Shown: one piece after another, positions 1-35,765 of the stretch | Numbering within the stretch: the stretch's first letter is position 1 | How the letters are laid out: every line of letters begins with the position of its first letter | Assembly (NCBI RefSeq): GCF_016652235.1 | Contig: NZ_JAEPKU010000035.1 | Location: 1-35,765 of the forward strand | Direction of reading: 5' to 3' | DNA length: 35,765 nucleotides | From: Dysgonomonas sp. Marseille-P4677 | GTDB lineage: Bacteria > Bacteroidota > Bacteroidia > Bacteroidales > Dysgonomonadaceae | The notes under the pieces: generated by a model | Seen by the model: the letters and a program-made list of their open reading frames with translations, nothing else | Told to the model about the DNA's origin: nothing | Databases searched by the model: none | Position numbers and translations under genes: made by a program

Positions 1-1
1 G

Positions 2-733
2 TATAATACATCAATCTCTTATTTTAATAAAGTATTAGATATAAAAGAAAATGATATTGATTCACTTCATTACTTGGGTGTGATATCTGCTAATAACCAC
101 AAAAATGAGGATGCTATAAAATATTTTTTAAAAGCCTTGTCTTTTCAGCCTGACAATTTTGAAATATTGTTTAATATAGGATTAATATATTCTGATATTA
201 ACCAGAGATCAGAAGCATTAAAGTATCTCCATAGAGCATTGAAACTAAAACCAAATGATTATGAATTACTATATAATATTGGGAAATTATATAGATATAT
301 TGAAACGCCTGATGAATATAGTGCTATAAAATATCTAAAAAGGGCTCTATTATTAAAGCCAAATGATATTAGGATCTTGATGCATTTAGGTTATGCGCAT
401 AAATTCATCGCTGATTATAAAATGGCGATTTTTTATACTACAAAAGCACTAGAATTAGACCCCAAAGACTATTACGCTTTATTTAATCTTGGTTATCTAT
501 GGATTGCTGAAGGAAATTTTTCTAAGGCTAAGGGATATTTAGAACAAGCATATTTGTTACAAAATGATGACTTTGAAGTCTTAAGTAATCTTGGACTTGT
601 CAACTATGAGTTGAATCAACTACCTGACGCTGTTTCTTATTTTGAAAAAGCTTTAGAACTAGCTCCTGATGAGGAAAATATAAAACTCAACTTACAATGT
701 GCTTTAGAAAAGCTGAACAATTCTAATATATAA
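2..733 (+). CDS. TPR-repeat protein, 5' end outside the window
   Basis: The reading frame is open from the first bases of the window (frame starting at base 2) to TAA at 731-733, so the true start lies upstream and any internal TTG is probably not the start. The protein is a run of 34-residue tetratricopeptide repeats. Recurring signatures include A-x-K-Y-x-x-x-A-L-x-L-x-P-x-D and N-x-G-x-x-Y, for example AIKYFLKALSFQPDN and ALKYLHRALKLKPND; at least six repeats are visible. TPRs form alpha-solenoids that hold protein partners. No enzymatic domain, signal peptide or membrane segment is visible in the part present. Its partner and role cannot be told from here, and the neighbouring ATPase has its own promoter, so there is no evidence they work together. 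Confidence 0.85.
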   Translation, partial: YNTSISYFNKVLDIKENDIDSLHYLGVISANNHKNEDAIKYFLKALSFQPDNFEILFNIGLIYSDINQRSEALKYLHRALKLKPNDYELLYNIGKLYRYIETPDEYSAIKYLKRALLLKPNDIRILMHLGYAHKFIADYKMAIFYTTKALELDPKDYYALFNLGYLWIAEGNFSKAKGYLEQAYLLQNDDFEVLSNLGLVNYELNQLPDAVSYFEKALELAPDEENIKLNLQCALEKLNNSNI

Positions 734-830
734 TACATTTTAATTCTCTCGCTCTGAAACTATATCCATAAAAGAACTCTATCTACTATTAAAACAATCT
801 AATGTTTATTCAGGATATTAAAAAATATCC

Positions 831-838
831 TACCTTTG
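831..838 (+). promoter_or_regulatory. Bacteroidota-type -7 promoter box for the ATPase gene
   Basis: TACCTTTG is an exact match to the Bacteroidota -7 consensus TAnnTTTG. It lies 39 bases before the ATG of the ATPase gene, a normal leader length. No clear TTTG -33 element is present; TTTA near 804 is the closest. Confidence 0.6.
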
Positions 839-877
839 TAATGGCCATTATATTAATGTACGTTACGAAGATGCGAT

Positions 878-2188
878 ATGAAATTTTATAATAGAAATAT
901 AGAATTAGAGATTCTAGAAAAAAACTACCAACAATCAAAGGTAAACGCTTGCTTTACAGTGATGGTTGGAAGAAGACGGATAGGGAAAACAGCTCTTCTA
1001 TTAGAATCAGTGAAAGGGCAGAAATATCTGTACCTTTTTGTTTCTCGTAAAAACGAACAGTTACTATGTTCTCAATTTCAGGCTGATGCAGAAAAAATGC
1101 TAGGGCTTAAAATCTTCGGGACAATTACTCGTTTTAGAGATTTGTTTGAGCAGTTATTAGAATTTTCAACCAAGGAACATTATACATTGATTATAGATGA
1201 GTTTCAAGAGTTCGATAGTGTGAATTCTTCTATTTTCAGTGAAATTCAGAACCTCTGGGATCAGTATAAAGATCATGCTAAAATTAATTTTATTGCATGT
1301 GGTTCTATCTATTCTCTTATGATGAGAATTTTTGAAAATAGAAAGGAACCTTTATTTGGTCGCCTCACATCGAAGATTATCTTGCAACCTTTTGAAGTCA
1401 GTGTTATAAAGGAAATTCTAAATGATTATAATCCAAAATACACTTCTGAAGATTTACTATGCCTTTATATGTTAACTGGTGGGGTAGCAAAATATCTCGA
1501 ACTTTTGATGGATGCTGGAGCAACTACAGCCGAAACGATGCTGAATATGGTCGCTAGTGCAGATTCTCCATTCTTAGGGGAAGGAAAAGACTTACTTATA
1601 TCAGAGTTCGGTAAAGAGTATGGGACTTACTTTTCAATTATGCAATTGATCGCTTCGGGTAAAACGACGCAAAATGAAATAGATTCAATTATTGATAAAA
1701 ATACTGGGGCATATCTAGTAAATCTTGAAAATGAATATTCTTTAATCAGCAGAAATAAGCCGATGTTCTCGAAGCCTAATAGCCGAAAAACACGATGGAG
1801 TTTAAAAGACAACTATCTTCAATTTTGGTTTAGATTTATTTATCCTAACCAATCACTAATAGAAATAGGGCGATTCGATCTCCTTCGTGAGTATATCAAT
1901 AAAGGGTATGAACAGTACAGCGGATTGATTCTAGAAAAATACTTTAGAGCGAAGATAGCTCAAGAAGAACGCATTACTGAAATAGGAAGCTATTGGGATA
2001 ATAAAGGAGAAAACGAAATAGATATTATCGCTCTAAACGACTTTGATAAGGTAGCTTCTGTTATAGAAGTCAAGAGGAATCCTAAAAAAATAGATTTAGT
2101 GAAATTGCAAGGCAAAGCTGATTCCATTAAAAAGGAACTTGCTAAATACAAGCTGACTACTTATGGTCTTTCGATGGAAAACATGTAA
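878..2188 (+). CDS. AAA-type ATPase (ATPase_2) with DUF234/PD-(D/E)XK-like C-terminus
   Basis: The 436-residue protein has a Walker A motif GRRRIGKT at residues 31-38 and a Walker B-like LIIDEFQ at 104-110. A sensor-like strand follows (INFIACGS, 136-143), then the FGRL/PF region (160-172) typical of the ATPase_2 (PF01637) family. The C-terminal third matches the DUF234 style. It contains a possible nuclease-like core, with N-E-I-D near 379-382 and E-V-K-R at 397-400, the D...ExK layout of PD-(D/E)XK folds. The family is widespread in archaea and Bacteroidota, often in variable regions, and its function is poorly defined; links to mobile DNA or defence are inference. ATG at 878 follows a TAnnTTTG promoter. 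It is transcribed alone. Its nuclease activity is a guess from the motif. Confidence 0.85.
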   Translation: MKFYNRNIELEILEKNYQQSKVNACFTVMVGRRRIGKTALLLESVKGQKYLYLFVSRKNEQLLCSQFQADAEKMLGLKIFGTITRFRDLFEQLLEFSTKEHYTLIIDEFQEFDSVNSSIFSEIQNLWDQYKDHAKINFIACGSIYSLMMRIFENRKEPLFGRLTSKIILQPFEVSVIKEILNDYNPKYTSEDLLCLYMLTGGVAKYLELLMDAGATTAETMLNMVASADSPFLGEGKDLLISEFGKEYGTYFSIMQLIASGKTTQNEIDSIIDKNTGAYLVNLENEYSLISRNKPMFSKPNSRKTRWSLKDNYLQFWFRFIYPNQSLIEIGRFDLLREYINKGYEQYSGLILEKYFRAKIAQEERITEIGSYWDNKGENEIDIIALNDFDKVASVIEVKRNPKKIDLVKLQGKADSIKKELAKYKLTTYGLSMENM

Positions 2189-2220
2189 GTAACAAGACAA
2201 AAAGAATCGAATATTTTTCC

Positions 2221-2228
2221 TATATTTG
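2221..2228 (+). promoter_or_regulatory. Bacteroidota-type -7 box with no gene directly behind it
   Basis: TATATTTG is an exact TAnnTTTG match 33 bases after the ATPase stop. No credible reading frame follows for about 380 bases, but a strong hairpin with a T run ends at 2426, so the box could drive a short non-coding transcript. Confidence 0.5.
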
Positions 2229-2268
2229 TAATAGCAGTTTTGCAATAAGCGAGCGAAACGATGAAAAC

Positions 2269-2290
2269 AAATCGTGTGCTAAATCGTGTG
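2269..2290 (+). repeat. Tandem repeat of AAATCGTGTG, two units
   Basis: AAATCGTGTG occurs at 2269-2278 and again at 2281-2290, a 12-base period. It is absent from the second copy of this region near 9.26 kb. It could be a protein-binding repeat or part of a structured RNA. Confidence 0.6.
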
Positions 2291-2391
2291 GATTTGCAAT
2301 TTTAAGAAAATATAAAAAGTTGATTATCAAATAAAAGAGTATAAAAGTTCTCTTTCTGGTGGCACCACTTTTAGAGAAAGAAAAAAGAAGT

Positions 2392-2426
2392 AAACTCCTG
2401 AAATTCAATAGAATTCAGGAGTTTTT
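2392..2426 (+). terminator. Rho-independent terminator-like hairpin
   Basis: The arms AAACTCCTGAAATTC and GAATTCAGGAGTTT pair over 14 base pairs with one bulged A and an AATA loop, followed by a run of T at 2422-2426. In copy B at about 9294-9330 the stem is mutated and no longer perfect. Confidence 0.7.
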
Positions 2427-2470
2427 CATTTTCCCCAATACGCAAAAAACAGCAAATTTCGACCTACTTT

Positions 2471-2516
2471 GGTGGAGCAAAAGGTGGAGCAGATTTAAGG
2501 AGAATTTATCTCCACC
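2471..2516. repeat. GGTGGAGCA direct repeats with an inverted TCCACC partner
   Basis: GGTGGAGCA occurs at 2471-2479 and 2483-2491, and TCCACC, the complement of GGTGGA, is at about 2511-2516. Short repeats directly before a tyrosine integrase gene fit integrase arm-type or attachment sites; this is inference. Only the TCCACC element survives in copy B. Confidence 0.4.
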
Positions 2517-2608
2517 TTTTGGGTATATTAGTCGCTGATTGGCAGTGGTTTAAATTGCATAAACTTCACTCCATTTCCATAATTTTGTCTCACTTAAAAA
2601 GATGTAAA

Positions 2609-3205
2609 ATGATGGAAAGAAATTCGTTTAATGTTCTGTTCTTCCTAAAGAAAACAAAACTATTGAAGAATGGTGAAGCATCGGTATGTATGAGAATTAC
2701 CGTAAACAGAGTTCGAGTCGAAACAAACATTCGTAAAAGTATTAATCCTTCCCTATGGAATCAGGCGAAAGAGTGTTCTCGTGGCAAAGACCGCAAATCA
2801 AACGACCTGAATAAGTTTATTGATGAAGCTAGAATAAGGCTTTATAACATTCATCACGAACTAAAGGAAGAGGGATTACCTATTACTGCCGAAATTTTGC
2901 GGGATAAGTTCTTCTGCTTGGAAAAGAAAGAAGAACCTAAAACACTTATAGCCGTTTTTCAGGAGCATAATGATCGCTGTATGCAGTTAATTGGGAAAGA
3001 CTTCGCCTTGATAACTGTACGTCGTTATGAGAGCTGTAAACGCTATCTAGCAGAACTTATCAAGCTTAATTATAATCAAGACGACCTCCCTCTAAAAGAC
3101 ATCAACGGAGAATTTATTCGGACTTTCGACTTCTACCTGAAAACAGAAAAGGATTGTGCTCAAAATACGGTTATCCGTTTATTCTTTATCACAGATCTCA
3201 TTTAA
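2609..3205 (+). pseudogene. Tyrosine recombinase/integrase, truncated before its catalytic domain
   Basis: From ATG at 2609 the protein reads as the N-terminal Arm-DNA-binding domain of Bacteroidales integrases (SFNVLFFLKKTKL, then R-V-x-V-E-T-N and S-I-N-P-S-L-W-N-Q). A SAM-like core-binding domain follows (TVRRYESCKRYLAEL... FIRTFDFYL). It then stops about ten residues after the ending AQNTVIR. Family members are about 400 residues and carry the R...HxxR...Y catalytic domain; here that half is missing, so it cannot recombine DNA. Homology ends close to 3178, where the sequence becomes the tail of a GNAT gene on the other strand, so a deletion or rearrangement joined the two. An upstream in-frame TTG at 2519 is not needed. 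A shorter relic of the same gene is at 9473-9571. Confidence 0.85.
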
Positions 3206-3412
3206 AACCATATAAGACAGGATCTTTCCATTTTCAACTAAAACAAATCCTGTTTGATCTTTAAAATCCTTTTGTAGAATATCCATATTAGGATATTCGG
3301 AATCCCATTGATCTATTCCATTCAAGATCATATTTGTCTTAACATCATTTAAAACTTTTTCGATCTCATCCAAATCATCCGAATTTGATTTTCTAATAAT
3401 AGTTTGCGACAT
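3179..3412 (-). pseudogene. GNAT-family acetyltransferase, C-terminal half missing
   Basis: The 77-residue frame starts at ATG (3412) and resembles the first half of a GNAT N-acetyltransferase. It has an IRKSNSDDLDEI opening helix, the G-I-D-Q-W...Y-P block and strands GFVLVENGKILSYMVL. The acetyl-CoA binding R/Q-x-x-G-x-G/A motif and the C-terminal half (family length about 150-170) are absent. The frame ends at the junction with the convergent truncated integrase, so both genes lost their 3' ends in one event. An exact -7 box sits on its strand at 3462-3469. It is probably inactive. Confidence 0.65.
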
Positions 3413-3429
3413 AATTTTAAAGATAGAAG

Positions 3430-3441
3430 TAGTCTAGACTA
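3430..3441. repeat. Perfect 12-bp palindrome TAGTCTAGACTA
   Basis: It lies in the leader between the -7 box (3462-3469, minus strand) and the ATG of the broken GNAT gene. Its place fits an old operator, but a chance palindrome cannot be excluded. Confidence 0.3.
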
Positions 3442-3461
3442 ATTTAAAATTGTTAAAACAG

Positions 3462-3469
3462 CAAAGATA
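3462..3469 (-). promoter_or_regulatory. Bacteroidota-type -7 box for the broken GNAT gene
   Basis: On the minus strand the bases read TATCTTTG, an exact TAnnTTTG match, 50 bases upstream of the GNAT ATG. No -33 TTTG is evident. Confidence 0.45.
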
Positions 3470-3533
3470 TAATAGAAAATGAAATATTACCTTAATGGAG
3501 AAAAGGGGAATGAGAAAGTTCATAGGCTATATT

Positions 3534-3771
3534 TTAAGAATTAAGTAACATAGATATCTTTATATCAGGATTATGATATTGTAATCTGCCTTTGGATTTT
3601 CCTATATTTATTACATTCTGGGGGCACCAATGTACACATGCGTGACACGCAATATAATTCTTTCCCCCATTGAGGCTTGTCTTTCTCAATAGTTATATTA
3701 TTAACTGGACATAATTTTTTGCACCTATTACAGCTTATACAGTTATTTTCTAATTGCGACAAATCTGTCAA
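3534..3771 (-). pseudogene. EFR1-like double [4Fe-4S] ferredoxin remnant, frameshifted
   Basis: The first frame (to 3571) reads NNCISCNRCKKLCPVNNI, a clean CxxCxxCxxxCP cluster motif, followed by DKPQWGKELYC. At that cysteine the frame breaks. One frame over, the sequence resumes as CHACVHWCPQNVINIG, then GRLQYHNPDI and a TAA at 3534-3536. This is the second cluster and the characteristic end of EFR1-type proteins (ferrodoxin fused behind a flavodoxin domain). Only one base separates the two halves where six are expected, so about five bases appear lost. The N-terminal flavodoxin domain is also missing, as a TGA stands directly before the TTG at 3771. It is a double-damaged relic, probably dragged along in the rearranged segment. 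Confidence 0.7.
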
Positions 3772-3802
3772 TTGAATTCACCCTTTACGTCTAAATTAAC
3801 TA

Positions 3803-3842
3803 AAACTCATCATTTGTCTCATAAAAACTCCATTTCGTCTCA
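3803..3842. promoter_or_regulatory. Imperfect direct repeats, possible LytTR operator of the receptor gene
   Basis: AAACTC repeats at 3803-3808 and 3825-3830, CATTT at 3811 and 3831, and TCTCA at 3817 and 3838. The units are therefore about 20-22 bp apart, two helical turns. LytTR regulators bind paired direct repeats with about this spacing. The site lies 60-100 bases before the receptor ATG, and a LytTR gene is in the same cluster. Binding is inferred from spacing and context. Confidence 0.35.
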
Positions 3843-3902
3843 AAATTTCTAATGCAGTTTAGTATAGCCATACTTTTATGCCGGAAATTTTAAATAATAA
3901 TT

Positions 3903-6284
3903 ATGAATACAGAAAGAACAAGTAACAGGCTTAGGTGTATATATCAGCTTTGCATTTTATGCTCTCTATTTATACCACTAATTATCAGTGCTCAAAGTAA
4001 ATCACCTACCCAAACAGTCAGAGGTGTCGTTGTCGACAAATCTTCAGGAGCCCCATTAGCTTATGTGACAGTCGGATTACCAGATCTTCCTCAGATAGGA
4101 ACGATAACAGATGAAGATGGCAAATTTATATTGAAGAATATTCCCATCGGACGGCATGAGATACAGGCTACATTTGTAGGCTATGAATCGGTTACTGTTC
4201 GCGAAATAATGGTAACATCAGCAAAAGAGACTTTCTTGGAAATACAACTTAAAGAAAATATACATGAGTTAGAAGAAGTGGTTGTTACCAATCAGGCCAA
4301 TAAAAATCAGCCATTAAACAATATGGCTCTTTCGGGGGCACGAATGCTGAGCGTAGAAGAAGCAAGACGCTATGCAGGAGGGATGGACGATCCTGCACGT
4401 CTGGCAAGCTCTTTTGCCGGAGTATCACCAAGTGTAGGGAATAATGGGATATCCATACATGGTAATGCTCCCCACCTATTGCAGTGGAAGCTGGAAGATG
4501 TAGAAATACCTAATCCAAACCACTTTGCAGATATTTCTGTTTTGGGAGGAGGAGTATTATCGTCTCTTAGCAGTAATATATTGGGAAATTCAGATTTTTT
4601 CACCGGAGCTTTTCCTGCCGAATATAGTAATGCCGTATCGGGAGTATTTGATATGAAGATGAGAAACGGTAACAATCAGAAATATGAACATACCTTCCAA
4701 GCCGGGATATTAGGTATTGACTTTGCATCAGAAGGTCCTTTGAGCAAGAAGCATAATGCGTCCTATATCTTTAATTATCGCTATTCTACAACTTCCTTAT
4801 TAGGAAAAGTTGGAGGTGAAGTGGAAGAAGGATCGGATATTGATTATCAAGACTTAAATTTCAAGCTTAATTTCTCTACACAAAAAGCAGGAATATTTTC
4901 AGTATGGGCTACTGCTCTGATTGACAGTTATGAACAAATTCCTGATAAGGATAAAGATAAATGGAAAACCATGTTTGACAGAGGATATTCCGATTCTGAC
5001 CAGACAATGGCTGCCGGGGGTATTACCCATCGCTATTTCTTCGGGAATAATGCTCAATGGAAAAATACTATTGCTGCCACATATTCTAAAGGTAAAGCGA
5101 GTATGGACTTGAAAGATTTTGATGATAATGCAACACCTTACCTTACGTCTGACAACAGGTACACTAATCTGATATTTAAAAGTACGTTTACTAAAAAATT
5201 CAGTTCTCGTTTTACAAATATGACCGGATATACTAATACTAAGTTGTTTTATAAGATGGATCTTAGTATGGCTCCTCACGAGGGGTATGCTTTGGATAAT
5301 ATTTCTCAAGGAGATGGTAATACAAACTTGATTTCAGCTTATAACTCTTCATTGATCGGGCTGAGTGACAAGGTCGATTTAAGTATCGGGATAAATACTC
5401 AGACAATGACACTCAATAACGAATGGACAGTAGAGCCTCGTGCCTCTGTCAGATGGCAGTCGTCATCCAAGAGTGCGTTTGCCGTAGCTTATGGTTTATA
5501 TAGCCGCATGGAAAAAATGGATGTTTATTTCGTAAAAACAAAAGGTACAGCCGAAACCGAAAATAAGAAATTAGGATTCACCAAATCTCACCATCTGATG
5601 CTTACTTATGATTATAAAATCAGCGATGATATGCATCTTAAGATAGAGCCATATGCTCAATTCCTGTATGATGTTCCCGTAATGGCTGACAGTTCATATT
5701 CGGTTCTTAACCGTAGAGATTTCTGGGTTGAAGATCCGTTAGTAAATAAAGGGAAAGGAGAAAACTTCGGAGTAGATATAACTTTTGAGAAATATATGAC
5801 TAAAGGGCTTTATTATATGGTAACAGCATCACTTTTCGATTCCAGATATTGTGGAGGAGATGGTAAGTGGCATAGTACAAGATATAATCGGAATTATATT
5901 CTTAACGGGCTCATCGGCAAAGAATGGATGCTTGGTCGTAATAAGCAGAATGTATTAAGCGTAAACTTAAAACTAACATTGCAAGGAGGTGAGCGTTATT
6001 CACCTGTAGATGAAGAAGCGACAATGGCAACCCCTGATAAAGAAGTACAATACGATGAAACGAAAGCTTTTTCGAGGCAATTTTCTCCAATGTTTTTGGC
6101 TAATTATTCCATCAGCTATAAAATGAATAAGAAGAAAGTTTCGCATGAATTCGCAATTCAGGGAGTAAATGCTACAGGATATAAAGAATATTACGGACAC
6201 GAATATAACACAAAGAAGAATACTATTGAACCGTATACAGGAGCAACGATTTTAACAAATATCAGCTATAAAATTCAATTCTAG
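3903..6284 (+). CDS. TonB-dependent outer-membrane receptor with carboxypeptidase-like N-domain
   Basis: The 793-residue protein has a signal peptide (about residues 1-30, ending ISAQ) and a carboxypeptidase regulatory-like beta-sandwich (about 40-115; VRGVVVDKSSGAPLAYVTV, then TDEDGKFILKNIPIG). A TonB-box-like acidic stretch ELEEVVVT comes next (about 126-134), then a plug and a long beta-barrel ending in an aromatic residue (YKIQF), as usual for outer-membrane barrels. It is shorter than SusC proteins (about 1000) and has no SusD beside it, so it is not part of a classical Sus pair. The substrate cannot be read from sequence; a metal complex, peptide or small molecule are all possible. The three regulator genes follow after 54 bases, and direct repeats upstream suggest control by them. 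Confidence 0.85.
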   Translation: MNTERTSNRLRCIYQLCILCSLFIPLIISAQSKSPTQTVRGVVVDKSSGAPLAYVTVGLPDLPQIGTITDEDGKFILKNIPIGRHEIQATFVGYESVTVREIMVTSAKETFLEIQLKENIHELEEVVVTNQANKNQPLNNMALSGARMLSVEEARRYAGGMDDPARLASSFAGVSPSVGNNGISIHGNAPHLLQWKLEDVEIPNPNHFADISVLGGGVLSSLSSNILGNSDFFTGAFPAEYSNAVSGVFDMKMRNGNNQKYEHTFQAGILGIDFASEGPLSKKHNASYIFNYRYSTTSLLGKVGGEVEEGSDIDYQDLNFKLNFSTQKAGIFSVWATALIDSYEQIPDKDKDKWKTMFDRGYSDSDQTMAAGGITHRYFFGNNAQWKNTIAATYSKGKASMDLKDFDDNATPYLTSDNRYTNLIFKSTFTKKFSSRFTNMTGYTNTKLFYKMDLSMAPHEGYALDNISQGDGNTNLISAYNSSLIGLSDKVDLSIGINTQTMTLNNEWTVEPRASVRWQSSSKSAFAVAYGLYSRMEKMDVYFVKTKGTAETENKKLGFTKSHHLMLTYDYKISDDMHLKIEPYAQFLYDVPVMADSSYSVLNRRDFWVEDPLVNKGKGENFGVDITFEKYMTKGLYYMVTASLFDSRYCGGDGKWHSTRYNRNYILNGLIGKEWMLGRNKQNVLSVNLKLTLQGGERYSPVDEEATMATPDKEVQYDETKAFSRQFSPMFLANYSISYKMNKKKVSHEFAIQGVNATGYKEYYGHEYNTKKNTIEPYTGATILTNISYKIQF

Positions 6285-6338
6285 AAATTTTATTGGAGAA
6301 TATATATATCTTAGAACTCTCTTACTCAAACTTAAACG

Positions 6339-7379
6339 ATGTATCAACGATCTTTTATATATCATTTTTTATTGACTCCCAGATATAAAATATGGAGGTA
6401 TCTGGGGCTAGTTATCTTTTTTATTATTGTTTCTCTCAATCAAACTCTTGCCGGTTATAATGAGATCATGCCTTCAATAGAGGATAGTGTATATTGGATT
6501 ATAGCAGCAACTATACTGGTTTATATAGTAGGTATATGTTTGGTATTAAGCAAGTTTCGAAGATATTTGTCATCGGGAAAATATATACAGTTTGTCTTCT
6601 GGATTATTTGCTGTTCCCTTCTTTTTATGATAATACCAAATACTGTATATTTAACATATGAAGATGGTTATAGCTTGTCATCACCGAGATTTCTGATTGA
6701 TAATTTATCTGCTTTTGTAACCTATATTTTATGTATTCTAGGTGTTATTATTCCTGTTTTTTTAAGAAATTGGATGTTATCGAATCAACGTCTCAGCCAA
6801 CTGAAAATTAAGCAGAAACTATCACAGGTAGAACAATTAAAAGAACAGGTAAATCCTGCGTCTTTCTTTAAGATACTCAATAGAAGTCGGTCACTGGTAA
6901 AGTCAGAGCCTGACTTAGCTTCATTAATGCTTATGAAGCTAAGTCAATTGCTCCGATATCAGTTATACGACTGCAATAGGTCACAAGTCTTACTTAGTGC
7001 CGAAATATCATTTCTTGAGAATTTTCTTAAACTGGAAAAGTTATATTCTTCAAAATTCGACTATGCGATTGATGTAAAAGGAAATATAGACGGAGTTTTT
7101 ATTTTTCCTTCTATTCTTTTGCCTTATGTCCAAAGCATAATCAATTCTCTTGATAACAAAGAAGATCTTCTGATTATTGACATTCAGATAATCAATTCAA
7201 ATAAGGATGTTTATATTACGCTCCATGCGCATGGTATTGATAACATAGCCTTGTTAGAGAAGGAATTATTAAAGGTGCAAGAGCGTCTTAATACTTTATA
7301 TGGAGAACATTATACGTTGACTGTAAGAGATAATCAACCGATAGGTGAGATAGAAATAATATTACAATTGGAGGAATAA
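6339..7379 (+). CDS. LytS-type histidine kinase homologue, catalytically degenerate (pseudokinase)
   Basis: The 346-residue protein has four predicted membrane segments (about 20-37, 51-70, 83-103, 122-143) and then a His_kinase (PF06580)-like domain. The canonical phosphoacceptor box QINPHFLFN reads QVNPASFFK at residues 170-178, so the histidine is alanine 174 and the final asparagine is lysine. The ATP-binding N-box that should read ENAxxH is replaced by PYVQSIINS, and no GxGLxN box is found. Other conserved parts remain (LSQLLRYQLYD; LSAEISFLENFLKLEKL). It is intact, uses ATG and is separated by only three bases from an active-looking paralogue, so it is probably expressed and works as a non-catalytic partner or sensor subunit. 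Decay after duplication is the alternative. Confidence 0.8.
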   Translation: MYQRSFIYHFLLTPRYKIWRYLGLVIFFIIVSLNQTLAGYNEIMPSIEDSVYWIIAATILVYIVGICLVLSKFRRYLSSGKYIQFVFWIICCSLLFMIIPNTVYLTYEDGYSLSSPRFLIDNLSAFVTYILCILGVIIPVFLRNWMLSNQRLSQLKIKQKLSQVEQLKEQVNPASFFKILNRSRSLVKSEPDLASLMLMKLSQLLRYQLYDCNRSQVLLSAEISFLENFLKLEKLYSSKFDYAIDVKGNIDGVFIFPSILLPYVQSIINSLDNKEDLLIIDIQIINSNKDVYITLHAHGIDNIALLEKELLKVQERLNTLYGEHYTLTVRDNQPIGEIEIILQLEE

Positions 7380-7382
7380 TAT

Positions 7383-8453
7383 ATGCAAATAAGGAATGGC
7401 TATAATACTACAATCAGGCTACTGACTTCTGATGATTTAAGAATATTTCGTCATCTAACTTTATTTCTATTCATCTTTTTTGTTTCAGCAGGAATAGTAT
7501 GGGATATGCAAGAAACAAAATTGTTAACTAATGCTTTTGAGAAATATGGTTGCTTGTTTTTTGTGATATTTCTCTTTTTAATAGATAGTTATTTAAATAT
7601 CTATATATTGATACCCAGATTGCTATTAAAGGGGAGGTGGAATGTATACTTCTGTTCTTTATTAGGAGTAGTTGCGCCAATAATGGGATTTATTATTGTT
7701 GTTCAAATGGTTATTCTTGAAAGAGAAAGACATCCTTTTGATGATATAAATCTCCTTATTGTTATCATAAACTCTATGTCTTCTGTTTTGGCTCTTTTCT
7801 TATTGTTTGCAGGTACTACCAGTCTTGTCCTTTTTAAAAACTGTCTCCAAGATATGCAACAGTCCGAAGAATTGGAATCAACAACGTTACAGTTGGAATT
7901 GAAATTATTAGAAAATCAAATTAATCCTCATTTTCTATTCAATATGCTCAACAATGCCAATATCATGATAAAAAAAGACCCTAATGTCGCTTCACATATT
8001 ATCGGGAAACTGGAAGAAATACTTCGTTATCAAATAAATGATAATACACGGGAAAAAGTATACTTGAAGGAAGAAATATTATTTTTGAATGATTTTCTTG
8101 AATTGGAGAAAACTCGAAGGGATTATTTTACTTATACTATATCTGAGAATGGGGATATATCTGATATTCAAGTACCACCTTTGTTATTTATTACTTTTGT
8201 GGAAAATGCAGTTAAGCACAATAAGGATAGCCTCAATGTCTCGTATGTACATCTATTTTTTAAAATAACAAAAAATAGATTGATATTTATCTGTGAGAAT
8301 TCTCTCCCTTCAAGGAATACTAATAAGCAAGTAGGAGGGATAGGGCTTGCGAATATTCAACGTCGGTTGAACTTACTTTACAAGGACAATTATTCTTTAG
8401 AAAATACAAAAACCGATATAAGTTATACTGTAACTCTGGAACTAAAATTATGA
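7383..8453 (+). CDS. LytS/YehU-type sensor histidine kinase
   Basis: The 356-residue inner-membrane kinase has four predicted membrane helices (about 25-41, 56-76, 88-112, 123-150), a short coiled linker and a His_kinase domain. All expected residues are there: QINPHFLFN with H183, N-box FVENAVKHN at 272-280, and G-box GGIGLANIQRRL at 318-329. It should autophosphorylate on H183 and pass the phosphate to the response regulator whose ATG overlaps its stop by four bases (ATGA). It has no periplasmic ligand domain of size, so the signal is probably sensed in the membrane or through its degenerate twin upstream. The close spacing (3 bases upstream, 4-base overlap downstream) indicates one transcript. 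Confidence 0.9.
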   Translation: MQIRNGYNTTIRLLTSDDLRIFRHLTLFLFIFFVSAGIVWDMQETKLLTNAFEKYGCLFFVIFLFLIDSYLNIYILIPRLLLKGRWNVYFCSLLGVVAPIMGFIIVVQMVILERERHPFDDINLLIVIINSMSSVLALFLLFAGTTSLVLFKNCLQDMQQSEELESTTLQLELKLLENQINPHFLFNMLNNANIMIKKDPNVASHIIGKLEEILRYQINDNTREKVYLKEEILFLNDFLELEKTRRDYFTYTISENGDISDIQVPPLLFITFVENAVKHNKDSLNVSYVHLFFKITKNRLIFICENSLPSRNTNKQVGGIGLANIQRRLNLLYKDNYSLENTKTDISYTVTLELKL

Positions 8454-9160
8454 AATGCATTATAGTTGATGATGAGCCTATAGCCCGTGAAGGTATAAGG
8501 CTCCTAATAGAAGAAATACCGCAATTAGAACTATTGAAGAATTTTAATAATGCAGAGGAAGCCTCGGTATTTATTAATAATACGGCTGTTGACCTGATAT
8601 TTTTGGATATTAATATGCCGGGGATTAATGGGATTGAGTTTGCTCATAGTATACCAAAGCAAACATTGATAATATTTACAACGGCTTATTCTCAATATGC
8701 ACTGGATAGTTATGATGTGGATGCAATAGATTATTTGGTAAAACCCATAGATTCAGTAAAATTCAGAAAAGCAATCAATAAAGCGATTATATATCATACT
8801 CTTTTGATAAACGAAGAAAAGAAAAGTCTAGAAACGATAGAAGATGAATATATATTTGTTAAATCAGACAGAAAATATTTTAAGATCAATTTAGAGGATA
8901 TTTTATTTGTCGAAGGTTTGAAAGATTATGTGATCGTTCAGATGGAAGATCAACGGATTATTACCCGTATGAGCATGAAAGCGATTTATGAGTTATTACC
9001 ATCTCACATATTCTTTCGCATAAATAAATCATATATCGTCAACAAGAAACATATTAACTCTTTTGATAATAATGATGTTTTTATTAAGCACTACGAAATA
9101 GCAATAGGGAATTCATATAGAGACGAATTTTTCCAGATGTTTGTTAATAAAAAGGTATAA
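8450..9160 (+). CDS. LytTR-family DNA-binding response regulator
   Basis: The 236-residue protein has an N-terminal receiver with acidic pocket VDDEP (6-10), phosphoacceptor D53 in IFLDINMPG, T in FTTAYS and K in LVKPID. It is followed by a LytTR DNA-binding domain from about residue 130 (FVKSDRKYFKINLEDILFVEG... FFRINKSYIVNKKHI). It is translationally coupled to the kinase by an ATGA overlap. LytTR proteins bind tandem direct repeats, and such a repeat lies upstream of the TonB receptor at 3803-3842, which makes that gene the prime candidate target. No strong terminator follows; the next 100 bases hold only a weak stem around 9192. Confidence 0.92.
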   Translation: MKCIIVDDEPIAREGIRLLIEEIPQLELLKNFNNAEEASVFINNTAVDLIFLDINMPGINGIEFAHSIPKQTLIIFTTAYSQYALDSYDVDAIDYLVKPIDSVKFRKAINKAIIYHTLLINEEKKSLETIEDEYIFVKSDRKYFKINLEDILFVEGLKDYVIVQMEDQRIITRMSMKAIYELLPSHIFFRINKSYIVNKKHINSFDNNDVFIKHYEIAIGNSYRDEFFQMFVNKKV

Positions 9161-9260
9161 ATTTACCAAAAAGTAATTTGATAGTGCAATAGCAGGAGAA
9201 TCCTACTTTTGAAAATGTATCTATGAGAATATAAGCTACTTAAGTTAGTGTGACGATTGT

Positions 9261-9563
9261 TAGTGGCACCAATTTTAGAGAAATAAAAAGAAGTAAACTG
9301 CTGAAATTCAATAAAATTCGGGAGTCCTTTGTTTTTTTAATACGTAAAAATAGTAAATTTAAGAGGAATTTATCTCCACCTTTTGGGTGTGTTAATCTTC
9401 GATTGTCAATGTTTTAAATAGTATAAGCCTCACGCCATTTTCATAATTCTGTCTCACTTAAAAAGAAGTAAAATGATGAAAAGAAGTTCATTTAATGTTC
9501 TGTTTTTTCTAAAGAAAACAAAACTATTGAAGAATGGTGAAGCATCGGTATGTATGAGAATTG
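9261..9563 (+). repeat. Long direct repeat, copy B (integrase upstream region and 5' end)
   Basis: This is the decayed second copy of 2357-2699 in the same orientation. It keeps GTGGCACCA, a mutated version of the AAACTCCTGAA hairpin, TTTATCTCCACCTTTTGGGT and the first 30 or so integrase codons. It has lost the GGTGGAGCA tandem repeats. The greater drift suggests it is an older relic than copy A or is under no selection. Confidence 0.85.
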
Positions 9564-9571
9564 CTATCTGA
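9473..9571 (+). pseudogene. Integrase 5' fragment, 32 codons
   Basis: From ATG at 9473 the frame reads a close match to the start of the integrase at 2609 (SFNVLFFLKKTKLLKNGEAS, CMRI) and then hits TGA at 9569-9571 where homology ends. Only the beginning of the Arm-DNA-binding domain is left. It marks a second insertion or duplication scar immediately upstream of the Ter operon. Confidence 0.85.
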
Positions 9572-9692
9572 ATCATGATCAAAAAGTTAATCAGTGATTT
9601 TATTGATACAATAATATATTAATCACTTAAATACATAATTAATGTACTGGTATAAAATATATTAAGGATATACACGCTGATGTCTTGTAGTT

Positions 9693-9723
9693 GTTAATTA
9701 AAAAAATATATTTTTTAATTAAC
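9693..9723. repeat. 31-bp AT-rich palindrome upstream of the Ter promoter
   Basis: The arms GTTAATTAAAAAA and TTTTTTAATTAAC are perfect 13-bp inverted copies around ATATA. The centre is about 50 bases upstream of the -7 box at 9753. It could be an operator for a dimeric regulator, or a bidirectional terminator that isolates the operon; the U-rich 3' arm allows both. Confidence 0.5.
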
Positions 9724-9752
9724 TCAAATACATCATGCTAATGAATAATTTT

Positions 9753-9760
9753 TATCTTTG
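9753..9760 (+). promoter_or_regulatory. Bacteroidota-type -7 box of the Ter operon
   Basis: TATCTTTG matches TAnnTTTG exactly and lies 43 bases before the first TerD ATG, the natural start of the 13-gene operon. No exact TTTG is seen at the expected -33 position. Confidence 0.65.
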
Positions 9761-9803
9761 TAGAGACTGTTAATTCAAAATTATATAAAATTACACAAAC
9801 AAA

Positions 9804-10358
9804 ATGGCTATTAACTTACTCAAAGGGCAACGCATAGATGTTGGTTTATCGCAAGTGGGAATAGGATTAGGTTGGGATCCTAATGAAGGTACTGGTTTTG
9901 ATTTCGACTTAGATGCTTCAGCATTTATGTTGGGAGAAAACAAAAAACTTCCTAAAGAAGAATTCTTTGTATTTTATAACAATCCGAAATCACCGGATGG
10001 ATCTATAGAATCGTCCGGTGATGATTTAACTGGAGGAAATAGTGACGGGGACGATGAGACTCTAACCGTAGATCTGGGGAAAGTTGATTCTCGAATCCAA
10101 GAAATAGTTTTTACTGTCACCATACATGATGCAGAAGGACGCCGTCAAAATTTTGGACAAGTTCGTAATTCTTTTATTCGCATATATAATGCAAATACTA
10201 ACGAAGAGATTGCCAAATATGAATTAGAGGAAGATTTTTCAATTGAGACTGCTGTCGAATTTGGACGTCTATACAAACGAAATGGAGAATGGAAATTCGA
10301 GGCCATGGGAATAGGATACAAGGGAGGGTTACAATACTTTGTAGACAAATATTGTTGA
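9804..10358 (+). CDS. terD: TerD-family Ca2+-binding stress protein (first copy)
   Basis: The 184-residue protein covers one full TerD domain (PF02342), opening with INLLKGQRIDV. The acidic Ca2+-binding blocks are visible: DFDLDASAFML (about 32-42), then GDDLTGGNSDGDDE (about 73-86) and VDLGKV. The C-terminal NSFIRIYNANTNEE and YELEEDFSIETAVEFGRLYK blocks are typical. It is cytosolic, with no signal peptide. TerD proteins bind calcium and are thought to act as scaffolds in tellurite, phage and oxidative stress responses. It is the first gene of the operon, 32 bases before its paralogue, with which it shares most of its C-terminal half; TerE would be an equally good name. Confidence 0.93.
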   Translation: MAINLLKGQRIDVGLSQVGIGLGWDPNEGTGFDFDLDASAFMLGENKKLPKEEFFVFYNNPKSPDGSIESSGDDLTGGNSDGDDETLTVDLGKVDSRIQEIVFTVTIHDAEGRRQNFGQVRNSFIRIYNANTNEEIAKYELEEDFSIETAVEFGRLYKRNGEWKFEAMGIGYKGGLQYFVDKYC

Positions 10359-10390
10359 CAAATCAATTTTGAAAAAATAAAAATAATACC

Positions 10391-10945
10391 ATGGCAATTA
10401 ATTTAGAAAAAGGACAGCGTGTAAATGTTAATATTCCAAATTTTGTTGTAGGATTAGGATGGGATGCCAATCAATCATCTACAGGAACAGATTTTGATCT
10501 TGATGCTTCAGTTTTTATACTTGGAGAAAATAAAAAAATATTAGCCGACGAATATTTTGTTTTTTATAATAATCTACACTCTCCTGATGGAGCGATTAAG
10601 CATACAGGAGATAATCTGACAGGAGAAGGTGCCGGAGACGATGAACAAATAAAAGTTGATCTTTCTAAGATAAATCCATCCGCTACGGAGATTTGCATTG
10701 TTGTCACAATACACAATGCCGACGAACGCCGACAAAACTTTGGGCAAATACGCAATTCATTCATCCGTATATTTAATTCAGATACGAATGAAGAAATATT
10801 GAAATACGAATTAGAAGAAGATTTCTCAATAGAGACTGCTGTCGAATTTGGAAGAATATATAAACGCGGAACAGAATGGAAATTTGAGGCTGTCGGTGTG
10901 GGAGAACGCGGAGGCCTTGAAAACTATTTACAAAAATACTCATAA
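10391..10945 (+). CDS. terD: TerD-family Ca2+-binding stress protein (second copy)
   Basis: This 184-residue paralogue of the preceding gene begins INLEKGQRVNVNI. It has the same calcium blocks DFDLDASVFIL and GDNLTGEGAGDDE and a near-identical stretch RRQNFGQIRNSFIRI to EEDFSIETAVEFGRIYKR. The identical length and clustered conservation indicate tandem duplication followed by divergence of the N-terminal loop and the C-terminal tail. It probably partners the first copy in a TerD/TerE-like pair. A 128-base gap with a possible internal promoter separates it from the third copy. Confidence 0.93.
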   Translation: MAINLEKGQRVNVNIPNFVVGLGWDANQSSTGTDFDLDASVFILGENKKILADEYFVFYNNLHSPDGAIKHTGDNLTGEGAGDDEQIKVDLSKINPSATEICIVVTIHNADERRQNFGQIRNSFIRIFNSDTNEEILKYELEEDFSIETAVEFGRIYKRGTEWKFEAVGVGERGGLENYLQKYS

Positions 10946-11010
10946 ACCTTATGAACTAACGTATGTATACAAATAGAAAAGAGATTCTATTCAGAGCCAA
11001 TATATAACAA

Positions 11011-11018
11011 TAATTTTG
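11011..11018 (+). promoter_or_regulatory. Possible internal promoter of the Ter operon
   Basis: TAATTTTG fits TAnnTTTG and stands 55 bases before the third TerD-family gene in an unusually wide gap (128 bases). No -33 TTTG is present, so confidence is low. Confidence 0.35.
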
Positions 11019-11073
11019 GATGTGATAATTGATCTTTTTGTATACCAATTAAAAACTATAAAACATTAATACT

Positions 11074-11760
11074 ATGGCTATAAGATTAGAAAAAGGTCAA
11101 CGTATCAATCTGGAAAAAAGTACAGGCGGAAGCCTAACCAACTTCTGTGTAGGAGTAAATTGGGGTGCTATCGAAAAACAAGTGTTAAAATCCGGATTCC
11201 TAGGTTTTGGAGCTAAAGCAGTAACTGAAGTTGTAGATGTCGATTTGGATTTGAGTTGTGTGATGTTTGATGAAAACGGGAATCTTTGCGACCATCTTTA
11301 TTCTCCGCTTTACAGACAAGACCTGCTTGCTCAATTTGGCTTGCCTTTAGGAAAACTTTTGTCTTATAATGATGCTCTTAAGCATACAGGAGATGACTTA
11401 GAAGGAGACAAAGGCGGAGACGATGGCCTAGATAATGAGATTATAACTGTCGACCTAACCAAAGTATCTTCTAATGTAACAAGTATTTTTTTCTTTCTTA
11501 ATAATGTCGGTCAAGAAGATTTTGCTCAGATTCCATATGCAAAGATCAGAATGTATGAAGGTACGCCTACAAAAGTAGATAGTGTGTACGCTGAATATAA
11601 TGTTGTTGCCGAACCTCAATACAAAGGGAAAAAAGCCCTTGTGATGGGCCAGCTTTATAAGAAAGACAACACATGGAAATTCAATGCAGTCGGGGACGCT
11701 TATGAAGATTCTTTCCTAGGTCAAACAATACAGCGCATAAGACAAACCTACGTAAAATAA
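11074..11760 (+). CDS. TerD-family protein, longer TerX/TerZ-like variant
   Basis: The 228-residue protein starts IRLEKGQRINLEKS and has an extended N-terminal half: GVNWGAIEKQVLKSGFLGFG and VVDVDLDLSCVMFDENGN. The calcium loop is kept and enlarged (GDDLEGDKGGDDGLDNE, about 109-125), followed by ITVDL and the TerD C-terminal strands ending KFNAVGDAYED. The extra loop with CxxH-like residues around 67-71 is absent from the two shorter copies. This layout is that of TerX/TerZ-like members that accompany TerD in Ter gene clusters. It is cytosolic. A strong RNA hairpin follows its stop codon. Confidence 0.9.
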   Translation: MAIRLEKGQRINLEKSTGGSLTNFCVGVNWGAIEKQVLKSGFLGFGAKAVTEVVDVDLDLSCVMFDENGNLCDHLYSPLYRQDLLAQFGLPLGKLLSYNDALKHTGDDLEGDKGGDDGLDNEIITVDLTKVSSNVTSIFFFLNNVGQEDFAQIPYAKIRMYEGTPTKVDSVYAEYNVVAEPQYKGKKALVMGQLYKKDNTWKFNAVGDAYEDSFLGQTIQRIRQTYVK

Positions 11761-11790
11761 AAGTTGCCTTATTATTCCCTAAAAGAATAG

Positions 11791-11831
11791 AATCCTTTTT
11801 GCTTTTTTACATCAAAAGAGCAAAGAGGATT
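11791..11831 (+). other. 18-bp intercistronic RNA hairpin between the TerX-like gene and telA
   Basis: The arms at 11791-11808 and 11814-11831 pair over 18 consecutive positions, including two G-U wobble pairs, around the loop ACATC. No T run follows the 3' arm, so it does not look like a rho-independent terminator. A stem of this kind inside an operon usually marks RNA processing or stability control. Confidence 0.6.
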
Positions 11832-11888
11832 TGTGAATTACGTATATTCTCTATTATACACTAAAAAATCATTAAAATTATATTTGTT

Positions 11889-12986
11889 ATGGATACAAAT
11901 ACTTCTCCGAATGCATTACCGGTTCTTGCACAAAGAATGGATAAAGAAGGAAACATCGATCTCAATCAACTTCAACATCAAGAGTTGGAACGTATAACTC
12001 AATTAAACAGAAGTTTAGTTACAAACGATGTTAATTCTGTTCTAAATTATGGTGCAGATTTGCAAGCAACAATGGAAAAATATAGCAACGATTTCCTTCA
12101 GCAAACCCGAACCATGGATGCAGGAGAAGTTGGTACTCATATCAACGAATTGTTGTCGGAACTAAATTATATTGATGTTGACGAATTAAGTCCGAAGGGA
12201 TTTAAAGGATTTCTAATGAGAGTTCCTGGTTTAAAAAGTCTAATATTAGACATAAAAAAAATATTCCAGAAATATGATAAAATCATCGTTAATGTAGACA
12301 AGATTTCGAACAAAATTAAGGCTGGAAGAATCAATTCACTAAAAGATAATACAGCTCTGCAAACCATGTTTGATAATAATGTAGAATACATCAAACAAAT
12401 AGAAGAGTTGATAATTGCCGGAAAATATAAACTGGAAGAACTAAAAACTCAATTAGCTGAAATGGAGGTTAATTCAGCTCAATATCAAGATTACGAAATA
12501 GCTGATACACGCGAATTTGTAACTCGATTGGATAAAAGATTAGCCGATATGAAAATTATTCGTTATGTAATGATTCAATCTTTGGCTCAAATTCGTGTAG
12601 TGCAAAACAATAATGTTGCAATTGCTGACAAAGCACAATCAATTATATCAACAACTATCCCTGTATGGAAGAACCAGTTGACGATTGCAGTTGCTCTCTA
12701 TCGCCAGAAAGCAAACGTAGAAATGCAACGAAAGGTTTCTGAAACTACAAATACGATATTGGAGAAAAATGCAGAAATGCTACGCCAAAACAGCATAGAA
12801 GTGGCGAAGGAAAATGAGAACACAATCGTATCAATAGATACTTTGAAAAAAACAACCAACTCTTTGATATCGACTCTTAATGAGGTGAAACGCATACACG
12901 AAGAGGGTATGAAGAATAGAGAAGTTTTGGATAAAGAATTACAATCGCTTGAGGGTGAATTAAGAAAATCAGTAGGAGGAAACTAA
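11889..12986 (+). CDS. telA: TelA-like toxic anion resistance protein
   Basis: The 365-residue, nearly all-helical protein belongs to the TelA family (PF05816; KlaA/TelA and Bacillus YceH). It shows the family's opening region with asparagine/glutamine-rich helices, the central FLMRVPGLKSL...KKIFQKYDKI block (about 108-133) and the later KNQLTIAVALYRQ block (about 260-272). It has no signal peptide or membrane segments. TelA proteins are found with TerD proteins in Ter clusters and are implicated in tellurite and cell-envelope stress resistance by an unknown mechanism. The short six-base gap to the next gene and a good AGGAGGA upstream of that gene suggest coupled translation. Confidence 0.92.
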   Translation: MDTNTSPNALPVLAQRMDKEGNIDLNQLQHQELERITQLNRSLVTNDVNSVLNYGADLQATMEKYSNDFLQQTRTMDAGEVGTHINELLSELNYIDVDELSPKGFKGFLMRVPGLKSLILDIKKIFQKYDKIIVNVDKISNKIKAGRINSLKDNTALQTMFDNNVEYIKQIEELIIAGKYKLEELKTQLAEMEVNSAQYQDYEIADTREFVTRLDKRLADMKIIRYVMIQSLAQIRVVQNNNVAIADKAQSIISTTIPVWKNQLTIAVALYRQKANVEMQRKVSETTNTILEKNAEMLRQNSIEVAKENENTIVSIDTLKKTTNSLISTLNEVKRIHEEGMKNREVLDKELQSLEGELRKSVGGN

Positions 12987-12992
12987 TCGTCT

Positions 12993-13964
12993 GTGTTTGT
13001 GGAAGAACTGAGGCAAGAAATACTTGACAAGTCAAACGTAATTATTGATAAACTTTTATCACATGTTACCTTCTTTGAAGATTCGACATTGATGAAGATT
13101 TATCTACAAACTCAAGTTATCCATAAACTTTTCGAAGACAATACTGATATTGATATTAATAAGCTGGAACTCTTTCATTTACAATTTACGACTACGCTTC
13201 TTTCTTTGTTGGACTCTATAAAGCAAAAGAACGATAGAGCTGTAAAAATGTATGAAAATGAGATTCAGATCAATAATCAAATGATTGAGAAGCTGCGAAA
13301 TTCGATCCTTCAGGAAGGAGGATTCGATCTCGAAAAGCAAAAACAGACAATCAATATGTCTAAGTCTCTGAGAAGCTTATATGTTGCTTTTTACGAACGT
13401 TCTGACAAATATCCTTTTAAGGAAGATATTAGTTCTTTTTCGATTAATTTCTATAAAGATTATTTTTTTGAATCAACACACGATATTCTAGAGAGAATAA
13501 TAACGTACGACAAGAAAAATACATTTAGAAATCAATATGCTACAATCGACAAGCAACTCTTAATTGCATTAGGACAAGCTTATTTTAATATCGCATTTAT
13601 TGCCGGAGTTAATTTTTATCCGGTATTGATTGAATTATATAAGGTACAAGCGGAAGAAGAAATTTACTTTTTATATTGGCCGGCCAAAAGCCTTTTCCTA
13701 AGATGCGACATAGTATTATTTCCATTAAAAAAATGGGAGGCAGAAATGTCTAAACAATCGCAAATGATAAAACAATTGATAAAAAATAATCAAAAAGCAG
13801 AAACTAATATAAAAAACACAAATAAGTATATTTCATGCGAAGTATTGAACCTTTTGGAAGAAAATCACAAAACGATATCAGATCTCGATTTTCTCGCATC
13901 ATTAGAAGACATTAATATTCATGCCGAGATATTAAAATCTATGTTAAATACCAAAATGCTATAA
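12993..13964 (+). CDS. Uncharacterised helical protein of the Ter operon
   Basis: I do not recognise the family. The 323-residue protein starts at GTG (12993, or GTG 12999), six bases after telA, with AGGAGGA at 12974-12980. It is predicted helical and coiled-coil rich: heptad-like stretches near 85-110 and 250-275, rich in K, E, Q and N. It has no signal peptide, no membrane segment, and no zinc or P-loop motif. A more hydrophobic aromatic core lies at about 190-240 (YFNIAFIAGVNFYPVLIELY, then EEEIYFLYWPAKSLFL). It sits between telA and the VWA genes with eight bases to the latter, so it is an integral operon member. Its size and helical character suggest a scaffold that pairs with the similarly helical TelA; that is inference. 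Confidence 0.8.
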   Translation: MFVEELRQEILDKSNVIIDKLLSHVTFFEDSTLMKIYLQTQVIHKLFEDNTDIDINKLELFHLQFTTTLLSLLDSIKQKNDRAVKMYENEIQINNQMIEKLRNSILQEGGFDLEKQKQTINMSKSLRSLYVAFYERSDKYPFKEDISSFSINFYKDYFFESTHDILERIITYDKKNTFRNQYATIDKQLLIALGQAYFNIAFIAGVNFYPVLIELYKVQAEEEIYFLYWPAKSLFLRCDIVLFPLKKWEAEMSKQSQMIKQLIKNNQKAETNIKNTNKYISCEVLNLLEENHKTISDLDFLASLEDINIHAEILKSMLNTKML

Positions 13965-13972
13965 AAAATAAT

Positions 13973-14611
13973 ATGAGAAAACTACCAGTATATTTACTAT
14001 TAGATGTTTCGGCATCAATGTCGGGTGAGCCTATCGAAGCTGTTAAAAACGGTGTTCAGGTTTTAATTTCTAGTTTACGCCAAGACCCTTACGCCCTTGA
14101 AACTGCATATCTTAGTATTATCACATTTTCAGCTTCAGCGAAACAGATTGTTCCTCTCACCGAACTATCAATGTTTCAGATGCCTGAATTGCAAGCCTCT
14201 GGCACGACGTCTTTAGGAGGAGCACTTTCTCTATTGGCTAGTAAAGTAGAAACCGAGATTACAAAAACTACTCTCAAACAGAAAGGTGATTGGAAGCCCT
14301 TAGTTTTTATAATGACAGATGGAGCCCCTACAGACGATTGGAAAAAAGGATTAGAAGATTTCAAAAAACAAAAGTTTGGAGTTGTGGTTGCCTGTGCTGC
14401 CGGGCAACAGGCAAACACTAATGTTCTAAAGGAAATCACTGAGATTGTTGTACAACTGGATACAACTGACATAAGTTCGATCAAAGCATTTTTTAAATGG
14501 GTATCTGCATCGATAAGTATAGGTAGCCAAAAGATTGAATCGACGGGACAAGAGATTGGAGGAATGAGCGAACTTCCACCACCTCCACCCGAAGTCAACA
14601 TTGTTGTATAA
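13973..14611 (+). CDS. terY: TerY-like VWA-domain protein (first copy)
   Basis: The 212-residue protein is a single von Willebrand factor A domain with a MIDAS metal site: D11-x-S13-x-S15 in LLLDVSASMSGEP, a Thr-containing loop around SGTTSLGGAL, and FIMTDGAPTD. The MRKLPVYLLLD opening is characteristic of TerY. It ends with the proline-rich tail ELPPPPPEVNIVV. VWA/MIDAS domains bind metal-dependent protein ligands. In TerY-P systems they are thought to link TerD-type proteins with the kinase and phosphatase encoded next door. A duplicate follows 54 bases later. It is cytosolic. Confidence 0.9.
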   Translation: MRKLPVYLLLDVSASMSGEPIEAVKNGVQVLISSLRQDPYALETAYLSIITFSASAKQIVPLTELSMFQMPELQASGTTSLGGALSLLASKVETEITKTTLKQKGDWKPLVFIMTDGAPTDDWKKGLEDFKKQKFGVVVACAAGQQANTNVLKEITEIVVQLDTTDISSIKAFFKWVSASISIGSQKIESTGQEIGGMSELPPPPPEVNIVV

Positions 14612-14665
14612 AAGATTGTAAACAAGATTAAAAACTATTCTTGAATAAAAAGAAAGCACAAAAAA

Positions 14666-15301
14666 ATGAGACGTTTACCCGTTTATTTACTACTAGACAC
14701 TTCAGGTTCGATGAGAGGTGAACCAATCGAATCTGTAAAAGTAGGATTACAAGCTATGGTTTCAAGCTTGCGACAAGATCCTTTCGCTCTTGAATCCGTA
14801 TATATTAGTATCATCACATTCGATAGAGAGGTAAAACAAATACTCTCACTGACAGAATTAGAAGCCTTACAGCTACCGGATATAACTACCCCCGACTCAG
14901 GGCCAACACATCTAGGTGCTGCATTGGAGTTATTATGCCAAAAAGTAGATGCCGAGGTTCGAATAAGTACTTCCGACCAGAAAGGAGACTGGATGCCTCT
15001 TCTTTTTATAATGACAGACGGAAAACCATCTGATCTTCAGAAATATAATCAGATGATACCTGAGGTAAAAAAACGCAACTTTGGTAGTATTATAGCCTGT
15101 GCCGCTGGAGCCAAAGCAGATGTTGCTCCATTGAAACTATTAACAGATCAGGTGTATTCTCTTGATACAACAGATAGTACAACCTTCCGTCAGTTCTTTA
15201 AATGGGTGTCAGCATCTGTTAGTGTAGGAAATAAAAGTGTTGGAGTATCAGATGATATACAATTGCCTCCACCACCACCTGAGGTTAATACCGTAATCTG
15301 A
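14666..15301 (+). CDS. terY: TerY-like VWA-domain protein (second copy)
   Basis: This 211-residue tandem paralogue of the preceding gene keeps MIDAS residues D11-T-S13-G-S15 (LLLDTSGSMRGEP), SGPTHLGAAL and FIMTDGKPSD. It ends with almost the same tail, QLPPPPPEVNTVI. Conservation of the tail, against strong divergence in the segment just before it, suggests the proline run is functional. No zinc-binding region is present, unlike in the third copy. Confidence 0.9.
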   Translation: MRRLPVYLLLDTSGSMRGEPIESVKVGLQAMVSSLRQDPFALESVYISIITFDREVKQILSLTELEALQLPDITTPDSGPTHLGAALELLCQKVDAEVRISTSDQKGDWMPLLFIMTDGKPSDLQKYNQMIPEVKKRNFGSIIACAAGAKADVAPLKLLTDQVYSLDTTDSTTFRQFFKWVSASVSVGNKSVGVSDDIQLPPPPPEVNTVI

Positions 15302-15340
15302 AAACAAGAATATTTTTCACAATAACACATACAACAAACT

Positions 15341-16384
15341 ATGAGAAGATTGCCAATCTATTTTTTGATTGATGTTTCGGAATCAATGGTCGGAGAGCCG
15401 ATAGAACAAGTTCAAAATGGAATAGCTACCATTATAAAGGAACTACGGACAGATCCTTATGCACTCGAGACAGTATATATTTCGATAATAGTTTTTGCCG
15501 GCAAGGCTAAAGAAATTGTGCATCTAACAGAGTTATATAACTTTTATCCGCCCAAAATACCTATTGGAGGAGGAACATCTATCGGAACAGCGCTGAATTT
15601 TTTGATGGACAATCTTGACCGATCCATCAAGAAAACAACGCTGGATGAGAAAGGTGATTGGAAACCTATCATTTTTCTTTTTACTGACGGTAATCCTACA
15701 GACAGATATGAATATTCTTTCGATAGATGGAATAATAAATATCGTAATTCAACAAATCTGGTAGCCGTCACCTTAGGACAGGGCACAGATACTAATATAC
15801 TTAAAAGAATAACCGATAATGTTCTACAATTAAAAAACACAGATTCTGAATCATTTAAAGCTTTCTTCAAATGGATTACGGCATCAATAAAGACAAGTAG
15901 CATTAGTGTTAGTGAGATGCATACTGATGATTTGAAACTAGCTCCTATTGACGAAGATTTTCTTAATAAGATCGAGCAGGAAATGAATCAGCAGATCATT
16001 GATGATAACTATGCAGTAATGTTAGGTAAATGCCAGAATACTCATCGTCCGTATCTGATGAAATATAGGAGTAATAAAGGTTCCGGAAGCTATTCAGAAT
16101 ATAATATTAACAAAAGTTATAACTTAGTCGGAGCCTATCCTATAGATGAAACTTATTTCGAATTGTCAGATATTTACCAAACCGGACAAACTGTAAATAC
16201 AGCAGAACTAACCGGATTTCCGACTTGTCCTTGCTGTGGAAATCAATATGGTTTCTCTGTGTGTAAATGTAGAAATATCATGTGTGTAGGTAACGAAGAG
16301 ATGAGCAAATGCCCTTGGTGTAATAGCGAAGCTCAATTCGGTTTTGCAGAAGGTGATTCGGATATTGGAAGAACAAGGGGATAA
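15341..16384 (+). CDS. VWA protein with C-terminal TerY-C zinc ribbon
   Basis: The 347-residue protein starts with a VWA domain (MIDAS D11-x-S13-x-S15 in FLIDVSESMVGEP; GGTSIGTAL; LFTDGNPTD) of about 190 residues. It continues with a TerY-C domain (PF15616): a beta-rich part (about 205-295) and a cysteine cluster near the end (CPCCGNQYGFSVCKC, then CPWCNSE), enough for zinc-ribbon binding. It lacks the polyproline tail of the two shorter paralogues. The stop is only three bases before the phosphatase gene, so the two are probably translated together and act as the TerY-P unit with the kinase. Confidence 0.9.
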   Translation: MRRLPIYFLIDVSESMVGEPIEQVQNGIATIIKELRTDPYALETVYISIIVFAGKAKEIVHLTELYNFYPPKIPIGGGTSIGTALNFLMDNLDRSIKKTTLDEKGDWKPIIFLFTDGNPTDRYEYSFDRWNNKYRNSTNLVAVTLGQGTDTNILKRITDNVLQLKNTDSESFKAFFKWITASIKTSSISVSEMHTDDLKLAPIDEDFLNKIEQEMNQQIIDDNYAVMLGKCQNTHRPYLMKYRSNKGSGSYSEYNINKSYNLVGAYPIDETYFELSDIYQTGQTVNTAELTGFPTCPCCGNQYGFSVCKCRNIMCVGNEEMSKCPWCNSEAQFGFAEGDSDIGRTRG

Positions 16385-16387
16385 AAT

Positions 16388-17962
16388 ATGACAATAAAAG
16401 AATATTTAGAAAATATTGGTTTGCCATTTGAGAATGAAGAAACAGCTTTAGAATTCATCTCACACGATAAGATAAAAGAATTCATTTGTGAAAGATATTC
16501 CTATGAGAGAAAACTCGATGTTGATTTTCTACAAAAAGATGTGGTTACTATCATCAATGAGGAAATAATGATAGTAAACGAAAATTCGTTACAGCCATCA
16601 AATAATGATATTGATAGAAAAGAAGACTCCCTGATAACAACTGAAACTATGAAATATAGCGATTTAAATAATCCGATGGATGAACTTGCAAAGCAACACG
16701 CTAAAGACCAGGCTTTTGAAAATCATATACGAAGTCAAAGCTTTTGCTTGCAAAATGGGAAGGTAAATCAACCATATAGTTTCACTATCGACTCTGAATT
16801 TATTTCTAAAAATCAGATTGGAGATTTTTATTTTGATGGCTTGGATGAGATCGGCATAAGGCTAAATAAGGAGACTAATACGATAGAAGGCATTCCCACA
16901 ATTGCAGGCGACCATAAAATCACATGGTTTTTCAAGTCTAAAAACCCGAGTATAGGAAATCCTGTATTCAGTAAAGAACTAACTCTTGTGGTCAATCCCG
17001 ATCCTCGCTCTCTTTGGAATAATATTCCGACTCCGCCCGATACTCTATTTTATAAAGCAGATTCAGATAAAGCTTATCTAAAGGTTGAATCTCAGAGAGG
17101 CTTTTTCGGATTAGGTAAGAAGGAGCAAAAAGACATGGTTGCAGCAAGTCAAAGAGGTCGTGCCCACGCTCATGAAGGTAGAGCAAGGGATGATGATTTC
17201 AAATTCCTTTTTGATATCGAAAACGACTGGTATATGATAACAGTTGCTGACGGTGCAGGCTCTGCAAAGTATTCGCGGAGAGGTTCACAAATAGCTTGTA
17301 AAACGGTCATTGATATTTGCCAAGAAAAGCTACAGGCAGACTCAGACAAGCTTGGTCAATTAATTAAAAACTTTAATAAAAGCAGTTCAGATGAAAGTAG
17401 AAAAGCCGTAGGAGATCTTATTTATGAAATATTAGGGACTGCAATTTTCAAAGCCTACAAAAATATTGGAGAAGAGGCTGTTAAAACAGACGGAAATATA
17501 CGGGACTTTTCTACGACTTTATTACTCAGCATATGTAAGAAATATAATTTTGGTTGGTTTGTTGCCAGTTTCTGGATCGGCGATGGAGGAATCGGTATCT
17601 ATAATAAAGATACACAATTTCTCAAGGTTTTGGGAGAGCCTGATGGTGGAGAGTTTGCAGGCCAAACCCGATTTCTGACTATGTCTGAGATTATGCAACC
17701 TGCTGAAATATATCGTCGTCTCCGGTTCGAAATAGTAGATGATTTTACAGCATTAGTCTTAATGACTGACGGTATAACTGATCCGAAATTTGAAACTGAA
17801 TCTAATCTGATGCAAACAGAGAAATGGAATAATCTATGGGATGATTTGAATAGGGAAGTTGAGTTCAAAGATGATTTTGATTGTTCCGATCAATTATTAA
17901 AATGGTTAGATTTTTGGTCACCGGGCAATCACGACGATCGTACTATTGCAATAATATATTGA
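16388..17962 (+). CDS. PP2C-family protein phosphatase with Ig-like (He_PIG) module
   Basis: The 524-residue protein has three parts. Residues 1-110 are helical, acidic and unrecognised. Residues about 120-205 resemble a putative immunoglobulin-like He_PIG/cadherin-like module (VNQPYSFTID... LNKETNTIEGIPTIAGDHKI). Residues about 250-524 are a PP2C_2 (PF13672) phosphatase with metal-binding aspartates in VADGAGS (D288), WIGDGGIGIY (D399), LMTDGITDP (D461) and HDDRTIA (D517). It should remove phosphate from Ser/Thr, probably antagonising the kinase seven bases downstream. An Ig-like module is common on exported proteins but this one has no signal peptide, so it may be an intracellular docking domain. 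Confidence 0.9.
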   Translation: MTIKEYLENIGLPFENEETALEFISHDKIKEFICERYSYERKLDVDFLQKDVVTIINEEIMIVNENSLQPSNNDIDRKEDSLITTETMKYSDLNNPMDELAKQHAKDQAFENHIRSQSFCLQNGKVNQPYSFTIDSEFISKNQIGDFYFDGLDEIGIRLNKETNTIEGIPTIAGDHKITWFFKSKNPSIGNPVFSKELTLVVNPDPRSLWNNIPTPPDTLFYKADSDKAYLKVESQRGFFGLGKKEQKDMVAASQRGRAHAHEGRARDDDFKFLFDIENDWYMITVADGAGSAKYSRRGSQIACKTVIDICQEKLQADSDKLGQLIKNFNKSSSDESRKAVGDLIYEILGTAIFKAYKNIGEEAVKTDGNIRDFSTTLLLSICKKYNFGWFVASFWIGDGGIGIYNKDTQFLKVLGEPDGGEFAGQTRFLTMSEIMQPAEIYRRLRFEIVDDFTALVLMTDGITDPKFETESNLMQTEKWNNLWDDLNREVEFKDDFDCSDQLLKWLDFWSPGNHDDRTIAIIY

Positions 17963-17969
17963 TAAAAAG

Positions 17970-19466
17970 ATGGCAAATATAATAAAGATAAGAGCTACAG
18001 ATGGTTCCCCTGTTGAGTTCGTAGACGAGATCATAGGATCTGGAGCAATGAAAGATGTATATTTTAGCCCTGATAAGTCTTATGTGGTTGGCTTTTTCAG
18101 AGAAAAGCAGGATTACAACGCAAAAGACAGGTTAGAAAATATAACTGGTATCTACCGAGAACGTATCTTCAAACAAGAAGGAGGTGAATATTGGAAAGAT
18201 TCTTTCTGCTGGCCAACAAAGATGGTTGAATATAAAGGAAAGATTGGTGTTGTATGTCCAACCTATCAGAGTCAATATTTCTTTAAATATGGTTCGGTTA
18301 ATAATGATTTCTTGGGAATTAAAGGAAAAGAAAAAGAAGGGAAATGGTTTGCTTCAGCTAAAAACCAAAACAGGTTTTTAGCACCTGAAGAGAGAGGGGT
18401 CTGGTTTAAATATTTTCAAATCTGTATTAGAATAAGCCGTGCTGTAAAACGTTTGCATGCTGCAGGACTTGCCCATTCCGACTTATCATATAAGAATGTA
18501 TTGGTTGATCCTATATCTGGTCAAGCATCTATCATTGATATAGACGGCTTGGTCATACCCGGGAAATTTCCACCTGATGTACTCGGTACACCCGACTTTA
18601 TTGCACCGGAAGTTATTGCCACTAAACATTTGGATATAAAAGATCCGGAACGGAAGCTGCCAAGCATCAGAACAGACAGGCATGCTTTGGCTGTAATGAT
18701 ATATATGTATCTACTTTACAGACACCCTTTACGCGGAGGAAAAGTTAATGATTTGGATTCCTCCAAAGATGAGGAGCTATCAATGGGATCAAAAGCCTTA
18801 TTTATAGAACATCCGACAGATATATCTAATAGTGTAAAAAGTCACCAGCTTGAATCATCTCAATTGCCGCAAGCAGATCCTGTAAAGATACCATATACGG
18901 TTTGTGGTCCGTATTTGGTCGATTTATTTAAAAAGGCATTTATAGATGGATTACACAATCCCAGTTTACGCCCTACGGCTAATGAATGGGAAGATGGATT
19001 GTTGAAGACCATCGATTTGATGCAGCCTTGTCAAAATCCGAAATGCTGGTACAAGTGGTTTGTTTTTGACAATTCTACGAAGCCTAAATGTCCTTTTTGC
19101 GGAACAGAATATAAAGGCCAATTACCTGTCCTCAATTTATACTCTTCACGCAATGCTGAAAACTATACTTCTGACAATTATCGTTTAATGGTTTACAACA
19201 ATCAGTATCTCTACCAATGGCATGTAAACAGAAATTTATCCCCAAATGAAAGACTAACAGAAGAACAAAAAAAGCCTGTAGGTTACTTTGTTTTTCATCA
19301 GGGAAGGTGGTTGTTGGTAAATCAGCGTTTGACTGATCTGGAAGATAAAACAGATAGAAAAAAAATAGAAATAAACGAAGCTGTAGAGCTTACTGATAAC
19401 AAACAAATATTGCTATCAAAAGAAGAAGGAGGCCGTTTAGTAATTGTTCAATTAGTTTCAAATTGA
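17970..19466 (+). CDS. TerY-P-type Ser/Thr protein kinase with zinc ribbon
   Basis: The 498-residue protein has a eukaryotic-like kinase fold at about 15-350. It has glycine loop IIGSGAMKDVYF (21-32), catalytic loop H169-S-D171-L-S-Y-K-N176 and metal-binding IDIDGL (189-194), then TPDFIAPEV in place of an APE motif and RTDRHALAVMIY. A classical VAxK lysine is not obvious in VVGFFREK, so the ATP lysine may be K46 or moved. A zinc ribbon follows (CQNPKCWYKW... CPFCGTEY, about 353-380). The last 115 residues form a beta-rich domain I do not recognise. No membrane segment is present. It partners the upstream PP2C phosphatase, and its last codons overlap the HAD gene by four bases. Confidence 0.9.
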   Translation: MANIIKIRATDGSPVEFVDEIIGSGAMKDVYFSPDKSYVVGFFREKQDYNAKDRLENITGIYRERIFKQEGGEYWKDSFCWPTKMVEYKGKIGVVCPTYQSQYFFKYGSVNNDFLGIKGKEKEGKWFASAKNQNRFLAPEERGVWFKYFQICIRISRAVKRLHAAGLAHSDLSYKNVLVDPISGQASIIDIDGLVIPGKFPPDVLGTPDFIAPEVIATKHLDIKDPERKLPSIRTDRHALAVMIYMYLLYRHPLRGGKVNDLDSSKDEELSMGSKALFIEHPTDISNSVKSHQLESSQLPQADPVKIPYTVCGPYLVDLFKKAFIDGLHNPSLRPTANEWEDGLLKTIDLMQPCQNPKCWYKWFVFDNSTKPKCPFCGTEYKGQLPVLNLYSSRNAENYTSDNYRLMVYNNQYLYQWHVNRNLSPNERLTEEQKKPVGYFVFHQGRWLLVNQRLTDLEDKTDRKKIEINEAVELTDNKQILLSKEEGGRLVIVQLVSN

Positions 19467-20137
19467 TGATAACAAACATTTCTTTCGATTTATGGTTGAC
19501 GCTAATCAAATCGCATCCTGAGTTTAAACTAAAAAGGGCTGAAATGATAGCTGACAGCTACAACCCTAAAGGTTTGCGAGCAGAGCAAATCGACCTTGTC
19601 ATTCGAGATCTAGATAAGACATTCGATCTGCACAATGAAACTTATGGTGGTAAGATACCTGCATCAGAAATGTATCTGAAGATCTTAATCGAGATAGGCA
19701 ATTCTACTGAATCAATAAGTATTGAAGACGCAAATAAAGTTAGAGCATTCTCTGACGATTTATTTATCGAATATTGTCCTCAATTGTTAAATAGCAATGT
19801 CTTTTCTATTTTGGAAGAAATAAACAAGGAAGGGTTGATTATGAATCTTGCAAGCAATACGGGATATATTGAGGGAACAACCTTAAGGATTGCATTAGAC
19901 AAATTAAATATCCTAAATTTTTTCTCGTTTCATATTTTTTCCGACGAAATCAATGCTTCCAAACCTTCGCCTATATTTTTTCAGAAAGTATACGATAACA
20001 TAAATACTCCTAAAAAGAATGTTTTACATGTAGGAGATAATATAAAAACAGATTATAAAGGTGCTATTGACTTTGGATTCTCAGCACTTTTAATTAAGCC
20101 AAATTATACATTAAATGATATCAGAACCAGATTATAA
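19463..20137 (+). CDS. HAD-superfamily hydrolase of the Ter operon
   Basis: The 224-residue protein has the HAD motifs FDLWLTLI (nucleophile D9), L-A-S-N-T (motif II), S-K-P-S-P (motif III lysine) and HVGDNIKTDYKGA (motif IV acids). In motif I the usual second aspartate (DxDxT) is tryptophan (D-L-W-L-T). This occurs in some HAD subfamilies and may alter the acid/base step or substrate. Start and stop overlap both neighbours: four bases with the kinase and 23 with the phosphoribosyltransferase. Such HAD/PRTase pairs occur in Ter loci and are thought to make a nucleotide-like metabolite; the substrate is unknown. Confidence 0.88.
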   Translation: MMITNISFDLWLTLIKSHPEFKLKRAEMIADSYNPKGLRAEQIDLVIRDLDKTFDLHNETYGGKIPASEMYLKILIEIGNSTESISIEDANKVRAFSDDLFIEYCPQLLNSNVFSILEEINKEGLIMNLASNTGYIEGTTLRIALDKLNILNFFSFHIFSDEINASKPSPIFFQKVYDNINTPKKNVLHVGDNIKTDYKGAIDFGFSALLIKPNYTLNDIRTRL

Positions 20138-20951
20138 AGGAAATATAGTACACTTTTCAGGATTTAAAATTGATTCGGAAGCAGCCTTTGATTTTTCACC
20201 TAAAGAATATTCAAAATTCAAACACGGAGCAGAAAATATAGCCCGTAAGTTCGGATATGAACTTGCCGAAAGATTTATTAACGGAGTATTTAGGCATACA
20301 TACAATGGAGAACAGCTAATTGTTGTCCCCAGTGCCTACTCTCATATTCCTACTGCTTCATTTTATATGACAAAGTATTTTATAAACAGAATAAATTCAT
20401 ATCTCTTTGATAATGGTTATCCGGTGGTTCAAGTAACTAAGATTCACCGTACTGTGACCTATAGAGAAGACTATGCCGGAATGTCTGCTGAAAGTCGCTA
20501 TAAACTGATCAGTGGAGACAAATTCTATATTGACAAAGAATTTGTGAAAGGAAAGAAGATGATATTTATAGATGATATAAAAATAACAGGCACACACGAA
20601 CGGATTATTACTAAAATGCTAAGTGAGCATGGTATAACAGAAGACAGCTACATGATTTACTTTGCTGAATTGACGAATCATGCTATAAATCCAAATATAG
20701 AAAACTACTTGAATAACTATTTTGTAAAAGGAATAGATGATATAAGTAAAATTATTGATGAAGACGATTTTACATTTAACACTCGTGTTGTAAAGTATAT
20801 TTTGAATAGAAAACCTGAGGAATTTGATTCATTTATCAATAAACAGACAGATGAATTCAAACATTCATTATATCACAATGCTGTGGGAAATGAGTTTTAT
20901 AAATTCGAAACTTATTTAAGAAATCTGAACAAATTAAAATTAATTTTATAA
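20115..20951 (+). CDS. Phosphoribosyltransferase-like protein of the Ter operon
   Basis: The 278-residue protein has a type I PRTase fold with the PRPP-binding loop FIDDIKITGTH (151-161), preceded by the hydrophobic strand KKMI. An earlier strand-loop LIVVPSAYSHIPTAS (68-82) fits the PPi loop. The C-terminal 100 residues are helical and unrecognised. ATG at 20115 lies inside the HAD gene (23-base overlap), which implies tight co-translation. PRTases move a ribose-phosphate to a base or reverse the reaction. In Ter systems PRTase genes are predicted to belong to a nucleoside-like pathway; no purine-specific hood domain allows a name such as hpt or pyrE. The protein is probably cytosolic. Confidence 0.88.
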   Translation: MISEPDYKGNIVHFSGFKIDSEAAFDFSPKEYSKFKHGAENIARKFGYELAERFINGVFRHTYNGEQLIVVPSAYSHIPTASFYMTKYFINRINSYLFDNGYPVVQVTKIHRTVTYREDYAGMSAESRYKLISGDKFYIDKEFVKGKKMIFIDDIKITGTHERIITKMLSEHGITEDSYMIYFAELTNHAINPNIENYLNNYFVKGIDDISKIIDEDDFTFNTRVVKYILNRKPEEFDSFINKQTDEFKHSLYHNAVGNEFYKFETYLRNLNKLKLIL

Positions 20952-20958
20952 TAAACCA

Positions 20959-23886
20959 ATGGAACAAAAAAGACATTTAACCGGACTCAATAACCAGCAG
21001 GTATTGGAAAGTCGACAAAAGTACGGGGAGAATATTCTTACCCCACCTCCAAAAGAACCTCTATGGAAACTTTTCCTTGAGAAATTTGAAGATCCGATTA
21101 TACGTATCTTGCTTATTGCGGCCTTCTTGTCTTTAGGTATAGCTATTTTTGAACATCTATCGACAGGAGAAAAGCATTATGCAGAAACAATTGGCATTTT
21201 CTGTGCAATATTACTTGCAACGGGAGTTGCTTTCTGGTTTGAAGTGGATGCAAACAAGAAATTTGACATACTAAATCAAGTCAATGATGATACTCTTGTT
21301 AAGGTCATTCGTAATGGAAATGTAGTTGAAGTTCCAAAAAGACAGATTGTTGTTGGCGATGTTGTTCTTGTAGATACAGGAGATGAAATTCCTGCAGACG
21401 GAGAATTGATTGAAGCTATATCGTTGCAAATTGACGAATCAACGCTAACCGGCGAACCAATTATTGATAAAACAACAAATTCCGAAGATTTCGAAGCTGA
21501 TGCCACTTACCCATCAAACTGGGTTATGAGAGGAACGAAAGTTATGGATGGGCACGGTATATATATAGTCAAAACTGTAGGAGATGCCACTGAATATGGA
21601 AAGGTGGCCGAGAAGTCTACTGAAATGACAGGAGAGGAAACACCTCTTAATCAACAGTTAGACGGATTAGCAAAATTCATTGGAGTTGTAGGCCTAGCAT
21701 TGGCGGCACTTACTTTTATCGTTTTATTTGTAAAAGATATATTTGGAGGTACTATTTCATATACATGGGGACAGTTAGGATTGTTATCTGCTGTAATCAC
21801 TGGGGGATTGGTAGCCCTGATTAAAATTTGGTTGCCAATTGTTTATGATGGTTTTGAACTTGCCGGAAAGGAGAAGAAACTTCCTAAAAGTGTAGATGAA
21901 GGAGGTTGGTTAAGATGGATTGCTTTAGGCTTTCTTACAATTGTAGTAATTGCCGGCATTGGCTGGTTGTTTGGCGTAAGTCCAATCGATCCTGATTCTT
22001 GGGTAAGTATGGAGACAGCGCGCCATGTGTTACAATACTTTATGGTAGCAGTAACACTGATTGTAGTAGCAGTACCTGAGGGTTTGCCGATGAGCGTAAC
22101 ATTGAGCTTGGCCCTTAGTATGCGTCGTATGTTAAAAACGAATAACCTTGTCCGCAAGATGCATGCATGTGAAACAATGGGAGCTGTAACTGTCATTTGT
22201 ACCGACAAAACAGGTACATTAACAAAAAATCAGATGCAAGTTGCCGAAACGGCTTTTTCTGCACTTCCAAATCAGAAGCTATCTGATAATACTGCAAGCA
22301 AATTAATAATAGAAAATATTTCAATCAACTCTACGGCTCATCTAGATTTCTCCGATAGTTCTAAAGTAAATACATTAGGAAATCCTACGGAAGCAGCCCT
22401 TCTGCTATGGTTGAATGAAAAGGGGATTAAGTATATAGATGTCAGAGAAAACACAAAGATAGTAGACCAATTAACTTTCTCTACCGAACGTAAATATATG
22501 GCAACCCTTATCAAGAATGCTGATGACAATAAGTATATCTTGTATGTGAAAGGGGCTCCGGAAATAGTTATGAGTAAATGTACTACAGTACTTACCGAAA
22601 GTGGAGAGAAAAATATAACAGAAGAAAAAACAGGAATAGATACCTTATTGTTACAATATCAGAATCAAGCTATGAGGACTTTAGGGTTTGCATATAAAGT
22701 TTTGGATGATATTACTAAGGATGTTGAAATTAAAGATCTTGCAAAAGAAAACTTAATATTTTTAGGAGTTACTGCTATTTCAGACCCTGTTCGTGAGGAT
22801 GTTCCCGGAGCTGTTTCAGAATGTCTTGATGCAGGAATAGATGTGAAAATAGTAACAGGCGATACGCCGGGAACAGCCCGTGAAATTGGTCGTCAGATTG
22901 GTATATGGAAAGATACTGATACCGATAAAAATATTATTACAGGACCTAATTTCGAAGCTCTTTCAGACGAAGATGCTGAGAAAATAGTTTTGGATCTTAA
23001 AATAATGTGCCGTGCACGTCCTACTGACAAACAGCGCTTGGTACAATTGTTGCAAAAGAAAGATGCTATCGTTGCTGTGACCGGAGATGGAACAAACGAT
23101 GCTCCAGCGCTGAATCATGCTAACGTCGGACTATCTATGGGATCGGGTACTTCAGTAGCAAAAGAAGCGAGCGATATTACTCTACTTGACGATTCATTTA
23201 AGAGTATTGCAACTGCAGTGATGTGGGGACGTTCGGTGTATAAAAATATCCAACGTTTCATATTATTCCAATTGACAATAAATGTAGCCGCCTTAATTCT
23301 TGTGTTTTTAGGCTCTATATTTGGGACAGAGCTACCTCTTACAGTTACACAAATGTTATGGATCAATCTGATTATGGATACATTTGCTGCGGGGGCTTTA
23401 GCTTCATTGCCACCTGACCATAAAGTGATGCGTGAAAAACCAAGAAGAAATAAGGATTTTATAATCATTCCTCCAATGAGGCACCTCATTTTATCTGTAG
23501 GTATGATATTTGTCGTTATTCTTCTTGCTATGATGTACGTATTCTCCCAACCGGAGAAGTTGGATGCACTATTTAGCCATGTGAATGGAGACAAAGGCGC
23601 TTATTCTCTATCTTTCTTTTTTACATTCTTTGTCATATTACAATTCTGGAATATGTTTAATGCCAAAGCTTTCCAAACCGGAAAATCCGCATTCACAGAT
23701 ATGTCGAAAAGTAAAGGGTTTATTATGGTCGCCATTGTAATCCTTATCGGTCAAATCCTGATTGTTGAATTTGGTGGAGAAGTATTCCGTACAGTACCTC
23801 TTCAAATACGAGACTGGTTAATTATTATTATCTCAACTTCATTTGTATTGTGGATTGGAGAAATATCTAGATTAATTAAAAAATAA
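20959..23886 (+). CDS. PMCA-type Ca2+-translocating P-type ATPase
   Basis: The 975-residue membrane pump has N-terminal cation ATPase and actuator domains (LTGEP at 163-167, where TGES is usual). Transmembrane segment 4 carries PEGLP (373-377), the phosphorylation site is D416-KTGTLT, and the nucleotide domain contains YVKGAPEIV and the hinge GDGTNDAPAL. M6 reads WINLIMDTFAAGALA, with the Asn and Asp of the Ca2+ site. It is longer than simple bacterial Ca2+ ATPases because of an insertion between M3 and M4 (about 285-340) with an extra hydrophobic segment. It should export Ca2+ from the cytosol. It is the last gene of the Ter operon, 7 bases after the PRTase, and the only integral membrane protein there. 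TerD proteins bind Ca2+, which links the two. Confidence 0.93.
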   Translation: MEQKRHLTGLNNQQVLESRQKYGENILTPPPKEPLWKLFLEKFEDPIIRILLIAAFLSLGIAIFEHLSTGEKHYAETIGIFCAILLATGVAFWFEVDANKKFDILNQVNDDTLVKVIRNGNVVEVPKRQIVVGDVVLVDTGDEIPADGELIEAISLQIDESTLTGEPIIDKTTNSEDFEADATYPSNWVMRGTKVMDGHGIYIVKTVGDATEYGKVAEKSTEMTGEETPLNQQLDGLAKFIGVVGLALAALTFIVLFVKDIFGGTISYTWGQLGLLSAVITGGLVALIKIWLPIVYDGFELAGKEKKLPKSVDEGGWLRWIALGFLTIVVIAGIGWLFGVSPIDPDSWVSMETARHVLQYFMVAVTLIVVAVPEGLPMSVTLSLALSMRRMLKTNNLVRKMHACETMGAVTVICTDKTGTLTKNQMQVAETAFSALPNQKLSDNTASKLIIENISINSTAHLDFSDSSKVNTLGNPTEAALLLWLNEKGIKYIDVRENTKIVDQLTFSTERKYMATLIKNADDNKYILYVKGAPEIVMSKCTTVLTESGEKNITEEKTGIDTLLLQYQNQAMRTLGFAYKVLDDITKDVEIKDLAKENLIFLGVTAISDPVREDVPGAVSECLDAGIDVKIVTGDTPGTAREIGRQIGIWKDTDTDKNIITGPNFEALSDEDAEKIVLDLKIMCRARPTDKQRLVQLLQKKDAIVAVTGDGTNDAPALNHANVGLSMGSGTSVAKEASDITLLDDSFKSIATAVMWGRSVYKNIQRFILFQLTINVAALILVFLGSIFGTELPLTVTQMLWINLIMDTFAAGALASLPPDHKVMREKPRRNKDFIIIPPMRHLILSVGMIFVVILLAMMYVFSQPEKLDALFSHVNGDKGAYSLSFFFTFFVILQFWNMFNAKAFQTGKSAFTDMSKSKGFIMVAIVILIGQILIVEFGGEVFRTVPLQIRDWLIIIISTSFVLWIGEISRLIKK

Positions 23887-23906
23887 TTATTTCTGGAGAT
23901 ATGATA

Positions 23907-23946
23907 AAAATAAGGATACTAGTTATAGTATCCTTATTTTGTTTTT
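23907..23946. terminator. Strong bidirectional terminator after the Ter operon
   Basis: The arms AAAATAAGGATACTA (23907-23921) and TAGTATCCTTATTTT (23926-23940) are perfect 15-bp inverted copies with the loop GTTA, followed by GTTTTT. The minus-strand reading also ends in T-rich sequence, so it can close the convergent lpxC transcript too. Confidence 0.85.
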
Positions 23947-23995
23947 AGATATCCTAAATCTCGAACTTTTTCATCTACATAATAATATTTACTAT

Positions 23996-25021
23996 TCAAA
24001 GTCTATTCCAACAGAAAATATCATCTCGAATTGCAGAGAGTTCAAATGGCATATCTTCTGTTTTTATCGATTTCTTTTCTTTACTTTCTATTTCGGTTAT
24101 ATAATATTCCCTTATGGCCATGGCAAATTGATTATTGATCAAATGACCAGGACGAATTGCGGTCACAGATCCTTTTATAAATGCACCCACAAGTGCAAGA
24201 TCGCCAATTACATCCAGCAATTTATGTCGAGCAAGCTCATTGGAGTATGCTAATGGTTTATTCATAATATAGCCAAGCTTCCTTGCATCACGATGTTTGA
24301 CACCTATTAAGTCGGCAATACGGTCTAGTTCGGATTGAGGTAAAATCGTATCATAGATTATAATCGAATTATCTAAATTTCCTCCTTTGATGAGATTTTC
24401 CCGGATCATCGGTTCAATTTCTTTTATAAAAGCAAAAGTTCGTGCCGAAGCTATTTCTTTTGTAAAATCAGATAGATTACCTAAAGATGCACTTTGACTT
24501 TTTAGCAAAGGAGAATCGAATGTAATTTTTGTTTTGATATCAAAAGAATTTCCAGGCATCAATACCATAGATGAATCATTCTCTTTATCTACTATCCGAA
24601 TTCGCTTTCTTTTGAGTGATACATACTTTCTAGGTGCATTTTGTTCTTCTGTACCAATTTCCTTGATTTTGCTCAAATATAGAATAGAGCTGCCATCCAA
24701 TGCTGGAAATTCAGGCCCATTTATTTCAATCAGACAATTGTCTATTTCACTCGCATATAAAGCTGCAAGGGCATGCTCTACGCTACCTGCTGATGCGCCA
24801 TTTTCATATAATGTTGTACCTCTTTGACTATCAATCACATTCTCGGCTAATGCATTTATGATTGGTTGCCCCATAATATCCGTACGTTTTATCTTATAGC
24901 CATAATTGTCGGGCGCAGGATTGAATGATATTGTAGTTTTTAGTCCTGAGTGTAATCCTTTTCCTTCAAGTGAAAAGCTGTTCTTTAATGTTCTTTGCTT
25001 TTTCATATCTTTATTAAACAT
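23996..25021 (-). CDS. lpxC: Stand-alone LpxC (UDP-3-O-acyl-GlcNAc deacetylase)
   Basis: The product removes the N-acetyl group of UDP-3-O-acyl-GlcNAc, the committed step of lipid A synthesis, as a Zn2+ cytosolic enzyme. Core motifs are intact: SVEHALAAL (Glu and His of the zinc/catalytic pair), ARTFAF, ARHKLLDVIGDLAL (His and Asp) and RPGHLINN. In Bacteroidota LpxC is normally fused in front of FabZ (about 460 residues). Here the FabZ half is absent and the C-terminus is a unique tail of some 35 residues ending FCWNRL. ATG at 25021 is preferred over GTG at 25036; ATG at 25006 (MKKQRTL) aligns best with family starts. It is probably a second, specialised copy. It is convergent with the Ca2+ pump gene. 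Confidence 0.88.
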   Translation of the reverse strand: MFNKDMKKQRTLKNSFSLEGKGLHSGLKTTISFNPAPDNYGYKIKRTDIMGQPIINALAENVIDSQRGTTLYENGASAGSVEHALAALYASEIDNCLIEINGPEFPALDGSSILYLSKIKEIGTEEQNAPRKYVSLKRKRIRIVDKENDSSMVLMPGNSFDIKTKITFDSPLLKSQSASLGNLSDFTKEIASARTFAFIKEIEPMIRENLIKGGNLDNSIIIYDTILPQSELDRIADLIGVKHRDARKLGYIMNKPLAYSNELARHKLLDVIGDLALVGAFIKGSVTAIRPGHLINNQFAMAIREYYITEIESKEKKSIKTEDMPFELSAIRDDIFCWNRL

Positions 25022-25365
25022 AATAGAAATTACCACCTTGAAGTTTGATTTATCTCATCTCTGGAGATATATCTAAGATTGGATAATTCTATCGTAATGA
25101 ATTTACTTTTAAATATATTCTACTCTCGTATTCTACAAAGGTGTAATTATTAAGGAATACTTCAACTATCTAATCTGCGACAAAAATGTCCTGTTATTCG
25201 TATTTTGGTTTAAACTAAATTTTTTATTTGCAAAAAAAATCCTTTATTGCAGACTGAAATTGTGTTGATGATTGAGCAAATTAGGACATATTAATCGAAG
25301 TTTGGAACGTATAACATTTATATTAAAATACGAACTTTGTTTATAACGATTAAAAACTATAGACT
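25022..25365. other. Divergent intergenic region between lpxC and the DUF2582 gene
   Basis: About 340 bases carry the leaders of two divergent genes. For lpxC (minus strand) TACACCTTTG at 25136-25145 resembles a -7 box with two extra bases. For the plus-strand gene GAACTTTG at 25332-25339, 27 bases below a TTTG at 25301, is a weak candidate. No reading frame, hairpin or repeat of note is seen. Confidence 0.5.
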
Positions 25366-25590
25366 ATGATTAAGAATGATATTGGTTTAAATGCAGGTAC
25401 AATCTGGCATTTGTTGTCGATAAATGAAGAGTTATCTATCAGACAAATAGGTGAAATGACATCATATGATGGAGTAATGATTACCTTAGCTTTAGGTTGG
25501 CTTGCCAGAGAAGGAAAAATTCGATTTAGTAATAAGAATGATGTGTTATTCGTTGGATTAAATCATTCTGCAACCGATATGTATTATTAA
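25366..25590 (+). CDS. DUF2582-type winged helix-turn-helix protein
   Basis: The 74-residue protein opens with NDIGLNAGTIWHLLS and continues through ELSIRQIGEMTSYD and LALGWLAREGKI, the pattern of the DUF2582 (PF10771) winged-helix family common in Bacteroidales. These small proteins look like DNA-binding or protein-binding adaptors, but no target is known. It lies 35 bases before ndk and is probably co-transcribed. The ATG is preceded by an A-rich leader. Confidence 0.75.
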   Translation: MIKNDIGLNAGTIWHLLSINEELSIRQIGEMTSYDGVMITLALGWLAREGKIRFSNKNDVLFVGLNHSATDMYY

Positions 25591-25625
25591 AATTAATCAT
25601 ACATCGTTTACATAAATATATAATA

Positions 25626-26090
25626 ATGGAGAAAACATTAGTGATATTAAAGCCCTCCGCTATTCAAAGAGGACTTATTGGAAACGTCATTTCCCGATTC
25701 GAAAATAAAGGTTTACACTTAATAGGATTGAAAATGATACAGCTAAATGATGAGATACTTAATATTCATTATGCTCATTTAAAGGATAAATCTTTTTTTA
25801 CTGATGTAAAAGAATCTATGATGAGCTGTCCTGTTATAGTGCAATGTTGGGAGGGAGTGGATGCCGTTAATGTAGTGAGGAAACTTATTGGCAAAACTAA
25901 TGGACGAGAAGCGACTCCCGGAACTATTAGAGGTGATTTCTCAATGAGTGCCCAAGAAAATATAGTGCATGCATCTGACTCTTTGAGTTCTGCTGAGATT
26001 GAGCTCAGTCGCTTTTTTGGTAAAGGCGAATTATTTGATTATAAAATATCTATGTCCTCAAGTTTATATGGTAGAGATGAACTGTTATAA
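25626..26090 (+). CDS. ndk: Nucleoside diphosphate kinase
   Basis: The 154-residue enzyme transfers the gamma-phosphate from NTPs to NDPs through a phosphohistidine, keeping nucleotide pools balanced in the cytosol. The start EKTLVILKPSAIQRGLIG, the loop TNGREATPGTIRGDF and the active-site NIVHASDS (His in the NxxHxSDS motif) are all present at normal length. A 12-bp inverted repeat overlaps its stop codon. It converges on the PUL, which runs on the other strand. Confidence 0.96.
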   Translation: MEKTLVILKPSAIQRGLIGNVISRFENKGLHLIGLKMIQLNDEILNIHYAHLKDKSFFTDVKESMMSCPVIVQCWEGVDAVNVVRKLIGKTNGREATPGTIRGDFSMSAQENIVHASDSLSSAEIELSRFFGKGELFDYKISMSSSLYGRDELL

Positions 26091-26102
26091 TTCATCTCTA
26101 CC
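26070..26102. terminator. Inverted repeat across the ndk stop codon
   Basis: The arms GGTAGAGATGAA (26070-26081) and TTCATCTCTACC (26091-26102) are perfect over 12 bp with a nine-base loop that includes the TAA of ndk. It lies between convergent ndk and GH92, whose stop is 11 bases further. No long T run follows, so termination may depend on other factors. Confidence 0.55.
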
Positions 26103-26112
26103 AAATCTCTTC

Positions 26113-28263
26113 CTATTTAGATGTCGTTATAACAAGTTCTTTTCCTTGTTTTAATTCGTCATGTGTAATAAAATAATTATTAATGCTTTTATCGCCATAG
26201 ATAACTTTTTCAATTTTTTCTCCTTTTCCTTTTTTTATGATTGTAAATTTATTTTCTCCCAGATTAAATACAACTTTATCAAATAGAGGAACGGTTATAA
26301 TATATTCGGGGTCAGCTGGTGAATAAGTATACAAGCCAATTGCATTGAGCACATACCAAGATGACATCTCTCCGGCATCATCCATCCCTGCATAAGCCAA
26401 TCTTTCTGGCCCCATACGATAGAATTCATTCAGAATCTTATTCAGAATTTTCTGAGCTTTCTCTTGTTTATCTATGAAATAGTATAAGTACGGAGAACTA
26501 TGTCCGGGTTGATTGCCATGACAGTATTGCCCGATAAAAACAGTCATATTATGAGCTTCATAATTTTTCCACGGAATAGAAAATAAAGAGTCTAATTTAT
26601 TCTCAAAAGCATCTTTACTCGGATATAAAGCGATAAAGCCTTCAGGGTCGTGCGGGGCGAAAAAAGTTGATTGCCAACCATTCGCTTCTCGATACATATA
26701 TTCGTAAAAAGGACGTTCTGGGTCGAATGGTGTAATCCATTCCCCGTTATTTAAGCGTCCACGCATCAACTGTGTTGAAGGATCAAACAGATGTTTATAG
26801 CTGTTTGTTCTCATCATCAATTTCTCATAGTTCTTCTGATCACCTAATTCTTTTGCTAATAATGCTGTCGCATAATCATCATAAGAGTATTCTTGTGTTT
26901 TAGTTACTGCTGCCTTAGCTACAGTTTCCAATTTAGGTTCTTTTATATCTTCTTCTGAGATCCAGCCTCTTTCTATATACTCTTTTATATGAGGTCTTCC
27001 TCCTTTTCCTTCTACAAAAGCATTATTTAATAATAATTTATATGCCTTTTGTATATCAAAGTTCTGAAGTCCTCTCAAATAACTTCCTGCGATAAATGTA
27101 GAAGCATGATCTCCATGGAAGAAAGTAGGCATAAATCCTTTTATCTCCCCACGATCTGTTATCGATTTGATAACATCAGTAGCAACATCGGGGGAAATCA
27201 TTCCTAGTAAAATTAATTTATTTCTATAGTCGTCCCAAAAAGATGGATCACTATAATACCGGAAACCCTTATTTGCAATTTCACCATTTGCATCAATAAA
27301 TTCGCCATTGATATCACTTAGCAATATAGGCCATAAAAATGCTCTGTAGAAAGTCGAATAGAATGTTTCTTTTTGATCTTCAGTTCCTCCTGATATTTGG
27401 ATCTTGGATAATAAATCTTCCCAAGAATTTGTAGCTTCATTCCTAACTTGAAGAAAATCTTTAGATAACATTTCTGATTCAAGATTCTCTTTTGCATTTT
27501 CAATGCTCACATAAGAAAAACCTATTTTCATTTCTAAAGGGATATTGACATCCTCATCGTCAACAAAATTAACAACACTGACTTCAGTCTCCCCTTCTTT
27601 TAAAGATTCTATTCCTTTAATTTTATGATTTGTTACTGCATAAAAATAAAACGTAGACCCTGTTTTTTGAAAGCCGGTAAAAATATTATCTCCGGATTGC
27701 CCTATTTCCCAATCTCTTACATGTTCATTTGAACGAGCTAAATCTGCTATGATCTTTTTATTTTTTCCGTCTTTATATGTATATTTATGATATGCACATC
27801 GTAAAGTAGAAGTTACCTCTGCATTTATATTATATTTTTCAAGAAATACCTGATAGTATCCGGGGCTGGCTGATTCATTGCCATGACTATATGGGGAATA
27901 ATAATTCTTTGGAGAAATGTCTCCACTAGCAGCAATAAGAGGAACATAACATAAATTCCAATGTCCTTTACTTGTATGAGTAAAGGCATAAATAACAGAA
28001 TCTTCGTATTGATAGCCTGAACCGCTTCGCCACATAGTTACAGGTGTTACCTGCACCATAGAATTAGGAACTGATGCTCCAGGATATGCTTCTGCACCCC
28101 ATGCTCTACGAGTAGGAGTATATCCTAAGTCTATACTATCCCATAATGTCGTTGTTCCTATAAACGGATTGACATAGTCCGTCAGCCGTTCCTGTTTTGT
28201 AGTAGAGCAATCGACAAAAAGTGCCGATAAACAAAATAAAATAATAAGGTTGAAGTTTTTCAT
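26113..28263 (-). CDS. GH92 alpha-mannosidase, lipoprotein
   Basis: GH92 enzymes are Ca2+-dependent exo-alpha-mannosidases that invert the anomeric centre. The protein begins VNPFIGT after a short lead, with RAWGAEAYPGASVPNSMVQV, HTSKGHWN and late blocks EANGWQST and DDAGEMSSWYVLNAIGLY. These hold the Glu acid and Asp base expected for the family. Length about 716 is typical. The signal sequence MKNFNLIILFCLSALFVDC ends in a cysteine, so it is likely a lipoprotein, though Asp before the Cys is unusual. ATG at 28263 is chosen because the longer frame (ATG 28329) would run through the hairpin and add 22 non-signal residues. It is the last gene of the PUL. Confidence 0.9.
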   Translation of the reverse strand: MKNFNLIILFCLSALFVDCSTTKQERLTDYVNPFIGTTTLWDSIDLGYTPTRRAWGAEAYPGASVPNSMVQVTPVTMWRSGSGYQYEDSVIYAFTHTSKGHWNLCYVPLIAASGDISPKNYYSPYSHGNESASPGYYQVFLEKYNINAEVTSTLRCAYHKYTYKDGKNKKIIADLARSNEHVRDWEIGQSGDNIFTGFQKTGSTFYFYAVTNHKIKGIESLKEGETEVSVVNFVDDEDVNIPLEMKIGFSYVSIENAKENLESEMLSKDFLQVRNEATNSWEDLLSKIQISGGTEDQKETFYSTFYRAFLWPILLSDINGEFIDANGEIANKGFRYYSDPSFWDDYRNKLILLGMISPDVATDVIKSITDRGEIKGFMPTFFHGDHASTFIAGSYLRGLQNFDIQKAYKLLLNNAFVEGKGGRPHIKEYIERGWISEEDIKEPKLETVAKAAVTKTQEYSYDDYATALLAKELGDQKNYEKLMMRTNSYKHLFDPSTQLMRGRLNNGEWITPFDPERPFYEYMYREANGWQSTFFAPHDPEGFIALYPSKDAFENKLDSLFSIPWKNYEAHNMTVFIGQYCHGNQPGHSSPYLYYFIDKQEKAQKILNKILNEFYRMGPERLAYAGMDDAGEMSSWYVLNAIGLYTYSPADPEYIITVPLFDKVVFNLGENKFTIIKKGKGEKIEKVIYGDKSINNYFITHDELKQGKELVITTSK

Positions 28264-28284
28264 AAAAAAGAATATTAATAATGC

Positions 28285-28321
28285 GAATAGAGAGTTTGTA
28301 TAAAACACAAACTCTCTATTC
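28285..28321 (-). other. 15-bp intercistronic hairpin between GH76 and GH92
   Basis: The arms GAATAGAGAGTTTGT and ACAAACTCTCTATTC (28285-28299, 28307-28321) are perfect over 15 bp with a seven-base loop. On the PUL strand it is followed, 13 bases later, by a T-rich run just before the GH92 ATG, giving a terminator-like layout between two genes of one operon. Confidence 0.6.
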
Positions 28322-28340
28322 TGTTTCATTTTAGATATTA

Positions 28341-29486
28341 TTATTTCTTAGAACTTACCCATATTTCATAGGCTGCTTTCGCTTCTATCATCATACATCC
28401 ACTCGCCTGTGATGTAAGCTGAGTTATTCCCACAGGGGCAGAGTCCCAAGCTGGTCCGAATAATAAGTCTTCTTTGTAAACTCCAGAAGACCAAAGCACG
28501 TTTGCATTATTATTAAAGAAAGTGATGTATTTGTTCCGATACGAATCCGGGAGTTCATTCACCTTAATTAACTCTAAGAAGTAACGAATAAATATCCCTT
28601 TGAAAAGTCCATTATCGCCACTACCTTCTTCTCGTAGTATATTATTACTTGTATTAATGAGGCTTGAAATAGTATAATTGGCTACTTTCTGAGCATCATT
28701 TAAATATGTTCTATCTCCTGTAATACTAAATAGTTCTACAGCAGCTCCAATATAAGTACCTTGATTATATGTCAACGCACCACCTTTCACTTCGTTTGTT
28801 GCAGCAACGATATGATCGCTGATTGCTCCCGTAGCTCTGTTCACTAATGTATTCTTTTGCCATTCATATATTTTTTCGGCCCATTCTAGGTCTGATTGAT
28901 CATTAGTAATATTATACATACGTGCACCAATAATTGCGGCAGGTCCATTTGAGCATGCATTTTTAGTAAGCTGTACATTGGGGTTAGTACACCAAGTTAT
29001 CCCCCCTCCTGCATCTTCTGTCCATGCATCTTTTATCCAGCCCCAAAGTTCCTTCGCTGTATTAAGATATTTTGCATCTTTGGTAATATCATATATTCTG
29101 AGCATGGTTAATGCATTCCATTCCATATCATCAACATAGTCGTTCTTATATGTGTTACCATTTTTCACTTTGATACCGGCATACCATTTATCGAAATATG
29201 CACTATACTTAGCATCATTAGTTCTCAGATAGGAGTCGATTAAAACATCCATTGCATGGGCATTAGGCCAATAATGAAAATCAGTGGTAGTACCATCGTT
29301 TCCATAATTGAAATAATTGGCTGATGTATTCCAGAAGCGATCAATAAGTGAATTTGTCGTATTATCCGCTGCTGCTGACCAATCTACATTTGTCCACTCG
29401 TCGTATGTATACTCATCATCTACGTCTCCACACGATTGTAAAAAGAACAAACTAAGTGACAGAAATGTATATATTATTTTTCTCAT
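28341..29486 (-). CDS. GH76 endo-alpha-1,6-mannanase, lipoprotein
   Basis: The 381-residue protein starts MRKIIYTF with a lipoprotein signal ending LFFLQSC (Cys19) followed by an acidic stretch (GDVDDE) that favours surface export in Bacteroidota. The GH76 (alpha/alpha)6 fold is supported by repeated W/Y-rich helical hairpins and by NDYVDDMEWNAL. In that segment the adjacent aspartates (119-120) match the paired catalytic Asp residues of GH76. The enzyme cuts the alpha-1,6-mannan backbone of yeast-type mannan. An upstream in-frame ATG (29516) would add ten residues before the signal and is not preferred. It is 100 bases after the susE-like gene. Confidence 0.9.
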   Translation of the reverse strand: MRKIIYTFLSLSLFFLQSCGDVDDEYTYDEWTNVDWSAAADNTTNSLIDRFWNTSANYFNYGNDGTTTDFHYWPNAHAMDVLIDSYLRTNDAKYSAYFDKWYAGIKVKNGNTYKNDYVDDMEWNALTMLRIYDITKDAKYLNTAKELWGWIKDAWTEDAGGGITWCTNPNVQLTKNACSNGPAAIIGARMYNITNDQSDLEWAEKIYEWQKNTLVNRATGAISDHIVAATNEVKGGALTYNQGTYIGAAVELFSITGDRTYLNDAQKVANYTISSLINTSNNILREEGSGDNGLFKGIFIRYFLELIKVNELPDSYRNKYITFFNNNANVLWSSGVYKEDLLFGPAWDSAPVGITQLTSQASGCMMIEAKAAYEIWVSSKK

Positions 29487-29585
29487 AAGTATTTTACATT
29501 GTTGGAAATACCTCAAACACCTATTCGCCTTAATTCTTAATAAATTTCGTATACGAGTTAAATGTCTGAGGCAATATCCTAATTT

Positions 29586-30728
29586 TTATTTTGAAACCTC
29601 ATGTGTATATTGATCTCCGTGCATTTTTACAGTAAGGGTAACATTTGCACCATCAAACTCACTCGCAAATTTCCATTTCGGATCCCATTGAGGGTTGCCT
29701 AATGAAGCTGTTAAATATACTTTAGTATCATAGTAGCTGGCTGCCCCAGAAGGTGTTCCATCTTCATTTGTATTCTTAGGACCCCAGTCTTCCATAATTG
29801 AAGTTCCGGCTGAATCTTTTGTTGTAACTCTAAATTTATAACGTTGATCACGACCCCAACTTTCTTGTTTAAAGTTAACAGGGCCAGTTCCTTTCCATGT
29901 ACCGTTTCCTATATATGCCAGATTCCATTCAACTTTATTATTAGGACAGAACCAAAATCCTACATTTGCAATTTCGATAGGAGAGGCAGGCGAAGCTGTA
30001 TTAAAGTCCAGAATTATACGATATACTCCGTTTAGGGCATTTGAAGTACTTCCTTCCCCTTCTTTTATCATATTATTTTCTATATAAAACTCACGAGGCG
30101 TTCCAGCTTTAGCATCGACAAACTTATATGTTCCTCCAGGAATAAGTTTTACATATACTTCATATTCACCTTGAGCAGTTCGAGTCATTTGTATTGCATT
30201 TGCAATATCGTCCCCTGCTTCACTACCACTACCGGTAATAAACACTTGGTCTGGCAGCTCTGCAAATCCGACAAAACGAGTAAGTGTTAGTTTTCGAAAT
30301 GTTGTAGAAAGTACTTGGTTAATTCCACGAGAAGATCTTACCGCCCATTTTACAGTCGTTGTTTCTCCGGGCTCAGCACCGGCATATCCTGCAGCTTTAC
30401 TTAATATTTTATGAGTTATAGAAGCTCCATTGGAATATCCGTTCTGATCAGAAGCTATAACATAAATTGGATTAGAAAAGTCTCCATCTTCCTTATCAAA
30501 TAATACTTCGTATAGGGGAGAACCTCCGTCTTCGACAGCAGCTGGCTCCCAAGAAAAATACAATGAACCTGTAGGAGTTAAATTTATAGCTTTTCCATCA
30601 GACGGCTCATATAGTGTATTGATAGCTGTTACTTAAGCATCTGAAAAATTCATATCGTCACTTTTACAGCCAGTGAAGCCTATTACAAATAGAAGTAGAA
30701 TCAGTATTTTATTTAATATTGTTTTCAT
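29586..30728 (-). pseudogene. SusE-like outer-membrane lipoprotein broken by one in-frame stop
   Basis: The full frame runs from ATG at 30728 (lipoprotein signal KILILLLFVIGFTGC, then KSDDMNF) to TAA at 29586, 380 codons, with one TAA at 30633-30635 after codon 31. Reading continues in the same frame on both sides, so this is a substitution, not an indel. The body resembles SusE-type surface glycan-binding proteins: an N-terminal Ig-like SusE module (NTLYEPSDGKAINLTPTG, SLYFSWEPA) and later beta-sandwich modules (about 140-380; GGTYKFVDA, IGNGTWKGTG, RYKFRV). It would bind mannan at the cell surface beside SusD. The single stop could be real decay, a recent mutation in the sequenced strain, or an assembly or read error; the rest is well preserved. 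Confidence 0.85.
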
Positions 30729-30756
30729 AATTGTTGTATTTGATTTTTTATGATTT

Positions 30757-32388
30757 TTAGTTTGCATATCCAGGATTGTTTGGCTTCAAATTTGGGTTCA
30801 GTTGAATTTGCGAACGTGGCACTGACCATAAATAATCTTTATTCTCATTAAACTTACGAGTATCAAGCGTAATGTATGCTGTATTATTATTTGCAAATTT
30901 TGCCCCATGAACTACACCATTGAGATATTTAGAGCCTTCTTTCCAGCGTATGATATCATAATATCTAAGTCCTTCGAGAGCTAACTCACTACGACGTTCA
31001 CGATGTATCAATTCACGCATTTCTGTCGCAGACAAAGCTGATGGATAATTTAAAGCATTGCCCGAAAATCCTGCACGTAAACGAATAGGCTTGATAGTTT
31101 CATTCCAAACTGTTTGGCTCATTTTATTCTGCTCAAACATAGCTTCTGCATGCATTAGTAGTACATCAGCATAACGGAACATAATGATGTTATTATGCTG
31201 GCTATAATTCGATTCAGAGCTGGTTGATTCTGGATCATAGTATTTACGAATATAATATCCTGTTATAGAACGGTTTGAATTTGTACCTTGCCATGCATCC
31301 GGAGTATTCGCTCCTGATTTTGTTTCTATGGTAACGCTTGTTCCATCCGGTTTAGTCCATTTATATCCATTATATACAACAGTATATGTCAATCTAGGAT
31401 CGCGATCTTTGTATGGCTCACTTTCTTTATAGCTTGGATCTTTATCTATTGATAATCCGTTCACTGTAATGTAATCATCTACCAGCTCTTGAGTCGGAGC
31501 ACAACTATTAAGAAAAGCTCCTACAGACATTGGTACCCTAGAATACATCTCATTCCAAGTACGGTAAGATGTAGTATACCCATAGTCCAGAATAACTTCT
31601 TCGTTATATTTATTTTCGGTATGGAACAGGGCTTCATAATTATTGAATAGACCATATGTTCCATATGTAGCTTGTTCATTTATCAATTTGGAAGTACACT
31701 CTTCTACTTTACTCCAATTACTTTCATACAAATAAGCACGTGCTTGAAATGCTAGAGCAGCCCCTTTTGTTATGCGCCCATTGTTTTCAGCTGTAAAACT
31801 TGAGTTACGAGCAGGAAGGTATTGTACTATATCATCCAATTCATCGTGAATAAATTTTAATACTGTGGTCTTAGATGTACGACTTATGGTTTTTGAGTCT
31901 GACAATGAGATATCTGAAGTGAAAAATGGAACATCACCATAGAAATTAACCAATCGGAAATATATAAAAGCCCGAATAAAGCGTACTTCTGCTTTCCTCT
32001 GTTCTTTCAACGCAGCACTCATTTTAGGTACTTGGTCTACATTTTCTAAAAATTTATGACAGGTTTTGATTCCTTCATAAGCCCATTTCCATTCACTAGC
32101 AAAGCGGCCTAAAGACGGATCAGCCAATCCGTTACGTATCATTCGGCCGTCGTTGTTGTCACGTCCTTCGATCACATTATCAGAGAGCCCTTCATCATTC
32201 CATAGTTTTCCAGCACCATACATCTGGCTATAAGCCATATTAACAATCGACTCGGCATTTTCAGTAGATTGCCAGAATGTAGCATCTGTATATTTATTTG
32301 TAGGTTCTTGATCCAAGCTATTACAAGAGAACAGAAAGGCTGAACCGATACAAGATAAAATTATATATTTGAGTTTATCTATTTTCAT
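30757..32388 (-). CDS. susD: SusD-family surface glycan-binding lipoprotein
   Basis: The 543-residue protein has a lipobox FLFSC (Cys22) followed by NSLDQEPTNKYTDATFW, the standard SusD start. It has TPR-like helices (AEVRFIRAFIYFRLVNFYGDVPF) and the RagB/SusD C-terminal region (ALEGLRYYDIIRWKEG, ending NPGYAN). It caps the SusC barrel and binds oligosaccharides at the cell surface. The gene is 15 bases after susC and 28 before the susE-like gene. The substrate is probably alpha-mannan, judged from the GH76 and GH92 genes downstream; the sequence does not define it alone. Confidence 0.95.
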   Translation of the reverse strand: MKIDKLKYIILSCIGSAFLFSCNSLDQEPTNKYTDATFWQSTENAESIVNMAYSQMYGAGKLWNDEGLSDNVIEGRDNNDGRMIRNGLADPSLGRFASEWKWAYEGIKTCHKFLENVDQVPKMSAALKEQRKAEVRFIRAFIYFRLVNFYGDVPFFTSDISLSDSKTISRTSKTTVLKFIHDELDDIVQYLPARNSSFTAENNGRITKGAALAFQARAYLYESNWSKVEECTSKLINEQATYGTYGLFNNYEALFHTENKYNEEVILDYGYTTSYRTWNEMYSRVPMSVGAFLNSCAPTQELVDDYITVNGLSIDKDPSYKESEPYKDRDPRLTYTVVYNGYKWTKPDGTSVTIETKSGANTPDAWQGTNSNRSITGYYIRKYYDPESTSSESNYSQHNNIIMFRYADVLLMHAEAMFEQNKMSQTVWNETIKPIRLRAGFSGNALNYPSALSATEMRELIHRERRSELALEGLRYYDIIRWKEGSKYLNGVVHGAKFANNNTAYITLDTRKFNENKDYLWSVPRSQIQLNPNLKPNNPGYAN

Positions 32389-32403
32389 ATATTATCTGTT
32401 TGT

Positions 32404-35400
32404 TTAAAATTCTATGTCAAATCCAAAACCATAATACCTTAGAGTAGGATAATTTCGGGCGCTATTTGCAGAGCCTGACATGTTTGCATTGAACTCTGAT
32501 GATTCCGGATCAATCCATGAGTTTTTACTGAATGTCAATAAGTTTTGTCCATTAATGTATGTACGTACTTTTCCTAATCCTATTTTACGGGTTAAATTTA
32601 GAGGCAAAGTATATCCTATCTGAATGTTTTTTAAACGTAAATAACTTCCATCTACCAGGTTGATCTCAGATCCCATCCCATAGTTGTTTTTGTTAGAAGT
32701 GGAACCTATAGCGGCTAAGCGAGGCCATTCAGCACCGGTATTAGTTGGAGTCCAATAATCTAACTGATGCTTGTATATTGTGTACGAATAGTTACTATGA
32801 AACGGCTCTACCAACTCTCCACGTACCATCATATCACGTTTGCCTACACCTTGCCAAAACATACTGAAATCGAAATTCTTCCATGCTACATCGTAAGTGA
32901 ATCCAAATGTATAGCGAGGGAAAGCATTTCCTAATACATAACGGTCTTTTGCGTCAATAACTCCGTCACTATTACGGTCGATGTATTTAGTATCTCCAGG
33001 ACGTAAATCTGAGGCTGAAACACCAACAGGAAGAGCTGATGATGCGATCTGATCCATTGATTCAAAATAGCCGTCTACTTTGTATCCATAATATACATTG
33101 AAGGGAAGGCCGATCCTAATCAAACGTGAAATTTCATCAGAAGTACTTATCTGCTCATTTCCAATAAAGCTGGTTACCTTATTCCAAGAATCACCAATGT
33201 TGGCTGAAAAAGTATGCTTAAAGTCTTTTGTGTCTAAATGATAGTTGACTACCAACTCCCATCCTTGATTTTTCATTTCACCCATGTTATAATTCTTCAG
33301 TCCACCTCCAAATACAGTTGGAATTTCAGGATTTAGCAAAATATCTTTTGTTGTTTTATGGAAGTAATCGAATGTAGTATTTAAAGCTCCTTTTAGAAAA
33401 CTAGCATCAAAACCGATATTAAAGTTATGCGAGGTTTCCCATTGCATATCTACGTTTCCATAATTGAAGCCTGACCCTACAACAGCCTTGTCATTAAATA
33501 CGTATGTATTTTGATAACTATCATAAGTGGTAATCGTTTGATACGAAGATATACGTTGATTTCCTAATATACCATACGATGAACGAATCTTCAGATCTCC
33601 TATCTCATTTTTGTAGAAATCCATGAATTTTTCTTCTGAAATTCTCCACCCTAAAGAGCCCGATGGAAAGAATCCCCAACGATTACCTTTGGCAAATATA
33701 GAAGAGCCATCTTCCCTAAAACTGAATTCAGCATAATATTTATCCATGAAATTATAGGACAAACGGCCTAAAATAGATGTGATACTTCTTTTTTCTCTGC
33801 CTAAAGATGTGCTTCCTGTTATTTTCTCAGAGTCTATACTTACTCCTAGATCATTCGTTTTCTGGTGTTTAATCTCATTACTTTTGAAAGTATAAGATTC
33901 GTTAGATGCTCCGAATAGAACAGAAAGATTATGATTTTGATTAAATGTTTTCTGATAATCCGCTAATAACTGATAATTCATCAAACGTTTATTTTCATTG
34001 TAATCTTCTGTACCTCCATCTGGATTCATGTATGCTATAGGTTCCTCTGAACCACTCATATACATAGGAATAGATTTCCTTCGAATAAACCGATGATAAT
34101 TAAAGATATCTGCACCTAGAATACCTTTTAACTTCAGACCATCAACTATTTTTACCTCTAAACCGAGATTAACATTAATATAGTCAGTATTTCCTTTCTC
34201 AAAACCACTTTCTTTAAGCCCCGCCAAAGGGTTTTGGTCTGTAAGAAGATCATTTACTAGATATCTTCCCGTTTCATCCTGCAATCTATTCCAATAATAA
34301 GTCGGTATACGAGACGAGTTGATGATAGCATTACCATCTACGCTCTTTTTGCTGTCGTCACGAGTATAACCTAATATAGAAGTTAATTTAAATCTTCCAT
34401 ATTCAGTTGTAATATTCGAACGTAAATTATAACGGGTTATACCATATCCAGGACCTTTATAATTACTTTCCTGATCAAAGTAACCACCCGAGAACATATA
34501 AGTAGTATTCTCATTTCCTCCTGATACACTCACATTATATGTCTGCTGAAGTGCTGTTTGGATAATTTTATCGTAGTACCAATATTCTTCGTTTTGATGT
34601 GCATATAAATCTTGAATTTGCTCGGGAGAATATTGAGGTGCTTGATTTGTATTGGTTAAAGACAAATTCTTTAGCGTAGCATTCTGATAGCCAGAAACCG
34701 GTCTGAAAAGTATTTTAGGATCTTGTGCTCCAACTTGTCCATTTAATCGGACCATTGGGCGCTGATTCTTTTTACCCGTTTTTGTTGTTATAAGAATTAC
34801 CCCGTTCGATGATCGGGAACCATAAATAGCCGCAGTCCCTGCATCTTTCAGTACAGAAACATTTTCTATATCGTTCGGATTTAATTTATTCAAACTAGCA
34901 TCGTCTGATACCAATCCGTCGATAACGATAAGTGGAGCATTATCATTCATTGTTGAAAGTCCCCTTATGTTTATATTCATGCTATTATTGTTCGGGTCCA
35001 TACTTTTCTGTTGTATGATCAAACTTGGAGAGGCTCCTTGAAGTGCTTGTGCCATATTGGACGAAGGCCGATCTTCAAGCATTTTAGATTTCACCTGATC
35101 TACAGCTCCAACGACACTCTTCCGCGTAGTTGTACCATATCCAATCACAATAATTTCATCTAGAATTTTAGAATCTTCAAGTAGGGTAACAGCTATATTG
35201 GTCTTATTTCCTACAAGGATTTCCTGCGAAACGAATCCCATATAAGAGATTACCAAAAAATCTGTACTGGAACAATCAATGGAAAAGTTTCCATCAATAT
35301 CAGTTGTAACACCTTTCGATGTTCCTTTGACTACGATAGTAGCTCCAATTAAGGGCTCTCCAGCGTTGTCTTTCACTGTGCCATTAACAGTCTTTGCGAT

Positions 35401-35517
35401 AGACTGTTTGGCTTCGTTCAAATGGTTTTCTCCTGCATGTGTGAGCAAAAGTGGATTCACCAATAAGAATCCGCTCAGAATGCAAGTAAAAATTGTTTTA
35501 TACTGCTTTTTAATCAT
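32404..35517 (-). CDS. susC: SusC-family TonB-dependent outer-membrane transporter
   Basis: The 1037-residue protein has a signal peptide (about 1-30), a carboxypeptidase-like domain (about 42-118; VNGTVKDNAGEPLIGATIVV, TDIDGNFSI), the TonB box region DEIIVIGYGT and a plug with the SusC signatures IRGLSTMNDNAPLIVIDG and LKDAGTAAIYGSRSSNGVI. A long barrel follows, ending YGFGFDIEF. There is no N-terminal STN domain, so it does not signal to an anti-sigma factor in the FecA manner. It imports oligosaccharides captured by SusD, with energy from TonB-ExbBD. It is the first gene of the PUL, with a 248-base leader region at the window end. No regulator of the PUL is seen here. Confidence 0.96.
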   Translation of the reverse strand: MIKKQYKTIFTCILSGFLLVNPLLLTHAGENHLNEAKQSIAKTVNGTVKDNAGEPLIGATIVVKGTSKGVTTDIDGNFSIDCSSTDFLVISYMGFVSQEILVGNKTNIAVTLLEDSKILDEIIVIGYGTTTRKSVVGAVDQVKSKMLEDRPSSNMAQALQGASPSLIIQQKSMDPNNNSMNINIRGLSTMNDNAPLIVIDGLVSDDASLNKLNPNDIENVSVLKDAGTAAIYGSRSSNGVILITTKTGKKNQRPMVRLNGQVGAQDPKILFRPVSGYQNATLKNLSLTNTNQAPQYSPEQIQDLYAHQNEEYWYYDKIIQTALQQTYNVSVSGGNENTTYMFSGGYFDQESNYKGPGYGITRYNLRSNITTEYGRFKLTSILGYTRDDSKKSVDGNAIINSSRIPTYYWNRLQDETGRYLVNDLLTDQNPLAGLKESGFEKGNTDYINVNLGLEVKIVDGLKLKGILGADIFNYHRFIRRKSIPMYMSGSEEPIAYMNPDGGTEDYNENKRLMNYQLLADYQKTFNQNHNLSVLFGASNESYTFKSNEIKHQKTNDLGVSIDSEKITGSTSLGREKRSITSILGRLSYNFMDKYYAEFSFREDGSSIFAKGNRWGFFPSGSLGWRISEEKFMDFYKNEIGDLKIRSSYGILGNQRISSYQTITTYDSYQNTYVFNDKAVVGSGFNYGNVDMQWETSHNFNIGFDASFLKGALNTTFDYFHKTTKDILLNPEIPTVFGGGLKNYNMGEMKNQGWELVVNYHLDTKDFKHTFSANIGDSWNKVTSFIGNEQISTSDEISRLIRIGLPFNVYYGYKVDGYFESMDQIASSALPVGVSASDLRPGDTKYIDRNSDGVIDAKDRYVLGNAFPRYTFGFTYDVAWKNFDFSMFWQGVGKRDMMVRGELVEPFHSNYSYTIYKHQLDYWTPTNTGAEWPRLAAIGSTSNKNNYGMGSEINLVDGSYLRLKNIQIGYTLPLNLTRKIGLGKVRTYINGQNLLTFSKNSWIDPESSEFNANMSGSANSARNYPTLRYYGFGFDIEF

Positions 35518-35765
35518 AGAATGGTTCTTAGATTTGTTTTTGTTTTTTTACTAAGAGTTAGGGGATTTAACCCATTTTGAGAATGTTTTGTTTTTCACTG
35601 TTTTTCAGTGTCTATCCGGAGATAGAAAAAATTGCTAGCTGATCAACCTTCATTTTTCGAGAAATTTTAATGACTCTTTCTTTTTATCTAATATTTATTA
35701 GAATTATTACATAGACTAAATTTTTAAAAAGTTAATTAATCAATATTAAATTAAAAAAAGAAAAT
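35518..35765 (-). promoter_or_regulatory. Upstream region of the PUL operon (partial)
   Basis: About 250 AT-rich bases lie before susC on its strand. No exact TAnnTTTG -7 box is found, which fits a PUL that needs an activator such as an ECF sigma factor or hybrid two-component regulator outside the window. Two small stems lie close together at 35596-35626. The start of the transcript cannot be set. Confidence 0.4.
35596..35626 (-). other. Two adjacent stems in the susC leader
   Basis: On the susC strand TCTATC-TCCG-GATAGA (35626-35611) is followed immediately by CACTG-AAAAA-CAGTG (35610-35596). Two perfect stems back to back are about 80 bases before the ATG. They could form a structured 5' leader used for post-transcriptional control. 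Confidence 0.45.

Follow-up and report, generated by a model that had tools for sequence, protein, structure and literature searches.

Within the 35,765-nt stretch of DNA that was analysed (the window), Dysgonomonas sp. Marseille-P4677 carries a Ter-type operon of 13 open reading frames, all on the + strand, at positions 9804 to 23886. The genes encode, in order, three TerD-type proteins, TelA, an orphan helical protein (HEL), three VWA proteins, a PP2C-type phosphatase, a protein kinase, a HAD protein, PRTase_3 and a PMCA-type Ca2+ ATPase. The gaps between them range from -23 to +128 nt. A preliminary description of this DNA had proposed an unbroken 13-gene unit, which is borne out by the location of the reading frames on one strand and by Pfam matches to the families named.

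Operon components and boundary signals

All three TerD-type proteins match PF02342. The first two (9804 to 10358 and 10391 to 10945) each score 242 bits, and the second has the PDB relatives 3ibz (E 7e-57) and 2kxt (E 8e-56). The third (11074 to 11760) is divergent, scoring 95 bits and matching 3ibz with an E value of 3e-9. In the host genome, TerD is found solely in this operon. TelA (11889 to 12986; PF05816, 313 bits) is followed by HEL (12993 to 13964), whose predicted model consists of long helices and a small beta region (mean pLDDT 82, pTM 0.53). HEL has no Pfam family at an E value of 0.001, 12 relatives give scattered weak matches only, and its model has no fold match at E<=0.001. Among the 66 mapped loci, HEL is found only together with TelA; it is present in 24 of the 24 TelA loci and adjoins TelA in 22 of them.

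The first two VWA proteins (13973 to 14611 and 14666 to 15301; PF00092, 51 and 47 bits) each carry a DxSxS motif as read from the sequence. The third, TerY (15341 to 16384), joins a VWA domain (PF00092, 52 bits) to a TerY_C metal-binding domain (PF15616, 153 bits). Downstream lie the PP2C-type phosphatase (16388 to 17962; PF13672, PP2C_2, 132 bits) and the kinase (17970 to 19466; PF00069, 39.5 bits), which has the catalytic loop HSDLSYKN. The HAD protein (19463 to 20137; PF13419, 43 bits) was also characterized by motif counts. Its motif I, FDLWLTL, keeps the nucleophile Asp and has Trp as the second residue of what is usually a two-Asp form. PRTase_3, a ComF-like phosphoribosyltransferase (20115 to 20951; PF15610, 263 bits), contains the PRPP-loop-like sequence DDIKITGTHE.

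Upstream of the first gene, a pattern search for TAnnTTTG, which we take to be the Bacteroidota -7 consensus, gave a match at 9753. This TATCTTTG box (9753 to 9760, + strand) may represent the -7 element of a promoter for the operon. A scan of sigma-70 promoters did no better than shuffled sequences (57 found; shuffle mean 60.1). A terminator-like hairpin with a T tail and a 15-pair stem lies at 23907 to 23940 on the + strand, 20 nt past the ATPase stop, and the two + strand terminator-like matches within the unit have shorter stems (7 and 5 pairs). Terminator-like sites overall are no commoner than in shuffles (10 versus a mean of 8.1, sd 3.1). An Rfam scan of the window gave no hits, and a tRNA scan gave no genes. 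Integrase fragments are present near the operon.

The Ca2+ ATPase and the TerY-P framework

By its sequence, the product of the last gene (20959 to 23886) is a PMCA-type (P2B) Ca2+ ATPase, for which ATP-driven Ca2+ transport is predicted. P2B pumps may carry Mn2+ as well. The protein scores 683 bits against the NCBIfam equivalog model TIGR01517 (cut-off 507) and contains the E1-E2_ATPase domain plus the Cation_ATPase N, middle and C domains, with the motifs DKTGT at 416, PEGLP at 373, NVAA at 775 and NLIMD at 803. The residues of a single Ca2+ site, at positions presumably equivalent to those of SERCA and PMCA, are E374 (M4), N775 with A778 (M5, no second-site Glu), and N803 and D807 (M6). PMCA key residues are invariant across seven aligned Ter-linked pumps. 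The operon pump thus shares a full-length match and both the catalytic and the ion-site motifs with PMCA/P2B ATPases, among them the solved structures 8qmp, 6a69 and 9gsd, and differs from them in being encoded within a Ter operon while an unlinked second copy resides in the same genome. This second PMCA (C225) is 68% identical to the operon pump and groups with sequences from congeneric genomes in a separate, well-supported clade, and we therefore reject the idea that the gene at the end of the operon is this genome's ordinary PMCA. Against this rejection, G022 and G025, both from the host's genus, have unlinked pumps belonging to the clade of the operon pump.

By a crude hydropathy count, the ATPase has 10 membrane segments and the other 12 operon proteins have none. 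The earlier claim that the pump is the only integral membrane protein of the unit consequently holds as a prediction. The same is true of the claim that neither TerC nor TerB is encoded there, given that neither domain reaches an E value of 0.001 in a Pfam search of the 13 proteins. The host genome does possess a single TerC gene elsewhere (C120:531-1133), such that the absence of TerC pertains to the operon but not to the genome.

Anantharaman et al. are said to have described, in 2012, TerY-P Ter systems made up of TerD, TelA, TerY/VWA, PP2C, kinase, HAD, PRTase and TerC. All of these domains save TerC are common to the Dysgonomonas operon, which has three PF02342 matches over cut-off, a TerY_C VWA protein, a phosphatase and kinase beside TerY, and a HAD-PRTase pair. 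The operon differs from TerY-P systems in having a Ca2+ ATPase instead of TerC, in the absence of TerB and in its order, wherein the TerD genes come first and kinase, HAD, PRTase and pump come last. TerC is a frequent rather than universal feature, as described below. The parts of Ter systems have elsewhere been listed as including PRTase, HAD, TerB, TerD, TerC, TelA and the VWA protein TerF (PMC7824862; this and the other PMC-numbered sources are cited from the portions of their text that were available).

Pump and TerC across related loci

We compared 45 PRTase-bearing loci, from a total of 66 loci mapped. A pump gene lies 3′ of the PRTase gene on the same strand in 14 of the 45, with a separation of -31 to 415 nt in 13 of these and 1572 nt in one; nine of the 14 overlap the PRTase gene or begin within 70 nt of it. 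TerC is present within the operon in 14 PRTase loci. Pump and TerC occur together in none of the 45 PRTase loci and in none of the 66 mapped loci. Neither gene is found in 17 PRTase loci, seven of which are cut off within 1 kb; the other 10 (L025-L029, L037, L054, L057, L062 and L067) lack both despite more than 1 kb of room. Whichever of the two genes is present is usually the last recognised gene of its operon, and at one locus (L064) TerC immediately follows a fused HAD-PRTase gene, which is the position of the pump in Dysgonomonas sp. Marseille-P4677. In Flavobacterium, Pedobacter and other Bacteroidota, TerC-type TerY operons (L048, L053, L065, L068 and L114) share the kinase, PP2C, VWA, HAD and PRTase families, but TerC starts 6 to 55 nt after the kinase gene and the HAD-PRTase genes are near the 5′ end. 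A class survey of 20 other TerD loci found TerC in 10 and the pump in none.

The fact that the two genes are never combined and usually both stand last agrees with the earlier proposal that the pump is in TerC's place. Indeed, the reading that TerC, the usual membrane component, has been replaced by a PMCA-type Ca2+ pump in a TerY-P type Ter stress-response operon survives this comparison, as judged from gene content and order. The linkage is not an accident of one genome, a candidate that we reject because 14 of the 45 loci are linked. The expectation that relatives would show the linkage is nevertheless satisfied only in part: five of the six other Dysgonomonas-group operons are without a pump, which indicates that linkage is not universal. 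In these five genomes, the sole close PMCA is either 31 to 67 kb away on the same contig (four genomes) or on another contig (one genome).

Phylogenetic analysis limits how the mutual exclusion should be read. In a kinase tree, the five TerC-type rows split from the other 19 (SH-aLRT 100). Because the TerC-type kinases form one clade, the exclusivity of pump and TerC rests on few evolutionary events. Ter-linked pumps occupy three places in the ATPase tree, and a single clade of such pumps is not supported, the AU test being borderline (p 0.0499). Five TerC-type genomes (G512-G516, with loci L049, L050, L053, L055 and L061) contain no pump relative at E<=1e-40.

Other arrangements bear on the identity of the transported ion. 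At L109, an Na+/Ca2+-exchanger-family gene (Na_Ca_ex, 131 bits), which belongs to an unrelated transporter family, heads a TerD operon of the TerY-P type with no linked TerC, and TerD-ATPase gene pairs occur apart from any TerY-P operon in two genomes of the host's family that do not have the operon (G089 and G082). At L062, the gene after HAD-PRTase encodes an amino-acid permease, and a transporter in that place therefore need not signify Ca2+. At L097, PP2C-kinase leads straight to the pump and HAD-PRTase is absent, suggesting that the metabolite branch is dispensable there. Neither this locus nor the missing second Asp in motif I of the HAD protein lends support to the earlier suggestion of a nucleotide-like metabolite as a second output.

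Proposed Ca2+ extrusion and alternative readings

On balance, and with modest confidence, we favor the interpretation that the operon is a TerY-P variant whose membrane arm carries out Ca2+ extrusion under the supervision of TerD and a kinase/phosphatase switch. According to work cited in PMC8123226, TerD is a Ca2+-binding protein, and a terD gene of Streptomyces takes part in Ca2+ homeostasis. In the Dysgonomonas operon, the TerD proteins would bind cytosolic Ca2+ and report or buffer it, the kinase and PP2C would determine which state TerY and the VWA proteins are in, and the resulting complex would switch the membrane arm, which in this operon would be ATP-driven Ca2+ export. A stress that admits Ca2+, such as membrane damage, toxic anions or perhaps attack by phages or pore-forming agents, might thus be answered by extrusion, and TelA with its partner HEL, like HAD with PRTase, may be optional modules of the same response. 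The Ca2+ reading in the preliminary description gains from the exchanger-family gene and the TerD-ATPase pairs but is weakened by the pumpless Dysgonomonas-group operons, by the loci that have neither membrane gene, by the unlinked pumps and by the TerC gene and second PMCA elsewhere in the genome. The phage- or envelope-stress role suggested there gained no support from the PADLOC scan described below.

The significance of the locus is that TerC appears to have been replaced naturally by a transporter of well-known specificity, which names Ca2+ as a candidate ion and suggests that Ter systems may work by moving calcium. A tentative and less probable extension holds that Ter systems in general are regulated Ca2+ extrusion devices, wherein TerC, the P2B ATPase and the Na+/Ca2+ exchanger are three unrelated transporters in one slot, such that the TerC of Ter operons would itself export Ca2+, TerD would be a Ca2+ sensor or carrier handing the ion over, and TerD-ATPase pairs would be the minimal form. 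Transport of Mn and Ca has been linked to TerC and UPF0016 proteins (PMC10550928). The literature on TerY, TerD, TelA, TerC, calcium and P-type ATPases, in its available portions, yielded no report of a Ca2+ pump replacing TerC; the 2012 Ter survey was outside that scope, and an earlier description is possible.

Export could instead serve metal supply: under stress, the pump would load the periplasm with Ca2+ (or Mn2+) destined for secreted or surface proteins, and TerD would deliver the ion. In Bacillus, members of the TerC family reportedly metalate exoenzymes during their export (PMC10550928), and the pump, standing at TerC's position, may share this role. We consider this rather unlikely, since a Pfam search recognised no secretion gene in the operon and the exchanger-family gene at L109 fits homeostasis equally well. 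More doubtful still is that a mobile Ca2+ ATPase gene active in general Ca2+ homeostasis has repeatedly landed behind Ter genes to which it has no functional link. The pumpless Dysgonomonas-group operons and the three tree places of linked pumps are consistent with this idea, as is the finding that, of 12 further class-sample genomes whose close pumps were inspected, 11 have no Ter gene within three genes of the pump. It accounts poorly, however, for the tight spacing behind PRTase in nine of the 14 linked loci, the lack of any pump joined with TerC among the 66 mapped loci, the separate TerD-ATPase pairs, and the recurrence of the association in loci labelled Dysgonomonas, Tannerella and Mariniphaga/Prolixibacteraceae.

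We give little credence to an anti-phage function, wherein the kinase and phosphatase would sense infection and the pump would perturb Ca2+ needed by the phage or trigger dormancy. Ter systems have been discussed as phage barriers (PMC7824862), integrase fragments lie nearby, and the distribution is patchy, with PRTase_3 found in the host alone among 25 genomes of the genus. Nevertheless, PADLOC matched no defence system in the 10 of 13 proteins scanned, its hits being confined to weak, generic ones for the kinase and the PRTase, and a Pfam search of the operon recognised neither a nuclease nor any other killing effector. A scan of IMG/VR with the pump gave two loci, neither of whose maps has a TerD match and one of which has a weakly TerB-like neighbour. 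A search of phage records returned 127, all below 60% identity. Huge gut phages (Jug), whose predicted hosts are Bacteroides and Phocaeicola, encode both TerD proteins and a P-type Ca2+ ATPase (PMC12363816). The phage ATPase gene shares a transcript with a small uncharacterised gene, the available passages do not place it beside terD, and the main text contains no word starting with “TerY”; the likeness to the Dysgonomonas operon lies in the co-occurrence, within a single phage genome, of a TerD set and such an ATPase.

Anatomy of the operon and its pump

The source genome (4.73 Mb in 278 contigs, 99.95% complete) carries the operon on contig C209, the whole of which is the window. Each of the 13 genes placed at 9804 to 23886 by the preliminary description was borne out singly by ORF coordinates and, apart from the orphan protein HEL, Pfam or NCBIfam domain matches, with spacings of −23 to 128 nt between genes. 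A TATCTTTG box at position 9753, located by pattern search, is a candidate 5′ border, and a hairpin with a T tail (23907 to 23940), 20 nt past the pump stop codon, is a candidate 3′ border. TerD2 is near the solved TerD structures 3ibz and 2kxt, and TerD3 is a divergent TerD. The helical protein HEL (12993 to 13964), for which no known family or fold was found, is present in 24 of the 66 mapped loci, which are exactly those with TelA (24/24), and adjoins TelA in 22; it is thus an apparent TelA partner.

As had been proposed, the pump is the sole predicted membrane protein of the operon, with 10 segments in a crude hydropathy count versus none in the other twelve proteins. It exceeds the cut-off of a curated PMCA model, and its top PDB sequence matches are the plasma-membrane-type Ca2+ ATPases 8qmp, 9gsd, and 6a69. 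The DKTGT and PEGLP motifs are retained, as are an M5 Asn without the second-site Glu and an M6 Asn and Asp; these M5 and M6 residues and PEGLP are what we take to be the ion site.

Pump and TerC among related loci

Nine PRTase_3 proteins were aligned and used to scan GTDB contigs, yielding 45 loci. The pump lies 3′ of the PRTase on the same strand in 14 of these, at −31 to 415 nt in 13 loci and at 1572 nt in the other, where an acyltransferase gene intervenes. TerC is found within the operon in another 14, comprising 11 inside the fetched locus and three (L049, L055, and L061) just beyond the fetched end, where TerC was located by PF03741 coordinates on length-matched contigs before the region was fetched. 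It is mostly the last recognized gene, the exceptions being L124 (first) and L066 (internal). Pump and TerC were found together in none of the 45 loci, nor among the mapped loci. The remaining 17 show neither; seven of them are cut off within 1 kb (L032, L035, L045, L047, L056, L060, and L063), whereas ten have more than 1 kb of room (L025 to L029, L037, L054, L057, L062, and L067, the last with a weak TerC match on the opposite strand).

At the genome level, a TerC gene is present in nine of the 14 pump-type genomes, always on a contig other than that of the operon, and was not found in the other five. Among TerC-type genomes, G512 to G516 gave no pump relative at E ≤ 1e−40, and G511, G517, and G518 have pump relatives at just 31 to 32% identity.

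In a survey of the class, TerD was present in 17 of 395 genomes, and the 16 besides the source hold 20 TerD loci. In these loci, the Ter run includes TerC in ten and PMCA in none. In one (L109, from another family of the class), a Na+/Ca2+-exchanger-family gene (11080 to 12225; PF01699, 131 bits; predicted specificity) heads a TerD-VWA-PP2C-kinase operon, lying 36 nt upstream of terD; this genome has two TerC genes, both on different contigs from the operon. TerC, PMCA, and exchanger are all missing from the other nine loci. Eight of those show no kinase or PRTase either, whereas L120 has a full operon with a PrsW-like protein at its end.

Within the family sample, 11 of 101 genomes encode TerD, seven with the operon and four without. 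In two of these four, which lack PRTase_3 operons, TerD is followed immediately and in the same orientation by a relative of the P-type Ca2+ ATPase: in G089 across a gap of 147 nt, the ATPase being 75% identical to the window pump, and in G082 across 18 nt, at 42% identity. Such TerD-ATPase pairs were mapped at L072 (5021 to 8782) and L094 (3851 to 7180). No pump was seen beside TerD in G020 or in G068, whose TerD match is below the family cut-off; G020 has a pump elsewhere, adjoining a UPF0114 protein. In G020, G082, and G089, TerC is on other contigs. In L087 (2017 to 7333), from another species of the host genus, the neighbors of a pump gene encode a UPF0114 membrane protein, a CW_7 protein, and a Pfam-less 193-aa protein. 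L097 has PP2C-kinase, two small genes, and then a pump, without HAD-PRTase; one small gene is weakly TerB-like, below the cut-off (17.6 versus 24.4 bits). Linkage of the ATPase to Ter genes in relatives is not universal: some operons have no pump, and in 11 of the 12 other class genomes whose close pumps were looked at, these lie away from Ter genes. Pumps linked to Ter operons may already have been catalogued by Anantharaman et al. 2012.

A putative role in Ca2+ extrusion

The likeliest function of the operon, which we regard as somewhat probable, is regulated Ca2+ extrusion. This reading draws on the linkage and position of the pump, the lack of any operon with both pump and TerC, the unrelated exchanger-family gene in another TerY-P operon (L109), the TerD-pump pairs, and the intact motifs. 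The kinase/PP2C pair would switch the VWA proteins and, through them, the pump, and the trigger would be a stress leading to higher cytosolic Ca2+. The Ca2+-control proposal of the preliminary description is favored by the exchanger-family gene and the pairs. Against it stand the pump-less operons, the mostly unlinked close pumps of other class genomes, the chance that pump and TerC were exchanged only once, and L062, where an amino-acid permease follows HAD-PRTase. In the literature, TerD is a Ca2+-binding protein and Ca2+ homeostasis involves a terD gene in Streptomyces (as cited in PMC8123226), TerC and UPF0016 proteins have links to Mn and Ca (PMC10550928), and Ter systems are thought to join signal biosynthesis, TerB/TerD sensing, and a TerC membrane response (PMC7824862).

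In 46 of 51 relatives, motif I of the HAD protein is FDLW(L/M)TL. This motif normally has two Asp; the second is replaced by Trp in 50 of the 51, the motif not being found in one, which makes an ordinary phosphatase step by HAD less certain. HAD and PRTase probably act together, since they are fused into one 527-aa protein in L064 (9224 to 10807), where TerC follows directly.

History and flanks of the operon

The exclusivity of pump and TerC may go back to a single swap that was then inherited, not to repeated swaps. In a kinase tree (24 rows, quick method), the five TerC-type rows are separated (SH-aLRT 100) from the pump-type and pump-less Bacteroidales operons. In an ATPase tree (44 rows), the 12 operon-linked pumps fall at three places (the window with Dysgonomonas sp. 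520, seven Prolixibacteraceae-like, and three Tannerella-like), and a single clade for all linked pumps is marginally rejected (AU p 0.0499). Unlinked pumps of G022 and G025, from the host genus, lie inside the clade of the window pump. The window pump is distinct from the genome's other copy, on C225: the two are 68% identical, and the C225 pump clusters with those of other genus members, three of which (L079, L084, and L086) share its neighbor gene. Dysgonomonas sp. 520 (L024) has an operon with a pump. Five Dysgonomonas (g3) operons have none, a 93-aa ORF and other genes coming next, and an inversion has moved the kinase part out of the G030 operon.

The operon is probably mobile, because PRTase_3 is present in only one of 25 genomes of the host genus, the source itself, and the genes flanking it in the window have no match at E ≤ 1e−20 in the Dysgonomonas-group loci (L016 to L021 and L133 to L136). 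A tyrosine integrase gene is represented by two copies of its 5′ part (2382 to 2698 and 9285 to 9562; 86 to 88% identical), which suggest a former mobile element on the 5′ side of the operon. The first runs into a 228-aa integrase piece (2519 to 3205), with no long open forward-strand continuation to 3805, and the second, decayed, is directly upstream of terD1. Between them (6339 to 9160), in the same orientation as the operon and 643 nt upstream of its start, are two adjoining sensor genes of the His_kinase type and a gene for a LytTR response regulator; these have no match in Dysgonomonas-group operon loci. The TerC-type locus L124 has a pair (5352 to 6649) at 33 to 35% identity. On the other side, an LpxC-family gene (23996 to 25036; PF03331, 257 bits) is convergent with the operon, and a relative 39% identical to it occurs in L065, about 8 kb from the PRTase.
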